Made by a program: the position numbers and the translations under genes
The notes under the pieces: generated by a model
The model's database searches: none
Told to the model about the DNA's origin: nothing
The model's input: only the letters and a program-made list of their open reading frames with translations
DNA from: Comamonas sp. GB3 AK4-5
GTDB lineage: Bacteria; Pseudomonadota; Gammaproteobacteria; Burkholderiales; Burkholderiaceae_C
NCBI RefSeq assembly: GCF_041320665.1
Contig: NZ_CP166730.1
Span: 2,604,001-2,668,000 of the forward strand
Reading direction: 5' to 3'
Length of the DNA stretch: 64,000 nucleotides
Shown: positions 1-64,000 of the stretch, one piece after another
How the letters are laid out: every line of letters begins with the position of its first letter
How positions within the stretch are numbered: the stretch's first letter is position 1

Positions 1-446
1 CCGTTTTCCCAATACACCAAGGCCACCATGCCCTTGGGCTCCAGCGTGGCCTTGATGCGATCGCCCACGGGCCCATCCAGCAAGGCATCGGCCTCCTTGG
101 TGTTGTTGATCAAAAACGGGGTATCCCACAGCGCCATCTGCGGGGCCACACCCACCAGGGTGGCGGTGGAGCCCACCATCATCTCCTGGGCACCACCAAT
201 CAAGGCCTGCTGCATCTGCGTGTCCGAGCCCAGCGCGGCATTGCCGATGGCGCGGATTTTCATCTTGCCGCTAGTGGCCTTTTCCACCTCCTTGGCAAAA
301 AAGCGCGCCGCGCGGCCCTGGTTGGAGTCGTCCACCAGGCCGTAGCCAAAGCGCACGATGCGGGGTTTGAAGTCCTGGGCCTGTGCGGCCGTGGTGGCCA
401 TCAGTGCGGCGACTGCCACGGCGGCCAAAGCGAATCTGCGTTGCAT
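1..446 (-). CDS. dctP: TRAP transporter solute-binding protein DctP (partial)
   Basis: This is the first 148 codons of a periplasmic solute receptor for a TRAP transporter; the C-terminus lies beyond the left edge. The ATG is preceded by AAGGAG at a good distance. Residues 1-24 form a Sec signal peptide with a likely cut after AQA. The mature part has the DctP-type pattern of a beta strand (IVRFGYGLV), a helix with FFAKEVEKATSGK and then the IGNAALGSD and QQALIGGAQE segments typical of this family. It is the last gene of the gntK-dctQ-dctM-dctP run, so it should bind the substrate moved by DctQM. From the gluconokinase and the regulator upstream the substrate is inferred to be gluconate or a related sugar acid; the sequence itself does not show this. 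Confidence 0.88.
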   Translation of the reverse strand, partial: MQRRFALAAVAVAALMATTAAQAQDFKPRIVRFGYGLVDDSNQGRAARFFAKEVEKATSGKMKIRAIGNAALGSDTQMQQALIGGAQEMMVGSTATLVGVAPQMALWDTPFLINNTKEADALLDGPVGDRIKATLEPKGMVALVYWEN

Positions 447-533
447 GTCTGTCTCCTTATGCGGTGTGAAAAATGGGCTTTCCGCCTCTAATGCTTGTGT
501 ACAAAGCGTCGCGCGCTATAAAAAACAAAGCCA

Positions 534-1814
534 TCAATGCATCCACTGCAGCGGTGCCGTCACGATCTGCGGAAACAGCACCAGCAGCACGGCCAGCAGC
601 ACATAGGCCAGCAGAAAAGGCGTGGTGCCCTTGATCACGGTCTCCATGCGCAGCCGGCCCACGCCTGCCACCACGTTCTGCACCGTACCCACGGGGGGCG
701 TGATCAGGCCGATACAGCCCACATAGATGAACATGAAACCGAAGTACACCGGGTCTATGCCGGCCTTCACCGCCAGCGGGGCGCACACCGGGCCGAAGAT
801 CAAGATCGTGGGTGTCAAATCCATGGCCGTGCCCACCACCAGCAAAAACAGCATCATCAGCGCCATAAAGGCCATGGGGTTGCCCAGCACGCCGGAGAAG
901 GCATCGGCCAGCAGATTGGGCAGATCGGCCAGAGTGATCATGTAGGCCGTCACCGTGGCCGCACCGCACAGGAACATGACCACGGCCGTGGTCTTGGCTG
1001 CGGCCAGAAACACCTCGTACAACCGGGTCCAGCTCATCTCGCGGTAAACCACCATGGAGACAAACAAGGCATAGACCGCGGCCACCACGGCGGCTTCGGT
1101 AGGCGTGAACAGCCCGCCCTTGAGGCCGCCCAGAATGATGACGGGCATCATCATGGCCCAGAAGCTTTTGAGCAGTGCCTTGAGCCGCGCCCCCCAGCCT
1201 ATGCGCACGCCTTGAGCGAGCTGGTATTTGCGCGCAATCCACCACCAGGCAAAAACCAGGAACACGCCCATGATCAGCCCCGGCACAACACCCGACAGAA
1301 ACAGCTTGCTGATGGAGGTATTGGTGGTCACGCCATAGATCACAAAGGGCATGGAGGGCGGGATGATGGGGGCGATGATGCCGCCCGAGGCCAGCAGGCC
1401 TGCGCCGTAGCTGTCCGGGTATTTGTGGTCGCGCATCATGGGCAGCAAGATGGTGGCCAATGCGGCCGTGTCGGCAATGGCCGAGCCGCTCATGGAGGCC
1501 AGCAGCACGGCCGCGCCAATGGCCACATAGCCCAGACCGCCCCGGATATGGCCCACAAAGGCGCTGGCCAGATCGATGATGCGGCGCGACAGGCCACCGG
1601 CATTCATCAGCTCGCCCGCCAGAATGAAAAACGGCACGGCCAGCAGCGGGAAGTTGTCAAAGCCCGCCTGCAGGTTCTGGGCCAGCAGCTGGGAGTCAAA
1701 AAAGTCCAGATGCCACATCAACGCCACGCCGGTGAGCACCAGCGACTGTGCAATCGGCATGCCGATCACCATGCCGCCGATGAGCACGAAGAGAAAAATA
1801 AAGGTCACAACCAT
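534..1814 (-). CDS. dctM: TRAP transporter large permease DctM
   Basis: This 426-residue protein is the ion-coupled large membrane subunit of a TRAP transporter. It is hydrophobic throughout, with about twelve predicted membrane segments, and carries family blocks such as PFFILAGELMNAGGLSRRI near residue 60 and SGSAIADTAAL near residue 110, and the PPSMPFVIYG stretch near residue 150. Length is normal for DctM. It starts 33 bases after the end of dctQ and ends before dctP, so the three subunits are probably on one transcript with gntK. It works in the inner membrane with DctQ, fed by the DctP receptor. No truncation or frameshift is visible. Confidence 0.95.
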   Translation of the reverse strand: MVVTFIFLFVLIGGMVIGMPIAQSLVLTGVALMWHLDFFDSQLLAQNLQAGFDNFPLLAVPFFILAGELMNAGGLSRRIIDLASAFVGHIRGGLGYVAIGAAVLLASMSGSAIADTAALATILLPMMRDHKYPDSYGAGLLASGGIIAPIIPPSMPFVIYGVTTNTSISKLFLSGVVPGLIMGVFLVFAWWWIARKYQLAQGVRIGWGARLKALLKSFWAMMMPVIILGGLKGGLFTPTEAAVVAAVYALFVSMVVYREMSWTRLYEVFLAAAKTTAVVMFLCGAATVTAYMITLADLPNLLADAFSGVLGNPMAFMALMMLFLLVVGTAMDLTPTILIFGPVCAPLAVKAGIDPVYFGFMFIYVGCIGLITPPVGTVQNVVAGVGRLRMETVIKGTTPFLLAYVLLAVLLVLFPQIVTAPLQWMH

Positions 1815-1847
1815 GGTGCGCAGTCCCTATGCAATGCTTGGCAAGAT

Positions 1848-2363
1848 TCATTCGATATCGAGGAGGCCCGCATCGCGCTCCACCGCCGCGCCGCGGCGTA
1901 TATCGCGCGCCGCCACCACCAGCAGGCCCACGGCCAGCACCAGGGTGGCGGCAGCACCCAGGGCCAGCGGATAGCCCAGCACCGTGCTGTAGCTGGAAAG
2001 CCCGGCCACCACCTGCGCCCAGGAGCCCCACAGCAGCAGCACCATGCAGACCACCACCAGCAGCTGCGTCAGCCAGAACAGATAGCGGCGCGTCACCGGG
2101 CCCACGCGTGCGGTCACCAGGTCAAAGCCCAGGTGGCTGCCTTCAAAAGCGGCCACGATGGCGCCGATGGCCACCAGCCAGACAAACAACAGGCGGGAAA
2201 TCTCCTCGTACGACACCAGGCTGGTGTTGAACACATAGCGCAGCACCACGTTCACGAAGACGGCGACGACCATGCCGGCCAGGGCCGCCACCATCAACAC
2301 CTCGGCCATGCGCTGCAGGCGCGGTTTGGACTTGGTGGCAGTGGACATTTTTGGGGGATGCAT
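1848..2363 (-). CDS. dctQ: TRAP transporter small permease DctQ
   Basis: This 171-residue protein is the small membrane subunit of the same TRAP system. It has four hydrophobic segments (about residues 20-40, 55-75, 92-112 and 130-150) and the DctQ-type block NVVLRYVFNTSLVSYEEISR followed by an FVWLVAIGA segment. I chose the ATG at 2363 because GAGGAGG lies nine bases upstream; a second in-frame ATG at 2348 has no comparable site. The open frame extends farther upstream to 2468, but that part overlaps the end of gntK and is not needed. The gap to gntK is only 19 bases, consistent with co-transcription. Confidence 0.92.
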   Translation of the reverse strand: MHPPKMSTATKSKPRLQRMAEVLMVAALAGMVVAVFVNVVLRYVFNTSLVSYEEISRLLFVWLVAIGAIVAAFEGSHLGFDLVTARVGPVTRRYLFWLTQLLVVVCMVLLLWGSWAQVVAGLSSYSTVLGYPLALGAAATLVLAVGLLVVAARDIRRGAAVERDAGLLDIE

Positions 2364-2382
2364 GGCGTAAACCTCCTCGTAC

Positions 2383-2958
2383 TCAGGGGTGGGATGGGTG
2401 AGAGACGGGTGCAGCAGCCAACCAGGTGGTGACGCACTGCACGATGTCCGCCAGTGGCAGCGTGGCATCCACGCTCAGCACGCCGGGCTCGCCATCGGGG
2501 CGCTCCAGCGTGGCAAATTGGTTGGCCACCAACTCCGGGGAAAAGAAATGGCTGGCACGTTCACGCACGCGCTGCAGCGCGGTGGGGTAGTCAAGGTCCA
2601 GAAACACAAAGACCACAGGGCCCGCCCTCTTCGCCTCGTCTGGCCCGCTGCGCAGCTGCTCACGGTATTTGCGCTTGAGGGCCGAGCAGGTGAGCACCAC
2701 GCCTTGGCCCGGGGCAGCATGACCCGCTGCTGCCAGCAGCTGCACCAGGCGGTCCAGCCAGTCGGCACGGTCCTCATCGGTCAAAGCGATGCCCTCGCGC
2801 ATCTTGCCCACGCTGGTTGCAGAGTGATAGGCATCGCCTTCATGCAAGGCCCAACCCAGCGTATCCGCCAGCTGCTGGGCCACGCTGGACTTGCCGCAAC
2901 CGGAAACGCCCATGACGATCAGCGCCCTTGGCTGCAAAGTTTGGTTAGCGCTATCCAT
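2383..2958 (-). CDS. gntK: Gluconokinase (GntK family)
   Basis: This 191-residue enzyme should phosphorylate D-gluconate with ATP to 6-phosphogluconate, which enters the Entner-Doudoroff or pentose phosphate path. The P-loop GVSGCGKS is near residue 18, followed by the GntK blocks LHEGDAYHS, TDEDRADWLDRL, LTCSALKRKYREQLR and FSPELVANQFATLERP. Length fits bacterial GntK (about 175). The ATG at 2958 is preferred over an upstream open frame that begins at 3195, because the family homology starts directly after it. Codons 2 to 5 (D-S-A-N) are written with the sequence GATAGCGCTAAC, a LacI-type operator half of a pair in this promoter region. It leads the TRAP genes, which suggests that gluconate is the transported substrate. 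Confidence 0.93.
   Translation of the reverse strand: MDSANQTLQPRALIVMGVSGCGKSSVAQQLADTLGWALHEGDAYHSATSVGKMREGIALTDEDRADWLDRLVQLLAAAGHAAPGQGVVLTCSALKRKYREQLRSGPDEAKRAGPVVFVFLDLDYPTALQRVRERASHFFSPELVANQFATLERPDGEPGVLSVDATLPLADIVQCVTTWLAAAPVSHPSHP
2942..2956. promoter_or_regulatory. Putative LacI-type operator, copy 1
   Basis: The sequence TGGTTAGCGCTATCC has a palindromic TAGCGCTA core with the central CG typical of LacI-family sites. It overlaps the first codons and part of the start codon of gntK. An almost identical copy lies 219 bases away at 3161-3175, next to the regulator gene. Function is inferred from repetition, symmetry and location. Confidence 0.65.
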
Positions 2959-3160
2959 GGAGTGTAAAAAAAGGGCCAGCACGGAGGGTGCGGCGACCGG
3001 GTTGAAACCATGCCCCATGCGCGAAGTGGCATGGGGCTGCGAAGCTGTGCGTACGGCATGCATGGCGCTTGCCGTCACGCTGAACACAGCGTTGGAACCC
3101 AGCGCATTGGCGGCACATACCATGCACGCCGCTGCAAGAGAAAACGCTGCAACCATGAAC

Positions 3161-3175
3161 TGGTTAGCGCTATCA
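3161..3175. promoter_or_regulatory. Putative LacI-type operator, copy 2
   Basis: The sequence TGGTTAGCGCTATCA differs from the copy at 2942-2956 in the last base only. It sits 40 bases before the TTG start of the lacI-type gene in the divergent intergenic region. Two sites 219 bases apart would allow looping and control of both directions. Confidence 0.65.
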
Positions 3176-3214
3176 TAACTACGCCACTGCACCAACTCAG
3201 ACTAGGAAAATCCC

Positions 3215-4309
3215 TTGGCCAGCAAAATTTCGCCCACCGATCTGCTTCGTTCCACGGACAAAAACCGCTCGCCGCGTGCCAGCGGACGCGTCACGCTCAG
3301 CGATGTGGCCCAGAGCGTGGGCGTGAGTGCCATGACCGTCTCCCGCGCCCTGCGCGGCGAGCGGCGCGTGGACCCGAAGCTGGTGGCGCAAATCCAGGCT
3401 GCGGCCCAGCGCATGGGCTATGTGCCCGACCCTGCCGCCCGCGCCCTGGCCTCGCAAAAAAGCAGCCAGGTACTGGTGCTGGTGCCACTGCTGTCCAACA
3501 CCTTGTTTGTGGACTTGATCGAGTCCATCCACCGGGTGCTGTTTGCGGCCGGCTACCACGCGCTGATCGGCGTGACCCACTACGACCGCAGCGAAGAAGA
3601 GCAGCTGCTGCACACCTATTTGCCGCTGCGCCCGGCAGGCCTGCTACTCACCGGCTTTGACCACAGCCCGGCTGCCCGGGAACTGCTGGCGAGCAGCAAG
3701 ATTCCCTGCGTGCACATGATGGAGCTGAGTGCCGAAACCGATGCACCCCACCCCGCGCAGGAAGCCATGTCCTCTACACCTTGCGTGGGTTTTTCGCAGA
3801 CACAGGCCGGGGCGGCCATCACGCGCCACCTGCTGGAGCGCGGACACCGGCGCATTGGCTTTTGCGCAGGCCAGCTGGATGCGCGGGTGATGCAGCGCGC
3901 GGCCGGATGGCGTGCCGAGCTGGAGCAGCAAGGCCTGTACGAGCCGTCGCTGGAGATACTCAGCCCCCAGCCCACGTCCATGGCCCTGGGTGCCGAGCTG
4001 CTGGCGCAGGCATTGCAGCGCCGCCCCGATATGGACGCCCTCTTCTTCTGCAACGACGACATCGCCCAGGGTGCGCTGCTGGAAGCCTTGCGCCGCGGCA
4101 TTCCCGTGCCCGAGCGCCTGGCCATTGTGGGCTTCAACGACCTACCCGGCAGCGACCAGATGCTGCCGCCGCTGACCACGGTGCGCACGCCACGGGGCGC
4201 CATTGGCGCCGAGTCCGCACAGATGCTGCTCTCGCTGATGCAGGGCAAGCCTGTTGCGCAGCCCCGGCTGGACCTGGGCTATACGCTGGTGGTGCGACAA
4301 AGCAGCTAG
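3215..4309 (+). CDS. LacI-family regulator, probable gluconate repressor
   Basis: This 364-residue protein has an N-terminal LacI helix-turn-helix (about residues 25-48, VTLSDVAQSVGVSAMTVSRAL, followed by the YVPDPAARALAS hinge segment) and a periplasmic-binding-protein-like effector domain to the end (FFCNDDIAQGALLEAL, IVGFNDLPGSDQMLPPLTTVR). It starts with TTG, supported by AGGAAA six bases upstream and by the lack of an ATG in the right place. It is divergent from gntK and the TRAP genes. The family (GntR of gluconate systems) releases DNA on binding gluconate or 6-phosphogluconate. The two TGGTTAGCGCTATC repeats between the genes are its likely operators. The exact effector is inferred. 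Confidence 0.9.
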   Translation: MASKISPTDLLRSTDKNRSPRASGRVTLSDVAQSVGVSAMTVSRALRGERRVDPKLVAQIQAAAQRMGYVPDPAARALASQKSSQVLVLVPLLSNTLFVDLIESIHRVLFAAGYHALIGVTHYDRSEEEQLLHTYLPLRPAGLLLTGFDHSPAARELLASSKIPCVHMMELSAETDAPHPAQEAMSSTPCVGFSQTQAGAAITRHLLERGHRRIGFCAGQLDARVMQRAAGWRAELEQQGLYEPSLEILSPQPTSMALGAELLAQALQRRPDMDALFFCNDDIAQGALLEALRRGIPVPERLAIVGFNDLPGSDQMLPPLTTVRTPRGAIGAESAQMLLSLMQGKPVAQPRLDLGYTLVVRQSS

Positions 4310-4741
4310 GCCTGCGGCTTTGTCGCATGCATTTTCATAGCACCCTTCGCTGACCCATACAGCGCTGAGGGAGGAAGACACGCGAACTTTTCTGGTACGC
4401 CAAGGCTGGGCGAGACCAGAGCCACGGCCACAGCGCCTGTGCGCATTTCGCCCTCGTACATGACCGTACGCATGGGCGCAGGACAAGGCTCGGCCGCCTT
4501 GTCCATGTGCGGCGCGCCCGCCCAGCCTTTGGGACTGGCTGGACGGGCTTCCCCGCCCCAACTCGGCCCACCCACAATCTGAAACATCAAAAAATCCGTG
4601 CCTCTTGGCCAGAGAACAAGCGGATATCGCGTAGGAGGAGACGCTCCCTTGGCGCTGCTCCAGACCGTTCAGACCATGCGTACCTTGCTGCCTTCGTACG
4701 TTGCTTGCCGGCCGCAAGCCTTGCCTTAAAGGATCTGCTCT
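4310..4741. other. Intergenic stretch without a supported gene
   Basis: I see no convincing gene here. Short frames exist on both strands, but none has a good ribosome binding site or recognisable family blocks. The last 20 bases hold the weak ribosome binding site of the chemoreceptor gene (AAAGGAT). The promoter of that gene should lie here, but no clear sigma-70 or sigma-28 site stands out. Confidence 0.5.
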
Positions 4742-6493
4742 ATGTTTCAAGGATTAAGGGTGTCAACCAAGTTGCTGTGGGGCTTTTCCATAGTCGCTCT
4801 CATTGGCGCTGTGGTTGGTCTCTTTGCCGCCTACAACATCGTCAAGATCGGCGATGGTGCCCAACACCTGCACGAGTACGACCTGATGGGTATTTCCTAT
4901 GCCAAGGAAGCCAATATCGACCTCATCTACATCAACCGCTCCATGCGCGATGCCATCCTGGCAACCACGGCCGAGCAACGCAGCAGCGCCCTCAAAAGCA
5001 TTGATGACAACATCGCCCTGACCTTGTCCAACCTGGAAAAAGCCAGGCCGCTTTTCTGGTCGGACGCCGGCAAGGAAGCCTTTGACAAGATCGACGGCTC
5101 CTGGAAGACCTATATCGAGCATGTGGCCCAAGTCAAGGCGCTGGTCAGCTCCGCCCCGCTGGGCCAGCAGTCCGAAGCGGTCGGCCTGGTGTTCGGTCCC
5201 TTCCTGGCCCAGGCCCAGACCCTGGACGACCAGATCACAGCCTCCACCAAGGTGAAAGAAGAAAACGCCATCCTCTACGCCAAACGAAGTGCACAGACCG
5301 CCAGCTTTGTGACCTGGGCCGTGGTGGGGGGCAGCCTTTTTGCCTTGGTGCTCGGGATTGTCATCGGCATTTTGTTTTCCCGCGGACTCATGCGGCAGCT
5401 CGGTGGCGAGCCCGCCCATGCCGTTGCCATCGCCTCCCGCATTGCCGAGGGCGACCTCAGCCACTCACCCCAGGTCAAGCCCGGGGACAGCAGCAGCATC
5501 ATTGCCGCTCTCAAGGCCATGCAGGAGCAGCTCAAAAGCGTGGTCAGCCAGGTGCGCACCAGCAGCGACAACATCGCCACCGGCTCCACGCAAATTGCCA
5601 GCGGCAATGCCGATTTGAGCCAGCGCACCGAAGAGCAGGCCGGAGCGCTGGAGCAGACCGCCGCCACCATGGAAGAGCTCAGCAGCACCGTGCGCAACAA
5701 CGCCGACAATGCCAAACAGGCCAACCAGCTGGCCCAGGGCGCGGCCACCATCGCCAGCCAGGGCCGGCAGGTGGTGGACCAGGTGGTCAACACCATGCAA
5801 GGCATCAGCGAAAGCAGCCGCAAGATCGGCGACATCATCGGTGTCATCGACTCCATCGCCTTCCAGACCAATATCCTGGCGCTGAACGCGGCCGTGGAAG
5901 CCGCCCGCGCCGGCGAGCAAGGTCGCGGCTTTGCCGTGGTGGCCGGCGAAGTGCGCACCCTGGCCCAGCGCAGCGCCGAAGCGGCCAAGGAAATCAAGGC
6001 CTTGATTGGCCGCAATGTGGAGCATGTGGAGCAAGGCACGGCCCTGGTCGATCAGGCCGGCAAGACCATGGGTGAGATCGTGGGCTCCATCCACCGCGTC
6101 AGCGACATCGTGGCCGAGATCTCTTCCGCCACCACCGAGCAAAGCGACGGCATAGACCAGGTGGGCAATGCCGTCACGCAGATGGACCAGGTCACCCAGC
6201 AGAACGCGGCCCTGGTGGAAGAAAGCGCCGCCGCCGCCGAAGGCCTGCGCACCCAGGCCCAGCAACTGGTGCAAGTGGTCTCGGTGTTCAAGCTGGATGA
6301 CGCCGGCTTTCTGTCCACCCCCTCGCCCATGGCACCCGCCAGCGTCAAGCGCAGCGTGGGCAGCAAACCCGCTCTCAAAACCGCGGCCAAGCCCATCGCA
6401 AAAGCTCCGGCCAAAACCCCAGCCATTGCCAGATCGGCTGCGCCCAGCGTGCCTGCCGCAGCGGGCGCTGATGATGATTGGGTGGCGCTCTAA
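4742..6493 (+). CDS. Methyl-accepting chemotaxis protein
   Basis: This 583-residue chemoreceptor senses a ligand in the periplasm and controls CheA through its cytoplasmic tip. Residues 10-32 and about 190-212 are membrane segments; the part between them (about 33-188) is helical and of the size of a four-helix-bundle ligand domain. A HAMP segment follows ([23 protein letters not shown]). The signalling domain carries the conserved hairpin tip ([19 protein letters not shown], then [16 protein letters not shown]). The tail is rich in Ala, Lys and Pro and ends with DDDWVAL, an acidic-Trp end reminiscent of the tethers that bind CheR in other receptors. It is a single gene followed by a strong terminator. 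The ligand is not predictable. Confidence 0.95.
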
Positions 6494-6519
6494 ACCGCCC
6501 CTTCCAACGCTTTCCCCTG

Positions 6520-6546
6520 CCAGCACCTTGGGTGCTGGTTTTTTTT
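6520..6546 (+). terminator. Rho-independent terminator after the chemoreceptor gene
   Basis: CCAGCACC and GGTGCTGG form a perfect eight-base stem around a TTG loop, followed by eight T residues. It begins 27 bases after the stop codon. Confidence 0.93.
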
Positions 6547-6574
6547 CGCCCTTTGCCGCCTACGGCACCGCCAT

Positions 6575-6868
6575 CTACAGTGTCGCCACCCGTTCCGGAA
6601 AAGCCTTGCCCCAGGTGCGCAGCTCGTAATGGCGTGCGCCACGCAAAAAATACGGGTCTTGTTCCACCAGTTGCACGGCCCGTTCGCGGCCGGACACCTC
6701 GAGCACCCACAGCCCGCCGACATAGTCCCCCTCCGGACTGTGGCGACAGCCCCCGGCCAGCACGATCTCGCTGGCGTGCTGGTCCAGATAGGCAAGATGC
6801 GCCTCGGCCAGCTCGGCACGCACCTGCAGCATGGCGGGGGTGTCGGTGAACACTGCTATCCAACGCAT
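6575..6868 (-). CDS. YciI family protein
   Basis: This 97-residue protein fits the YciI fold (small ferredoxin-like dimers, often with a His-Asp pair). Visible blocks are HLAYLDQHASEIVLAG near residue 25, GGLWVLEVSGRERAVQLVEQDPY near residue 50 and the ending YELRTWGKAF. The biochemical role of this family is mostly unknown. It is the last gene of the minus-strand group that starts with methylmalonyl-CoA mutase and lies 34 bases after the epimerase-like gene, so it may be read with it. Direction and end are consistent with the terminator of the convergent chemoreceptor gene. Confidence 0.85.
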   Translation of the reverse strand: MRWIAVFTDTPAMLQVRAELAEAHLAYLDQHASEIVLAGGCRHSPEGDYVGGLWVLEVSGRERAVQLVEQDPYFLRGARHYELRTWGKAFPERVATL

Positions 6869-6902
6869 CTCAGAGCTCCTGGTTGAAGAGGCTTAAAGGA
6901 GC

Positions 6903-7367
6903 TTAACCCAGGGCCGCAATCACCTCGGCAGGTGCCTGCACCAGCTCGATCAGCACACCCTCGCCGGCGATGGGAAATTCATCATTGCTCTTGGGGTGCA
7001 AAAACGTGATGTCATAGCCGGCCGCGCCCTTGCGTATGCCACCCGGGGCAAAGCGCACGCCATTGGCCGTCAGCCAGTCCACGGCCTTGGGCAGGTCGTC
7101 AATCCACAGGCCGATATGGTTCAGCGGCGTGGCGTGCACGGCAGGTTTTTTGTCAATGTCCATGGGCTGCATGATGTCGACTTCCACCTTCATCGCGCCC
7201 TGGCCCATGGCCAGAATGTCTTCGTCCACATTCTCGCGCTCGCTTTGGAAGGTGCCGGTCTGCGTCAGGCCCAGCATGTCCACCCACAGTTTTTTCATGC
7301 GGGACTTGTCCGTGCCGCCGATGGCGACTTGCTGGATGCCGAGGACTTTGAAAGGACGGGTGCTCAT
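6903..7367 (-). CDS. VOC family protein, probable methylmalonyl-CoA epimerase
   Basis: This 154-residue protein has two vicinal-oxygen-chelate half-domains. The first begins [19 protein letters not shown]; the second contains [18 protein letters not shown], then ITFLHPKS and ends [10 protein letters not shown]. The HPKS and GVLIEL blocks are typical of methylmalonyl-CoA epimerase, which converts the S to the R isomer between propionyl-CoA carboxylase and the mutase. Candidate metal ligands are the His in the half-domain starts and the Glu in GVLIEL. The first strand has Gln-Val-Ala in place of the usual His-Val-Ala, so one metal ligand may differ. Genes for both neighbouring steps are in the same cluster, which supports the call; a glyoxalase of other specificity remains possible. 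Confidence 0.7.
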
Positions 7368-7454
7368 GTGAATGCTCCTGGATTGGGAGCTTCCAACGCT
7401 GATTGAATATGCGTTAGAAGCCTGTTTTTCATAAATTGCAGCCGCCCGGTCGGC

Positions 7455-8291
7455 TCACACCTCGCCCAGCAACCAACTGCTGCCGGCGGCAAAGTATTCG
7501 CGCAGCCAGGCGTTGTAGCGTGTGGCCAGCGGCGTGGGAGCGGCCACGGGCAGCATGCCGGACAGGCCTTGCTGGCGGGCAATGCCCATGGCGCGCATCA
7601 AGTGAAAGTCGCTGCTGACCAGGGCCATGGGGGCGCTGGCCTCCACGCCGCGGGCCTGCAGCAGCGGACGGCTGAGCTGCAGATTCAGCTCGGTGCTGGT
7701 GCTTTCGCCCTCGATCACCAGCCGTTCGGGCCCTATGCCGTGTTCGAGCAAATAGCGCGCCATCACGGCGCCTTCGCTCTCCGTCTCGCCCCAGTCCACC
7801 CCGCCGCACACGGCAATCAAGGCCGTGGGCTGCAGCCGGGCAAGTTGGGCGGCCGTATCCAGCCTGCGGGCCAGCACCGGGCGCGGCCTGCCATCCTTGG
7901 TGCCACTGCCCAGCACCACAATGGCTTCCACAGCCGGCACCTGGGCGGGCTGCAGGCCCTGGCCCAGCATCTGGCTCCAGAACACCAGCACGCTGAGCAC
8001 CCACAGCGCAAAAGCACTCCAGCCCAAGGTCCACCAGCGGGCATTCGCACGGCGCTCATGGCGCCAGCGCTGCAAGCCCGTCCAGAAGCAGACGATCAAC
8101 AGCGCCGCCGTGCCCAGGATGGCGGGAATGAGCACGCCAACATTGAAATGGCCCGAAGCCATCAACACCAGGGCGTTGCCCAGCATGGCGACACCTGCCA
8201 GGGCCAGCAGCCAGCGCTGCAGCCTTTGCCAGGGGTTGCGCCTTGCGGAAGGGCCAGAAGACAAAGTGGCCAGAGGGGCTTTCAAATACAT
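7455..8291 (-). CDS. YdcF/DUF218 family membrane protein
   Basis: This 278-residue protein has about three to four N-terminal membrane segments (roughly residues 20-105) and a DUF218 domain (about 120-270) with VEAIVVLGSG, DTAAQLARL, AVCGGVDWGETESEGAVMARYLLEHGI, IEGESTSTELNLQLSRPLL and VSSDFHLMRA. YdcF-type proteins are linked to envelope metabolism, some binding S-adenosylmethionine; the reaction is unknown. I chose the ATG at 8291; an in-frame TTG at 8384 would add 31 residues lacking family character. It lies downstream of pccA in the propionate cluster, but a functional link is not evident. Confidence 0.82.
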   Translation of the reverse strand: MYLKAPLATLSSGPSARRNPWQRLQRWLLALAGVAMLGNALVLMASGHFNVGVLIPAILGTAALLIVCFWTGLQRWRHERRANARWWTLGWSAFALWVLSVLVFWSQMLGQGLQPAQVPAVEAIVVLGSGTKDGRPRPVLARRLDTAAQLARLQPTALIAVCGGVDWGETESEGAVMARYLLEHGIGPERLVIEGESTSTELNLQLSRPLLQARGVEASAPMALVSSDFHLMRAMGIARQQGLSGMLPVAAPTPLATRYNAWLREYFAAGSSWLLGEV

Positions 8292-8495
8292 AAGGGAGCG
8301 GGTGCACAGAGGGTGCGCAGGAGGCGATAAAGGGTGAGAAATGGAGGGTTCTGCACGCGGCGCGCCGCGTGAACCTGCATCCAATTGTCACACGCGCCTG
8401 AAGAAAAGCCCGCGTGGCGATCGCCACACGAGCTCCTCAGAGAACAGAACGTGGCGATGCTTGGGGCCATGTCGGCACCGCCACGCCTGCCGCCA

Positions 8496-10544
8496 TCATT
8501 CAAATTCCAGAATGATGTCGTCCACCGCCAGCGAGTCACCCTTGCTGGCGCTGATCTTGCCCACCACGCCATCCTGGGCCGCAAAGAGGATGTTCTCCAT
8601 CTTCATGGCTTCGATGACGGCCAGTTTCTCGCCGGCCTGCACCTTCTGGCCGGCCTGCACCGCCACCTCGACCAGCAGGCCGGGCATGGGCGAAAGCAGG
8701 AACTTGGACAGATCGGGCGGTGCCTTGTAGGGCATGAGCTGGAACAGCTCGGCGCCCAGCTTGGACAGCACCATCACATCGGCTTGCGTGCCGTTGTGAA
8801 TCACGCGCAGGGCCAGCGGGTTCTTGGGCGTGCCGCGTTCGATCTGGCAGGTGAAAGGCTGGTCGTTGCAGGTGCCGCGCACCACCAGATCGCGCAGATC
8901 GGCATCGCTGTGGAAGGCATAGTGCTTGCTGCCGATGACGACCTTGCACACACGGGCTTGGTCATCAAAGTCGCTCACCTCGCCACGCACCTGCTGGTGC
9001 TGGCCTTCGGCGCCCAGCACCACGGCGGTATAGCTGTGCCCCACCTGCAGCTGGTGGCCCTGCATCTGGCCGGAGATGGTCGATGCACGCGCGCGGTAGC
9101 GGCGGTTGCGGAACATGGCCAGGGCCACCAGGAAGTCCGGATCGGCATGGGGCACATCCTCGGCATGGAAGCCGTGGCTGTAGTGCTCGGCGATGAAGCC
9201 GGTGTTGAACTCGCCCGACACAAACTTGGGGTGGGCCAGCAGCGCGGCCTGGAACGGGATGTTGGAGCTGATGCCGCGGATGGCAAAGCCGTTCAGGGCT
9301 TCACGCATCTTGGCAATGGCGTCGTTCCGGTCCTTGCCGTGCACGATGAGCTTGGCGATCATCGAGTCGTAGAACATGGGGATCTCGCCGCCCTCGAACA
9401 CACCGGTGTCCACGCGCACGCCGTTCAGGTGGGCCGTATCGGCCTGCCACATGGCCTGCTCGGGCGTCTGAAAACGCACCAGGCGGCCCGTCGAGGGCAG
9501 GAAATTGCGGAACGGGTCTTCGGCGTTGATGCGGCACTCGATGGCCCAGCCATCGCGCTTCACATCGGCCTGGCCAAAGGCCAGCTTTTCGCCGGCGGCC
9601 ACGCGGATCATCTGCTCCACCAGGTCCAGGCCGGTGATGCACTCGGTCACCGGGTGCTCCACCTGCAAGCGGGTGTTCATTTCCAGGAAGTAGAAGTCCT
9701 GGTCCTTGCCCACCACGAACTCCACCGTGCCGGCGGACTGGTATTTCACCGCCTTGGCCAGGGCCACGGCCTGTTCGCCCATGGCCTTGCGGGTGGCGTC
9801 GCTGATGAAGGGCGAAGGTGCTTCCTCGATCACCTTCTGGTGGCGGCGCTGGATGGAGCATTCGCGCTCGTTTAGATACACCACATTGCCATGGCTGTCA
9901 CCCAGGATCTGGATCTCGATGTGGCGCGGCTCCTGCACAAACTTCTCGATGAAGATGCGGTCATCGCCAAAGCTGTTGCGGGCCTCGTTCTGGCAGGCGG
10001 TGAAGCCTTCCAGGGCTTCCTTGTCGTTGTAGGCCACGCGCAAGCCCTTGCCACCACCGCCAGCCGAGGCCTTGATCATCACGGGGTAGCCAATGCCCTT
10101 GGCGATGCCCACGGCCTTTTCGGCGTTCTCGATCGCGTCGTTGTAGCCGGGGATGGTGTTGACCTTGGCTTCGCCTGCCAGCTTTTTGGAGGCGATCTTG
10201 TCGCCCATGGCGGCAATCGAATGCGCCTTGGGGCCGATAAAGGCAATACCCTCGTCCTCGCAGCGCTTGGCAAAGGCCTCGTTTTCCGACAGAAAACCAT
10301 AGCCGGGGTGCACGGCCTGGGCGCCTGTGGACTTGCAGGCCGCAATGATGCGGTCAGCCAGCAGATAGGACTCGCGGCTGGGTGCGGCGCCGATGTGCAC
10401 GGCCTCGTCGGCCAGCTTCACATGGCGGGCGTCCTTGTCGGCGTCGGAATACACGGCCACGGTGGCAATGCCCATCTTGCGGGCGGTGGCGATGACACGG
10501 CAGGCAATCTCACCGCGGTTGGCGATCAGGATTTTGGTAAACAT
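8496..10544 (-). CDS. pccA: Propionyl-CoA carboxylase alpha subunit (biotin carboxylase and carrier)
   Basis: This 682-residue subunit carboxylates biotin with ATP and bicarbonate and carries it to the beta subunit. The biotin carboxylase part (1 to about 445) has the ATP-grasp loop SAGGGGKGLRV and the blocks EMNTRLQVEHPVTE and ECRINAEDP. A middle BT-type domain (about 460-600) docks to the beta subunit, and the C-terminal biotinyl domain has EAMKMEN with the biotin lysine and ends in ILEFE. Length matches PccA of proteobacteria. The genes run mutase, meaB, pccB, a deaminase gene and then pccA. The substrate is taken as propionyl-CoA because of the adjacent methylmalonyl-CoA genes; acetyl-CoA or other acyl-CoAs cannot be excluded. 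Confidence 0.94.
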   Translation of the reverse strand: MFTKILIANRGEIACRVIATARKMGIATVAVYSDADKDARHVKLADEAVHIGAAPSRESYLLADRIIAACKSTGAQAVHPGYGFLSENEAFAKRCEDEGIAFIGPKAHSIAAMGDKIASKKLAGEAKVNTIPGYNDAIENAEKAVGIAKGIGYPVMIKASAGGGGKGLRVAYNDKEALEGFTACQNEARNSFGDDRIFIEKFVQEPRHIEIQILGDSHGNVVYLNERECSIQRRHQKVIEEAPSPFISDATRKAMGEQAVALAKAVKYQSAGTVEFVVGKDQDFYFLEMNTRLQVEHPVTECITGLDLVEQMIRVAAGEKLAFGQADVKRDGWAIECRINAEDPFRNFLPSTGRLVRFQTPEQAMWQADTAHLNGVRVDTGVFEGGEIPMFYDSMIAKLIVHGKDRNDAIAKMREALNGFAIRGISSNIPFQAALLAHPKFVSGEFNTGFIAEHYSHGFHAEDVPHADPDFLVALAMFRNRRYRARASTISGQMQGHQLQVGHSYTAVVLGAEGQHQQVRGEVSDFDDQARVCKVVIGSKHYAFHSDADLRDLVVRGTCNDQPFTCQIERGTPKNPLALRVIHNGTQADVMVLSKLGAELFQLMPYKAPPDLSKFLLSPMPGLLVEVAVQAGQKVQAGEKLAVIEAMKMENILFAAQDGVVGKISASKGDSLAVDDIILEFE

Positions 10545-10616
10545 GGTTCTCTCTCCCTTGGGGTCGGCCTTCTTGCCTGCACCCCGGATTTATGACGAGT
10601 CCGTCGTTATGCAATC

Positions 10617-11003
10617 TCAGGCAGCGTCTTGCAGCCAGTGGTGGGGCATCAGCTCCGCGAGGGAGAGCTCTCGCCCACCGGGCAAGGCCACACGCGTCGC
10701 CGCATTGGCGGGGTCCAGCTGCAGCATCATTTCGCGGCAGCGCCCACAGGGCGACAACACCAGACCTTGTGCATTCACCGCCACAGCGGCCTCGATTCGG
10801 GTGGCATGGCGCTTGAGCATCTCGGCCATGGCCGAGGCTTCGGCACAAAACCCGATCCCACAGGCCATGTCTATGCACACGCCCGTGTAGATCTGGCGGT
10901 CGCTGCCCAGCAAGGCTGCGCCCACGCTGGCGGCCTGCCCGCCGTTGGCAAGGTCTATGGGTCTGGCCACGGCCTGGGCCGCAGCTATCAGTTCGGTGAA
11001 CAT
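10617..11003 (-). CDS. Cytidine deaminase-like protein
   Basis: This 128-residue protein is a small zinc nucleoside deaminase. The catalytic blocks are C53-A-E55 (zinc ligand and proton shuttle) and P85-C86-G-R-C89 (two more zinc ligands). Length is close to tetrameric cytidine deaminases (about 130), but the N-terminal part is closer to the blasticidin-S-deaminase type. Its gene is placed between pccB and pccA with gaps of 13 and 72 bases, so it is probably read with the carboxylase genes. No metabolic reason for that is evident; the insertion of a deaminase in a propionate operon may be incidental and is noted as a finding. Confidence 0.85.
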   Translation of the reverse strand: MFTELIAAAQAVARPIDLANGGQAASVGAALLGSDRQIYTGVCIDMACGIGFCAEASAMAEMLKRHATRIEAAVAVNAQGLVLSPCGRCREMMLQLDPANAATRVALPGGRELSLAELMPHHWLQDAA

Positions 11004-11016
11004 GCTGCACTGGCCC

Positions 11017-12552
11017 TCACAGTGGGATGTTGCCGTGCTTGCGCCACGGATTTTCCAGCTGCTTGTTCTTCAGCATCTCCAGGCTGCGGCAGATGCGCTT
11101 GCGCGTTTCGTGCGGCAGGATGACGTCGTCGATAAAGCCACGCGCACCGGCTACAAAGGGGTTGGCAAAGCGTTCCTTGTATTCCGCTTCACGCGCAGCC
11201 AGCTTGACGGGGTCATTCTTGTCTTCGCGGAAGATGATTTCCACCGCGCCCTTGGCGCCCATCACGGCGATCTCGGCCTGGGGCCAGGCCAGGTTGACGT
11301 CGCCGCGCAAATGCTTGGAGGCCATCACGTCATAGGCGCCGCCATAGGCCTTGCGGGTGATGACGGTGATCTTGGGCACGGTGCACTCCGCGTAGGCGTA
11401 GAGCAGCTTGGCGCCATGCTTGATGATGCCGCCGTACTCCTGCGAGGTGCCGGGCATGAAGCCAGGCACGTCCACAAAGGTGACCACGGGGATGTTGAAG
11501 GCATCGCAAAAGCGCACAAAGCGCGCGGCCTTGATGGAGCTCTTGATGTCCAGGCAGCCCGCCAGCACCAGAGGCTGGTTGGCCACAATGCCCACGGTCT
11601 GGCCGGCCATGCGGGCAAAGCCGATCAAAATATTCTTGGCGTAGTCGGGCTGCAGCTCGAAGAAGTCGCCGTCGTCCACGGTCTTGAGAATCAGCTCCTT
11701 CATGTCATAGGGCTTGTTGGGATTCTCGGGCACCAGGGTATCGAGCGACAGGTCGGCGCGGTGTGCGGGGTCGGTGGACTCGCGCACTGGTGCTTTTTCG
11801 CGGTTGTTCAGCGGCAGGTAGTTGTAGAGGCGGCGCAGCATCATCAGCGCCTCCACGTCGTTGTCGAAGGCCATGTCGGCCACACCGCTCTTGCTGGTGT
11901 GGGTGACGGCACCGCCCAGCTCCTCGGCCGTGACCTCTTCGTGGGTCACGGTCTTCACCACTTCGGGGCCGGTCACGAACATATAGCTGCTGTCCTTGAC
12001 CATGAAGATGAAGTCGGTCATGGCCGGCGAGTACACGGCGCCACCGGCGCAGGGGCCCATGATCATGGAGATCTGCGGCACCACGCCCGAGGCCAGCACG
12101 TTCTTCTGGAACACATCGGCATAGCCGCCCAGCGAGGCCACACCCTCCTGGATGCGCGCACCGCCCGAGTCGTTCAGGCCGATCACGGGAGCGCCCACCT
12201 TCATGGCCTGGTCCATGACCTTGCAGATCTTCTCGGCATGGGTTTCCGACAATGCGCCGCCAAACACCGTGAAGTCCTGGCTGAAGACAAACACCAAACG
12301 GCCATTGATCATGCCGTAGCCGGTGACCACGCCGTCGCCCGGGATCTTGCTGTCCTGCATGCCGAAGTCCGTGCAGCGGTGCTCCACAAACATGTCCCAC
12401 TCTTCAAACGTGCCGTCGTCCAGCAGCAGTTCGATGCGTTCGCGCGCCGTGAGCTTGCCTTTTTTGTGCTGTGCGGCGATGCGCTTTTCTCCGCCCCCCA
12501 GCCGCGCGCGTTCGCGCTTGGCTTCCAGCTGCTTCAGGATGTCGTCTTGCAT
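11017..12552 (-). CDS. pccB: Propionyl-CoA carboxylase beta subunit
   Basis: This 511-residue carboxyltransferase moves the carboxyl group from biotin to propionyl-CoA, giving (S)-methylmalonyl-CoA. It has two crotonase-like halves. The N-terminal half contains [38 protein letters not shown], and [13 protein letters not shown]; the C-terminal half contains [20 protein letters not shown] and [19 protein letters not shown] with [10 protein letters not shown]. These are the acyl-CoA and biotin pockets of the family. The protein is full length. Its gene follows meaB by 57 bases. Partner is the PccA protein encoded two genes downstream. Confidence 0.95.
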
Positions 12553-12609
12553 GCTTGTCGTCCTCTTACCTGTTTGGGTTGTGTGTCTCGCTCGGCCTGA
12601 AGGCTTTTG

Positions 12610-13659
12610 CTATTGCTTGTTGGCTGTTGCTATGGTTTGGTGAGCTGTCTGCGCAATGCCTGATTGCGCTGACAGCAGATTTCTTGCCGCAGTACTGGCT
12701 GCCATGCGTCCAGCGGCCACATCGGCCTGTAGCTGTGGCAGCAAGGCCTGCACCTGCGGGTGCTGGCGAAATGCCTGCTTGAGCCCGAAGTCGATGCGCT
12801 CCCACATCCAGGCCAGCGACTGCTTTTCGCGCCGGGCCTGCAAACGGCCATTCGTGGTCTGCATGTCTTTGAAGCTGCTGACCGCAGCCCAAAAACCATC
12901 GACGCCCTGGCCCAGCAAGGCGCTGATCTGCAGCACCCGGGGCTGCCACAGCGCGCCGGCATGGGCGTGGTCTGGATTGCCATGCATGCCCAGCAGGCGC
13001 AGGCTGGAGGTGATTTGCGCCTCGGCCCGCGTGGCAGCATGGGGGTCGATATCGGCCTTGTTGATGACCACCAGGTCGGCCAGCTCCATCACGCCTTTTT
13101 TAATCGCCTGCAGGTCGTCGCCCGCATTGGGCAGCTGCAGCACGCAGAACATATCGCTCATGCCATGCACGGCAATCTCGCTCTGGCCCACGCCCACGGT
13201 TTCGACAATGACCACGTCATAACCGGCGGCCTCGCAGACCAGCATGGCCTCGCGCGTCTTCTCGGCCACGCCACCCAGGGTGCCGCTGCTGGGGCTGGGA
13301 CGGATATAGGCCTCGGCGCGCACGGACAGCTGCTCCATACGGGTCTTGTCGCCCAGAATGGAGCCGCCCGACACGGTGGAGGACGGGTCAATGGCCAGCA
13401 CCGCCACCTTCAACCCCTGGCCTATGAGGTACAGGCCCAGGGCCTCGATAAAGGTGGACTTGCCCACGCCCGGCACACCGCTGATGCCCAGCCTGAATGC
13501 CCGGCCCGTATGCGGCAGCAGGGCCGTGAGCAGGCTATCTGCCTGGATGCGGTGATCGGCACGGGTGGATTCCAGCAAGGTGATGGCCTTGGCCATGGAG
13601 CGGCGTTGCACGGCAGGGTTGCCATGCAGGATGCCGTCTTGCATTTGCTCAGGGGTCAC
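12610..13659 (-). CDS. meaB: Methylmalonyl-CoA mutase-associated GTPase MeaB
   Basis: This 349-residue GTPase (ArgK/MeaB family) protects and loads the B12 cofactor of methylmalonyl-CoA mutase. The Walker A loop GVPGVGKSTFIEALG is near residue 60, with a DPSS block near residue 92 and the switch region LGDKTRMEQLSVRAEAYIRPSPSSGTLGG following it. VIVETVGVGQSE is the Walker B/switch II area and VINKAD the base-specificity motif. The C-terminal helical arm supports dimerisation. It lies 48 bases after the mutase gene, as is usual. The protein is complete. Confidence 0.95.
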   Translation of the reverse strand: MTPEQMQDGILHGNPAVQRRSMAKAITLLESTRADHRIQADSLLTALLPHTGRAFRLGISGVPGVGKSTFIEALGLYLIGQGLKVAVLAIDPSSTVSGGSILGDKTRMEQLSVRAEAYIRPSPSSGTLGGVAEKTREAMLVCEAAGYDVVIVETVGVGQSEIAVHGMSDMFCVLQLPNAGDDLQAIKKGVMELADLVVINKADIDPHAATRAEAQITSSLRLLGMHGNPDHAHAGALWQPRVLQISALLGQGVDGFWAAVSSFKDMQTTNGRLQARREKQSLAWMWERIDFGLKQAFRQHPQVQALLPQLQADVAAGRMAASTAARNLLSAQSGIAQTAHQTIATANKQ

Positions 13660-13707
13660 GTCAGATGGCCTTTGCGCTCAGCTTTGCACTCAATGGGGTC
13701 CGGCCCA

Positions 13708-15852
13708 TCACAGGCCGTTGGCCTTTTTGATCTGCTCCAGCACATCCTTGGCGCTGGCCGGAATCGGGGTGCCCGGGCCGTAGACGCCCTTGACGCCTGC
13801 GCCGTAGAGGAAGTCATAGTCCTGGGCCGGAATCACGCCGCCCACAAAGACGATGATGTCGTCGGCGCCCTGTTTTTTGAGCTCTTCGATGATGGCGGGC
13901 ACCAGGGTCTTGTGGCCGGCCGCCAGCGTGGAAACGCCCACGGCGTGCACGTCGTTTTCAATCGCCTGGCGGGCGCATTCCTCGGGTGTCTGGAACAGCG
14001 GACCCATGTCCACGTCAAAGCCCAGGTCGGCAAAGGCGGTGGCCACCACCTTGGCGCCACGGTCATGGCCGTCCTGGCCCAGTTTGGCAATCATCACGCG
14101 GGGACGGCGGCCCAGCGTGTCGGAAGCGGCATCGATTTCGCCCTTGAGCTTGTCCCAGCCTTCGGCTGAGTCGTAAGCGGCAGCGTACACACCGGTCACC
14201 TTTTGCGTGTCGGCGCGGTGGCGGCCAAAGGCCTTTTCCATCGCGTCGGAGACTTCGCCCACGGTGGCGCGCAGGCGCACGGCCTTGATGGCCAGATCCA
14301 GCAGATTGCCCGTGCCGCTTTCCGCTGCGCTAGTGATAGCAGCCAATGCTTGCTCCACCTGGGCTGTGTCGCGTTTTGCCTTGATGCTCTGCAAACGGGC
14401 AATCTGGCTGTCGCGCACCTTGACGTTGTCCACCTCCAGGATATCGACCGGGTCTTCCTTGGCCAGCTTGTATTTGTTGACGCCGACGATAACTTCCTTG
14501 CCGGAGTCGATGCGCGCCTGCTTCTCGGCCGCCGCAGCCTCGATCTTGAGCTTGGCCCAGCCGCTGTCCACGGCGGCCGTCATGCCCCCCATGGCATCCA
14601 CTTCCTCGATGATGGCCCAGGCCTTGTCGGCCATTTCCTGGGTCAGCGTCTCCATCATGTAGGAGCCGGCCCAGGGGTCGATCACATTGGTGATGTGGGT
14701 CTCTTCCTGGATGATGAGCTGGGTGTTGCGCGCAATGCGGGCCGAGAACTCGGTGGGCAGTGCAATGGCCTCGTCCAGGGCATTGGTGTGCAGCGACTGG
14801 GTGCCACCAAACACGGCCGCCATGGCTTCGATGGTGGTGCGCACCACGTTGTTATAGGGGTCTTGCTCGGTCAGCGACCAGCCTGAGGTCTGGCTGTGCG
14901 TGCGCAGCATCAGGCTCTTGGGGTTTTTGGCATCAAAACCCTTCATGATGCGGCACCACAGCAGGCGCGCGGCGCGCATCTTGGCCACTTCCAGGTAGAA
15001 GTTCATGCCCACGGCCCAGAAGAAGGACAGGCGACCGGCAAAGGCGTCCACGTCCATGCCCTTGGCAATGGCGGTCTTCACATATTCCTTGCCGTCGGCC
15101 AGGGTGAAAGCCATCTCCAGCGCCTGGTTGGCGCCGGCTTCCTGCATGTGGTAGCCCGAGATCGAGATCGAGTTGAACTTGGGCATGTTCTGGCTCGTGT
15201 ACTCGATGATGTCGCCGATGATGCGCATGCTCGGCTTGGGCGGGTAGATATAGGTGTTGCGCACCATGAACTCTTTCAGAATGTCGTTCTGAATGGTTCC
15301 GGAGAGCTTGTCCTGGGGCACGCCCTGCTCTTCTGCCGCCACCACATAGCCGGCCAGCACGGGCAGCACGGCGCCGTTCATGGTCATGGAGACGGAGACC
15401 TTGTCCAGCGGGATCTGGTCGAAGAGCACCTTCATGTCTTCCACCGAATCAATGGCCACGCCGGCCTTGCCCACGTCGCCCGTCACGCGGGGGTGGTCGG
15501 AGTCATAGCCCCGGTGCGTGGCCAGATCGAAGGCCACGGACACGCCCTGGCCACCGGCCGCCAGCGCCTTGCGGTAGAAGGCATTCGATTCCTCGGCCGT
15601 GGAAAAACCGGCGTACTGGCGAATGGTCCAGGGACGCACGGAATACATGGTGGCCTGCGGGCCCCGGATGTAGGGCTCGAAACCCGGCAGCGTATTGGTA
15701 TAGGGCAGGCCCTCCAGGTCGGCGGCCGTGTACAGCGGTTTGACGGCGATGCCATCGGGCGTGATCCAGTTCAGCGCCTCAGGATCGCCCTGGGGGGCCG
15801 ACTTGCTGGCCGCCTGGCTCCAGCGCTGCAGATCTCCAAAATCGTAAGCCAT
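13708..15852 (-). CDS. scpA: Methylmalonyl-CoA mutase
   Basis: This 714-residue B12 enzyme interconverts (R)-methylmalonyl-CoA and succinyl-CoA. The TIM-barrel part (about 1-550) has the mutase block [20 protein letters not shown] near residue 65 and [12 protein letters not shown] near residue 230. The B12-binding domain (about 580-710) has the DGHDRG motif, whose His is the lower cobalt ligand, and the sequence FVGGVIP near the end. Alpha and beta functions are in one chain, as in the single-subunit enzymes. It is the first gene of the propionate operon and is divergent from the XRE-type regulator, with only 114 bases between start codons. Confidence 0.97.
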
Positions 15853-15948
15853 GTAGTTTTCCGTGTGTATCTATATTTACAATCTTCGCAAAAACAAGCT
15901 GGATTCGCAATCCAAAGGAGTAAAAAATATGCAAACTCGGCATGTAAC

Positions 15949-15965
15949 TTTGCAAGGTTTGCAAA
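15949..15965. promoter_or_regulatory. Putative acyl-CoA regulator site (TTTGCAA repeats)
   Basis: Two direct and individually palindromic elements, TTTGCAA and TTTGCAAA, lie two bases apart immediately before the ATG of the regulator gene at 15967. Related pieces (TTCGCAAAA near 15884 and ATGCAAAC near 15929) occur in the same divergent region. As I recall, the propionate regulator PccR recognises paired TTTGCAAA elements. The site placement would give autorepression and control of the mutase promoter. Confidence 0.7.
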
Positions 15966-15966
15966 T

Positions 15967-17412
15967 ATGAGCAAAGCATTCTTGGGCGCACACCTCAAAA
16001 CCCTGCGCGAACAACGCGGCCTGACCCAGGCCGCGCTGGCCCAGGCACTGAAGGTGTCCTCCAGCTATTTGAACCAGATTGAAAACAACCAGCGTCCGTT
16101 GACGGTGAATGTGCTGCTGCGCCTGCAGGCCGCATTCGGCATTGATGCACAGCCGTTCTCGGAAGACGTGCAGGCCCGCCAGCTGGGCCTGCTGCGCACC
16201 GCCCTGGCCGATATGCCAGGGGGCGATCAGGTGCCTCTGGCGGAAGCACGCATTCTGGCGGAGCAGTTGCCCGCCGCCACACGTGTCGTGGTGGACATGC
16301 ACAAGCGCTTTCGCGCCGCAGAAGACCGGCTCTCCCTGATCGCCGAGAACACCGACAACGCCCCGCATGCCACCTCGGCCGCCCTACAGCCTTATGAGGC
16401 GGTGCGCGAGTTCTTTTACGCCGGCCACCAGCACCTGGCCCTGCTGGACGAACAGGCCGAACAGCTCTACCAGCAATTGCAAACGCAGGAGCGCGACCCG
16501 CATGCCCCCCACGCCAGCCGCCTGGCCAGCGCGCTGGAAGAACGCCTGCTGCGCCTGCATGGCATCACCGTGCGGCGCGAAGCAGGCTCGCCTGCCACGG
16601 AGCAGCCACTGCGCATTCTGGAGCGGCAAAACCACCAACTGCGTCTGGCGGCCGGCCTCAGCGCGGGGCAACAGGCTTTTCAGCTGGGTATTCAGCTGGC
16701 GCTGCTGGAGTCCGGCCCTACGATCGATGGCTTTACCAATGCGGCCAACTTCGACAGCAACGAGGCCCGCGCGCTGGCACGCATAGGCTTTGCCAACCAT
16801 TTTGCGGGCGCTCTGCTGCTGCCCAACCGCCTGTTTCTGGAAACGGCGAATGCGTTGCGCTATGACATCGAGCTGCTGGCCGAGCACTTCGGGGTGGGCT
16901 TTGAGACCGTGGGCCATCGCCTGTCCACCATGCGCCATGCCGACCCCCACAGCATTCCGTTCTTCTTTGTGCGCGTGGACCGTGCCGGGAATATGTCCAA
17001 GCGCCAGTCCTCAGCGGACTTTCACTTCTCGCGCACGGGCGGCACCTGCCCGCTGTGGAATGTGTACGACGCCTTCTCGCAACCGGGCAAGATCCTGACC
17101 CAGCTGGCCCGCATGCCCGATGAGCGCACCTACCTCTGGATTGCCCGCACCGTGGAACACCGCCGCGGCGGCTATGGCTCGCCACGGCGCATCTTTTCCG
17201 TGGCCCTGGGCTGCGACATGCGCCACGCCCATCGCCTGGTCTACGCCGATGACCTGGGCCTGGATGCACCGGAACGCGCCGTGCCGATTGGCTCAGGCTG
17301 CAAGGTCTGTGACCGCGAGAACTGCGTGCAACGGGCTTTTCCAGCCCTGGGCCGGCCGCTGAGCATAGACCCCGATGCCCGGCGCTTTGCGCCTTATGCG
17401 CCGGCGGGCTAA
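15967..17412 (+). CDS. pccR: Short-chain acyl-CoA regulator, PccR/ScfR type (XRE-M78)
   Basis: This 481-residue regulator has an XRE helix-turn-helix at about residues 8-60 (LKTLREQRGLTQAALAQALKVSSSYLNQIE is split across the two helices), a middle M78-like domain (about 170-300, with ARIGFANHFAGALLLPN) and a C-terminal DUF2083-like part with GSGCKVCDRENCVQRAFPALGRP near the end. This architecture is that of the ScfR regulators that sense short acyl-CoAs; members next to propionate genes control propionyl-CoA use. The open frame extends far upstream, but the ATG at 15967 starts the XRE domain directly after the TTTGCAA repeats. It is divergent from the methylmalonyl-CoA mutase operon, its probable target. 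The specific ligand is inferred from that context. Confidence 0.9.
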   Translation: MSKAFLGAHLKTLREQRGLTQAALAQALKVSSSYLNQIENNQRPLTVNVLLRLQAAFGIDAQPFSEDVQARQLGLLRTALADMPGGDQVPLAEARILAEQLPAATRVVVDMHKRFRAAEDRLSLIAENTDNAPHATSAALQPYEAVREFFYAGHQHLALLDEQAEQLYQQLQTQERDPHAPHASRLASALEERLLRLHGITVRREAGSPATEQPLRILERQNHQLRLAAGLSAGQQAFQLGIQLALLESGPTIDGFTNAANFDSNEARALARIGFANHFAGALLLPNRLFLETANALRYDIELLAEHFGVGFETVGHRLSTMRHADPHSIPFFFVRVDRAGNMSKRQSSADFHFSRTGGTCPLWNVYDAFSQPGKILTQLARMPDERTYLWIARTVEHRRGGYGSPRRIFSVALGCDMRHAHRLVYADDLGLDAPERAVPIGSGCKVCDRENCVQRAFPALGRPLSIDPDARRFAPYAPAG

Positions 17413-17615
17413 AGGCCTTGTGCCCGGGGGACAACGCCCATTTGAAAGAACCTAGCGCGCTCTGCTCGGCCTGCTGAGACGGTTCCGCCTGCATCAACAG
17501 GCCGCCGCGCACCGGGCCGCGCAAACGCTAGGGTTTCACCTTATCTCACTCCAGTCCAGTACAGGCTGTAATGCGTCTGTAATTATTAATTCAAAATTAT
17601 TCCGCATTCCAACCC

Positions 17616-18851
17616 ATGCCCGGCACCACCCCCCCCGCAGCGCCTTCCACGGCATCGCCCTACCTCACGCCCGACGCTCTGCCTTTGCAAGGCGTCCGCG
17701 TGCTGGAGATATCGCACATGATCATGGGCCCGGCCACCGGCATGACGCTGGCCGATCTGGGCGCCGAGGTCATCAAGGTGGAGCCGGTGGACGGTGACCG
17801 CACGCGCCGCCTGCAAAGCGCTGGCATTGGCTACTTTCCGGTCTTCAACCGCAACAAGCAGAGCCTGGCGGTCGACCTGAAGTCGGCAGAAGGACAAAAG
17901 CTCGTCCAAGATCTGGCAGACCGGGCCGACATTGTTTTGGAGAACTTCCGTGACGACAGCCTGCAGCAGTACGGGCTGGACTATGAGGCAGTGCGCGCGC
18001 GCAACCCGCGTGCCATTTACGTGTCGCTCAAGGGCTTTCTGAGCGGTCCCTACAAAGAGCGCACGGCACTGGACGAGGTGGCGCAAATGATGGGCGGCAT
18101 GGCCTATATCAACGGCAGCGAAGAGCGCCCCCAGCGCGCGGCCCCTTCGGTGAACGACATTCTGGGCGGACAGTTTGGCGTGATCGGCGCGCTCAGCGCG
18201 CTGCATGAGCGCGCTCGCACGGGCGTGGGGAAATATGTGCGTGCGGGGCTGTTCGAGACCAATTTGCTGCTGGTGGCCCAGTTCATCACCCAGTTCGAGC
18301 TGACCGGCACCCCTGCCCTGCCTTTTGGCAGCAAGCGCGAACCGCCATGGGGCGTGTACGACCTGTTCCACACCAAGGACGGAGGCCGCGTTTTTGTGGC
18401 CGTGGTCAGCGATGCGCAGTGGCGCAGCTTTGCTGCCGCATTCATGCCAGCGGGCTGGGCCGAGGATGCCCGCCTCTTTTCCGCCGTGGACCGCGAGGCC
18501 GCCCGCCCCTGGGTGGTACCCGCCGTGGCCGAGGTACTCAAAAACTGGAACACCGCCGAGCTGTGCGCCGCGCTGGAGCAAGCCAAGCTGTCGTATGCGC
18601 CGGTGAACCAACCCCATGATCTGCTGAAAGATCCGCACCTCACGCAGGGCGGCGCCTTGATGCCGACAGTGCTCCCGACCGGGGAGCATATTTCCACGCC
18701 CGCCCTGCCCCTTGAATTCAATGGGCTGAAGGTCGGCAAACGCATGGACCCGCCCAAGGTGGGCGAGCACACCGCAGCCATCCTCAGGGAGCTTGGCCTG
18801 GATGACGAGGCCATTGCCCTGTTGCGCCAACACGGAAAGATCGGCGGCTGA
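17616..18851 (+). CDS. CaiB/BaiF family CoA-transferase
   Basis: This 411-residue class III CoA-transferase moves CoA between carboxylic acids. The N-terminal block GVRVLEISHMIMGPATGMTLADLGAEVIKVEPVDGD is the family Rossmann part (split over residues 25-60), followed by FNRNKQSLAVDLK and ADIVLENFRDDS. The Asp in TALDEVAQMMGG near residue 155 is at the position of the catalytic aspartate. Length is normal. It leads a plus-strand set with a Bug-type binding protein, an HMG-CoA-lyase-like enzyme and a GntR regulator, which suggests activation of an imported acid to its CoA ester followed by cleavage. HMG, citramalate or similar branched acids are candidates; none is proven. Confidence 0.92.
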   Translation: MPGTTPPAAPSTASPYLTPDALPLQGVRVLEISHMIMGPATGMTLADLGAEVIKVEPVDGDRTRRLQSAGIGYFPVFNRNKQSLAVDLKSAEGQKLVQDLADRADIVLENFRDDSLQQYGLDYEAVRARNPRAIYVSLKGFLSGPYKERTALDEVAQMMGGMAYINGSEERPQRAAPSVNDILGGQFGVIGALSALHERARTGVGKYVRAGLFETNLLLVAQFITQFELTGTPALPFGSKREPPWGVYDLFHTKDGGRVFVAVVSDAQWRSFAAAFMPAGWAEDARLFSAVDREAARPWVVPAVAEVLKNWNTAELCAALEQAKLSYAPVNQPHDLLKDPHLTQGGALMPTVLPTGEHISTPALPLEFNGLKVGKRMDPPKVGEHTAAILRELGLDDEAIALLRQHGKIGG

Positions 18852-18893
18852 GCTCCATCAGCCAGGACAAACCACCCCCATATCTCGAAAGAC

Positions 18894-19874
18894 ATGCCCA
18901 TGCTGCAACGTCGAATCTTCACTGCGGCCCTGCTGGCTGCAGCCTCTTTGGCCCACGCCCAAGGCCCTAACACCGCTGCCTATCCCAGCAAGCCCATACG
19001 CGTCATCATCCCCTCCACCCCTGGCGGGGGCACCGACTTCATCGGCCGCAACCTGGCCACCCATATGGCCGAAGCCAAGGGCTGGGTCCTGGTGCCGGAC
19101 AACCGCCCCGGTGCGGGCACGGCCCTGGGGCTGTCGGAGCTGGCGCGCGCCGCGCCCACGGGCTATGACATCGTGATCGGCCAGTCGGACAACGTCTCGC
19201 TGATTCCGCTGCTGATGAAGACCAGCTACGACCCCATCAAGGATTTGCAGCCTATTTCCCTGCTGGCCACCACGCCCATGGTGATTCTGGTCATGGCCAA
19301 CTCGCCCTACAAGACGTTGAACGACCTCATCGAGGCCGCGCGCAAGGCGCCAGGACAGCTCAACTACGGCACCTCGGGCACGGGCGGCTCGGTGCACATT
19401 TCCATGGAAATGCTGCAGGCCGCTGGCGGCTTCAAGATGCAGCATGTGCCCTACAAGGGCTCCAGCCCGGCCCTGGCCGACCTCATGGGCGGCCACCTGA
19501 TGGTGGCGGGCGCTTCCATTTCCTCGGCCACCACGCTGATCCAAAGTGGCAAGGTGCGCGCACTGGCCGTGACTTCTGCCGCACGCAATGCCTCACTGCC
19601 TGATGTGCCGACTGTGGCTGAATCCGGCTACAAGAACTACAGCTTCGTCACTTACTACGGCGTCTTCGCGCCTGCGGGCACGCCGGCCGAGGTGGTGAAA
19701 TCGCTGAATGCGGTCGTCACCCAGGTGATGGCACGCCCCGATGTGCGTGCGGCCTATGCCAAGCAAGGGCTGGAAGCAAGTTCCAGCACGCCGCAAGCTT
19801 TCGCCAAGCTCATAGAGCAGGACATTGCCAAAGCCAAGGCCACCATCCAGGCCGCCAACATCCAGGTGCAATAA
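18894..19874 (+). CDS. Bug/TctC family tripartite tricarboxylate binding protein
   Basis: This 326-residue periplasmic receptor has a signal peptide (residues 1 to about 22, cut near AHAQ) and the Bug fold: YPSKPIRVIIPSTPGGGTDFIGR with the GGxxD loop, then RPGAGTALGL, NYGTSGTGGSVHIS and HVPYKGSSPALADLMGG. Such proteins bind carboxylates in two lobes. No TctA or TctB genes are near, as is common for the many orphan Bug proteins of Burkholderiales; it may share a distant transporter or act as a sensor. It lies between the CoA-transferase and the lyase and is probably co-transcribed, so the ligand is probably the acid these enzymes use. Confidence 0.94.
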   Translation: MPMLQRRIFTAALLAAASLAHAQGPNTAAYPSKPIRVIIPSTPGGGTDFIGRNLATHMAEAKGWVLVPDNRPGAGTALGLSELARAAPTGYDIVIGQSDNVSLIPLLMKTSYDPIKDLQPISLLATTPMVILVMANSPYKTLNDLIEAARKAPGQLNYGTSGTGGSVHISMEMLQAAGGFKMQHVPYKGSSPALADLMGGHLMVAGASISSATTLIQSGKVRALAVTSAARNASLPDVPTVAESGYKNYSFVTYYGVFAPAGTPAEVVKSLNAVVTQVMARPDVRAAYAKQGLEASSSTPQAFAKLIEQDIAKAKATIQAANIQVQ

Positions 19875-19882
19875 GCCACGAC

Positions 19883-20833
19883 ATGTCAGAACGCATCACC
19901 ATCACAGAAGTCGGCCCGCGCGACGGCCTGCAACTGATTGCCAACACCGTGCCCACGACAGCCAAGCTGGCATGGATAGAAGCCTTGTATGCAGCCGGCA
20001 TCCGCCATATCGAAGCGGGCAGCTTTGTCTCGCCACATCTGGTGCCGCAAATGGCCGACTCCGCGGTGGTGGTGAGCAAAGCACTGGCCCTGCCCGGGCT
20101 GCAGGTCTACGGTCTGGCGGCCAATCTCAGAGGGGCCATGGCGGCCTATGAGGCGGGTGCCCATGTCATCGTGATCCCGCTGTCGGTCAGCGACCGCCAC
20201 AGCCGCGCCAATGTCAACAAGGGCACGCTGGAGCATATAGCCGCCATCGGCCAGATCATCGACTGGCTGCGCGCACAGCTCCGCGCGGTGCGCATCGACT
20301 GCGTGGCCGCGTCGGCCTTTGGCTGCTCCATCAGCGGAGAAGTCGCCCTCACCGATGTGGTGGACGCCGCCAAAGCCCTGGCGCTGGCCGGCGCCGACCG
20401 CATCACCCTGGCCGACACGGTGGGCTATGCCCACCCGGCCCTGGTGCAAAGCACCGTGCGTGCCGTACAAGATGCCGTGGGCCAGCGCCTGCAAAAACTG
20501 CATTTGCACGACACCATGGGCCTGGGCATTGCCAACGCGCTGGTGGGATTGCAGCAAGGCATTCGCGAGTTCGACGCCTGCCTGGGCGGTCTGGGCGGCT
20601 GCCCTTTTGCGCCCGGGGCTTCAGGCAATATCGTCACGGAAGACCTGGTTTTCATGCTGGAAAGCATGGGCTACAGCACCGGTATAGACCTTGCCAAGCT
20701 CTTGTCGGCACGCCCGGCCATTGCCCCTTACCTGCCCGCAGGGACACTGCGCGGCGGCGTGCCGGCAGCGGGCATTCCCGCAAGTTATCGCCCTGCAACA
20801 GCAGCTAAGCCCGGAACCGGCCCCAAGCATTGA
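19883..20833 (+). CDS. Hydroxymethylglutaryl-CoA lyase-like enzyme
   Basis: This 316-residue TIM-barrel enzyme cleaves a 3-hydroxy-3-methylacyl-CoA into acetyl-CoA and a keto acid. The start VGPRDGLQ holds the catalytic Arg-Asp pair, LHLHDTMGLG holds metal-binding His residues and GGCPFAPGASGN is the catalytic cysteine loop signature of HMG-CoA lyases. The ASAFGC segment is also typical. Length matches the family. Only eight bases separate it from the Bug gene. In a set with a CaiB-type CoA-transferase the substrate could be HMG-CoA from leucine breakdown or a related ester such as citramalyl-CoA; the absence of other leucine genes in the cluster leaves this open. Confidence 0.9.
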   Translation: MSERITITEVGPRDGLQLIANTVPTTAKLAWIEALYAAGIRHIEAGSFVSPHLVPQMADSAVVVSKALALPGLQVYGLAANLRGAMAAYEAGAHVIVIPLSVSDRHSRANVNKGTLEHIAAIGQIIDWLRAQLRAVRIDCVAASAFGCSISGEVALTDVVDAAKALALAGADRITLADTVGYAHPALVQSTVRAVQDAVGQRLQKLHLHDTMGLGIANALVGLQQGIREFDACLGGLGGCPFAPGASGNIVTEDLVFMLESMGYSTGIDLAKLLSARPAIAPYLPAGTLRGGVPAAGIPASYRPATAAKPGTGPKH

Positions 20834-20845
20834 TAATCTGGGCGC

Positions 20846-21481
20846 ATGAAGACTGCCCCGCTGCCCCGCCTTGCGCTCTACGAAGAAGTGGCCGAATTGC
20901 TGCGCCAACGCATTTTCAGCCACTTGCTGGAGCCTGGCAGCTGGATTGACGAGCTCAAGATCGCAGAGGAGATCGGCATCAGCCGCACACCGCTGCGCGA
21001 AGCGTTGAAGGTACTGGCCGCCGAAGGCCTGGTGACCATGAAGCCACGCCGTGGCGCCTATGTGGCCGAAGCCTCGGAGGCCGACCTCAAAGAGGTCTAC
21101 CACTTGCTGTCCCTGCTGGAAAGCGATGCCGCCAGCGTGGTGGCAGCGCAGGCCACCGATGCCCAGTTGGCCGAGCTGCGCGCCCTGCATGAAGCCTTGG
21201 AAGCGGCCGTCGACCATGCCGAGCGCTTTTTCTCCATCAACGAAGGCTTTCACATGGCCTTGCTCACCATGGCCAACAACCGCTGGCGCAACCAGGTCGT
21301 GGGTGATTTGCGCAAGGTGATGAAGCTCAACCGCCACCAGTCGCTGTTCAAGACCGGCCGCATCCATGACAGCCTGAGCGAGCACCGCGCCATCTTGCAA
21401 GCCCTGCTGCAACGCAACCCCGAAGCCGCACGCCTGGCCATGCACACCCATTTCGCCAACGGCTTGCAGGCTGCGGCCTGA
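20846..21481 (+). CDS. GntR/FadR-type transcriptional regulator
   Basis: This 211-residue regulator has a winged helix-turn-helix (about residues 8-72, with LRQRIFSHLLEPG, LKIAEEIGISRTPLREALKVL and MKPRRGAYVAE) and a helical FCD effector domain (about 80-205) with FINEGFH-type and SLSEHRAILQALLQRN blocks. The His residues of the FCD part are typical metal ligands of the family. The gene starts 12 bases after the lyase gene and ends the cluster, so it likely senses an acid or CoA intermediate of the upstream enzymes and controls the operon. No operator was identified. Confidence 0.92.
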   Translation: MKTAPLPRLALYEEVAELLRQRIFSHLLEPGSWIDELKIAEEIGISRTPLREALKVLAAEGLVTMKPRRGAYVAEASEADLKEVYHLLSLLESDAASVVAAQATDAQLAELRALHEALEAAVDHAERFFSINEGFHMALLTMANNRWRNQVVGDLRKVMKLNRHQSLFKTGRIHDSLSEHRAILQALLQRNPEAARLAMHTHFANGLQAAA

Positions 21482-21546
21482 GAGCACTACTGGATCAGGC
21501 CTGCACGCCTGCCGCCATGCGCGGCGCCTGCTCCTAAAATAAAGGC

Positions 21547-22632
21547 ATGGACGCTGTGCCTTCCTCCCCTTCCCAGCCCGAGCTCGCCCCTGCCCCGCCC
21601 CTGGGCATGGAGGCTTTTGCGCATTGGCTGGATGCCTGCGGCCAGCACCACTGGATGCCGCTGTCCCCGGCCGCTGCCAGCCCCTATCGCTTTATTTGGG
21701 GGGCTTGGCTGAAATTCATAGCAGCGCAAGCCGATTCCGCCAGCGCTGAAGCTGATGCCGGTATCTACAGCGATGCACTGGAAGAGCAGCCCTGGCTGTC
21801 GGCCACACCCGAGCAGGTGCTGCAGTTTCTGACCCAGGCCACCCGCAGCCAAAAACAGCTGAGCCAGCCCAGTGCCATCACCCAGCGCCGCTACTGGCGG
21901 GTGCTGGACCGCATCTACCAGCATGCCCAGCTCCACGGCTGGGTGGAGCACAACCCCGTGCAAGGCCTGGCCGCCCAGGACCGCCCGCCCAGCGAAGACC
22001 CGCAGGGCGCCATCCTCAGCCCCCGCATGTGGCGGGCGCTGCAGCAGCAAATCCCCACGGCCACCGACCTGATCAGTGCCCGCGACCGCGCCGTGCTGCT
22101 GGTGTTGATGCAACTGGGCCTGTCCTCCGAAGAGGTGCGCAGCCTGGTGCTGGAAGACCTGGTGTGGCAGGAAGAGGAAGCAGCGCTTCAGCCCCCTGCG
22201 GTCGGCACAGCAAGCAAACTGGAAGCCAAGCCGCAGCAAGCCCGCATCACCGCCCTGCGCATTAGCGGTACACGCGCCATGCAGCCACGCACGCTGGAGG
22301 TGGCCCCGCTTCTGGCAGAAGCCCTGCACAGCTGGCTGGCCTACCGTGCGGGCTACGCCCCCATGGCCCAACAACCTGCACTTTTCTGCACCCGCAAGGC
22401 ACCGGCGCTCTCCACCCACACCGTGCTGCACCTGGTCAGCAAAACCCTGCAAGCTGCTAGTGCCCTGCATCCGCAGGAGTTACCCCCTCGCATGGGCCCA
22501 CAGGTGGTTCGCAACACCGTCATCGTGCAATGGCTGCAGTCCGGCATCAGCGAGACAGAGGTGCTGCAACGCGCCGGATTGAAGACCCCGCATGCCTTGG
22601 GCCACTTGCAGCAGTTTGTGGACTGGGAATAA
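21547..22632 (+). CDS. Tyrosine-recombinase-like protein lacking most catalytic residues
   Basis: This 361-residue protein has the layout of an XerC-type recombinase: a helical N-terminal core-binding part (about 1-150) and a catalytic-like domain (about 160-360) with DRAVLLVLMQLGLSSEEVRSL. At the first arginine position (normally GLR-E) it has Ser-Ser. The beta-hairpin lysine is replaced in the segment ISGTRAMQPRT, the HxLRH box reads GPQVVRNT, and the end ALGHLQQFVDWE lacks the Tyr. It should therefore not cut DNA, though it may still bind it. The frame is intact and codon use resembles the backbone, so it is not simply a decaying phage gene. The function is unknown. Confidence 0.75.
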   Translation: MDAVPSSPSQPELAPAPPLGMEAFAHWLDACGQHHWMPLSPAAASPYRFIWGAWLKFIAAQADSASAEADAGIYSDALEEQPWLSATPEQVLQFLTQATRSQKQLSQPSAITQRRYWRVLDRIYQHAQLHGWVEHNPVQGLAAQDRPPSEDPQGAILSPRMWRALQQQIPTATDLISARDRAVLLVLMQLGLSSEEVRSLVLEDLVWQEEEAALQPPAVGTASKLEAKPQQARITALRISGTRAMQPRTLEVAPLLAEALHSWLAYRAGYAPMAQQPALFCTRKAPALSTHTVLHLVSKTLQAASALHPQELPPRMGPQVVRNTVIVQWLQSGISETEVLQRAGLKTPHALGHLQQFVDWE

Positions 22633-22889
22633 AGCACGCACCCTTTTATCTGGCGGTATAAAATTTCATGTAAGCTGGATTCAAGTGATGAACTACAGCG
22701 CCACATAAGAATGATGCGCGATGCGGTAGCCGCTTCGCGCGGTATGCAAGGTAGAGGTATAGGCTGGCACACAGGTTTGCGCGTATGGACAGACCTATAC
22801 CAGTTCACAGCGGTGACCTGGCCAGAGCAGGCAGCGCCTCCCCCGGCACTGCACAGCCTACGGCGCGGCACGCATGCCGCCATCCAAGC

Positions 22890-24230
22890 TCAGCGCTGGG
22901 CCAAGGCCTTTTGCGCTGGGGCATAGCCCTGGTCTGCGGCACGTTGCAGCCAGCGCTTTGCCTCTTTGGCATTCTTCTTCACGCCCTCTCCATCCCGGTA
23001 CAAGGTGCCCAGCGCGTACTGGGCTTGCGCGTCCTGCTGTTCAGCAGCCATGTGGTACCACTTCACGGCCTGGGCCATGTCCTGGGGCACGCCCTTCCCG
23101 TTCTCATACAGCGTGCCCAGGTTGTACTGGGCCTTGGCATAGCCTTGATCGGCTGCACGGGTGAACCATTTGGCTGCCTCGGCGTAATTGGGCTGGGGAA
23201 AGCCTTTGCCCAGGTACTGGAAGACGCCGACGTTGTACTGGGCCAGCATATTGCCGCGTACTGCGGAGTCGAGATTGGCCATGTATTCCATGGAATGCAC
23301 CGCCTCGCCCGCGCTGGCGGACGCCGCCGAAAGCGCTGCCAGGCGCTGTGTTGCCCCTGCATGCTGGAGCTTGGCAGCCTGGGTGTAATAGGCAATCGCT
23401 TCTTTTTCGTTGCGGTACTCGCCTTCACCCTGCTCGAACAGCCGTCCCAGCTCAAAAAAAGCCTGGCCCGAGCCACGGATGGCCGCATCGTGCAGCAGCA
23501 GCACGGCCTGTTTGTAATCCGGGGTCACGCCCTGGTCTTCAAAATAGATCTTGCCCAGCAGCAGCTTGGCGCTTTGCGCGCCTTTTTCCACCAGCGGCGC
23601 CAGCCATTTCACGGCCTCGGCATGGTCTTGCGCCACACCTTCGCCCAGGTAATACATCTCGCCCACCAGGAACTGGGCCTGCATGTCGGACTGCTCAGCA
23701 GCGGCCATATTCCAGCGGAACGCCGCCTTCAGATCCTGCGCGACCAGCTCCCCTTGGCGATAGACAAAGGCCAGGGTTTTTTGTGCCTTGACCGATCCCT
23801 GTTGTGCTGCACGCTCCAGCCACCCCATGCCAGCCGCCACGTCACGCGGCACCTCCTTGCCTTGCAAATACAGGCTGGCCAGCATGTTCTGGGCATCCGC
23901 ATGACCCTGGGCGGCCGATTTCTGCAGCCACTCCACGCCTTGCGGCAGATTTTGCTCCACGCCCTCCACCCCCAGCAGGTGGAACAGGCCCAGCATGTAC
24001 TGGGCCTGGGGCTGATCCTGCTGCGCAGCCAGACGGAACCAGCGCAAGGCCTCGGGTGCGTTTTTTTCCGTACCCTTGCCAATGAGGTAGGCCGAGCCCA
24101 GCTCGTACTGGGCCGTAGGCTGACCGGCTTCTGCGGCGCTGAGCAGCTCGCTGGGCTGGGCTTGCGCACCTGTTGCAACCACCCAAGCAGACAGGGCCCA
24201 GACATGGAACCATCGCACGCGCATTTTCAT
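22890..24230 (-). CDS. Secreted Sel1-repeat (TPR-like) protein
   Basis: This 446-residue protein begins with a signal peptide (MKMRVRWFHVWALSAW, cut near GAQAQ), then about ten Sel1-like repeats of 36 residues. Clear units read AQYELGSAYLIGKGT, AQYMLGLFHLLG, AQFLVGEMYYLGEGVAQD, AQYNLGTLYENGKGVPQD and AQYALGTLYRDGEGVKKN, each followed by A-x-(K/R)-W. Sel1 repeats form solenoids used for protein contacts, often in envelope or signalling complexes. The start at 24230 is chosen for the signal peptide; the frame is open to 24350 without coding character. The partner is unknown. It is the last complete backbone gene before the dusA junction. Confidence 0.9.
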   Translation of the reverse strand: MKMRVRWFHVWALSAWVVATGAQAQPSELLSAAEAGQPTAQYELGSAYLIGKGTEKNAPEALRWFRLAAQQDQPQAQYMLGLFHLLGVEGVEQNLPQGVEWLQKSAAQGHADAQNMLASLYLQGKEVPRDVAAGMGWLERAAQQGSVKAQKTLAFVYRQGELVAQDLKAAFRWNMAAAEQSDMQAQFLVGEMYYLGEGVAQDHAEAVKWLAPLVEKGAQSAKLLLGKIYFEDQGVTPDYKQAVLLLHDAAIRGSGQAFFELGRLFEQGEGEYRNEKEAIAYYTQAAKLQHAGATQRLAALSAASASAGEAVHSMEYMANLDSAVRGNMLAQYNVGVFQYLGKGFPQPNYAEAAKWFTRAADQGYAKAQYNLGTLYENGKGVPQDMAQAVKWYHMAAEQQDAQAQYALGTLYRDGEGVKKNAKEAKRWLQRAADQGYAPAQKALAQR

Positions 24231-24499
24231 CTTTCGCCACCCATAAAACCTATAGCTTATATGAAGTGCAGTGCTTATCCAGACTACATGAGCAGCTATC
24301 AAAATTAATACATCCTGCGCAACTGCGTCCTGCAAGCACCAATACCGCACGTGCCCAAACCAAGCGGGCCGTCAACCATCCGCACAAAGCCTTGGCCCTG
24401 AAAGCCCGGGCCGCAATGGGCACAATAACGCCCTGCTTTGGGATGCCAGCTCGCCCCTACACCACAGACCGGCGCTGCGCCCTCCACGCTTTCAGGCCC

Positions 24500-24601
24500 A
24501 TGAACCTCCAAGAATCTCCACAGACCCCGTCAGCTGTCTCGCCCTGGCGCATGTCGGTTGCGCCCATGCTGGACTGGCTCTACAAAATTTCAGTGTATTG
24601 A
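24500..24601 (+). pseudogene. dusA: dusA 5' fragment (tRNA dihydrouridine synthase A), truncated
   Basis: The frame starts at ATG 24500 and encodes 33 residues. Residues 13-26 read VSPWRMSVAPMLDW, which is the beginning of DusA (the family continues with T-D-R-H-C-R). After Trp26, at base 24577, the sequence changes to an unrelated LYKISVY and stops. DusA reduces uridine in tRNA and is about 330 residues long, so more than 90 percent is missing here. The 5' end of dusA is a documented integration target of prophages and islands whose attP rebuilds the gene at the far end. A complete copy is therefore expected to the right, outside the window. Confidence 0.85.
24555..24577 (+). other. Probable attachment-site core in dusA (left end of island)
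   Basis: Homology to dusA ends with the codons for Val-Ala-Pro-Met-Leu-Asp-Trp, whose last bases are CCATGCTGGACTGG. This is the segment where dusA-specific elements are known to recombine. No second copy was found within the window, so the exact crossover and length of the core cannot be set. Confidence 0.6.
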
Positions 24602-24662
24602 TTTCAAAGGGATTTCCTACTCCCGCAAGATGATACGTAGCACTTCTGTAGCACCATCAATA

Positions 24663-24700
24663 AAAATGCCCCGACACCAACCAAGATGCCGGGGCATTTT
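24663..24700. terminator. Bidirectional terminator-like hairpin
   Basis: AAAATGCCCCG and CGGGGCATTTT pair perfectly over eleven bases around a 16-base loop, giving A and T runs on both sides. It lies between the dusA fragment and the convergent autotransporter gene, just inside the island. Confidence 0.85.
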
Positions 24701-24711
24701 CAATGCACAAG

Positions 24712-24736
24712 GAATGACGGGATTCGAACCTGCGAG
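24712..24736 (-). other. tRNA 3'-end-like remnant (T-arm)
   Basis: On the minus strand the sequence GCAGGTTCGAATCCCGT has the TTCGAAT loop and an almost complete five-pair T-stem of a tRNA, followed by CATTCCTT where an acceptor strand would be. No matching 5' acceptor strand was found about 70 bases upstream, so it is not a complete tRNA gene. It may be a remnant of an integration site or of a phage tRNA. Confidence 0.4.
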
Positions 24737-24803
24737 GCGCTACAGCGAAACCATGCGACCTCTTCTGCCACATGCTCGGGAGTCGGCTTTGCCCATGAAA
24801 ACC

Positions 24804-24827
24804 CCCTGCAGATTTTCACCTGCAGGG
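24804..24827 (-). terminator. Terminator of the autotransporter gene
   Basis: CCCTGCAG and CTGCAGGG form a perfect eight-base stem with an eight-base loop. Read on the minus strand it is followed by GGTTTTC, a short T run. It begins 26 bases after the autotransporter stop codon. Confidence 0.75.
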
Positions 24828-24853
24828 ACTCTCAATCAAGTACGCGCTGCGCT

Positions 24854-27800
24854 TTAGAAGGCCCAGCGGACCTTCACGTTCGCAGCATGATCACGCTGGC
24901 CACTACCCACCTCACCGCGGTAGCCCACCACCAGGGCGGCGCTGCGACTCAAGGCCATTTCTGCTTCCAGGCCAAGCAGCGCCGTGTTGCGCGCCAGCGG
25001 CGCGCCGGCCACGGTGAAGTTCTGGCCGCCTTCAAACGCCATGGTTTTTTGCGGGTTCACGTCGCCAAAGGCGTGGCGCCAGCCCACGGTGGCACGCAGA
25101 CGGCTTTCCTTGCCGGCCAGCTCAAAGTCGCTGTGCATGCGCAGGCCCAGCGTGGTGCTGGTCAGGTCGTCGGTATTGCTGCGCCCTTGCAGTGCGGCAA
25201 ACCCGCCGTGCTCCTGGAAGCTACCGGTGCGCTGCTTCCCCAGGCTCACACCCACAAAGGGCTCAAAGCCAAACTTGTCGTACTGGCCGATGGCATAGCC
25301 CACTTCGGCAAACAGCTGGGCCGTGTGGGCGCTGTAGTCGGACTTCAAGGTTTGGCCCAGGCTGGCCACGTTGCGGCTTGTCTGGATGTCATGCCAGGTA
25401 TAGGCCAGGCCACCCAGCACATTGATGCGCGGGCCGCTGCCTGTGCCCAAGCTCTTGCCGCCGTAGACGGCTGCGCTGTAGCTGTCGACCTTGGAGGTGG
25501 AGGCGCGATCGGCTACGCGGCCATCGGCATGGGTATAGCCCAGCGAGCCACCCAAACGCCAGCCGCTGCCAGCCACTTCCTGGTCCATGCCCACAAACAG
25601 GCCTGCGGTGTTTTGCTTCAGGCGCGCGGCATTGCCGTCGCCGTTATAGGCTTGCCAGTGTCCCACCACCTCGGCCCAGGCCGGCAAGGCCTTGGACGAG
25701 GGCCAGGCGGATGCCGGCAGCGAACCACTGCCTTGGGCAATGGGTGCACCAGAGCGCATGCCTGCGGTCAGGTTGCTGTACAGGTGCTGGCTGCTGATGC
25801 GGGGCGCACGCGCTCCCAGGCTGACCAGGCTGCCAGCGACGCTGGCATGGGTGTCGCCAGAGAGGCTGCTGAATGCCTCTGCAGGGGTGCCCTTGGGCAA
25901 ACCTTGCACGTACTGGTACAGCGGGTGACTGCTGGGCAGGCTTTCAATACCGTTGGCCACAGCAGCCTGGTTGCTGGTGTTGGCCAGCTCTGCAAATGCG
26001 GTGTCGTTGCGTTGCAGCTTCAGCGTCACATCGGTGGCGCTGTGGCCCAAGCTGGCGTCCAGGTAGGCGTAGTTCGAGGTGACAGTATCAAACGCACCAA
26101 GGATATTGCTGGCTTTCAGGATGGTGTAGGTCTGGCCCACCCGGAAGTCGGTGCTGGCGTTGGACTCACTGCCAACATGCAGCACGCTGCCAGCCAAGGT
26201 AGCCGTGCCTGCCACCTGAATCAGGCTACTGCTGGCAGCGTTGGGGTCGGCCTTCACCTGGTAGGTTGCGCCTTGTTCCAACTTCAGGTCGCCCGCCACA
26301 TGCAGCGTTCCGTAGGGTGTAGAGGCGTCTCCTGCCGCAATCACCGCACCACTTTGCACCGTAGTTGTGGTGCCTAGGCTGCCCACCGTGCCGGAGCCTA
26401 CTAGAGTGGCGCCGCTGGCGACGGTGACGGTACCGCCCAACTGGCCGGTGTTGGCCAGCAGCAAACTGCCTCCTTCGACCTGGGTGCTTCCGGTATAGCC
26501 GCTGCTGTTGCCGCTCAGCGTCAGTGCACCCGTGCCGGACTTGGTCAGCCCACCTGTGCCGCTGATGCTGCCCGCGTAGGTGGTGGATTGGTTGTTTCCA
26601 CCAGCGTCCAGCGTGAGACTGCCCAAAGCCAGCGCACCCGCGCCGGCCAAAGAGCCCACCGCTTGGTTGCCGCCCGACTGGCTGATGTCAAAAGTGGCAC
26701 CACTGCCCACGTTCAGCGCGGTGCTGGCGGACAGGCTGCCACCGCTACCCAAGGCCAAGGTGCCGCCGCTGACAGTGGTGCTACCGGTGTAGGTGTTGAT
26801 GCCGGCCAACACCAGCGTGCCTACGCCGGTCTTGGTCAGGCTACCGGTGCCTGACAAAGCGCTGCCCAAGGTAAAGCGGTTGGCTGCATCGGCAATATCG
26901 ATGCCGCCACCCGCATTTCCCAGCATCCAGTTGCGGTTGCCATTGCTGGTCAAACCCGTGCCGGTAATTTGCAAGCTCCCCCCATCCAGTGCCACGCCCT
27001 CACCAGAGCCCCCTAGGTTGGAATCTTGGCTCACCGACAACGTGCCTGCGGCCACCGTGGTGCCACCGCTGTAGGTGTTGATGCCGTTCAACACCAAGGT
27101 GCCTGCGCCCGTCTTCTTCAAGCCATCGCTGCCCGCGATCTCATTGTTCAGCGTGGCAGTCCACCCGCTGCTGGCCGCGCTGCCGTCGCCGACCCGTATT
27201 TCCACGGGCGCGACGACGGTGCTGGTATCCGCCACCAGGGTCAGTGCATTGCCCGCCAGCTGGTAACCGTCACTGGCAAATTGCAGGCCGGTGGTTTGAA
27301 CGGGCCCAGCGAAGTTGTTCACCGTGACAGTGCCTGCAGCGCCGCCAAAAATCGCAAAACCCGGCTGAGGCGACATGGCGCTCATGACCGAGCCCTGCTC
27401 GTCACTCCAGTTCAGTGCTCTGGTGCTCCAAGTGCCCGAGCCACCACCCTGCGCCGTACTGGAGGCCAGGCCATCGGCGTTCCAGAAACTCAACGTCTGG
27501 CCCTGGGTGCTGACCAGATTGATCTGCTTGTCGTTCGAGAGGAACTGCAACCCAGTACCGACCGGTATCGCCGCAAAGCCGCCATGGTTCAGCGTCAGCT
27601 TGCCGCCATAGTCAAACAAGCGGTACAAACCGGGGCCAAAGCCTGCGCCCTGAGACACGCGCAAGCGGACACCATCCAACGACAAATCGCCTGCAACGCT
27701 CACGCTGGTGCCTTGACCTGGGGTTTGAACGTTGGCACCAGGCACCCCTGCCGTGATAGCCAACGTACTGCCATTGACCATCTGCAGATTACCACCCACG

Positions 27801-29584
27801 GTCAATGTGCCCACACCGCCGATGCCAGGTTCCAAAATAGCACCATCTTGCACGGTCGTGGTGGTACCCACGCTGCCCACACTGCCTGAACCTGCTAGCG
27901 TGGTACCTCTATCCGCCGTCACAGGGCCTACAACTTGCCCCTTCACAGCCAGCTTACCGCCCTGGATGGTGGTGCCGCCGCTGTAGTTACTGGCAGCATT
28001 CAAGGTCAGGGTACCAGCCCCAGCTTTGATCAGCGAGCCGCCGCCAGAGACAGTACCGTTCAGGGTCAGCTCGAAACTACCACCCATAAACAGCATGCTG
28101 TTGAGCTGGATGTTGTTGGCGAGCGCCATCGATACAGCGTTTTGCAGGAGGGAAACGCCGTTGACGGTGACCTCGCCGCTGCTAAGCGCCCCGGCGTTGC
28201 CCAGTTGTGTGACACCGCCCGCGAGGGTAGTGGACGCGTAGCTATTCGAGCCATTCAGGATCAAAGTGCCGGTGCCGCTCTTTTTTAGTGCTCCGCCGCC
28301 AGTGATTGCTCCGTCCAGGATCAAGGTGTTGCTGCCAGAGACGTCCAGGCCGATGCCGGTGATGCTGATGGCGTTGTTCAGCGCCACCGTTGAAGCACCG
28401 GCCTGCAGGTTGCCGCCAGTGCCAGCGCTGGTGATGGCTCCGGAACCCAGGGCCGCATTATTGTCGACCGACAGGATGCCGCCGTTGAGCACGGTAGACG
28501 TGATACCGGTCAGCACCGCACCGGACATCCGCCAGGTACCAGCATCGACGATCAGGTTGCTGAAGTTGGTGAAGTTGTCACTGGAAATACTTCCGCTGCC
28601 GTTGGTGCCTGTGCCGCCACCGACATCGTTCTGCAAGGCCAGGGTACTGTTGGAACCTGAGCCACCGTCGACGACACCGGCCGCGGCGAAGTAGGCATCC
28701 TGGCCCGATATCAACAACTTACCCGACGTGCCAGTGCCTTTTTCGACCACTGAGCCAGTGATCGCGTTGAAGCGGTTGGAACTCAAACCGGAGCCCATGG
28801 ACAGGCTGCCGGTCAACCTGCCCTTGTTGGTGAAGATATGACCCTGCGGCGCGGCAGAGAACGAAATCCGGCCGGTGATCGTGCCAGTGTTGGTCATCAC
28901 CACCTGACCACCTGTGACCCCCACCACCGGTATGTCTGCCGGTTGGATCCCGGCAATGCCAAGCAGCGGCGAGCCGGAAATGGTGCCGTAATTGGTGATG
29001 GTGGTGGTGCCATAGTCGCCGTTGCGCACCTCCACCGCCATGCCGGTCAAGCTGGGCAGCGGCGTCAGCAACGATCCGACGGTGCCCTGGATCTCGTTGT
29101 TGTTGGTGATGGCCTGGACATTGTTGTTGTTGTTGCCGACGAACACGCCAGAGGACAACGAACTGATTGCGGAAAAAGTGGAGGGGTTAATGATGCCGTG
29201 GTTGAGCAGCTTCGTGTTGTTGCCAGTGAAGGACACTGAAGCCATCCCATTGATCACCGAACTGATCCTGGCCGTGCTGTCGAAAACGGCAGTCATGTTG
29301 TTGGCCGAGGAGGTCACGCCGGTGATCGAACCATTACACGTCACTGAAGAAGCGGGTATGAATGCGCCACACACCGCATGGGCGCTTGGCAACACCCCAC
29401 CCACCCCCCACACCGCAGCCAAGGTTGCCGCCATATGACTTAGGCGCAGTGTGCGGCGTTGAACAGACTGCCCATACGCACTACTTTCGCTGGCACAGCC
29501 CGCACCAGCAGAGCGTGCAATTTCAGGTGCGGCCACCCAAGCGTCCAATGCAACATTCCAGATAGAGCGGTAAATACAGTTCAC
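24854..29584 (-). CDS. Type V autotransporter with passenger repeats and beta-barrel
   Basis: This protein of about 1576 residues secretes its own passenger through an outer-membrane barrel. I start it at GTG 29584, preceded by GGAGG at seven bases, because it then opens with NCIYRSIWNVALDAWV, the extended signal peptide region typical of large autotransporters; the longer frame to 29695 lacks such a site. A hydrophobic core ends near PSAHA. The passenger has five or more transport repeats such as GTLVLNGINTYSGGTT, GTLTLNAASNYSGGTT and GTLVLAGINTYTGSTT. The last 270 or so residues are the barrel domain (LPAWAEVVGHWQAY to a final VRWAF). No protease or lipase motif is seen, so adhesion or aggregation is the likely role. 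It lies just inside the island, before the lysis genes. Confidence 0.9.
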   Translation of the reverse strand: MNCIYRSIWNVALDAWVAAPEIARSAGAGCASESSAYGQSVQRRTLRLSHMAATLAAVWGVGGVLPSAHAVCGAFIPASSVTCNGSITGVTSSANNMTAVFDSTARISSVINGMASVSFTGNNTKLLNHGIINPSTFSAISSLSSGVFVGNNNNNVQAITNNNEIQGTVGSLLTPLPSLTGMAVEVRNGDYGTTTITNYGTISGSPLLGIAGIQPADIPVVGVTGGQVVMTNTGTITGRISFSAAPQGHIFTNKGRLTGSLSMGSGLSSNRFNAITGSVVEKGTGTSGKLLISGQDAYFAAAGVVDGGSGSNSTLALQNDVGGGTGTNGSGSISSDNFTNFSNLIVDAGTWRMSGAVLTGITSTVLNGGILSVDNNAALGSGAITSAGTGGNLQAGASTVALNNAISITGIGLDVSGSNTLILDGAITGGGALKKSGTGTLILNGSNSYASTTLAGGVTQLGNAGALSSGEVTVNGVSLLQNAVSMALANNIQLNSMLFMGGSFELTLNGTVSGGGSLIKAGAGTLTLNAASNYSGGTTIQGGKLAVKGQVVGPVTADRGTTLAGSGSVGSVGTTTTVQDGAILEPGIGGVGTLTVGGNLQMVNGSTLAITAGVPGANVQTPGQGTSVSVAGDLSLDGVRLRVSQGAGFGPGLYRLFDYGGKLTLNHGGFAAIPVGTGLQFLSNDKQINLVSTQGQTLSFWNADGLASSTAQGGGSGTWSTRALNWSDEQGSVMSAMSPQPGFAIFGGAAGTVTVNNFAGPVQTTGLQFASDGYQLAGNALTLVADTSTVVAPVEIRVGDGSAASSGWTATLNNEIAGSDGLKKTGAGTLVLNGINTYSGGTTVAAGTLSVSQDSNLGGSGEGVALDGGSLQITGTGLTSNGNRNWMLGNAGGGIDIADAANRFTLGSALSGTGSLTKTGVGTLVLAGINTYTGSTTVSGGTLALGSGGSLSASTALNVGSGATFDISQSGGNQAVGSLAGAGALALGSLTLDAGGNNQSTTYAGSISGTGGLTKSGTGALTLSGNSSGYTGSTQVEGGSLLLANTGQLGGTVTVASGATLVGSGTVGSLGTTTTVQSGAVIAAGDASTPYGTLHVAGDLKLEQGATYQVKADPNAASSSLIQVAGTATLAGSVLHVGSESNASTDFRVGQTYTILKASNILGAFDTVTSNYAYLDASLGHSATDVTLKLQRNDTAFAELANTSNQAAVANGIESLPSSHPLYQYVQGLPKGTPAEAFSSLSGDTHASVAGSLVSLGARAPRISSQHLYSNLTAGMRSGAPIAQGSGSLPASAWPSSKALPAWAEVVGHWQAYNGDGNAARLKQNTAGLFVGMDQEVAGSGWRLGGSLGYTHADGRVADRASTSKVDSYSAAVYGGKSLGTGSGPRINVLGGLAYTWHDIQTSRNVASLGQTLKSDYSAHTAQLFAEVGYAIGQYDKFGFEPFVGVSLGKQRTGSFQEHGGFAALQGRSNTDDLTSTTLGLRMHSDFELAGKESRLRATVGWRHAFGDVNPQKTMAFEGGQNFTVAGAPLARNTALLGLEAEMALSRSAALVVGYRGEVGSGQRDHAANVKVRWAF

Positions 29585-29825
29585 GCGATCGCCTCCAAGC
29601 AGTGCCCGTTTTTCTTTGTAAAAAGACCTGCTCAGAACAGCCGCAAGCCCAAAAGAGCTCGAAATGTAACCAAATTCAACCTGACTGCATATCACTGGTT
29701 CTTGGTATTTTCAGCACTACATATGATTCAACTGTCTAAAAAACAAAATAAATAGACCGATTTCATACAATAGATCGTGCACACACTCCTGCGTCAGCGC
29801 GCATCTTTGCTGTAATGCAAACCTA

Positions 29826-30338
29826 CTACTGCCGCTCCAGCAGCAGGCGATCTGCCACCGCCTGGCCGGCCAGGTACCCTACTTCGGCATCTCGCTGCTG
29901 GACCATGCCTGCAAGTCCTGCAACCACTGCTCCGCCCTCTGCAACCAGGGCTGCGAGCTTTTCGTGTCGATCTGCGAGATTTCTGCTGGCAGCGGCATCA
30001 CCTGCAGCTTGGGCGTGGCGGGTGGCGGCGGCACGTAGGTCGCGCTGCAGGCCTGCAATGCGAACAGCGTCAGCAGCGCGGCCAGCCTCAAGAGCCTGGA
30101 GCTTTTGCGTGTAGTCATGGGTGTTGTCCTGTTGATCGCGGCCGTGCTGCAGTAGCGCACCCGCTTTGTTTTCTATAGCATCCGTCGCTTGTTTGGCATG
30201 CGATGCATCCTGTTTTGACTGCTTTGCCTGCACCCGGGCCGCCGCGGCATCCGCGCGCCAGCCCTGGGCAGTCCAGCCGGCGGTGAAGACCCCGGCCAGG
30301 GCCAAACCGGCCAGGGTGGCTTTGCCGCCGCCCGTCAT
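29826..30338 (-). CDS. Phage i-spanin Rz-like protein
   Basis: This 170-residue protein has one N-terminal membrane segment (LAGLALAGVFTAGWTAQG, about residues 8-25) and a long periplasmic coiled coil rich in Ala, Gln and Lys, as in Rz-type inner-membrane spanins. Spanins fuse inner and outer membranes in the last step of phage lysis. The start at 30338 is chosen because the membrane segment follows directly; the frame is open to 30461, overlapping the lysozyme fragment. The last codons of the lysozyme fragment overlap this start. A second gene, the Rz1 partner, is nested inside it in another frame. Confidence 0.82.
   Translation of the reverse strand: MTGGGKATLAGLALAGVFTAGWTAQGWRADAAAARVQAKQSKQDASHAKQATDAIENKAGALLQHGRDQQDNTHDYTQKLQALEAGRAADAVRIAGLQRDLRAAATRHAQAAGDAAASRNLADRHEKLAALVAEGGAVVAGLAGMVQQRDAEVGYLAGQAVADRLLLERQ
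29879..30118 (-). CDS. Phage o-spanin Rz1-like lipoprotein, nested in Rz
   Basis: This 79-residue frame lies wholly within the Rz gene in a different frame. It begins MTTRKSSRLLRLAALL and has a lipobox LFALQAC, so the Cys should be lipidated after signal peptidase II cleavage. A proline-rich stretch (YVPPPPATP) follows, typical of Rz1 proteins that sit in the outer membrane and bind Rz. The embedded arrangement is the classic lambda one. Both genes appear intact although the rest of the phage late region is missing. Confidence 0.82.
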   Translation of the reverse strand: MTTRKSSRLLRLAALLTLFALQACSATYVPPPPATPKLQVMPLPAEISQIDTKSSQPWLQRAEQWLQDLQAWSSSEMPK

Positions 30339-30601
30339 GCTGCCAGCTCCACGCGCCAGGTGCAGATCTCGCCGTTTGCATCGCCGCGCAGCTGCAGGCC
30401 GGGCAGCACCTGCAGCACGCCCTTGACCGTGCCTTTGTTCCAGCGCGGATGCTCCGCACACGCCCCAGCCACATCGCCGGCATTGAGCTTACGCAGCAGC
30501 GTGCTGGTAGCCAGCGCGCCCGCCCCCTTGTTGTGGATGAAGTCCAAGACCACGGCCTGGGTCATAACGCCCAGGTCACCCCAGCCGCGCACCAGGCGCT
30601 T
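30335..30601 (-). pseudogene. Phage lysozyme C-terminal fragment, cut by an IS
   Basis: The frame reads into the gene from the edge of the IS element and encodes VVLDFIHNKGAGALATSTLL and RKLNAGDVAGACAEHPRWNK, the C-terminal half of a phage endolysin of the T4/P22 lysozyme type. The N-terminal part with the catalytic Glu is absent. It is not on the other side of the IS either, so DNA was lost there. The fragment overlaps the start of the Rz gene by four bases, the usual order endolysin-Rz-Rz1. Confidence 0.8.
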
Positions 30602-30608
30602 AGAGTGG

Positions 30609-30986
30609 CTAACACCACCGATCCACGAAGCGCGCGCAGATGATCGCTGCCGCCAATTTCAGCAGCGCTTCGTGGATATCCAGCCGTCGTTCAAAGCGGA
30701 TTCGCAGCTTGCCAAAGCCTGCAAACCAGCTGTGCGTCCTCTCCACCACCCACCGGTGTTTGCCCAGCCGCTCGCTGCTCTCAATGCCTCGTCTGGCAAT
30801 TCGGCCCATGATGCCCCGCTGCCTCAGATGGGCTCGGCATCGCTTGAAGTCGTAGCCTTTGTCGGCGTGCAGCTTGGCTGGCCTTTTACGGGGACGTCCT
30901 GGCAGGCCAGCAATCGCAGGAATCGCGTCCACACACTTCTCGAACATCTTGGAGTCGTGCCGGTTCGCGCCGCTGACCAAGATCAC
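30609..30986 (-). CDS. IS5-family transposase, second frame (OrfB)
   Basis: This frame encodes the C-terminal catalytic part: LVSGANRHDSKMFEKCVDAI, HADKGYDFKRCRAHL (second acidic residue), GKHRWVVERTHSWFAGFGKLRIRFER (final Glu in VVER). Its first ATG-like start is at 30986, but the frame is open upstream to the six-G run near 31075, where the sequence continues the conserved GQETGPNPTDRGKLGSKRH segment. It is therefore most likely made only as a fusion with the first frame. All three acidic residues are present, so the element may be active. Confidence 0.88.
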   Translation of the reverse strand: MILVSGANRHDSKMFEKCVDAIPAIAGLPGRPRKRPAKLHADKGYDFKRCRAHLRQRGIMGRIARRGIESSERLGKHRWVVERTHSWFAGFGKLRIRFERRLDIHEALLKLAAAIICARFVDRWC

Positions 30987-31006
30987 CAGCGGGATGCCTC
31001 TGGCAT

Positions 31007-31432
31007 CTACGACGATGTGCCGCTTGGAGCCGAGCTTGCCTCTGTCCGTGGGGTTTGGGCCCGTTTCCTGGCCCCCCGGGGGCTTGGTACCGAGGAGCCA
31101 TCAATGCTGGCCCGGCTCCAATCGATTTGGTCATGTTCACGCAAGCGAGTCAGCATGGCTTGGTGCAGCTGCTCCCAGACACCAGCGGCGTTCCAGTCGC
31201 GCAGGCGCCGCCAGCAAGTCATGCCGCTGCCGTAGCCCAGGGATTGGGGAAGGTCTTCCCATGGAATGCCTGTTTGCAGCACGAACAAGATGCCGTTGAG
31301 GGCAGCTTCATCGCTGATTGCGCGTTTGCGCGCACCGCCTTTGGCAGAAGGCACGAAGGCTGGGATCAGGGGTTGTAGCTGTCGCCACAGTTCTTTGCTT
31401 ACGGGTCGTCGTGCCATGAGGGCAGCGAGCAT
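31007..31432 (-). CDS. IS5-family transposase, first frame (OrfA)
   Basis: This 141-residue frame has the N-terminal DUF4096-type part of IS427-like transposases: ELWRQLQPLIPAF, SDEAALNGILFVLQTGIPWEDLP and TCWRRLRDWNAAGVWEQLH. It reaches the first DDE aspartate region (IDGSSVPSPRG) and then leaves the conserved reading. An in-frame ATG at 31417 is an alternative start. The product is completed by a -1 shift into the second frame at a run of six G (31072-31077 on the complementary strand). This split is normal in the group. Confidence 0.88.
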   Translation of the reverse strand: MLAALMARRPVSKELWRQLQPLIPAFVPSAKGGARKRAISDEAALNGILFVLQTGIPWEDLPQSLGYGSGMTCWRRLRDWNAAGVWEQLHQAMLTRLREHDQIDWSRASIDGSSVPSPRGARKRAQTPRTEASSAPSGTSS

Positions 31433-31490
31433 AACCGCTCTGCGAGGCCCTCTGGAGAAGTGGTGTTAGCCACTCTAAAGGAAACCCACC

Positions 31491-31661
31491 ATGCCGACCA
31501 CCACGCGCACCCACCTCGTCACTGTCGTTACCTCGCACGGCGCAACCCGCTACCCAGCCATCCAAACCGGTGCAGCAGAGGCCATCCAGCAGGCCATGGC
31601 CCTCTTCCCCAGCGCCCGCACCGTGGGTGCCAAGCCCATGCGCACCAGCAGCGCTGGATAG
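31491..31661 (+). CDS. Small hypothetical phage protein (56 aa)
   Basis: ATG 31491 follows AAAGGAAA at a good distance and opens a 56-residue frame (MPTTTRTHLVTVVTSHGATR at the start, ending RTSSAG). No family was recognised. The IS end lies 15 bases upstream, so the original promoter is gone. Its codon use and its ribosome binding site resemble the next phage genes. Confidence 0.5.
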   Translation: MPTTTRTHLVTVVTSHGATRYPAIQTGAAEAIQQAMALFPSARTVGAKPMRTSSAG

Positions 31662-31674
31662 CCTGCTGACGGCG

Positions 31675-31815
31675 ATGGCCAGCCATGACCGCCGCCGCAG
31701 CCAAACCCTGCGCGCCATCGAAAAGAAAGCCGCCAGCGAACAGCGCGCAGCTCTTTCACTGCAGACCTACTTTCAAAACGCAACCCCACAAGCCCGGCCA
31801 CCACGCCGGGTTTGA
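31675..31815 (+). CDS. Small hypothetical phage protein (46 aa)
   Basis: A 46-residue, highly basic frame (MASHDRRRSQTLRAIEKKAA at the start). It begins 13 bases after the previous stop and its stop codon lies inside the hairpin-plus-RBS block of the next gene. No family was recognised and the ribosome binding site is weak, so it may not be expressed. Confidence 0.35.
   Translation: MASHDRRRSQTLRAIEKKAASEQRAALSLQTYFQNATPQARPPRRV
31790..31813 (+). terminator. Hairpin at gene border, copy 1
   Basis: CCCGGC (31793-31798) and GCCGGG (31805-31810) pair around CACCAC and are followed by TTT. CTGGAG and the ATG of the next gene follow at once. Same design as the hairpins at 34937, 38914 and 39303. 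Confidence 0.65.
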
Positions 31816-31832
31816 TGTTTCTGGAGCCCGCA

Positions 31833-32156
31833 ATGCGCCACACCGGAATGCTTTTCCTCAGCCGCCAGCGACCGCACGCAGCGCCTGCGCGTTGCGGCAT
31901 TTTTCAACTGCAGTTGCATGCCTACGACCGCATAGGCCCACATCAGGCAGAGCCATGGCGCATGACCTGGACAGGCCCTGCAGCCCAGCGCTTCTGGCAG
32001 CAACACGAAGCCGAGCTGCTGCCCGGCGCCGCACTCATCGTCGAGCTCGAAGCCGCGCGAACCCACACCCTGCGCACGCGCCCTCCCATGGCTGAGTTGC
32101 AGGCCCGCGTCATCAGCATGGCACTGGTGCCCAGCCACGCCGTCAGAACCCAGTAA
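31833..32156 (+). CDS. Hypothetical phage protein (107 aa), possibly OB-fold
   Basis: This 107-residue protein starts at ATG 31833 after TTTCTGGAG. The blocks FQLQLHAYDRIG, WRMTWTGPAAQRFWQQHEAELLPG and LIVELEAARTH resemble the strand-helix-strand order of single-strand-binding OB folds (a W-GPAA-F helix, then a strand with charged residues), but the match is weak. It lies 11 bases before the multi-HTH gene and is probably co-transcribed. Function unknown; phage recombination or replication is a guess from context. Confidence 0.55.
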   Translation: MRHTGMLFLSRQRPHAAPARCGIFQLQLHAYDRIGPHQAEPWRMTWTGPAAQRFWQQHEAELLPGAALIVELEAARTHTLRTRPPMAELQARVISMALVPSHAVRTQ

Positions 32157-32166
32157 AGGAAACAGC

Positions 32167-33084
32167 ATGTCCTCCGAGCCCCAAAAACTCCCTGTCAACT
32201 TCTGGCGCAGCCGCCGCAAAGAACTGACCATCATGGCCAAAACCATGACTGCCGAGCAGATTGCCATGCACTTTGGCAGCACCACCAAGCGCGTGCGCGA
32301 TTCACTCTCTGCCCTGCAAATCACCCCCGCCCAAGCGTTCGTGCCGCTGCACGTAGGCCGTGAACATCAGCTGCGCGAAATGGCCAAAACCATGACCTTC
32401 ACCGAAATAGCAAAAGCCATGGGAACACCACCCAACACCATGTACAGCATGCTGAGCAGACTGAAGATCAAGGCTTTGGCCAAGAGCCTCACCCCTACCC
32501 TTCAAGATCGACTCGAGGAGCTGACCCGCCTGGCACCAACGATGAGCCTTGAGCAGCTGGGCAAGCACTTCGACCGTGCACCCAAGACCATCCAGAAGGA
32601 GATCTACAAACTGGGCATGAGACCCCTCACCACACACCAAAGCCTATGGTCAGCACGAGCCGATGAATTGCGGGCCATGGCCAAAACCATGAACCCCACG
32701 GAGCTGGCAAAGCACTACGGCTCCACGCGCAACAACATGTACCGAATCCTGCAGCGCCTGGGCATCCAGTGCCAGCAGCAGCCTGCCACCGCCACCGCAA
32801 AGGCAGCGCCCAGCAAGCCAAAGCCCGCACCGACCAAGCTCACCCGGCTCGAAAGCCGCCCAGCCACAGTGCCGCGCAGCACCGCCGCCCGCAAAGCGCC
32901 AGTGCAAATCGTGATGCCCGCCGGCCTGAAGGTAACGCACATTGAGCTGCAGCTCCCCACCTCGGCCCGCATCTGCAACGGCACATCGCGCGAGCCCTAC
33001 CGCCCGCACAGCGATGTGATCGCAGTGGCTCGCGGCACCGCCTACGGCCGGCTGCTGGAAGCGCAGCATGCAGCCAGGCAGTGA
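32167..33084 (+). CDS. Protein with four tandem HTH-like repeats
   Basis: This 305-residue protein contains four repeats of 49-50 residues ending at residues 52, 101, 151 and 200. Each has A-K-T-M, then E-I/L-A, and a helix-turn-helix-like end: AEQIAMHFGSTTKRVRDSL, FTEIAKAMGTPPNTMYSML, LEQLGKHFDRAPKTIQKEI and PTELAKHYGSTRNNMYRIL. A Pro/Ala/Lys-rich linker (about 200-245) and a C-terminal segment of about 60 residues follow. The repeats suggest binding to repeated DNA sites or a phage terminase or replication role; no named family was recognised. ATG follows AAAGGAAA. It overlaps the next gene by 17 bases. Confidence 0.75.
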   Translation: MSSEPQKLPVNFWRSRRKELTIMAKTMTAEQIAMHFGSTTKRVRDSLSALQITPAQAFVPLHVGREHQLREMAKTMTFTEIAKAMGTPPNTMYSMLSRLKIKALAKSLTPTLQDRLEELTRLAPTMSLEQLGKHFDRAPKTIQKEIYKLGMRPLTTHQSLWSARADELRAMAKTMNPTELAKHYGSTRNNMYRILQRLGIQCQQQPATATAKAAPSKPKPAPTKLTRLESRPATVPRSTAARKAPVQIVMPAGLKVTHIELQLPTSARICNGTSREPYRPHSDVIAVARGTAYGRLLEAQHAARQ

Positions 33085-33328
33085 AGCAGCATGCCCGGGC
33101 TACTGGGCCGCAATAGCCGAGGCATTCAAAGTGCGCAGCAGCTGGCTTAGCGACCCGCAGCGGCTGCACATACAGCACCACTGCCTTGGCCTGTGGAACA
33201 GCCAGGACGAAGGGCTTTATCGCCATGTTTTCCTGCAGGTGCGCCACACCGAGGGCGCCCGCTGGCTCACCAACGACCGCACACCAGCGCAATTGCTGCG
33301 CTGGTGGATTGAATGCAAGCATCCGTAG
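33068..33328 (+). CDS. Small hypothetical phage protein (86 aa)
   Basis: This 86-residue frame overlaps the end of the multi-HTH gene by 17 bases, which suggests translational coupling. It is rich in Trp, His and Arg (CLGLWNSQDEGLYRHVFLQV, then LRWWIECKHP at the end). It is followed directly by a terminator-like hairpin. No family was recognised. Confidence 0.5.
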   Translation: MQPGSEAACPGYWAAIAEAFKVRSSWLSDPQRLHIQHHCLGLWNSQDEGLYRHVFLQVRHTEGARWLTNDRTPAQLLRWWIECKHP

Positions 33329-33331
33329 GCC

Positions 33332-33366
33332 TGAGCACAGGCTTCAGCCTGTCCTTATTTCCTTGA
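33332..33366 (+). terminator. Terminator-like hairpin, GAGCACAGGC type, copy 1
   Basis: ACAGGC (33337-33342) and GCCTGT (33347-33352) form the stem. The tail reads CCTTATTTCCTTGA. A near copy with the same flanks follows the hns gene at 34065-34100, so this is a repeated 3' module. Confidence 0.6.
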
Positions 33367-33627
33367 TCAGACAGCCAGCGGCACCCGGTTTCCATCCTTG
33401 TCGACCAAGAAATTACCGTCATCGACAAGCGCGATCTTGCAGCCCTGGAACTCACTTTCCCAGCCTGGCGCGAATTGGAAGTTCATTGTGTTGATGATCA
33501 ACCTGCGGTCATCCACCAATTTTTTGTTCGTTTGAGCATCGAGCTCAAAGCGCTGCGGATATGCGTTGTTGTGCGCCTTCCAGTGGTCCTGGAGCGCTTT
33601 CGTCATTGTTTCGTAGATGCTGGCCAT
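33367..33627 (-). CDS. Small hypothetical phage protein (86 aa)
   Basis: This 86-residue minus-strand frame (MASIYETMTKALQDHW at the start; LVDDGNFLVDKDGNRVPLAV at the end) has balanced composition and a plausible fold with alternating strands at the C-terminus. It is the only minus-strand gene in this part of the prophage apart from the membrane protein at 34165. Its ribosome binding site is poor. No family was recognised. Confidence 0.5.
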   Translation of the reverse strand: MASIYETMTKALQDHWKAHNNAYPQRFELDAQTNKKLVDDRRLIINTMNFQFAPGWESEFQGCKIALVDDGNFLVDKDGNRVPLAV

Positions 33628-33756
33628 GGCCCGAGTTTACGACCCCACCCAGCCCGCCCAGACCAAGCCGCGGCTCCCGCCCCTGCGTTGGAGCGCAAAC
33701 ACGCCAACGACACCGAAGGCGACGACCTCGATTAATCACCACCACTAGGAAACACC

Positions 33757-34056
33757 ATGAGCACCTACAAAGAACTGCTGGCCCAGCGCGACGAGCTGGA
33801 AAAGAAGATTGAAGCCGAGCGCGCCGCCGCGCGGGCTACTGCCCTGGCCACTGTGCGCGAGCTGTGCGCCGAGCACGGCATCACGGCCGCCGACCTGGTG
33901 CCCAGCGCCAGCAAGAGCAAACCCCGTGCCGTTGGCACCGTGCCGGCCAAGTACCGCAACCCAGAAACCGGGGACACCTGGACTGGCCGCGGCAAGGAGC
34001 CGGTGTGGATTCGTGGCTTGGCCCGCGAGGCCTATCTGATCACCCCGGCCGCATAA
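33757..34056 (+). CDS. H-NS family nucleoid protein
   Basis: This 99-residue protein has an N-terminal coiled coil (YKELLAQRDELEKKIEAERA) and the C-terminal DNA-binding block KYRNPETGDTWTGRGKEPVWI, the H-NS/MvaT-like signature of Burkholderiales (a short loop with arginines that reads AT-rich DNA). Such proteins silence transferred genes. It lies just before an AT-rich gene, and the prophage may use it to silence its own or rival DNA. ATG follows AGGAAA. Confidence 0.93.
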   Translation: MSTYKELLAQRDELEKKIEAERAAARATALATVRELCAEHGITAADLVPSASKSKPRAVGTVPAKYRNPETGDTWTGRGKEPVWIRGLAREAYLITPAA

Positions 34057-34064
34057 CAGGGGCA

Positions 34065-34100
34065 TGAGCACAGGCCTTGCGCCTGTCCTGATTTCCTTGA
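34065..34100 (+). terminator. Terminator-like hairpin, GAGCACAGGC type, copy 2
   Basis: ACAGGC (34070-34075) and GCCTGT (34081-34086) form the stem after the hns gene, with the same flanking words (TGAGC before, ATTTCCTTGA after) as at 33332-33366. Confidence 0.6.
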
Positions 34101-34164
34101 GACTGTTTTTTCTTAAAAATCTGCGGCGATTTTCATTGTGAGCAAAAAAATTACTTCCAATTAT

Positions 34165-34893
34165 TCAACAATTCCTATATATCTCTTCGTTGGCCGGCAA
34201 AACCTCATCTAAATTTACTCGTTCATCAACTAAATGATTAACTGTTCTTAGAATATCCGCTATTAAAATAAGTCCATCCTTCCATTCACTCAGCTTTGAT
34301 TCAAATCTATTGTTATTTTTCTCATAAAAATCCACACTAAATCTTGAAACATCCAACTGTATAGATTTAAATTCCCCAATTGCATACGATATTCTTTGTC
34401 CAATCAATTCGGGAATAATTGCAAATGATTGGGCCGGCAATGAATCATCTAAGAAATTATCATATTGTTTTAACCACTCTCTGAATTCAGAGAACAATTT
34501 CACAATGTCATTTTCTTGCATGCCAACAGGATCCAAAGCAAAAACATATCTATAGCCACATGTTCTTACATCATCTTCAAAATCTCTGAGAATTGGTTTT
34601 ATTCGAAGCAAATATAGTATTGCTTCTTTCTCTTTTTTACTCAATTCGTTATCCGAAGCAATTTTGTTATGAATTACCGGGAATAACGCCGCACCTAATA
34701 TTGCAAAAATTGATCCAATTGCTTGGACCCAGCCGGATAGATTGTCTTTTCCTCCAATTGCACAAAGAATATCGCTCCAAAAATAAGCATAAACAAACCA
34801 ACAAATAAAAAAGCCAATAATAAATACCCCGCCAATTGCAGCTTGATTGGAAGTCATCAATGGCGAACGCAGACGCTTTATAGAAATATTCAT
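34165..34893 (-). CDS. AT-rich two-TM membrane protein of unknown function
   Basis: This 242-residue protein has two membrane segments (IGGVFIIGFFICWFVYAYFW near residues 20-40 and LSGWVQAIGSIFAILGAALF near 53-72) and a helical cytoplasmic part of about 170 residues rich in Glu, Lys and Asn. No catalytic motif was seen. Its base composition is far more AT-rich than all phage neighbours, and it points against them, which marks it as a separately acquired cargo gene. Small two-TM proteins with helical tails are common among phage-exclusion and defence genes, but this is only inference from position and form. Confidence 0.7.
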   Translation of the reverse strand: MNISIKRLRSPLMTSNQAAIGGVFIIGFFICWFVYAYFWSDILCAIGGKDNLSGWVQAIGSIFAILGAALFPVIHNKIASDNELSKKEKEAILYLLRIKPILRDFEDDVRTCGYRYVFALDPVGMQENDIVKLFSEFREWLKQYDNFLDDSLPAQSFAIIPELIGQRISYAIGEFKSIQLDVSRFSVDFYEKNNNRFESKLSEWKDGLILIADILRTVNHLVDERVNLDEVLPANEEIYRNC

Positions 34894-34936
34894 ACTCCTC
34901 CTTCGTTTTTACGAAGGTAGGTTACCTCATAACCCC

Positions 34937-34966
34937 AGCCCGCCCGGCCCAAGCCGCGCGGGCTTT
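34937..34966 (+). terminator. Hairpin at gene border, copy 2
   Basis: AGCCCGC (34937-34943) and GCGGGCT (34958-34964) pair, followed by TTTGTCTTTT and then CTGGAG and the methyltransferase ATG at 34986. The distance from stem to ATG is about 20 bases. Confidence 0.65.
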
Positions 34967-34985
34967 GTCTTTTCTGGAGCCCTGA

Positions 34986-36749
34986 ATGCTGACACCCCAG
35001 TTTGTCCTCGCCCTGTCCGCCAAGCTGGTGGTAGACCTGTTTGCCGGTGGCGGCGGCGCGTCCACAGGCATCGAGCAGGCCATCGGCCGCCACGTCGATA
35101 TCGCCATCAACCACGATGCCGACGCCATCGGCATGCACGAAATCAATCACCCGCAGACGCGCCACTATCAGGCAGACGTTTGGGAGGTGGACCCGGTGCT
35201 GGTCACGGCCGGCATGCCTATCGGCCTGCTGCATGCATCGCCAGACTGCACCCACCACAGCCAGGCCCTGGGCGGCCAGCCGCGTAGCCGCGAGATACGC
35301 TCGCTTGCGTGGATCGTGCACCGATGGGCAGCCCGCAAGCCCGACGTGATCACCCTGGAGAACGTGGAGCAGATGCTGCAATGGTCGCCCCTGGTAGCCA
35401 AGCGCGATCCGGCCACAGGCCGCGTCATCACGCTGGACAAAGTGCAGGATGCCAGCGGCAAGACGGTCTATCGCGTGGCCGATCCTGGCGAGCGTGTGCC
35501 GCGCCACCGGCAATTCCTGGTGCCCGATAAAAAGGCCATGGGCCGGAACTGGAACCACTTTGTGCAGGGCCTGCGGGATATGGGCTACGTCGTGCAGTGG
35601 CGCGTCATCTGCAATGCGGACCTGGGAGCACACAGCACCCGCACCAGGCTCTATATGGTGGCCCGCCGCGATGGATTGCCCATCGTGTGGCCCGAGCCCA
35701 CTCACACCAAGAAGCCCTCCGGCCAGCGCAAAGCCTGGCGCCCGGCGGCTGACTGCATCGACTGGAGCATCCCGGGCGCCAGCATCTTCGGCCGCAAGAA
35801 GGATCTGGCCGAGGCCACGATGCGGCGCATTGCCCATGGCATGCAGAAGTTTGTGCTGGATGCAGCAGAGCCATACATCGTCAGCCAGCAAGATCGTGCA
35901 GCATTCATCACCAAGTTCAACACCGGCTCAACCGGATCGGACTTGCGCGACCCGGTGCCCACGGTCACCGCCGGCGGCCACCCCGTCCGGCCCGGAACTG
36001 GCACCACCATCGGCTTGATGTCTGCATGCCTGGTCCAGGCCGGCCACGGCGAGGGCAAGGGAGGCGGCAAGCGCTGGAGCCATGGCGCCAACGACATCAC
36101 GGGCCCGCTGGGCACGGTCACCGCCAGCGGCGGCGGCCAGAGCCTCGCCACGGCCTTCATGGTCCAAGCCAATGGCGGCTTCAACACCACGCCGGCCAGG
36201 GATCTGCAGGAGCCGGTTTCCACCGTCACCACCAGCGGCAGCCAGCAGCAGCTGGCCGTGGCCCATCTGGCAACCCTGCGCCACCACAGCACTGGGCGCG
36301 ACCTGTCGGAGCCGCTGGCGACTGTGGCCGCCGGCGGCGAGCACCACGCCCTGCTGCAGTACCAGCTCAGCCAGGACGACCAGGCCGGCGCGCTGCGCTG
36401 TGCCGCCTTCCTGATGCGCTACCACGCCAACGGCGGCCAATGGTCAGACCTGCGCGACCCGGTGACCACCATCACCACGCGCGACCGCCTTGCCATGGTG
36501 ACCATGTGGCTCAGGGGCGAGCCCTGGGTAATCGTGGACATCACGCTGCGCATGCTGGTGCCGCGCGAGCTCTACAACGCCCAGGACTTCCCGCAGAGCT
36601 ACGTCATTGACCGCACGGCCACGGGCAAGGCCCTGACAAAAACCGCCCAGGTCCGCATGGCCGGCAACAGCGTCAGCCCGCTGCCCATGCGGCTGATCGT
36701 GGAAGCGAACTACACCGAAATGGCCATGCCGCAGCGCAAGGTCGCATGA
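34986..36749 (+). CDS. DNA (cytosine-5) methyltransferase
   Basis: This 587-residue enzyme should transfer methyl from S-adenosylmethionine to cytosine C5. Motif I is DLFAGGGGASTG (about 17-29), motif IV is SPDC with the nucleophile Cys88 (the usual Pro-Pro-Cys is Pro-Asp-Cys), motif VI is ENVE (125-128), motif VIII is TRTRLYMVARR and motif X is MAGNSVSP near the end. Between VIII and X lies a long target-recognition region with five copies of a D-x-x-(D/E)-P-(V/L)-x-T-V-T unit. No restriction enzyme gene is adjacent, so it looks like an orphan phage enzyme that masks DNA from host restriction. ATG 34986 follows TTTCTGGAG. Target site unknown. Confidence 0.93.
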   Translation: MLTPQFVLALSAKLVVDLFAGGGGASTGIEQAIGRHVDIAINHDADAIGMHEINHPQTRHYQADVWEVDPVLVTAGMPIGLLHASPDCTHHSQALGGQPRSREIRSLAWIVHRWAARKPDVITLENVEQMLQWSPLVAKRDPATGRVITLDKVQDASGKTVYRVADPGERVPRHRQFLVPDKKAMGRNWNHFVQGLRDMGYVVQWRVICNADLGAHSTRTRLYMVARRDGLPIVWPEPTHTKKPSGQRKAWRPAADCIDWSIPGASIFGRKKDLAEATMRRIAHGMQKFVLDAAEPYIVSQQDRAAFITKFNTGSTGSDLRDPVPTVTAGGHPVRPGTGTTIGLMSACLVQAGHGEGKGGGKRWSHGANDITGPLGTVTASGGGQSLATAFMVQANGGFNTTPARDLQEPVSTVTTSGSQQQLAVAHLATLRHHSTGRDLSEPLATVAAGGEHHALLQYQLSQDDQAGALRCAAFLMRYHANGGQWSDLRDPVTTITTRDRLAMVTMWLRGEPWVIVDITLRMLVPRELYNAQDFPQSYVIDRTATGKALTKTAQVRMAGNSVSPLPMRLIVEANYTEMAMPQRKVA

Positions 36750-36755
36750 CAACCC

Positions 36756-36780
36756 AGGCCCGCACACCGCAGGCCTTTCT
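36756..36780 (+). terminator. Hairpin at gene border, copy 3 (imperfect)
   Basis: AGGCCCGC and GCAGGCCT pair with one mismatch, followed by TTTCT. It follows the methyltransferase stop. Unlike the other copies there is no start codon directly after it. Confidence 0.55.
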
Positions 36781-36851
36781 CACAGGGGCACCAGTACAGT
36801 TTTCGACTTGAAGCTAACCATTGCGAATCTTGATATAGCTATGCCTGCGAG

Positions 36852-36867
36852 CTGTACAAAAATACAG
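36852..36867. promoter_or_regulatory. LexA-type SOS box
   Basis: CTGTACAAAAATACAG fits CTGT-N8-ACAG, the LexA consensus of gamma and beta proteobacteria, with symmetric ends. It lies about 100 bases before the GTG of the gene at 36969 in an AT-rich promoter-like region. It predicts induction of the two downstream genes after DNA damage. Confidence 0.75.
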
Positions 36868-36968
36868 TAAAATGAATTACAAACAATTAGCCGCGCAAGA
36901 AATCCAGCAACACGAAACTTTTTCCATTAAAATTCCGCACATACGCAACTCATTGAAAGAGTGTAAAC

Positions 36969-37637
36969 GTGCCTTCCTTGTCCAAACTCGGTCCTCCTGA
37001 ACTGGAGCAGCTCATCAAAGAGAACATCCAGCGCGATGCCCTCATGGCTCTTGATGACGCATACAAGTCAGGAGATGACAAGTGCGTCGCCCATGCAACG
37101 TTGTTCGCACGGACTCATCGCTCTTCGGGGGCAGGACAAAACAGGCACTTTTTCACCAATGAGACGTTCCATGAGGCCCTCACCGTTCATGGTGCCAAGC
37201 CTTCTCCGCTCTGTGGCACAAAGCTGGTGATCGGCAAGCTCGGCATCTTCAGCATTGCCCGTCTCAACGTGCCGGGCCACAAGTGGGTCAACCTTAAAGG
37301 CAGCAAAACCCGCAAACAGCTCGCTCAGCTCAATACGGCCATCGAACGCACCTACGTCCAAGGCGATTTGTTTGATGCCGACAGGCCCGTCTCTGCGGGA
37401 ACAATTTTTATTCTTGGTGTGATGGATGGCCTAGACATCGCCACAGGCGTTGCAAAATTGACACAAGTCATGATTGCACTACCTGCGCCAGATATGAAAT
37501 CCTGGCTCTACATCAAGCCCCTAACCGAATTCCTTAAGTTGTACGACCTGCCCGAAAACAACAACCAGTACGACGGAGCAGTGCCAACACTTAAGGCGCA
37601 ACCCAAGAAACTTACCGGAAATGACCAAGGGTATTAA
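36969..37637 (+). CDS. Unknown protein upstream of XRE-M78 gene, SOS-boxed
   Basis: This 222-residue protein starts with GTG. It reads NIQRDALMALDDAYKSGDDK, later TYVQGDLFDADRPVSAGTIF and DGLDIATGVAKLTQVMIALP. The moderate size, many conserved-looking polar positions and the overlap with the next gene suggest a partner protein. No family was recognised. Its last 17 bases overlap the XRE-M78 gene, so the two are made together. The SOS box upstream suggests induction by DNA damage. It may be the effector whose level is controlled by the metallopeptidase-like regulator, but that is inference. Confidence 0.7.
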   Translation: MPSLSKLGPPELEQLIKENIQRDALMALDDAYKSGDDKCVAHATLFARTHRSSGAGQNRHFFTNETFHEALTVHGAKPSPLCGTKLVIGKLGIFSIARLNVPGHKWVNLKGSKTRKQLAQLNTAIERTYVQGDLFDADRPVSAGTIFILGVMDGLDIATGVAKLTQVMIALPAPDMKSWLYIKPLTEFLKLYDLPENNNQYDGAVPTLKAQPKKLTGNDQGY

Positions 37638-38835
37638 CGACCTGCAACCAGCGCGCCTTGAACAAGCGCTGGTTGCCCGCGGCCTCACCAAAGGCCAGCT
37701 GGCTAGCCTTGTTGGCGTAGCGGCATCTACTGTTACCAAGTGGTGCAAAGGCGATCAGTTTCCTGAAGCAGAAACCTTTGACCGCCTTGCATCCACATTG
37801 AATGTAGAGGCCGAGTGGCTGACCCGTCCGACACTCCCTGCGGTCTCCGCCCCCCTGTTTCGCAGCAACGCCCTCGCCCTTAAAGCAGCTCGCGCCAAGC
37901 TCAATGAGCGCGCCAACTGGGCACAAGACTTAGCAGCCCTGTTTGCCCTGCATGCAGACTACCCAGCCCTCAACCTGCCAGAACGCGACTTTCTTGCCCC
38001 TGAAGAAATCACTAACGCAGACATTGAAGCTGCTGCGGAGGAATGCCGCCAACGCTGGAAACTGGGTCGCACGCCCATACAAGACTTGGTACTAGCCGCA
38101 GAAAGCGCTGGCATTCTGGTTGTGCGTGAAGAGACCGACATCGCCACGATCGAAGGACTCTCCAGCTGGAGCTCGGTACTGGGCCTACCTATCGTCCTGC
38201 TATCAGCCGACAAGGCCAATGGCTTCCGCAGCCGCTTTGATCTGGCCCATGAAATTGGCCACCTTGTGCTGCACAAGCACATTCCGCCCTCGCCAGACCG
38301 TGACCGCTACAAACTCATGGAAAAGCAGGCCCACCACTTTGCCGGCGCACTACTCCTACCTGCCGAAACCTTTGCCGACGACGTGCGCGTTCCCATCAAC
38401 CTGGACAATCTGCTCATCCTCAAGCAACGATGGGGCGTATCTGCTGCAGCCATGCTTATGCGCCTGCACAGAATTGAATTGATTACCGATGAAGAGAAAG
38501 ACACTCTCTTCAAACGCCGCTCTGCCCGATGGGGGGCCAAGGCGGAACCATTTGACGAAAAGTGGGAGCCTGAAAAGCCTCGCCTGCTGCGCCGCACGAT
38601 GGAGTTGCTCATCAATGCAGGCTTATTGACGACCGAGAGTGTTGTGCGATATATCGGCCTCAGCGCGCGCGATGTCGAGCAGCTTTGCGGCCTTCGCGAA
38701 GGCTATTTCTCCAGCCCACCACAGGTGGTGGAACTTGCGACATTGCGTCACAACAAGACAGCAACGCATGCTGGTCAGAAAGTCGCAAATGGCGAGAGTG
38801 CGCAAGTGATGTCACTGATGGATTTCAGACGCTGA
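37621..38835 (+). CDS. XRE-family regulator with ImmA/IrrE (M78) domain
   Basis: This 404-residue protein has an N-terminal helix-turn-helix (about 10-62; LTKGQLASLVGVAASTVTKW) and a central M78 metallopeptidase-like domain (about 145-290) with the zinc motif H210-E-I-G-H214 in RSRFDLAHEIGHLVLHKH and the QAHHFAGALLLP segment. A helical C-terminal part follows. ImmA/IrrE proteins cleave or sense partner repressors after DNA damage; single-chain XRE-M78 forms often control phage or mobile genes, and some act with a short upstream partner. It overlaps the preceding gene by 17 bases. Together with the SOS box this points to a damage-responsive module. Confidence 0.88.
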   Translation: MTKGINDLQPARLEQALVARGLTKGQLASLVGVAASTVTKWCKGDQFPEAETFDRLASTLNVEAEWLTRPTLPAVSAPLFRSNALALKAARAKLNERANWAQDLAALFALHADYPALNLPERDFLAPEEITNADIEAAAEECRQRWKLGRTPIQDLVLAAESAGILVVREETDIATIEGLSSWSSVLGLPIVLLSADKANGFRSRFDLAHEIGHLVLHKHIPPSPDRDRYKLMEKQAHHFAGALLLPAETFADDVRVPINLDNLLILKQRWGVSAAAMLMRLHRIELITDEEKDTLFKRRSARWGAKAEPFDEKWEPEKPRLLRRTMELLINAGLLTTESVVRYIGLSARDVEQLCGLREGYFSSPPQVVELATLRHNKTATHAGQKVANGESAQVMSLMDFRR

Positions 38836-38913
38836 CATCCTCCTATGACCCACGCTTGTGGGCCTTTCTTTTGAAGCAGCTCAAATCGCAGCTCATCTCG
38901 CCCCAACAACCCA

Positions 38914-38936
38914 GGCCCGCCCAACAGCGGGCCTTT
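38914..38936 (+). terminator. Hairpin at gene border, copy 4
   Basis: GGCCCGC (38914-38920) and GCGGGCC (38927-38933) pair perfectly around CCAACA, followed by TTTCTCTTT, then CTGGAG and ATG 38955. Confidence 0.7.
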
Positions 38937-38954
38937 CTCTTTCTGGAGTGCCCT

Positions 38955-39084
38955 ATGGCCACCACCACACCCTACACCTCAGTCACAGCGGCGTAACAAC
39001 TGCACGCCACCGTTGCTGCAAGCCAACCCCAGCATCTGCGGCATTCAACGCGCCAATGCCGCGGCATAAGCTCAAAGGAGAACC
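38955..39084 (+). other. Gene-border block with a 13-codon frame and spacer
   Basis: The hairpin at 38914 and CTGGAG lead to ATG 38955, but the frame (MATTTPYTSVTAA) stops after 13 codons. The rest of the stretch has no other start with a ribosome binding site until 39085. It may be a decayed gene or a leader; nothing else was seen. Confidence 0.35.
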
Positions 39085-39282
39085 ATGCGCAGTCCAAAGA
39101 AAGGCCGAGCCCCCATGCGACTTCAAGACCTCGCTAACACCATCGATTGCATTCAATGCAGCAAGAAAAAACCGGCCTCAGGATCTCGCCTTTTTCATGC
39201 GTGTCATGTTTGTAGTGACTGCTCTCAGAAACTGGCCCAGTTGCCCGCAACTCAGACTCAAATGAGCTGCCCAGCGCACTGA
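39085..39282 (+). CDS. Small zinc-ribbon-like phage protein (65 aa)
   Basis: This 65-residue basic protein has two Cys pairs, C-I-Q-C near residue 22 and C-x-x-C in HVCSDC near residue 41, spaced like a small zinc ribbon (DCIQCSKKKP and CHVCSDCSQKL). AAAGGAG lies at the right distance before the ATG. Small zinc fingers of this sort occur in phage early regions as regulators or host-takeover proteins; no named family was recognised. Confidence 0.6.
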   Translation: MRSPKKGRAPMRLQDLANTIDCIQCSKKKPASGSRLFHACHVCSDCSQKLAQLPATQTQMSCPAH

Positions 39283-39302
39283 TCCGCCTCACCTACACAT
39301 CC

Positions 39303-39332
39303 AGCCCCGCCATTGAGCGGGGCTTCTTTTTT
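39303..39332 (+). terminator. Hairpin at gene border, copy 5
   Basis: AGCCCCGC (39303-39310) and GCGGGGCT (39317-39324) pair perfectly around CATTGA, followed by TCTTTTTT, then GGAG and the ATG at 39343. The T run makes it a good terminator. Confidence 0.8.
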
Positions 39333-39342
39333 GGAGCCATTT

Positions 39343-39597
39343 ATGAGCATGACCCACTTCGCCCTGCTCGCTAAGTTCGGAGACACCAACATTCCGCTTG
39401 AAGCATGCTGCATGGACTTTTTCGGCATCGCGCCGCGCAAGGCCAATGAGCGTGCGTGCCTGCAGGATCTGCCTGTGCCCGCATACAAGCTGGGCGGCCA
39501 GCGTAGCCCCTGGTTTGTGGATGCCAAGGCACTGGCAGAACACATCGATAAGAAGAAGGCCGAGGCCGAGAACGACTGGGGGCGCCTGCGTGCGTAA
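39343..39597 (+). CDS. PrtN-like (pyocin activator) protein
   Basis: This 84-residue protein matches the PrtN family: LAKFGDTNIPLEACCMDFFG at the start of the helix-turn-helix, APRKANERACLQDLPVPAYKLG and WFVDAKALAEHIDKKKAEAE at the end. PrtN activates pyocin genes in Pseudomonas; short family members next to prophage integrases probably act as excision or expression regulators. The ATG at 39343 is preferred over an earlier in-frame start at 39313 because GGAG precedes it and homology begins there. Next to it, on the other strand, is the remnant of the integrase. Confidence 0.82.
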   Translation: MSMTHFALLAKFGDTNIPLEACCMDFFGIAPRKANERACLQDLPVPAYKLGGQRSPWFVDAKALAEHIDKKKAEAENDWGRLRA

Positions 39598-39605
39598 CTC
39601 AGCGC

Positions 39606-39742
39606 TCAGGGACGTTCTCTGGCCTGAGGTGGGTGTACCGCTTCAACGTGGCCCAGCTGGTGTGCAGCGTGAACTGGGCCACCTCTTGAATGCTGTACCC
39701 CTTTTCAAACAGGCGGCTGGTGGACTCGTGTTCTACCAACAT
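39606..39742 (-). pseudogene. Phage integrase C-terminal remnant
   Basis: Read on the minus strand, the last 43 codons encode HESTSRLFEKGYSIQEVAQF, then TLHTSWATLKRYTHLRPENV and a stop. This is the end of a phage tyrosine integrase with the catalytic Tyr in KRYTHL and the helix after the HxLRH box. Upstream of the HES the homology ends near 39731, where the recombinase-trio element begins. The N-terminal 300 or so residues were not found on the other side of that element, so DNA was lost or lies outside the window. Confidence 0.78.
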
Positions 39743-39782
39743 CTAAGTGTTGCTGAAAGATATCTTTTGGAAGCAGCACATT

Positions 39783-39796
39783 AGCATCATGATGCT
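39783..39796. repeat. 14-base perfect palindrome before first recombinase
   Basis: AGCATCATGATGCT is a perfect palindrome 16 bases before the GTG of the first recombinase gene, near the left end of the element. It may be an operator or a recombination core site. Confidence 0.6.
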
Positions 39797-39811
39797 GATG
39801 AAGGGATAAGT

Positions 39812-40942
39812 GTGCATTTGTTCTACACAGATAAAAGTTTCGAGCTGAATGGCGTGTCTTTGCCTGGGATTCCGTTCCTAGCCAACGCCGATGCAGAGTT
39901 GATCGAGTCCGCCAATCGCTACCTATTCCACATCGCGGTAGTGCGAGGGCGCACTCGCGCTCCCGCCACCTGGCGAACCTATGCGAACCATCTATACGAG
40001 TTTTTCTCTTTCCTCGAAGAGAACACATTGTTCTGGAGCCAAGTGAACCAGGAACACATCGCTGTCTGGCGCAACTCGATGCTGGATCGTGACCTTTCCC
40101 GCTCTACGATCAATAAGCGCCTTTCGACCACCTGTGCGTTTTACACTTGGTGCGCTCGCCAAGGTTTGACCGAACAGCGGCCATTCGAAACTCAGGAAGT
40201 GCTTGTGTCGAAGTCAAAGGGGTTCTTGGTTCACGTTGATGCTACCGGGAGTCGCGTGCAGGCTAATGAATTGACTTTGCGAACTCAACCGCAACTTCCC
40301 AAATTCCTGAGCATCCCAGAAGCCCTTCAATTTATCGAAACACTGTCGCCTCGCCGGACGCAACTTTTGGCCTACCTAATGCTGTTGTGTGGTCTACGTC
40401 GTGAAGAGGCTTGTGCCCTCGATGTTCGGGTTCTGCCAACCCCGGCCGGACATTCTTCAGGTAAGGCCATCAAGATGACACTCGATCCATGTCTTACGCC
40501 AACCAAAGGTTCCAAAGAGCGCTGGGTGATGGTTCCATATGACCTCGTGGGGCACCTGTTTGACTACATGATGCGGGTACGACCAAAACTCGTCAGCATG
40601 CACCGCAAACGCCATGGCAAGGAGACAACCAAGCTATTTCTGACACGTGATGGCGCAGAATTATCGTTGGACGGACTGGATGTGAGCTTTCAACGAGCAT
40701 CAACCAAATCTGGGGTGAAGTGCACACCTCATCGCTTGAGGCACACCTTCGGCACCTACGAGTTTTTACGAGTTTCAGAAAAGTGGGGAACTGATAGTGC
40801 ATTGCACTGGGTTAGAGACCGTTTAGGACATTCATCTATCGCTACCACTGAGGTTTATGTGCATGCGGCTGACCTACTAAAACATGACGAGGTGGATGGC
40901 TACGTGGAAGAAGTTCTACAACTCGTAGCTAGGCCATCATGA
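39812..40942 (+). CDS. Tyrosine recombinase 1 of the trio (TnpA-like)
   Basis: This 376-residue recombinase has an N-terminal SAM-like core-binding domain (about 35-120) and a complete catalytic domain. Catalytic residues are R196 (GLRREE), K235 (GSKERW), H307 and R310 (HRLRHTFG), H340 (LGHSS) and Y349 (TTEVYVH). It starts with GTG after AAGGGA. The last four bases overlap the start of the second recombinase (ATGA), so they are translationally coupled. In Tn554-type elements such proteins act together to insert DNA at specific sites. Confidence 0.92.
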   Translation: MHLFYTDKSFELNGVSLPGIPFLANADAELIESANRYLFHIAVVRGRTRAPATWRTYANHLYEFFSFLEENTLFWSQVNQEHIAVWRNSMLDRDLSRSTINKRLSTTCAFYTWCARQGLTEQRPFETQEVLVSKSKGFLVHVDATGSRVQANELTLRTQPQLPKFLSIPEALQFIETLSPRRTQLLAYLMLLCGLRREEACALDVRVLPTPAGHSSGKAIKMTLDPCLTPTKGSKERWVMVPYDLVGHLFDYMMRVRPKLVSMHRKRHGKETTKLFLTRDGAELSLDGLDVSFQRASTKSGVKCTPHRLRHTFGTYEFLRVSEKWGTDSALHWVRDRLGHSSIATTEVYVHAADLLKHDEVDGYVEEVLQLVARPS

Positions 40943-42624
40943 TTGGTAAAAAACGAGTTATTCGGAAAGTTACGGCTGTAACGCTGGAGGGCACTGTCGT
41001 AGATTTACCGCCATCATGGTGCTTCACTATTCGTTGTCAGCATCATGGCGAAATTCGCTTCGATTTTCCCCCCTGGCGCCAAGGTGGCCGCGAAGAGCTA
41101 GCGATTCATGTGCGAGATGCAATTTGGTCGATGCGGCATGAGCTGGTTGGAATCACCCTGCAGGGGATTTTCCAGCAGCTATCCACTTACTTCTGGCCAT
41201 TCTTGGATGAACTCGAGAAGAGTAACTACGCTGTCTTCCGCTTAAGCCAAATTGATGAGGCGACTTTCAGAGAGTTTCTTGCGTGGCTCGAGCGACGTAT
41301 CGCCACTGTGGGGAAAACAGCAGGCCAACCGCTGTCACTCTCCGCGAAGAAAAATGCCTATACGGCGCTGAAGACTGTACTGATAAATAGAATGAAAAAG
41401 GAACCAGATTCAGTCAACACACAGTTACGATTTCCCAAGTCGCCGTTCCCCAATATCAATCGGTTAGTTCCGAAGCGTACGTCATATAGTAAAAGTGAGC
41501 AGAGTAGAATCATTGCGGCTTGCAATCAAGACTTGAAGCGAATCCACAGCCCGCAAAGCGGCGAATTATTGCCACCGGCACAAGTTTTGGCCGTGCATCT
41601 AATAGTATTGGCATTGGCCACAGGTCGGAACTTTCAAGGCCTGCTTGAGCTTCGACGAGATAGTTTAAAGCCCCATCCTCTCAAGGATCGTGAAATCCTC
41701 ATCACTGAAAAGCGCCGTGGCGGTTCCACACAGGTCACCTCATACCGAGCGCAGGAGGTCAATCAGAAGGCAGAACAAGATCAGGTACTCACGATCCCCA
41801 CCACCGTGGGCAGCCACTTTCGCTGGCTTGCTGACTTCACCCGCTCAGTAAGTGATGAGGCCCTCTTCGAGGATCGCGACTTAGTATTCCTGTGGCGGGT
41901 ACCTTATACAGGACGTCATCCCAAGTCCACTCGTCAGGGACGGATTAACCGTTTTACCCAGGTGGATGCTCGAAACGCCATCGCGGATTTTGTTGTACGC
42001 CATGAACTGGTTGATGACCATGGGGAGCGCCTTCTCTTCAGTGTCGCCCGTTGTCGCCCAACCTTTGGTACGAACCTGTATGCACTAACACGAGATATTC
42101 GCAAGGTCCAACTTGCGATGGGTCATGCATCCGCCGAGACCACTGCACGTCATTATGTGTCGCTACCAGCAGTCGCAGAGCGGGATCATGTCTTTGTCGG
42201 CCAAGCGATGGTGGGTTGGGTCACTTCGGCCAGTGAGGCTAAAGCCACGGCACTAGCCGCCGATGGCAAGATACCGCTTCAGAATGTACGCGAACTCTTG
42301 AGCGGTGGATACAACACCGCCGTTGCTCGCTGCATGAATCCATTCCGCGAGGGAGAAGAGGTTTGCGGCAAGTACATGGTTTGTTTCAAATGCCCGCAGA
42401 TGGTGGTTTTCGAAGACGACCTCTGGAAAATGTTCAGCTTCTACAACAAGCTGCTTGCCGAAAGAAACAAGATCGCCCCGCATCACTGGGTCAAGACATA
42501 CGGCTGGGTCATAAAAACCATCGACAACGACATAGCGACTCAATTTCCGGCCGACATAGTCGAGGCTGCAAAAAACAAAGCCAAGGTGACACCTCACCCA
42601 GCTTGGCTGAGTGCTGGAGGGTAA
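40939..42624 (+). CDS. Tyrosine recombinase 2 of the trio
   Basis: This 561-residue protein has a catalytic domain in the middle with R in LATGRNFQGLLELR, R-x-x-R-like ARCRPTFGTNLYAL and the box LAMGHASAETTARHYVS holding His and Tyr. A C-terminal tail of about 140 residues follows, with four Cys (CMNPFREGEEVCGKYMVCFKC) that could bind zinc, and an aromatic-rich end. It overlaps the first recombinase by four bases and ends one base before the third. The three differ in length and sequence, so they are not recent duplicates. Confidence 0.9.
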   Translation: MIGKKRVIRKVTAVTLEGTVVDLPPSWCFTIRCQHHGEIRFDFPPWRQGGREELAIHVRDAIWSMRHELVGITLQGIFQQLSTYFWPFLDELEKSNYAVFRLSQIDEATFREFLAWLERRIATVGKTAGQPLSLSAKKNAYTALKTVLINRMKKEPDSVNTQLRFPKSPFPNINRLVPKRTSYSKSEQSRIIAACNQDLKRIHSPQSGELLPPAQVLAVHLIVLALATGRNFQGLLELRRDSLKPHPLKDREILITEKRRGGSTQVTSYRAQEVNQKAEQDQVLTIPTTVGSHFRWLADFTRSVSDEALFEDRDLVFLWRVPYTGRHPKSTRQGRINRFTQVDARNAIADFVVRHELVDDHGERLLFSVARCRPTFGTNLYALTRDIRKVQLAMGHASAETTARHYVSLPAVAERDHVFVGQAMVGWVTSASEAKATALAADGKIPLQNVRELLSGGYNTAVARCMNPFREGEEVCGKYMVCFKCPQMVVFEDDLWKMFSFYNKLLAERNKIAPHHWVKTYGWVIKTIDNDIATQFPADIVEAAKNKAKVTPHPAWLSAGG

Positions 42625-42625
42625 T

Positions 42626-44539
42626 ATGATCCCGCTGATGCTTGAAGTTAATCGGTTATCTGGCTTAGCTTTCACTCAAAAAGCACGCCTCCCTGTTTCG
42701 GTCAGCATTGATACAACAGGCTCGCAGACCGTAATCAGCCATTATGAAGATGATATCTGGAATTTCTGGCCGTATATCTCGCGCGAAAATGCCAAGGATG
42801 GGGAAAAGCGAATCATCTGGGGGATAGCGTTACCGGATGGCACATCGCTAACCGACGTAGTCCATCGCAGCTTGTTAACTTCGGCCAAGGATTTTATTTG
42901 GTCGCTTCATCTTGATCCCATCGAGGGTGGGAAGCGCCCAGGGCTAAAAACATTAATATCCCAGATGGCCAACCTAGCGTTCCTACTGCGATGGATGGTC
43001 AGCAAAGGCATTACAAAGTTTGCGCAGTTGGAGGGTAGGACGCTTGAGTACGTCGTGGCTGCCAAGGATGGGAAATCCGCAACAAGTACAGTGATGAAAA
43101 GATTACTGTTAATCGAGAAGTTGCATGCACAAGCAGGAAAAATCGATGACTTTTTGCCGTCTCATCCTTGGCCCTTTGAAAGCGCAGCCCTGCTGGCCGG
43201 CATGGATCAACGCATGGCTCATCGAGTACCGAAGACGCCTGTGATTCCCGAATCGGTGTTCGTTCCGCTTGCTCAGAAAGCCATTGAGTACCTTGAGCAA
43301 CGAGCACCGGCGATCTTGGCCGTTCATGCAGAGGCTGAGCAGGCAATGGAGGCAGCAGCAGCGCGCGGTGTGAAAGGGCATGCTTATCAGCATGTCTTTG
43401 GTACAGAAGTAGCTAGAACACATGGCTATGCAGGACTCCGAGAGCTTCATGCCGAAGTGGCATTGCTTAGAACTGCAACCTACATCTGCATCAACATGTT
43501 CTCTGGCTTACGCAACTCTGAAATGATGTCTCTAGAGTCCGGATGCATCACAAAGGAATCCGGAATCGATGGCAGCTACGAGTGCATCTGGTTGCATGGC
43601 ACTATCTACAAGACTGGCGAGCGACCACACAAATGGTTAGTCCCGCCGATCGTAGCGCGTGCTGTAGATCTTGCAGAACGCATGATCAAGCCTTTCCAAT
43701 CGATGCTTCGTGACGAAGAGCGGAAGCTTCGCAAGCAGGAAGCCCATGAGTCGAGGTATGCAAAGCGCTTGGCTGAAATATCCAGGAGCATGAACAAGTT
43801 GTTTCTAGCAACACACTATAGCCAGCAGGGGCCAGTAGCCGTGATGCCGGGCAGCGCCGCTGTTAATAAATGGCTGAAGGACTTCTGTCAGAATTTCAAG
43901 ATCCGTGACGTAAGTGGCAACGTTTGGGATCTTGCTTCTCACCAATTCCGGCGCACATTCGCCTACAACTATGCTCGCTCTGAGCTGGGGGACCTGCTGT
44001 ACCTGAAAGAACACTATGGGCACTGGAGTCTCGACATGACCATTTTGTATGCTGACGGCGCGGCCGACGAATACCAGATCGATAACGGTTTGCTGGATGA
44101 CGTAGTGCGTGCTAAACAGGAACGTCAAGCAAAGATACTAGCTGGTTATCTCGACTCTGATGCTCCTTTGGCCAAAGGTGAGGACTGGCTGGGCACGTGG
44201 CGCCCCATAATTCGCACTGCCAAAAATAAGGGCGAATTAATCAATGAGCTGAGCAGCACGATCACCCTCAACGGCACCGGGCATAGCTGGTGCGCCGGTA
44301 ATGCCAAAGGGGGAAATTGCGGTGGACTGTGCTTGTTTGAGGCTGATATGTGTGTCGACTGCAATATGGCGCTGATTGGTCCAGAGCACCTTCCTGTTTG
44401 GAAAGAAATTGCAGGGCAACAACTGATGGTACTGCAACTACCCGATATGGGCGTCCCGGCCAAGAACCGCGCTATCCGCATTCTGGAAAAAGCGAATCAG
44501 GTAATCAACAAACTTCATAGCAGTGGGTCAGACGCATGA
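42626..44539 (+). CDS. Tyrosine recombinase 3 of the trio (TnpB-like)
   Basis: This 637-residue recombinase starts at ATG 42626 after TGGAGGG; an in-frame GTG at 42611 overlaps the previous gene and is less likely. Catalytic boxes are FSGLRNSEMMSLE (Arg), SHQFRRTFAYNYAR (His, Arg) and EHYGHWSLDMTILYAD (His, Tyr). The C-terminus has a Cys cluster, WCAGNAKGGNCGG then CLFEADMCVDC, like the zinc tails of Tn554 TnpB proteins. It overlaps the small TnpC-like gene by four bases. It is the largest of the three, as TnpB is in Tn554. Confidence 0.92.
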   Translation: MIPLMLEVNRLSGLAFTQKARLPVSVSIDTTGSQTVISHYEDDIWNFWPYISRENAKDGEKRIIWGIALPDGTSLTDVVHRSLLTSAKDFIWSLHLDPIEGGKRPGLKTLISQMANLAFLLRWMVSKGITKFAQLEGRTLEYVVAAKDGKSATSTVMKRLLLIEKLHAQAGKIDDFLPSHPWPFESAALLAGMDQRMAHRVPKTPVIPESVFVPLAQKAIEYLEQRAPAILAVHAEAEQAMEAAAARGVKGHAYQHVFGTEVARTHGYAGLRELHAEVALLRTATYICINMFSGLRNSEMMSLESGCITKESGIDGSYECIWLHGTIYKTGERPHKWLVPPIVARAVDLAERMIKPFQSMLRDEERKLRKQEAHESRYAKRLAEISRSMNKLFLATHYSQQGPVAVMPGSAAVNKWLKDFCQNFKIRDVSGNVWDLASHQFRRTFAYNYARSELGDLLYLKEHYGHWSLDMTILYADGAADEYQIDNGLLDDVVRAKQERQAKILAGYLDSDAPLAKGEDWLGTWRPIIRTAKNKGELINELSSTITLNGTGHSWCAGNAKGGNCGGLCLFEADMCVDCNMALIGPEHLPVWKEIAGQQLMVLQLPDMGVPAKNRAIRILEKANQVINKLHSSGSDA

Positions 44540-45051
44540 GCAGTGTGAATACGGCAGGCAATCCCGAAGCGTTGAAGGCACACAAAGAAGTGTCGCAGCG
44601 GCAGACCCGACAAGAGCTAGAGTTGGCGTTCGCTCGCCTAAGAAATGGCAATCCGCGCCGTGTCAAGCGCGACACAGCTATCAACGCGACAGCAGTGGCG
44701 ACCGAGGCGGGTATAGATCGCTCCACGCTTTATCGTTTCCATGAACCCATCCTTACGGCTATCCGAAAATTCAACGAGGCAACGTCGAAGCAAAAGTTAG
44801 AAGCTAAGCAGGGAGAGTTAGGGGAAGCACGGACCAAGGCTCGCGAATACCGCGAAGCACTGGAGCTGGCGCGAAATGAAATGGCAGCATGGGCTCGTCA
44901 GAATTATGAGCTTGCCCACCATGTACAAGACCTAAAGGCTACTGTTAAAAACCAACACAAAATAATATCAGAGTTACAAGCTCGGTTAGATAAATTGAGT
45001 CGAAATAAGGCGGGTCTGCTATTCACTGCACACAGTAACCGTTCCGAATAA
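44536..45051 (+). CDS. TnpC-like coiled-coil protein
   Basis: This 171-residue protein has an N-terminal helix-turn-helix-like part (about 50-85, with ATAVATEAGIDRSTLYRFHE) and a C-terminal coiled coil (about 90-160) rich in Glu, Lys and Ala. This resembles TnpC of Tn554, which influences insertion orientation and frequency. It starts inside the previous gene (ATGA overlap), so it is made with the recombinases. AT-rich non-coding sequence follows. Confidence 0.78.
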   Translation: MSSVNTAGNPEALKAHKEVSQRQTRQELELAFARLRNGNPRRVKRDTAINATAVATEAGIDRSTLYRFHEPILTAIRKFNEATSKQKLEAKQGELGEARTKAREYREALELARNEMAAWARQNYELAHHVQDLKATVKNQHKIISELQARLDKLSRNKAGLLFTAHSNRSE

Positions 45052-45173
45052 CGAAAAAACAAATAATATATATTATTGCAGTTTTAGACTACTCTGTTTT
45101 AAATCATTCCGTAATTTAGCTGCCATCCTCTGTTATTTTCAGCCTGTCCCTTTCATATCAAAGAAATAACCTA

Positions 45174-45647
45174 TCACTCAATGGCCGCGCTTCCAGTACC
45201 ATCTGCCAAAATACTCCAGTAGGCAAAGCAAGGCGCACCATATCCGTGATAAAGCGTCCATCCTGACTCAGGGACCTGACACTTCGCTTCAAGATACTGT
45301 GCAAATCCGAGGTTAAAAACATTAGAAACTACCACAGCTTGGATGCCTGGCATCTTTGATATTCCCTGTACAAGCTGTGTGAAAATACCTCGCCTTCGAA
45401 GCTTAGGTTCTAGTTCGATAATTTCAATCGCAGGGAATGCACGTGCTGCCTCTGTCGTTCCCAGCTCTTTAACAATCTTCTCAGGAATGCTTGGAGGCAT
45501 CCTGATTTCTAGCTCCAAATACCCTTCAATATCTATATACAAAGGGAAGCGAGGGTAGCCGCAATCTCGGAATGCTTGAAGCAAAGATAAGACAAATTCA
45601 TCAACCTGTGCCTGCTCGAAAGATGTATTGGTTTTTCGAAATTTCAT
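45174..45647 (-). CDS. Hypothetical GNAT-like protein (157 aa)
   Basis: This 157-residue protein has the strand-helix pattern of a GNAT acetyltransferase fold: IEIIELEPKLRRRGIFTQLV is like the R-x-x-G-x-G/A acetyl-CoA loop region (strand, R-R-R-G, helix), followed by AVVVSNVFNLGFAQYLEAKC. The match is weak and substrate unknown. A perfect inverted repeat lies directly before the start. It may be cargo of the transposon or of the Cdi region. Confidence 0.6.
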   Translation of the reverse strand: MKFRKTNTSFEQAQVDEFVLSLLQAFRDCGYPRFPLYIDIEGYLELEIRMPPSIPEKIVKELGTTEAARAFPAIEIIELEPKLRRRGIFTQLVQGISKMPGIQAVVVSNVFNLGFAQYLEAKCQVPESGWTLYHGYGAPCFAYWSILADGTGSAAIE

Positions 45648-45651
45648 TCTT

Positions 45652-45667
45652 CAATATTTGAATATTG
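45652..45667. promoter_or_regulatory. Inverted repeat at start of the GNAT-like gene
   Basis: CAATATT and AATATTG are separated by two bases and lie four bases upstream of the start codon at 45647. The symmetry suggests an operator for a dimeric regulator. Confidence 0.5.
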
Positions 45668-45841
45668 GATGAAAAAATTATCACTCTTAGCACCCCATCC
45701 TGCTACTGGCATGAACTGCGAGCAACATATGCCTCCTGTGCAGCGGTTGCAGTCCTTCAGGCTCACACCCTAAATGTCTGTTTTGAACTACAGAGCAGTC
45801 ATCTTCAAAGATTAATGGAGGAAGTTGCGTGAAACCGACAG

Positions 45842-45943
45842 TTATCTAGCGAAAGCTGGTCGATTCATGCTGAGCCAGCTCAGCGACGGTGCGACTTTGG
45901 CTTTGAAGGCAGCGCTGTGCTTGCGTCTTGATTTGATGGTCAT
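45842..45943 (-). pseudogene. IS3-family OrfA remnant
   Basis: ATG 45943 follows GGAGAAA and opens with TIKSRRKHSAAFKAKVA, the start of IS3-family OrfA transposase subunits. Then the frame is lost: the next OrfA block TVAELAQHE is encoded one frame over, and the reading stops after 33 codons. The element end probably lies near 46035. The remainder of the IS is absent. Confidence 0.75.
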
Positions 45944-46104
45944 AGATTTCTCCAGGTTCGGCCTGCTGTCAGGCCGTTTTTACGGGAAGAAATCTCGCTT
46001 AGCCAACTGTTCAAAAAACCGGGGCCACTTCTCACTTCTATCATCAGGGATGCGACATGAAGCTATCTGATTTTTGGAGTTGTTTTTGCGGCAGCCCCCT
46101 CTAA

Positions 46105-46893
46105 TTATCTAAATAATTTAGAAAAAAAACTATTTAAAGGAGGCTTCCAACCTGGAGATAGAAAATCATATACTTCGTTATATTTAGCGATGGGGAGGAC
46201 AGGCATTAAATCCATTGGGATACGATCATTTTCAATGAAAACATTTAATCCCTTTATCCAACACAGCTTACAACAAATCACTGCCCATTTCGCTAAAAAT
46301 TTATCATCCAGATGATCATCAAATCTTATTTTTGTTAAGCTTTCTATATGAGAAGATAGTTCAGTAGTATTTTTTTCAAAAAATAATCGAAAGAAATCAT
46401 TTATTTCAACATGAACACCATTATGTGAGATTTTTGATTTTTGATTTTTGATTTTTGACAAACCTTCAACACCAACATAATCCCCTCTAATTATTAATTG
46501 CAAGGCATAGAAATAGTAATGATAGTGATTAGGGCTGTCCTTAAAAACCAAATCTTCATTAGCTATAGAACTAATTAATTTTTCTTCATCAGAGAGCAAT
46601 GCATATAAAAATGCATTAAATGGCAAGTTTTCATTGCAAAAACTCTTATTCATTCCATGCTCTCTAGACTTCATACTTAATAGCGATGAGGTATAAAAAT
46701 TCTGTTTCATAGAAGAAATATTATTGCTAATGAAAAAATCTTGAATTCCTTTGTACTGATAATAATTTGAAATACTGTTTAGCAAAAAACCTTTATTTAC
46801 CTTATGAAATTGTTTTTTATATTTCTCGCTATACTCAAAAATATTAATTCCTGAAGAATTGAGGTAGTTTTTCAGCTGTTCTTCCTTGGTCAT
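46105..46893 (-). CDS. cdiI: Probable CdiI immunity protein
   Basis: This 262-residue, Asn- and Lys-rich protein follows cdiA with a gap of three bases and ends the locus, the position of the immunity protein that binds and neutralises the toxin of the same cell. Helical blocks such as FLYALLSDEEKLISSIANED and FLAKWAVICCKLCWIKGLNV resemble the Imm49-type immunity family, but the match is tentative. Its very low GC content matches the toxin end of cdiA and not the rest, which supports transfer of the two as a module. The ribosome binding site (AGGTGAG) overlaps the end of cdiA. Confidence 0.75.
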   Translation of the reverse strand: MTKEEQLKNYLNSSGINIFEYSEKYKKQFHKVNKGFLLNSISNYYQYKGIQDFFISNNISSMKQNFYTSSLLSMKSREHGMNKSFCNENLPFNAFLYALLSDEEKLISSIANEDLVFKDSPNHYHYYFYALQLIIRGDYVGVEGLSKIKNQKSKISHNGVHVEINDFFRLFFEKNTTELSSHIESLTKIRFDDHLDDKFLAKWAVICCKLCWIKGLNVFIENDRIPMDLMPVLPIAKYNEVYDFLSPGWKPPLNSFFSKLFR

Positions 46894-46896
46894 ATC

Positions 46897-49800
46897 TCAC
46901 CTGCCTAATTTAACAAAGGTCATGCCATTTTCATTGACGCCTGAAACAATTTTTACTAACTTCCCTTCCATCATAGCTTTTTCAATAGTATCCGCAGCGA
47001 ATATTTTTGCAGAATCTCCAGAAGCTCGTAATTCTACTACGCGACTGGCAATCCAATTGTCTGACATTTGAACGTCAATGTTATTAGAAGATTTTGCATT
47101 GTCATTTAACTTGATTGTATTCTTACTTGAAAGCGGCTTTACTTCATTGATTACTACTTGATCACCTCTAATATAAACACCATCAAAACAATTGACACCA
47201 CACTTACCATTAAGAGCCGTAAACCCATTTCTCTTAAAATATTGATCAGCAACAACCTCTCTAAGAGCTCCTCCTGCATCTTTATCTAGATTATTAATAG
47301 TTCGCAGACTCAAAATCTCGGATTCATTTAAAAATGCAGGGACACCAGATTGTGTGATTTTTTGAGCAGATATATTCCCAGCGGCTGATGTAAAGACTCC
47401 CTCAGCTGTAAGAATCTTGCTAGCTTCCCACTGCCTAGCCACCGCTAAAGAAATTAACTCTGCCCCCTTCAGAGCACCCGCCACCACTTGATTCCCCATC
47501 TCCAGAAGAATTGCCTCTGAGGTGCTTTTGGCCAGTTTTTCATGGAAACTGTTAAGAGAGGCAACCTCTCCAATAGTTTCTGTATTCAAATAACGTATTG
47601 GACCGTACTCCAAGCTGTTGGCGTAAACAAAACTGCCAGTCGCTCCAATTACAATATTTCCCATAAGAATGGCTTCTTTTGCCTTTTGGTGGCAATAATC
47701 AGAATTTCCGTTACCACAAGCTTGTGCTAAATCTCTGTCTCTTGTTAATGAGAGCTGGGCTAAAGATTCTTTTTCTTTGCAACCGGCAGGATCTCCTTTG
47801 GAGCAAGCCTCATAAGCATTCTCATATCTTTCTTTTTCAGAAAGTCTTAGCATGGAGGGGCGGTTATGGTTTAAGTAATTATTCACCACCTCATTCCCTG
47901 CCGCTGCCGCCCCACTGGTACCACCTGCCACCGCACCCGCAGCCGTGCTGGCTGTAGCCGTTAACACATCGGCCAAGGTGCCGGTGATGCCGGCCTGGCT
48001 CAGCGCATCCGCCACTGCTGGAGCCGTCACGGTGCCCAGCGCCGCACCGGCAGCACCTGATGCGCCACCCGTGAGACCGCCTACCACGGTGTGGGCCAGC
48101 AAGCGCAGCGTGCCGTTGTCGCCCCAAGCGTCGTTCAGCTGCTTCGCTTGTGCCTCCAGCTCGGCTCGGCGCTGCGGGTCACTCTCACCCTTGGCTTGCT
48201 CCAGAAGTCGCTTGGCTTCTTGTGTCTGTATTTGGGCGTAGTCACCAATAGCCTTGCTCGCCTGCTTCCCAAACTCCGCCGTGATCGCCACCTGGGCGTC
48301 GATATCCTTTTGGACTTTTTCCTTGTCAAATATCCGCTGAATGCCGGTTTCGGCATCGGTGCTTCTCACCGCTGTGTCGCCAGCCATGCCTGAGATACCT
48401 GCAGTGGTGGTGCTGTCTGCACTGCCACTGTCCTTGCCTACACCAGCGCCCACGCCCTTGACGCCGAACTTGCCGTCATCGTTGCCCACGCTGGCATTCA
48501 CGCCCACGGCCTTGCCTTCGTAGTGGGCGCTGTTGTGCAAGTCGCTGGTGGTGAGCTCACCACCAGTGCTGAAGCGGTTTTTCTCTTGCTCCACCGCAGC
48601 CTGGTTGCTGGCGATGACTGCGCCTTTGAGGTCGGTATCCCCCTTGACCTTGACATCAAACCCGCCATCTCCGGCCTTGATACCGCTTTGCTCGGTGACG
48701 CTTTGGTAATCGCTGTTGACCTTGCTCTTGGAGGCGTTGATGCCTCCCCCTGTGGGCACACCCGCAGGGCTGAACGTGATGCTGCCGCCCATAGATTTAT
48801 TTTGGCTGGCATAGGTGCTGCTGTCTTGCAGGCTTTCTATGTGCAAATTGCCGCCAACGTCTGCCTTGACGCTCTCGCCCTTGACCACGGCGCCTTGCAG
48901 CGTGGTGTCCGCACCGCTTTGCAGCGAGACCTTGTTGCCCGCCGTGATATGGGTGTTGCTGTGTATGAGGTCGTCCCCGGCCTCATTGCCCCGACCTTTG
49001 CTGGCACTGACGGTGATGCCGGTTTGCGCCCCCACGCTGATGCCTATGCTGCCCGAGCTGGAGCTGTTGCTGCCGCCCAGGCTGGCCTGGTTCTGGGCTG
49101 CTTGCAGGCGGATGTCGCCCTCGGCCTTCAGTGCCGCATCTTTGCCGGCGCTGATGTCGGAGCCTCGGATCAGAATGTCACTGTCCTGGCCCGCACCTTG
49201 GGCCACCAGGTTCACATTGCCACCCGCCACCACGGTGCTACCGCGTGCACCGTCGCTGCTTTGCGTGCTGGTGCTTTGGCTTTTGCTGGTACCCAGGCTG
49301 ATCGATACGGAGACCCCCTTGCTGACATCACCGTTGGCCAGCCCTTGGGCTGCGCCTTTGAGGTCGTCGGCGCTGTTGTACACATTGAGTGCTGTGGCAG
49401 CTGCAGCCAGGGCTTGCATGCGTCCACTGCTGGTATTGCTGGCCGCCTTGGCCATATTGTCCGCTGTCTGCACGGCGCTGATGACGGGACTGCTGATGCT
49501 GACACTGACCCCGCTTTGCTTGAAGCGCGTCTCGGTGCTAGAGCCACTGGTTTCGCGGGCCTCGGTAATGGCAATGTCCTTGGCCAGCACATTCACATCA
49601 CCTTGCGGTGCGACCACATCGCTGCCTACCTGGCGGTATTGGTTCCCCGCCACGATATTCACATCGCCATTGACCGCCCCCACGGTGGAAGCTGCGGCCG
49701 TGGTCTGCTTGCCCGCTTGGTCGGTGCTTTGCTGCTGCTTGCCAATGGTGAAGCCCATACCTCCACTGCCAAACACGCCAGATTTACGAGTTTCCTGATA

Positions 49801-52800
49801 GTGGGTGGAATGGTGGGTTTCTGTCGCTGCTTGGATGGTTACATCATTCCCCGCGACCAAGGTTGTGCCTGTATCTGAGACAACATTACTTCCTGTGACT
49901 GCAATGTCCTTGCCTGCCTGCATTTGCACTGTGCCGCCAGACAAAGTACTGGATACAGCGGTATTGCTGTTGGATGTGGATTGGTAAACATAGGTCTTTT
50001 TGCCCAGAAGACCACTCTTGGTTTCCTTCGAAGCAAAATCATGGGAGCTCGTTGCCTCACCTGCCGTGATGTTGAGGTTGTTACCTGCCGCCAGTTGGAG
50101 CTCTGAACCGGCTGTAACTTGTGCTGCTCTTGTATTGACGTCATGGCCGGCGCTGATGGTGACGGCCCCCGCACCTTGTACTTGCGTACCTATTTCCGTG
50201 CTGCCTGCCCTTTTCTGGTAGTTTCCAGCGTCCCACACCAGTGATTGGCTTTGCGCTGTCTGGACCGTGGTGAAGTTCGCATCGCGCTCTGCGGAGAGAA
50301 TAGTGGTGCCGCCGCTAGGAGCATCAGAAGCAAGCGAACCATTGATGATTTCTGCACCTTGCAGGTTCAGATCTCTTCCCGCTTTGGCTTGAAGTGCTGC
50401 GTCTGCCCCTGTGACATACAGGCCTGCGACCCGATCGATCGTCTTGCGACTGTAGGCTGCAGAGCCAACTGTGTTGCTCACCTCCGTTGTCGTGGTCACG
50501 AGGTTGATATCCCGTCCAGCCTGGATGTTCAAGGCTTTGTCTGCATCAATGCGGGCACCGATGTTGTCCACATCCAGTGCGGCAGAAATGGCAACCGTGC
50601 CGCCTGTAATTCTTCCGGCCAGGTTCTGCACGTTGTGTGCATCCAGTACGACAGCCTGACGCCCCGCGATGGTGCCGGTATTGAGAAGGCCCCCTTCAGC
50701 CTTTATGTTGACTTGCGCTCCAGCCAACAACGTGCCCGTGCCATCCAGATCGCCTTCCTGGACGCGCATATACACCTGAGGCACCAGAGCACTGGTGGTA
50801 CTGCCATCAGGCAAGACCACGGTTTTCTCAACCAACCACACAATGTCGCTGGTCAGCTGGGCCATTTGCTCGGCAGACAAAGCGACCCCAGGTATCAAGT
50901 CCCACTTACGAGCGAAGGTTACGCCCGACTGCATCAACGCTTGATACTGGGCTTCGTCATTGGCATAGCCATCGATGAATCTGCGTCCCGTCAGCTCGGC
51001 CACCTGTTCACGCACCAGGCGCTGCTCGTAGAAACCATCGCCAAGGCGCTTTTGCAGCAGTGCAGGATCTTGGTTCAGGGCGCTGAGCAGATAGTCCGAG
51101 CCCAGCCACTTTCCACGGTTGGTGAACTGCGGGTCGGTTTCGATGAGATAGCCTGCAGTAGACGCCGCCGCATGGTACAGGCTAGAGGCAGGCACTGCCG
51201 TATTAGGCTGCGTGGTGCGGATCACGGTATGTGCACCAGAGCCCGACGATGGTCCCTGCAGGTTGACCTGCTGCACATTGCCCTTGACGTTCACCACGGG
51301 GGTGCCTGTCGTAGAGACGACGGCGCTTACCGGGGTGACTTGCGAAGGAGCCGCAATAGACCCTGAGACGGCCCCTGCCGTGTTGCCCAGAAAGCTAGTG
51401 ACGGAAAGATTAACGTTCTCAACCTGGGCCCCAGGGTCATAGCCAAGCCAGTCAAGCCACCAGTCAACGCCGTGGGCATGTCCTCTTCCGTATGTGTGAG
51501 CCCGAACACTGCCTTTGTCGATGATGGTCCTCGTCCCGACGGCATCTATATTTTTGACGCTGGCCCCTGAGACATCCAATATCTGGCCGGCAATCACCTG
51601 GCTTTTGTCATTGACAAGACCACCACGGACAACGAGGTTGCCACCCGACGTAATCCGTCCTGGCGCAGAGCTGGCTACGACATCGGTAGTGGTGTAACGC
51701 GTATAGGAATACTCCTGCCAATCAGCTGAAAAGGGGCCGGGAACCAAGCACCAACAGTCACCCATGGCCATGTAGATATGCTCGCCGTCGCTGCGTTCCA
51801 CATGGGATGCCATGGTGGCACCAATGTAGGAGTCATTTTCTTTTTGTCCGTAGAAATACACCTTGCCGTAGTCAAGGCGTTCAGTGAGATAGTTAAGCAA
51901 AATTTCATGTTTGCTTTCGGAGACAGTGGTCCCCGTTGCCAGCGAGAAGTTGCTGTTCAGGTTCTCGATATTTTTTGCAGTGAGCTGCAAATTGCCAACC
52001 GCCTCGATGCTGGCACCAGAGTTGGTGATGGTGTCTGCCGATCCCGTTGCCGTGCCGTCGGCATTGAGTGCACCGCCGATGGTGGCATCTCCTGCACTGA
52101 AGATCAGTGCCTGCTCACTGTTAACGAGCGATACGCTACCTATGTCGAGACGGGATCGGGCGGCGATGCTGGCTGCAGTACCAGCCTCAGCACCGTTGAC
52201 GATCTCGGTAGCCTGGATCGAGAGCGTATCCCCGTACAAACGCCCTCTCCCCAAGTTCAGCAAGGACCCAGCATCGATACGAGCAGTTTCCCCGTCCACC
52301 AGCCCCCGGTTGGTGAAGCTGTTTTGCACTTTGAGGTGGGTGTTGGTCGCTTTAACCTCCGCACCCAAGGCATTGCTGAGATTGCTTGCCGAAAGCGCAA
52401 GGTTGCTACCCGCCTGGAGCTGGCCTGTATTAGAAACGTCGGCTGTAGTACGTAGCGTGAGATCTCGGTTCGCAATGACCGCCGAGGTGTTGACGAAATC
52501 AGTCGTGAGCGAAATGTCGATATCGCCATGCGACAGCATCTGTCCATTACCCGTCAGGCTTTTTGCGCCGACTTCAAGGCGTTGGCCCGCAATCACCGTC
52601 GCCTGCGTGTTATCGATAGCCAACGATTTCGTAGATGAATCATCAAGAAGCGCCACGTTACCCGTAGCGCTGATCAGCCCCTGGCTATTGAGAAGCACTC
52701 CAGAGCTTTGAAGCACGATAGCATCGCCGGCGCGAATCGCGCCGTGCTCGTTGTTGAGCAATGCTGTCTTCAAGGTCACAGCATTGCCCTCAATGCCTTG

Positions 52801-55389
52801 ATCGACTCCGCTGGTGGTGGTGTTGGTGATGGAAGCCGCTTGCAAAGCAAGCGCATCGCCCGAGCGGATAAGCCCTTCTGTGTTGGTCAGTGCTTGGTCA
52901 ACGTGCAGCGTTTGGCCACCTTGACTTTGAATTTGCCCACCACTGTTATCCAGTGAATCGGCTGTCACGGAGAGACTATCTGCACTACCAATCTTGCCGC
53001 TGGTGTTGGACAGCGCATGCGCATCAATTGCGAGGGCCCCGCCAGTGCTGATGAAGCCTTGTTGGTTGCTCAGGTCTCCTGCATGAATGGTGAGCGCATC
53101 AGTTGCAGCGATGGTGCCCAAAGCGTTATCGAGCAATGTGCCATCCATGTCCAGAACAACTGTTGTCCCCGATATGGCTCCACCGTCCGCCGCACCACTT
53201 GCTTTGCCGTTGCGCAGACCTTGGGAGCGGATCTGCACACCAGCACTCGCTTGGAGAACTCCACTGTCATTGACGATCTCCTTCCGAGAGGTCAAGTGAA
53301 GATTGCCTTGCTGGGTCCCAATGGCTCCGGAGGAATTTTCTAGTGAGCCGACAGATGCCGTGATGTCTTTCCCCGCCGCAATGCTTCCATGCTGATTGAC
53401 AAGGCGCCCATCCACTGCGAGCGCAAGACTCTGTGTCGCTGCCAGTTGCCCCCCCAGGTTAGCAAGAGCCCCTGCAGAGAAGCTTGCATCCGCATTGAAC
53501 CAAACCAGGCCGTTGGTGTTGTTCCAGTCTCCAAACACTGCAACCCGGCCTAGCAACTGGCCTCGCTGAATAATTTGAGCGCCTTGCGTTGTCAGAGACG
53601 CAGCTTCAAAGTTCAGTTGTTGTGCATCAAGCTTTGCCTTGTCCAAATTGGCATCTGCGACCCTAAGCTCAGCCGCGCCTTGGCTTTGAATGACCCCTTG
53701 CCTGCTGTCGAGCGCTCCGTCAATGGCAATGGCAAGCGTGCCGCTTCCCGCATGCGTAATCTGGCCTGCGGCATTGCTTAGCTGGCCGGCTTGAATGGAT
53801 AAATTCTTCGCATTGGTGGAAATCGTTCCAGCACTGTTATCCAGTGACTGCGCCAGATGCAGCGACATGTCGTTCACACCCGTCTGCAGCAACACACCTC
53901 CTGCATTGTTCAGACTGGTGGCTTGGAGTACCAGGTGATCGGCCACAACCTTCCCGCCACTGGTACGCAGCTGGCCTGACGCACTGCCTTCGAAGGTGTC
54001 CAGCACATTGATGGAGGCACCGCTTGCATTCAGGTCTCCACGACTGGCACTGATGCGCGCAGACTTGGCGCTCAAATCTGCACCAACCAGCGCCACCTGT
54101 CCGGCTTGTAGTTCTGCGGCACCTGCAGCCACTATCTGCCCTTGCAGATCGATGCTGGTCGCAGCCGCAAGCAGCAAGTTTCCGTTTTGTCCTACATTGC
54201 CTTGGGCATCCACTCCTGCGGCCATCAATGAGCCGTGCTTGGCATCGACCGCTGCCGCTGTAATGCTCAAATCAGTGCCGCTGATGATTGCGGCATCTGC
54301 ACTCGCATTCTGAACACTATCGCGGGCTTGGATAGTCAGGCTGGTAGATGCCTGAACCTTCCCCACATTCAGCAGCGTGCCATCTGTTTGCAGCAGCAAG
54401 CCTTCCCCCTGTGCTGCCAGAGTTCCTGCATTTCTGACGCCCAACCCTGCTTCGGTGCCCACAATGAAAATTTTGCCGGCGTACATGCCGCCCAGTTGGG
54501 CCACGTCCAAAGCAAATTTCGGCTTCTGCGAAGCATCCATCCCTTCGCTGGAATGACGCTGCTGCACATTGCCGCTGGCGTCCGTCTGGTTCACGCCAGT
54601 GGCTACACGGAGGTCCTTCGCCCACAGCCCCGCATTCACGGAAATGGCCCGTGCCAAGATCGTGGCGTAATCGGCCTTGGTGGCATCCATGCCACTACCT
54701 TGAAAGCCGATCTGACCTCCTTGGATATTGAAACCATCCACGCTGCCATTGACGCCATACAGAAGACGCCCTGTGCTCAACGTCACACCGGCTGCGTTGA
54801 TAAAGGACAGTCCGTCAACGACCAAGCCAGAAGGGTTGGCAATGATGACGTCAGCGCGCTGACCCGCTACCTCCAACGCGCCCATCAACTTGGACTGTGC
54901 TGCTGAATTGACTTCGTTGACGATGACCTTGGCACTACCGTTGGCAAGCCCAGCGTTACCTTGAATCCATCCTCCAAGCTGAGTCTGTACGTCGGTACGA
55001 CTGTTGTTGAGGATGGCGCCCTTTTGCCCGATGTCGAACTGCTGGTAGGTATTGCGGCTCACACCTGCTGCCGAAGGCGTCTGGATGTTCACCGTGGGTG
55101 TGCCGTTGGCCGACTCCAGCACCGTGGGCCGTTGACGGCCTGGTGCTGAAGGGTCTGCAATGATTTGCGCCAAACTTGTATGCGAGCCCAGCAACAGCGC
55201 TGCAGCTACGGCTAAAGGCTTGAGTACCAGCCCTCCCAGGCCAGTGGCAGCGGCAAAGAGTTCTGAAGGTGCACTGCCGGTTTGGGTGTGTCCGCTGCTG
55301 GCCTTACCCACGCTGGAGGCCGTCTCCTGCACCACCATGCGAATGCCACGAGACTTGTTAAAAATAACGCGGTGAAGATTCTTGTTCAT
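46897..55389 (-). CDS. cdiA: CdiA/filamentous haemagglutinin-like contact toxin
   Basis: This 2830-residue exoprotein is secreted by two-partner secretion and delivers a toxin to neighbouring cells. It begins with an extended signal region (MNKNLHRVIFNKSRGIRMVV), then the TPS domain (about 75-320; IVNEVNSAAQSKLMGALEVA and ADVIIANPSGLVVDG) and haemagglutinin repeats to about residue 2450. The toxin module begins after NEVVNNYLNH near residue 2500, a variant of the VENN-type border. Its end carries a probable PD-(D/E)XK nuclease core: D2736 (NCFDGVYI), E2749 and K2751 (INEVKPL). GC content falls sharply at this border. The gene lies between cdiB and cdiI, the E. coli order. Confidence 0.92.
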   Translation of the reverse strand: MNKNLHRVIFNKSRGIRMVVQETASSVGKASSGHTQTGSAPSELFAAATGLGGLVLKPLAVAAALLLGSHTSLAQIIADPSAPGRQRPTVLESANGTPTVNIQTPSAAGVSRNTYQQFDIGQKGAILNNSRTDVQTQLGGWIQGNAGLANGSAKVIVNEVNSAAQSKLMGALEVAGQRADVIIANPSGLVVDGLSFINAAGVTLSTGRLLYGVNGSVDGFNIQGGQIGFQGSGMDATKADYATILARAISVNAGLWAKDLRVATGVNQTDASGNVQQRHSSEGMDASQKPKFALDVAQLGGMYAGKIFIVGTEAGLGVRNAGTLAAQGEGLLLQTDGTLLNVGKVQASTSLTIQARDSVQNASADAAIISGTDLSITAAAVDAKHGSLMAAGVDAQGNVGQNGNLLLAAATSIDLQGQIVAAGAAELQAGQVALVGADLSAKSARISASRGDLNASGASINVLDTFEGSASGQLRTSGGKVVADHLVLQATSLNNAGGVLLQTGVNDMSLHLAQSLDNSAGTISTNAKNLSIQAGQLSNAAGQITHAGSGTLAIAIDGALDSRQGVIQSQGAAELRVADANLDKAKLDAQQLNFEAASLTTQGAQIIQRGQLLGRVAVFGDWNNTNGLVWFNADASFSAGALANLGGQLAATQSLALAVDGRLVNQHGSIAAGKDITASVGSLENSSGAIGTQQGNLHLTSRKEIVNDSGVLQASAGVQIRSQGLRNGKASGAADGGAISGTTVVLDMDGTLLDNALGTIAATDALTIHAGDLSNQQGFISTGGALAIDAHALSNTSGKIGSADSLSVTADSLDNSGGQIQSQGGQTLHVDQALTNTEGLIRSGDALALQAASITNTTTSGVDQGIEGNAVTLKTALLNNEHGAIRAGDAIVLQSSGVLLNSQGLISATGNVALLDDSSTKSLAIDNTQATVIAGQRLEVGAKSLTGNGQMLSHGDIDISLTTDFVNTSAVIANRDLTLRTTADVSNTGQLQAGSNLALSASNLSNALGAEVKATNTHLKVQNSFTNRGLVDGETARIDAGSLLNLGRGRLYGDTLSIQATEIVNGAEAGTAASIAARSRLDIGSVSLVNSEQALIFSAGDATIGGALNADGTATGSADTITNSGASIEAVGNLQLTAKNIENLNSNFSLATGTTVSESKHEILLNYLTERLDYGKVYFYGQKENDSYIGATMASHVERSDGEHIYMAMGDCWCLVPGPFSADWQEYSYTRYTTTDVVASSAPGRITSGGNLVVRGGLVNDKSQVIAGQILDVSGASVKNIDAVGTRTIIDKGSVRAHTYGRGHAHGVDWWLDWLGYDPGAQVENVNLSVTSFLGNTAGAVSGSIAAPSQVTPVSAVVSTTGTPVVNVKGNVQQVNLQGPSSGSGAHTVIRTTQPNTAVPASSLYHAAASTAGYLIETDPQFTNRGKWLGSDYLLSALNQDPALLQKRLGDGFYEQRLVREQVAELTGRRFIDGYANDEAQYQALMQSGVTFARKWDLIPGVALSAEQMAQLTSDIVWLVEKTVVLPDGSTTSALVPQVYMRVQEGDLDGTGTLLAGAQVNIKAEGGLLNTGTIAGRQAVVLDAHNVQNLAGRITGGTVAISAALDVDNIGARIDADKALNIQAGRDINLVTTTTEVSNTVGSAAYSRKTIDRVAGLYVTGADAALQAKAGRDLNLQGAEIINGSLASDAPSGGTTILSAERDANFTTVQTAQSQSLVWDAGNYQKRAGSTEIGTQVQGAGAVTISAGHDVNTRAAQVTAGSELQLAAGNNLNITAGEATSSHDFASKETKSGLLGKKTYVYQSTSNSNTAVSSTLSGGTVQMQAGKDIAVTGSNVVSDTGTTLVAGNDVTIQAATETHHSTHYQETRKSGVFGSGGMGFTIGKQQQSTDQAGKQTTAAASTVGAVNGDVNIVAGNQYRQVGSDVVAPQGDVNVLAKDIAITEARETSGSSTETRFKQSGVSVSISSPVISAVQTADNMAKAASNTSSGRMQALAAAATALNVYNSADDLKGAAQGLANGDVSKGVSVSISLGTSKSQSTSTQSSDGARGSTVVAGGNVNLVAQGAGQDSDILIRGSDISAGKDAALKAEGDIRLQAAQNQASLGGSNSSSSGSIGISVGAQTGITVSASKGRGNEAGDDLIHSNTHITAGNKVSLQSGADTTLQGAVVKGESVKADVGGNLHIESLQDSSTYASQNKSMGGSITFSPAGVPTGGGINASKSKVNSDYQSVTEQSGIKAGDGGFDVKVKGDTDLKGAVIASNQAAVEQEKNRFSTGGELTTSDLHNSAHYEGKAVGVNASVGNDDGKFGVKGVGAGVGKDSGSADSTTTAGISGMAGDTAVRSTDAETGIQRIFDKEKVQKDIDAQVAITAEFGKQASKAIGDYAQIQTQEAKRLLEQAKGESDPQRRAELEAQAKQLNDAWGDNGTLRLLAHTVVGGLTGGASGAAGAALGTVTAPAVADALSQAGITGTLADVLTATASTAAGAVAGGTSGAAAAGNEVVNNYLNHNRPSMLRLSEKERYENAYEACSKGDPAGCKEKESLAQLSLTRDRDLAQACGNGNSDYCHQKAKEAILMGNIVIGATGSFVYANSLEYGPIRYLNTETIGEVASLNSFHEKLAKSTSEAILLEMGNQVVAGALKGAELISLAVARQWEASKILTAEGVFTSAAGNISAQKITQSGVPAFLNESEILSLRTINNLDKDAGGALREVVADQYFKRNGFTALNGKCGVNCFDGVYIRGDQVVINEVKPLSSKNTIKLNDNAKSSNNIDVQMSDNWIASRVVELRASGDSAKIFAADTIEKAMMEGKLVKIVSGVNENGMTFVKLGR

Positions 55390-55398
55390 GACAGTCCC

Positions 55399-57120
55399 TC
55401 AGAAGCTGTAAGCGAGGTTCAAAGCAAAGTTGGAATGGGAGGTGCGAAAGTGCTCGGGCTTTTGAATGGGTGTGGCCCAAGAGACTTCATAAGAGAGGCC
55501 GCGCCAGGCACCACGCACACCGATGGCGGCGCCTGTTAAAGATTGACCCACGAGATATTGGGCCGAAGGCCCGCTGACATGGCCTGTGTCCAGACCAATG
55601 AAAGCTTCAGCGCTTGCTCCCAATGGCATGCCGAGTTCATTGCGCCAATACCAACCACGCTCAGCCATCAAGGAACTTTCGCCATCAAAACCACGCACGG
55701 TGTAGCGGCCGCCAATAGCGATGCGATCCTGTGGCGTCAGCGGAGTCTTGTTCCACTGCCCATGCCATGTGGAAGAGAACTTCAAGCGCGTGCCGGCCAG
55801 CTCGAAAGGCTGCGTCAACGCCAAATCCGCGATGAAGAGCTTCATCCGCGAAGTGCCCTCACCCCATGGCTCTTCCGGTGCAGCCAAAGCGTCAAATGCA
55901 CCTGTTCCGCGCTTGAATGCCAAATTGGCATCCAGCACTGCCGAGCCTAGGTAGCTGCGTTGACCAAGACTGAGTTCATAGCCGGAGGTGCGGCGGCGCT
56001 GCACTTCCACCTCTGTGTCGTCGATGTAGTTAGAGGCAGTACGGTGGAAGACCTTGAAGCCCGCAGTCGTCTTGGATGACGCGCTGCGGAAGATGACCCG
56101 ACTGAGCTTGAGATCCAGATTGCTGGATTCGCCGCTGTATGTGTAGTTCTGGACGGCACCCGCCACGCCCTGGTGGTACTTGTTTTGTGAGCCTGTCAGA
56201 GCGACTTGCCAGTAGCCAAGTGGCAAGGAGTAATGCACAACCTGGCTTTTAGTACCTCGGTCACCACCATTCCCCACGCCACTGCCCAAGCTCAAATACA
56301 TCAGGTCATTCAGACCCAATGGGTTGTCCCACGAGAGAGTGGCGGTTCCCTGCGTCTTTCCCGTGCTCTTGGAGCCACCGTTGTCTAGCGCGAGATTGAA
56401 ACGCAAGGGAGTAATGCTCTTGTAAGAAATAACAAGATCACTTTGACCAGGCCCTGCATCAACCCCTTCTGCTGGCACGATCTGAATATCTGCATCTGCG
56501 GTCGGAATGCGCTTGAGATTTTCTAGGCCCTGCTCAATATCTCGAAGCTGGAGCAACTCACCACGCTGGGAAGGGAGTGCAGTGAGGATAGAAGTTGAGC
56601 TTGTACTTTCCTGACTGAACCGTATTTCATGCAATACGCCAGGAATGAATTCAACCGCTAATACCCCTTGCTGCAAATTCTGGGGAGCCACCATCACCCG
56701 CGACGTCACATAGCCACGCTCCAGGATGGCTTGCTGCATGCGCTCCAAGATGACGCCGACCCCTTTCACGCCGATACATGGATTGCTGGCGAAATCAACC
56801 GCCGCAGCATCTTGGAGCCAAGGTACTTGCTCCGACTTTTCCCCAGTCAAACGCAATGCCTGCAATGGAAAGCACGGCTTCTCATCTGCAGGAAGCTCCA
56901 GCGCAGCGCTTTTTTGTGCAGGCCTTAGGGTCTCAATCCCTGGGTCTAGGCGCTCTCGTAATGCCCGTTCACGCTCTTGCTGTCGTTGCAATTGCTGCTG
57001 GTCAATGACTGTGCTTTCGTTTTGCTGCGCATTGACGACACCCGAAGGAAAAGGAGCAAAAAGCACCAACAATCGAAAGCAACTGTTAAAAAAAGTCTTT
57101 CCGGAGATATATCTCTTCAT
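55399..57120 (-). CDS. cdiB: CdiB two-partner secretion outer-membrane transporter
   Basis: This 573-residue TpsB-type protein (ShlB/FhaC family) exports CdiA. After a signal peptide (to about residue 32) it has a plug helix rich in Gln and Arg (QQQLQRQQERERALRERLDP), two POTRA domains (about 80-235) and a 16-stranded barrel. The conserved loop reads GGRYTVRGFDGESSLMAERG, with the VRGF motif that reaches into the pore. It ends NLAYSF with the terminal Phe of outer-membrane proteins. It lies nine bases before cdiA and opens the operon. Confidence 0.95.
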   Translation of the reverse strand: MKRYISGKTFFNSCFRLLVLFAPFPSGVVNAQQNESTVIDQQQLQRQQERERALRERLDPGIETLRPAQKSAALELPADEKPCFPLQALRLTGEKSEQVPWLQDAAAVDFASNPCIGVKGVGVILERMQQAILERGYVTSRVMVAPQNLQQGVLAVEFIPGVLHEIRFSQESTSSTSILTALPSQRGELLQLRDIEQGLENLKRIPTADADIQIVPAEGVDAGPGQSDLVISYKSITPLRFNLALDNGGSKSTGKTQGTATLSWDNPLGLNDLMYLSLGSGVGNGGDRGTKSQVVHYSLPLGYWQVALTGSQNKYHQGVAGAVQNYTYSGESSNLDLKLSRVIFRSASSKTTAGFKVFHRTASNYIDDTEVEVQRRRTSGYELSLGQRSYLGSAVLDANLAFKRGTGAFDALAAPEEPWGEGTSRMKLFIADLALTQPFELAGTRLKFSSTWHGQWNKTPLTPQDRIAIGGRYTVRGFDGESSLMAERGWYWRNELGMPLGASAEAFIGLDTGHVSGPSAQYLVGQSLTGAAIGVRGAWRGLSYEVSWATPIQKPEHFRTSHSNFALNLAYSF

Positions 57121-57331
57121 TTTCCCTCAGCACTTTTATTTATGCGAAATATTTTATATTTTCAAATAAAAAAAGTGCAGCAACTTTATTGACCTATGTT
57201 AAATATTGTCAGTGCAGATTTCTCCGAAATTAATTCTTCCATTTAAATCACACCTCTGTCAGATGCCTGCGACATCCATTGCAAAATGGAGCATCCAGGA
57301 TGTAAATAATCTCCCCGGCAGGAGCCTTTGC

Positions 57332-57559
57332 ATGAAGAAATCCAGATTCGTTGGAACGCAGATAGTCAGCACCTTCAAGGAGATCGAGCTCGGTGCGAAG
57401 ACCAGCGAGACGTGCCGGCCAAAGGAAGCACGGCATCAATGTGTCGACCGATTCCAAGTGGAGGACCCCGTTCTCGGGGGGCGGTCAGTCACTCAGGGAG
57501 CGAAAAGCCCAATGATCAGAAAAGGTAGCAGCGGTCATAGGTTAGTCAAAACGGGATGA
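57332..57559 (+). pseudogene. IS3-family OrfA remnant (second type)
   Basis: From ATG 57332 the frame starts MKKSRFVGTQIVSTFKEIEL, then ETCR, matching the start of the IS3-family OrfA proteins of the IS51/IS407 type. Family homology fades after about 45 residues and there is no OrfB, so this is a truncated and decayed copy. It differs from the OrfA fragment at 45842. Confidence 0.7.
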
Positions 57560-57858
57560 CGGCTGCCAGCCTGGCCGGGAGCGCCATTTCGCTCATGCTC
57601 CCGAAAGCAGTCGCTGCCTGATTAGGTTCACGCTGTAAGTGTCTGCTCTTGGGAAGGATACCGATGGCGTGCTTCAGGCTGAAAGCGGTCTGTCGCCGGG
57701 CGGCAGACTTGATGGAGCAACGCGATAAACCGGGGGTAACCATCAGCGGTCGTTCGTGTCGGCCAGCAATCGCCCCAAAGCAGCCGCCGCTTTGCACAAA
57801 TCGTTCGCTCGTCTATGGAGGAGCAAGTCGCGGGGAGGCAGCAAGGCGTGGCTGTTTA

Positions 57859-57993
57859 CTAGTTCCCCGTAGAGCTGAAGAAGTTTGCTCTCAGCAGGCC
57901 AACTAACTTCGCACGATTAAGGTCCCACGGCCGCGGATCCTCGGATAACCGGATGTAGGCTACTTGGCGGATGCGGAGCTTGGTGTCAGTCAT
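57859..57993 (-). CDS. Short hypothetical frame with strong RBS (44 aa)
   Basis: ATG 57993 is preceded by AGGAG at seven bases, and the 44-codon frame reads MTDTKLRIRQVAYIRLSEDP at its start and LVGLLRANFFSSTGN at its end. It may be the start of a longer gene cut by later events. No family was recognised. Confidence 0.35.
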   Translation of the reverse strand: MTDTKLRIRQVAYIRLSEDPRPWDLNRAKLVGLLRANFFSSTGN

Positions 57994-58079
57994 AAATTTC
58001 TCCTGCTGGTGTCTTGAGGAATGGGAACGCAGCTGTTTCTCCGAATCCATGCCCTCGCATAGAGACCCCGAAGAAACCT

Positions 58080-58090
58080 GGGGGGGGGGG
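58080..58090. repeat. Poly-G tract of 11
   Basis: Eleven G in a row. Such tracts are slippage-prone in vivo and error-prone in sequencing. It lies outside clear genes, upstream of the frame at 57993. Confidence 0.7.
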
Positions 58091-58536
58091 TAAGTAACGG
58101 CCGGGATTAATAAATTTTCAGCCGCGAGGTCACGCGGCCCCTTTCCGCGCAGAAGACTCCGCCAAGCGCGCCTCGGAAAACGCATTTTCGGCAGAATGGT
58201 GGGATGGAGATCTCAAACCTCGCCGAGCCGCCGGCGCGCCCGCGGAATACAGCCCTGCAAAATCTTCAGGAGGACTTGGACCGGCAGATGAGGCCGTTCC
58301 GGGGCATCCATAAGGTGCTCAACCAGCGTAAGCGCCAATTTCTACCCCTAGTGAGGTCTTGGTTCCGGATATTCCGCGTTTACAAGCAGCAGCCTTCGAC
58401 CTTGGTCACTCAATCAATCCTTGCTCAAACAGCGCCAAGACGGCATTGATAAAACGAGACGCTGAGTTCTCGTAGAGCACCACCAATCGAGCAACAAAAT
58501 TACCAAGTCAGCTAGCAATACTAGACAATCAGATGC

Positions 58537-58836
58537 ATGTCAGGCGCTTCCCTCATTGCAAACCATATGAATGTTCCATACGGACCCATCGTAAGTTCGT
58601 CGGATGTGATTGCATCGTTTTGCAATGGTCGCTTAAGTGGAAAAAATGAATGGGTGAATGGAGTTTTAGCTCCTTTTTTTAACGAAATTGAGCCTAGTTT
58701 GATCTTGCGTTGCGCGCGCGAGGTCAACGCATCTTTGGATATGGTCAACAGCCTGTACGCGCACACATTAAGCTTAGGTTTTATGCCATCGCCCGAATGG
58801 GAAAAGGCCGTAGCCCTTCTTCAAGGACAGCTTTAG
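58537..58836 (+). CDS. Hypothetical protein (99 aa)
   Basis: This 99-residue frame (NHMNVPYGPIVSSSDVIASF near the start) has a composition closer to real protein than its surroundings, with a predicted helix at FNEIEPSLILRCAREVNASL. The ribosome binding site is poor and no family was recognised. It lies beside the IS91 remnant and may be part of a decayed gene. Confidence 0.35.
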   Translation: MSGASLIANHMNVPYGPIVSSSDVIASFCNGRLSGKNEWVNGVLAPFFNEIEPSLILRCAREVNASLDMVNSLYAHTLSLGFMPSPEWEKAVALLQGQL

Positions 58837-58839
58837 TTT

Positions 58840-59228
58840 AGGGTTGTGAGATACCTGCCCGAAGCTCCCCCAAAGCACGGCTCGAGCACGGCCTGAGGGC
58901 AGGTGTCGCACAAGCCTCGATGGAGGAAACCGCGGAAAACGCCAGCGCTGGTGTTCAGGGCGCACAGGCTATGGGGATTTGGGCTTTTCCCCTGTGATCT
59001 TGGCGCACACGTAAACATTGCTGCAGCGCCGATCTGCTGGAACGGCGTGCCAAGTAATGTCCGCGATGCTCAGATACTGGCTGTCGTTGAACGTGGCGCA
59101 GGCCCTGCCCAGCTTTGGGCAACGAGATGCACAAGCTGTCCCAGTCGATGGCACTGCAGACCTCGACATCGCACGCAAAGATGGGGGTGGAAGATTGCTC
59201 ATGATGCTGTTGGTGGAGCACGGATGGC
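58840..59228. other. Terminal region of the IS91-like remnant (no gene)
   Basis: This stretch continues the 3' side of the IS91-type transposase fragment and holds no supported gene. It contains the strong hairpin-like block GGGGATTTGGGCTTTTCCCC near 58974, which could be part of the element's terminal structure. The element boundary was not resolved. Confidence 0.45.
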
Positions 59229-59846
59229 CTACCCACACGCAAAGCGCTGCAAGACGATCATCGTGCGGCCGCAGTGCCTGCACACGAACACTAGCGGGGT
59301 GACATCGGGCTGTACGCCGCTGTGTGTTTGAGCTGGATCTGCGCCGTCAGAGGCTGCGGGCATCGCAGCGGCCTGCAGCAGCTCGCGCACCAGGGCGAGG
59401 CTGTTCTTGCGAGCGCTGTTGGCGAGCAGGCCATAGTGGCGTATTCGGTGGAAGCCGCATGGCAGCACATGCAGCAGGAATCGCCGCATGAACTCCTCGG
59501 GCGTGAGCGTCATGGTTTTTTTGCGTGTACGTCCCTTGGCGCGATAGTCCTTCCAGCGAAAGCGCACGCCGTGCTCATCCATGGCAATCAGTCGGCCGTT
59601 GGAGATGGCGACACGGTGGGTGTAGCGCGAGAGATAGGCCAACACCGCCTCAGGCCCAGCGAATGGCCGCTTGGCATAGACCACCCACTCACATTGGCGC
59701 AGCGGGGCCAGCCACTTCCTAAAGCAGGCTGTATCAGCCAATGCTGCGAGCTCACCAAAGAACTTCAAGCGCTTGCCTTCGTGCAGGAGCCACAGCGCTT
59801 CAAGAAAGCGCCGGCGCATCAGTCTGGACAGCACACGTACCGGCTG
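59229..59846 (-). pseudogene. IS91-family transposase, C-terminal fragment
   Basis: About 205 residues remain: RVLSRLMRRRFLEAL, VVYAKRPFAGPEAVLAYLSR, YTHRVAISNGRLIAMDE, FMRRFLLHVLPCGFHRIRHYG and the Cys pair VCRHCGR near the end. These are C-terminal blocks of the Y2/HUH transposases of IS91 elements, which move by rolling circle. The N-terminal part with the HUH motif is missing, because the IS30 element begins here. The fragment cannot be active. Confidence 0.85.
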
Positions 59847-61070
59847 TGGATTCAACCGATCAATGCAACGCATTCGTTAAACAGCTCAGCCGGGGTCCTG
59901 TACCCCAAGGTTTTTCTGGGCCGTTCGTTCAGTTTCCTCGCAATCGCATCCAACTCATCTTGCGAGTAGCCTGAGATGTCGATGCCCTTGGGAAGGTACT
60001 GCCGGAGCAGGCCATTCGTGTTTTCGTTCGTTCCGCGCTGCCATGGATTTTGTGGATCGCAGAAGTAGACCTGGATGTCGGTGGCTACGGTGAATCGTTT
60101 GTGTCCCGCCATCTCCGATCCGCGATCCCAGGTCAAGGAACGATAGAGCTCTTGTGGCAAGGTCTGCGCATGCTTGGCCAGCGCTGCTGCCACGGTGTAC
60201 GAATCCTTGTCCACCAATTTGACCAGCATTACGTAGCGGGTGTGGCGCTCCACCAGCGTTGCAACCTGGCTGCAGGCATCGCCGAACAACAGATCACCTT
60301 CCCAGTGGCCAGGCACTGCCCGATCCTCGATACAGGCTGGACGCTCGCTGATGGGCACTGCATCGACGATCCGGCCATGGATGGGCGTTTTCTGCGTGTA
60401 ATGGCGTGAGCGACGCATCCCTCTGGTACGCCGCAGATGCTCCAGAAGCTCTTTCTTCAAAGCCCCGCGTGTTTGAACAAAAAGCGTGCGGTAGATGGCT
60501 TCGTGAGACACCTGCAAATCCTTCTCGCCCGGGTAAGTGCGTTTGAGCCACCCTGCTATTTGCTCAGGCGACCACTGACTCTGCAATTTACCTGCCACGG
60601 TCTGTGCCAGTTCAGGATTACAAGCCAGCTTGCATGTCTTTGGGCGACGTGCTCGCTCCCAGGCCGCCTCGTCTGCCTTTGTAGCTCGGTAGGAAGTCTT
60701 GCCGCCGTTACGTAGGAGTTCACGGCTGATGGTGGACGCTGCTCGTCTCAAACGCTTGGCTACACAGCGGATGGACTCACCTGCAGCCAGGCTGCGCGAT
60801 ATCTCCTCACGCTCAGCCAGAGACTGGGCCAAACGTGCCCGATGCCTTGCGGGTGGCCGGATACCCCCTGTCGCACTCAGGATGGTGGGAATGGATGTGT
60901 GCGGTCGGTCAAACAGCTTGCCGATCTCGTGCAAAGTATCGCCAGCTTTCCAGCGATCCCACATCAGTGCCTTCTGAGCTTCGGTGTAGTAAATCCGCGG
61001 TCTTTGCTTCATGCCAACACTCCTTGCGCCAGAGGCAGTCATTGTGTTGCATTGACCAGTTGAATCCGCA
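59845..61070. mobile_element. IS30-family insertion sequence
   Basis: Imperfect inverted ends occur at 59845-59876 (GGATTCAACCGATCAATGCA) and 61040-61070 (on the other strand GGATTCAACTGGTCAATGCA). Between them is one complete transposase gene on the minus strand. It interrupts an IS91 remnant on the left; the right flank is unrelated. No clear target duplication was seen. Confidence 0.88.
59852..61012 (-). CDS. IS30-family transposase
   Basis: This 386-residue transposase has N-terminal helix-turn-helix parts (IYYTEAQKALMWDRWKAGDT, then ISRSLAAGESIRCVAKRL) and a DDE domain with GHWEGDLLFG (first Asp), TWDRGSEM (second Asp) and NENTNGLLRQYLPKG (Glu). The start at 61012 is preceded by AAGGAG; an in-frame ATG at 61042 lacks this. 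Its stop codon lies inside the left inverted repeat. All catalytic residues are present, so the element may still move. Confidence 0.94.
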   Translation of the reverse strand: MKQRPRIYYTEAQKALMWDRWKAGDTLHEIGKLFDRPHTSIPTILSATGGIRPPARHRARLAQSLAEREEISRSLAAGESIRCVAKRLRRAASTISRELLRNGGKTSYRATKADEAAWERARRPKTCKLACNPELAQTVAGKLQSQWSPEQIAGWLKRTYPGEKDLQVSHEAIYRTLFVQTRGALKKELLEHLRRTRGMRRSRHYTQKTPIHGRIVDAVPISERPACIEDRAVPGHWEGDLLFGDACSQVATLVERHTRYVMLVKLVDKDSYTVAAALAKHAQTLPQELYRSLTWDRGSEMAGHKRFTVATDIQVYFCDPQNPWQRGTNENTNGLLRQYLPKGIDISGYSQDELDAIARKLNERPRKTLGYRTPAELFNECVALIG

Positions 61071-61324
61071 ACCTAGAGGCAGCCAGCCCAGAAAGCAGCG
61101 GCCGATTGATGCAAAGTTCGCCTGCCTAGTCATTACGGGCCGGCGAGGTCGTGCCCGTTACCTTGCCTGCGAACAACAAGAGGCGTTTGCCGAAGCAGAT
61201 TCATCACAACTAGCGAGGTCAGATTGCAGCCAACTGCTTGTGGCTCCGTGCCAGCGCTTCGCGGAGTTGCCAATGAGCACTGCAGTATCATCGTGCAAAA
61301 ATTATGGTCATCAAGGGGGGTGTG

Positions 61325-62614
61325 ATGGGGACAAGCCTGCTCCAAGAATTTCTGAATTTGCGGCTTCTGGATATCGGGGCCGAGGACGCTCGCCTTGACA
61401 AGCTCGAAAGCACCTGCGCCGAACTTGCTCTTTCGTACGCAACCAATCCTCAAAACGCTCTGCCACCGCTCCTAGCAGCGTGGGACCCGAATGCTGAAGC
61501 GGCCCCCGCGCTGTTAGAAATTGCTACGGTCCTCCAAGGACACTGGCCAACATTCCGGGGGGCGTTTTCCGGTGAACCGCTGACACTGTACCGAGCGGTG
61601 GTGCTCGAGTCGGTCATGCGGGCGATGAACTTGCAGTCCTCGCTTGCAGTCGCAGTGAGCCTAGTTGCCGCCAACGTCCTCCCACAACTGAAGGTTGGGC
61701 AAGAAACTCCCATCCTCAAGATTCTTGTTGGACGAGCAGAAGCCCTCACCTCTGTTCGGCTTCAACAAGCTTGGCCGCAACAGGATGGTGCGGGGACTAA
61801 CCAGGCATCTATGGCTGTGCCGCCTATGAATAGCCTGAAGAAAATTGACGAGAGCACCTGGTTCGCGCAGGTAGCCGCTGCGGCTGGCCCAAGTTCAAAC
61901 CAAAGTGGCGTGAATCTCAACAGTCCGAACCCACACTGGACGAATAATGCAGGGAGCTGGTCATATGAGTTTGCTGACCGCATGGCCCCGGTACTTGCGG
62001 ACGTGCATGACAAGGCCGCCGGAAATGCGCTGCGAGTCGCTGGGACGGCTTTCAAAGCTCTGGCGGATGCTGTAGCAGCTAAGCTCAACGAGTTCGTAGA
62101 AGCGGAACAGGCACGCAGCAATCAGCGAGAAGCGGCCAGTCGCCTCCTATGGTGGCGCCAAAGCCTCTACTCCGAGACTGCGGAGAAGCCGTACCGCAAA
62201 CTGCCCGTGGCGCTTGTCGTCTGGCACATGGCACTGGACATCTCCGGCCTCCTGCCTGAGGTGTACCCGCGTGCCGTTGAGTCACTTCTATTCGAGTCGG
62301 TGCTCGCGGCCACGGAAGCTCAGGGCAACGTCGAGGTGACTCTGAAAGAGCTGCTCCAAGTGGACGGAGCGACCTCGCAGCTGGCACAACTCCATTGGCT
62401 CATGGAGCAGCGAACGTCCGCCTCAAGGACTCTTCTGGTTCAGGCACTGGCGAACTCCTATGCCGCACGAAATCCCGAGTTGGCCAAGCTCGGGGTGGAC
62501 GCTGAACTCAAAATGCTGCCGGGCGATTGGGCGATTTGGCTCCTCCGTGAAATCAAAGCGCTCGAAACGCTGGCATCTCCCGATGCAGTCAAACAGCCCG
62601 CGGAGGCGGCATGA
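61325..62614 (+). CDS. GASH-like all-helical protein of a GTPase system
   Basis: This 429-residue protein is predicted almost wholly helical (LLQEFLNLRLLDIGAEDARL, KLESTCAELALSYA, later QREAASRLLWWRQSLYSETA and LRKIDE-type segments). It matches what I know of the all-helical GASH proteins that accompany paired GTPases in predicted bacterial conflict systems. No catalytic motif was seen; it may be the sensor or scaffold. I chose ATG 61325, which follows AAGGGGGG at five bases; ATG 61304 is in frame upstream. Its stop overlaps the next start (ATGA), so the system is translationally coupled. The segment between the IS30 end and this gene has no other gene. Confidence 0.75.
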   Translation: MGTSLLQEFLNLRLLDIGAEDARLDKLESTCAELALSYATNPQNALPPLLAAWDPNAEAAPALLEIATVLQGHWPTFRGAFSGEPLTLYRAVVLESVMRAMNLQSSLAVAVSLVAANVLPQLKVGQETPILKILVGRAEALTSVRLQQAWPQQDGAGTNQASMAVPPMNSLKKIDESTWFAQVAAAAGPSSNQSGVNLNSPNPHWTNNAGSWSYEFADRMAPVLADVHDKAAGNALRVAGTAFKALADAVAAKLNEFVEAEQARSNQREAASRLLWWRQSLYSETAEKPYRKLPVALVVWHMALDISGLLPEVYPRAVESLLFESVLAATEAQGNVEVTLKELLQVDGATSQLAQLHWLMEQRTSASRTLLVQALANSYAARNPELAKLGVDAELKMLPGDWAIWLLREIKALETLASPDAVKQPAEAA

Positions 62615-63579
62615 GCCGTCAGTGTTCGTCCTCCGCGTGCCTTGCCCCAGATGAACTCGGGTGCCACATGGGAGAGAGCTCCCTGCACCAGTGCGAGTAC
62701 TGGCAGAGCAGCCGGGATGTGCAGGAACAAGCTGCTGCAACTGAGACTGACGATAGCGCTCGGCTTCCCTGGACGGGCAATGCCATGGGCGCGGGCGACA
62801 TCGGCTTTCTCGCTGGCGCCTCTCGCACACGGTTGGTGGGTGTCTTCGGGGTTGCAGAAAGCGGCAAGACTTCTCTTTTGGGTGCGTGGTACCTGCTCTT
62901 GGGTCGCGGCATCGGCCCCAAGGGCATTTCTTTCGCCGGCTCACTGACCCTTGAAGGTTGGGAGAACATCGCCGGAAATCTGCGCTGGAACGCCGCGCAT
63001 GGACCATCGTTTCCGCCGCACACGTCCAGTGGCAGTGGCCGACATCCCGGGCTGTTGCACCTGGATTTGCAGGTCAATAGCGGCCGGCATGACCTGCTCT
63101 TTGCAGACGCCCCCGGCGAATGGTTTAGCCGCTGGTCGGTCCGCCGCGATGCGGAGGACGCCACTGGTGCTGCCTGGCTATCGGGCGCCGCGGACGTACT
63201 CTTGGTGATTGCTGACTCCAAAGAGTTGGCCGGAGAGCGGCTTGGGACAGCCCGGGCGAACTTGCTCAGTCTGCTGCGAAGGGTGGGCGCTGAGCGGCGT
63301 GGTCGCCCCGTTGCACTCGTCTGGACCAAGTGCGACGTTGCGGTCGGCGAGCAAATGCACAGCGCCGTGAAGCATGCGGCCGATTTGGCGCTGGGCACTT
63401 ACGAGACGTTCAGTGTGAGCATGCAAGCTGCCCCCGGGCAGGAGCCGTATAACCGCGGCCAGGGCCTGCTGGAATTGCTCGATTGGGTTGTGCGCGTAAG
63501 TGATCTTACGTTCCCCAAGTTGGTGTTGCCGCATCCGGAGCAAGACCTGCTGCGCATCGTCGGAGGCGTCCATGCTTGA
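62611..63579 (+). CDS. TRAFAC-class GTPase with N-terminal Cys cluster
   Basis: This 322-residue protein has a P-loop at 77-88 (GVFGVAESGKTS), a Walker B/switch block DAPG at 166-169 (LLFADAPGEWF) and a base-recognition motif TKCD at 239-242, all of a TRAFAC GTPase. Residues 5, 10, 18 and 28 are Cys (with His19), which suggests a small N-terminal zinc-binding part. The spacing and the LLGAWYLLLGRG helix after the P-loop fit the dual-GTPase families of GASH-type systems. It overlaps the helical gene by four bases and the next gene by eight. Confidence 0.82.
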   Translation: MSRQCSSSACLAPDELGCHMGESSLHQCEYWQSSRDVQEQAAATETDDSARLPWTGNAMGAGDIGFLAGASRTRLVGVFGVAESGKTSLLGAWYLLLGRGIGPKGISFAGSLTLEGWENIAGNLRWNAAHGPSFPPHTSSGSGRHPGLLHLDLQVNSGRHDLLFADAPGEWFSRWSVRRDAEDATGAAWLSGAADVLLVIADSKELAGERLGTARANLLSLLRRVGAERRGRPVALVWTKCDVAVGEQMHSAVKHAADLALGTYETFSVSMQAAPGQEPYNRGQGLLELLDWVVRVSDLTFPKLVLPHPEQDLLRIVGGVHA

Positions 63580-64000
63580 GACTACTCTGAAGATTGCCGT
63601 ATTCGGTGAGTCCAACGTAGGCAAGAGCCACTTTGGCGCCCAGCTCATTGGGCGGCTGAATGCAGAGAGCGGGTCGTTACGGATGCGCGGCGCTGCTGCA
63701 GACCTGGGTGCATTCGAGGAGGTGCTCCAGTCGCTCAGCAGCGGGGTGCCCGGCGCCCATACGTCCGCCGGCACTTACACCGAAACACTACTTCCTGTGC
63801 AAGCTGCCGACGGCATCGCAATCGATTTGAATTGGCCTGATTACGCGGGTGAGCAAGTCAGCCAGCTCCAGGAGGAACGGCGTGTTCCAGCTTCCTGGCA
63901 GGAACGGGTGGAAGCTGCCGATGGGTGGGTGCTCATGGTGCGGCCCAAGCACGTCCCATTGGGCCATGACATCTTCTCCAAGCCACTTAGCGACTTGCAG
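63572..64000 (+). CDS. Second TRAFAC-class GTPase (partial)
   Basis: The first 143 codons are in the window; the rest lies to the right. The P-loop GESNVGKS is at 12-19 and the switch II block DYAG at 90-93 (LNWPDYAGEQ), followed by a helix and WVLMVRPKHVPLG. It starts inside the previous gene (eight-base overlap), so both GTPases are expected in fixed proportion. Paired GTPases of this sort form the core of the predicted system, with further GAP1-like or effector genes expected downstream. Confidence 0.82.
   Translation, partial: MLETTLKIAVFGESNVGKSHFGAQLIGRLNAESGSLRMRGAAADLGAFEEVLQSLSSGVPGAHTSAGTYTETLLPVQAADGIAIDLNWPDYAGEQVSQLQEERRVPASWQERVEAADGWVLMVRPKHVPLGHDIFSKPLSDLQ

Follow-up and report, generated by a model that had tools for sequence, protein, structure and literature searches.

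A putative GAP1-N1-type GTPase-centric conflict system with a caspase effector on a dusA island of Comamonas sp. GB3 AK4-5

A five-gene operon at the window edge

The right-hand end of the window (the whole 64,000-nucleotide stretch analysed, bases 2604001-2668000 of the 5.05-Mb single-contig genome) holds the first part of an operon of five genes, all of which are on the + strand and have unbroken reading frames. The first gene (61325..62614) encodes a 429-aa GASH protein (Pfam PF19994, E 1.9e-109, residues 6-414); we take ATG 61325 as its start, and an alternative in-frame ATG is present at 61304. The second (62611..63579) encodes a DO-GTPase2 with an N-terminal Cys cluster (PF19993, E 1.4e-63), and the third (63572..64411) a DO-GTPase1 (PF19975, E 1.8e-76) that is cut by the window edge at 64000. 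The last two genes lie beyond the window, and the operon's end was read in locus L004 (window coordinate = L004 coordinate + 57999). These encode a GAP1-N1 protein with a C-terminal EAD1 (window-equivalent 64411-66879; PF20012, E 2.8e-25) and a caspase with an EAD1 of its own (window-equivalent 66884-67981; PF00656, E 1.7e-20), and the two EAD1s match PF19955 with E values of 1.1e-5 and 3.3e-8, respectively, in the Pfam search. Successive genes overlap by 4, 8 and 1 bases, and a 4-base gap separates the last two. The strength of the Pfam E values of the five components rules out chance matches and matches to unrelated families.

A sequence-only reading of the window had described three genes overlapping by 4 and 8 bases, with P-loops and DxxG switches in both GTPases and a Cys cluster at residues 5-28 of the second gene. 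The frames (61325-62614, 62611-63579 and 63572-) agree with this description, the cysteines are Cys 5, 10, 18 and 28, and the Walker A motifs are GVAESGKT in DO-GTPase2 and GESNVGKS in DO-GTPase1. The corresponding switch motifs are DAPGE and DYAGE, both with the Walker B Glu, and D..GE is kept in 19 of 19 DO-GTPase2 and 15 of 18 DO-GTPase1 proteins of the compared loci. The four-Cys pattern is likewise present in all 19 DO-GTPase2 proteins, although in the Pfam search no zinc-ribbon model matched our DO-GTPase2 despite its four N-terminal Cys. DO-GTPase2 carries TKCD, and DO-GTPase1 has SCWD where [NT]KxD is usual. This replacement of the guanine-recognition motif by [ST]CWD is seen in all 18 DO-GTPase1 proteins, and for this reason the base specificity of DO-GTPase1 may differ from that of DO-GTPase2.

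GAP1-M and GAP1-C were sought in the middle and C-terminal parts of the GAP1 protein, which gave no Pfam match. In the predicted model, residues 215-732 form a helical solenoid, and we regard GAP1 as a predicted helical scaffold. The best match of the model to solved structures has a middling Z of 7.3, which is typical for any helical repeat, and this comparison gave no specific structural relative of the solenoid. The caspase has the motifs SGHG (His89) and DACRSG (Cys142), and matches metacaspase-1 structures weakly (E 1.6e-4). All 18 caspases of the compared set have SGHG, and all 18 have D-[AS]-C (the latter is a widened Cys pattern; a narrower first pattern missed five). The D-[AS]-C motif may point to metacaspase-like cutting after basic residues. 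Only two EAD1 copies, those of GAP1 and the caspase, are found in the genome at E ≤ 0.001.

The GASH protein has 77 homologues at E ≤ 0.001. The nearest named relatives of the gene products are Comamonas proteins, with 93% identity for GASH, 86% for GAP1 and 93% for the caspase (the last among the best 120 of 417 matches).

Judged by its sequence, the gene set is a complete GAP1-N1-type GTPase-centric conflict system, caspase effector included. The sequence-only reading had pointed to GASH and dual-GTPase families, which are those returned by the HMM search, and had placed an effector, if there was one, just beyond the window, where the downstream sequence indeed has GAP1-N1-EAD1 and caspase-EAD1. 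Its statement that comparative genomics has proposed such sets as conflict systems also agrees with the literature: the passages of Kaur et al. 2020 (eLife, PMC7159879) available to us predict GAP1-N1-containing GTPase-centric conflict systems, and include caspase superfamily peptidases among their effectors. The two share GASH, a pair of DO-GTPases of which one has an N-terminal Cys cluster, GAP1-N1 and an EAD1-joined effector, and relative to those passages there is no difference in gene content. In the available portions of later papers, a 2021 follow-up (PMC8195603) extends the EAD idea with the word GAP1 absent, PMC10910872 names only EAD7, and PMC11237479 has one mention of DO-GTPase. 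Among the matches listed in the open-licence literature, we found no experimental test of a DO-GTPase/GAP1 system. No model of PADLOC-DB 2023 matches the four core proteins, so they are not catalogued there as a tested defence system; the fifth protein matches a general caspase model (8.6e-18). The operon thus belongs to a known, previously predicted kind of system, to which we add an asymmetric EAD1 pair, an EAD1/GAAD alternative and a phage-borne copy.

The island in dusA

A 46-kb island inserted in dusA carries the intact operon as cargo. The island is bounded by two 21-bp attachment repeats, the left at 24557..24577 (+ strand) and the right inside the start of dusA (window-equivalent 70606-70626), which are 46,049 bases apart core to core. 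The left repeat lies within a short frame from ATG 24500, which looks like what is left of the original start of dusA, MNLQESPQTPSAVSPWRMSVAPMLDW. The G+C content of the island is 0.566, versus 0.633 and 0.642 in the measured flanks. The sequence-only reading had put the gene set at an island end, and this can now be refined: the set occupies the integrase end of the dusA island, with an integrase frame and then dusA after it. A downstream region of housekeeping genes alone is ruled out, since dusA comes only after GAP1, the caspase and the integrase frame.

The integrase frame adjoins dusA and matches its profile partially (positions 6-138 of 172). At L004 10602-12430 it overlaps an opposite-strand frame that is transposase-like by eye. 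Given the partial match and the overlap, it is likely that the integrase frame is interrupted and that the island can no longer move on its own.

Directly upstream of the operon is an insertion sequence (approximate ends 59229..61074, - strand), which we take to be IS30-like; its final 74 bases are present at other places in the genome as well, and it ends ∼250 bp before GASH. Several other loci share the island. Just within its left end is a 1613-aa autotransporter with an ESPR signal and PATR repeats (24854-29695, - strand). Positions 34986-38835 hold a cytosine-5 DNA methylase and an HTH plus IrrE-type metallopeptidase regulator, of a kind common on phages and islands, and 39812-45051 hold three successive tyrosine-recombinase-like genes (two of them under the Pfam cut-off) with a small fourth frame, presumably a recombinase trio element. 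A two-partner secretion pair occupies 46897-57120 (- strand) and consists of a 2830-aa haemagglutinin-repeat TpsA, with DUF6862 close to its C-terminus, and a ShlB-type TpsB. Together with two small frames that follow the pair at 45174-46893 and gave no Pfam match, it looks like a contact-dependent inhibition locus.

The arrangement at dusA resembles that of dusA-specific islands, which, in the part of Farrugia et al. 2015 (PMC4482086) available to us, have 21-bp repeats and supply a dusA start, with the original start left at the other side. The features in common are the two 21-bp repeats, the island-supplied dusA start and the integrase beside dusA.

Related loci and two classes of EAD1

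GAP1-N1 is sparsely distributed. Counting our own genome each time, 13 of 399 family genomes have it, and in samples of the order, class and phylum it occurs in 6 of 399 (one of the six under the cut-off), 3 of 369 and 4 of 398 genomes, respectively. Genome contigs gave five more named loci. By tblastn, 8 of 72,556 plasmid records match the protein, seven of them with GAP1 proper, and a single match occurs among 50,697 phage records; neither of two viral-contig scans yielded a confirmed relative. Mobile carriers include our own dusA island, plasmids and one Leptospira phage. The phage, LkmZ_Bejolso9 (KF114878), carries the whole GASH/GTPase/GTPase/GAP1 set beside an integrase (L053 3505-10956). 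It shares with our operon the four-gene core, an EAD1-bearing GAP1 and a downstream effector-type EAD1, and differs in its location on a phage and in its effector, a PNP_UDP_1 phosphorylase, whose EAD1 was matched by our own profile but escaped the Pfam model at E ≤ 0.001.

We compared the gene neighbourhoods around GAP1 in 33 loci. EAD1 is present on both GAP1 and the next downstream gene in 19 of the 33, the effectors being 17 caspases and two PNP_UDP_1 phosphorylases, one of the latter that of the phage. GAP1 has no EAD1 match in 12 loci, all of which have an upstream calcineurin-like protein with GAAD that adjoins the GASH protein. This variant (e.g., locus L024) shares the order GASH, DO-GTPase2, DO-GTPase1, GAP1-N1 with our operon, and differs in that its effector is an upstream calcineurin-like phosphoesterase with GAAD and its GAP1 lacks an EAD1 match. 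No frame called in an EAD1 locus matched the GAAD-calcineurin profile, a result of little weight for G757, whose contig ends there. From these comparisons, the EAD1 and GAAD layouts appear to be clean alternatives across the loci, with the limit that locus counts are not independent events and each layout may represent one lineage or a few ancestral events. Two of the 33 loci fall in neither group. One is G757, which has an EAD1-GAP1 on a short contig where no effector was recognised and from which its upstream genes are missing. The other is on a Mesorhizobium loti plasmid, where GAP1 is in pieces with a caspase gene beside it; this caspase is counted only among the 20 effectors discussed below, and the EAD1 of its GAP1 is left out. 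The GAP1 of an E. kobei plasmid is annotated as two frames, of which the EAD1-bearing one alone was used, and a Paraburkholderia record has the EAD1-caspase end with no GAP1 match. G409 and G1165 were left out as weak or fragmentary GAP1 matches.

The EAD1 copies, which were sampled from this system type only, fall into two classes. Mean identities for the 19 GAP1 and 20 effector copies are 0.388 within GAP1s, 0.486 within effectors and 0.329 between the two. Cognate pairs in the 19 operons are at about 0.345, and the cognate partner ranks first for only 2 of the 19 GAP1 copies. In a tree built from 19 EAD1s of each class, one branch parts GAP1s from effectors with support of 99/98 (99/99 with the insert columns removed). 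An earlier tree had the GAP1 copies on one side (75/98) and the effectors not in one group; it had three further copies, including two very long branches, one of them a misread frame. The final trees leave out L065 (which by eye resembles a membrane protein), L068 and the Paraburkholderia copy. In L068, at 1174-2466, an EAD1 is fused to what by eye resembles a trypsin-like protease, and this is the sole EAD1 match of its genome. The identities and class-split trees rule out homotypic EAD1 twins for the 19 operons. According to the available text of Kaur et al. (PMC7159879), EADs of neighbouring genes tend to be closest relatives, which is stated as a tendency and not as a system criterion; unlike that tendency, neighbouring EAD1s here are not closest relatives.

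The effector class is marked by a GGGG loop, which is present in 20 of 20 effector EAD1s versus 0 of 19 in GAP1s. A larger set of 188 proteins comprised all 66 GAP1 matches, the best 120 of 417 caspase matches and our own pair; four were removed for want of an EAD1 match and one for falling under a score or length limit. With caspases confined to these best 120 of 417 matches, GGGG is found in 118 of 120 effectors versus 0 of 63 GAP1s, and the nearest EAD1 neighbour is in the same class for 183 of 183 copies. The phosphorylase EAD1s fall with those of the caspases, GGGG insert included. Because both phosphorylases are in the effector class, EAD1 class follows role (GAP1 vs effector) and not the fused enzyme.

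The classes also differ in the loop after GG. Its first position is K/R in 12 and D/E in 4 of 19 GAP1s, and D/E in 19 of 20 effectors; at its fourth, 15 of 19 GAP1s have D/E and half of the 20 effectors (10) have R/K. The difference at the first position persists in the larger set (again with the best 120 of 417 caspases), with D/E in 112 of 119 motif-bearing effectors and 1 of 61 GAP1s. At the fourth, where the difference is weaker in this set, 32 of 61 GAP1s have D/E, with Q the commonest residue, and most of these effectors have S, A, T or N. There is thus a hint, and only that, of charge opposition between the classes. In our own pair the marking positions are Arg766 and Glu769 of GAP1 versus Asp308 and Ser311 of the caspase, with the caspase GGGG at 332; in the predicted GAP1 model they map to the loops before and after helix 776-788.

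The two-class split suggests an asymmetric plug and socket. Our reading, which we hold tentatively and at somewhat below an even chance, is that EAD1 is an old directional pair and not a homotypic adaptor: GAP1 would carry the socket and the effector a plug with GGGG and an acidic residue, at a position that in GAP1 is for the most part basic or polar, such that the plug could not trigger itself. It is also possible, if less likely than not, that EAD1-EAD1 coupling is symmetric and that the classes differ through constraints of the host proteins alone. Several observations are consistent with symmetry: 13 residue columns are at least 90% conserved across both classes, whole-domain net charges are alike (means -1.26 and -1.37), the EAD1 distances of the two classes correlate as simple co-inheritance would give (Mantel r 0.77), and cognate partners resemble each other a little more than randomly paired copies do (0.346 vs 0.329, permutation p 0.003), a small effect that shared ancestry would give. 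Against it, caspase and phosphorylase EAD1s are on unrelated enzymes and yet form one class with GGGG (20/20 vs 0/19).

A proposed mechanism and its meaning

We consider it probable that the operon is a complete GAP1-N1 DO-GTPase conflict system with a caspase effector on the dusA island, and that it works basically as follows. GASH and the two GTPases would constitute a sensing and threshold switch, with the GTPases holding back the caspase until an invader is sensed. GAP1, as a long helical scaffold, would read the GTPase state and, on activation, present its C-terminal EAD1, to which the caspase would dock by its own EAD1. Docked caspases would gather in several copies to give an active protease, which would stop or kill the infected cell. 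The gene content and order, the intact frames, the catalytic motifs of the caspase, the presence of EAD1 on GAP1 as well as on the caspase, and the association of EAD1 with effector type across the compared loci can be read directly from the sequences; the GTPase gating, docking, caspase activation and cell arrest are what we infer, as is defence against phages or other mobile DNA. The proposed recruitment of a caspase through a small helical domain has counterparts in EACC1-caspase systems (in the available passages of PMC7159879) and in animal CARD-caspase activation. Unlike the EACC1-type caspases, ours scores below the cut-off of model NF047832 (103.5 bits; cut-off 140), and the likeness to CARD-caspase concerns the proposed recruitment mode, with EAD1 not assigned to the Death fold.

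The operon might instead stabilise its own island or plasmid by addiction or incompatibility, the core sensing loss or competition and firing the caspase. This we consider unlikely. Our copy is integrated at dusA, the Skermanella and Mesorhizobium huakuii copies have transposase genes on either side and the Leptospira phage copy has an integrase next to it, all of which would fit, with the annotated mobile examples being biased to mobile DNA because collections of plasmids and phages were their source. A set of five genes, two of them for GTPases, with effectors that can be swapped would, however, be elaborate for addiction, we noticed no small antitoxin-like gene between the five genes, and the sparse presence fits defence as well. 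In some organisms, caspase-like proteins of bacteria do housekeeping work. That the operon is a protease switch for stress or development in general, with no tie to invaders, is nevertheless also unlikely: the available part of Kaur et al. (PMC7159879) reports no special GAP1-N1 link to multicellular habit, a point in its favour, but the patchy distribution (13/399 in the family), the carriage on island, plasmid and phage, and the exchange of protease, phosphorylase and phosphoesterase, which fits a toxic-effector slot, all argue against it.

DO-GTPase/GAP1 conflict systems, as which we read the present operon, are predicted immune switches made of eukaryote-like parts, namely a GTPase switch, a scaffold, an adaptor domain and a caspase. 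The Comamonas copy is unbroken and compact (6.7 kb), which makes the prediction directly testable, and the two classes of EAD1 sharpen the broad notion of homotypic coupling to a concrete prediction about binding. The copy on a phage suggests that such systems are used between phages. If the directional reading of EAD1 is true, any enzyme given the plug, whether caspase or phosphorylase, would be drivable by the GTPase-GAP1 core, and the pair would by its nature protect the cell from a caspase that fires spontaneously.
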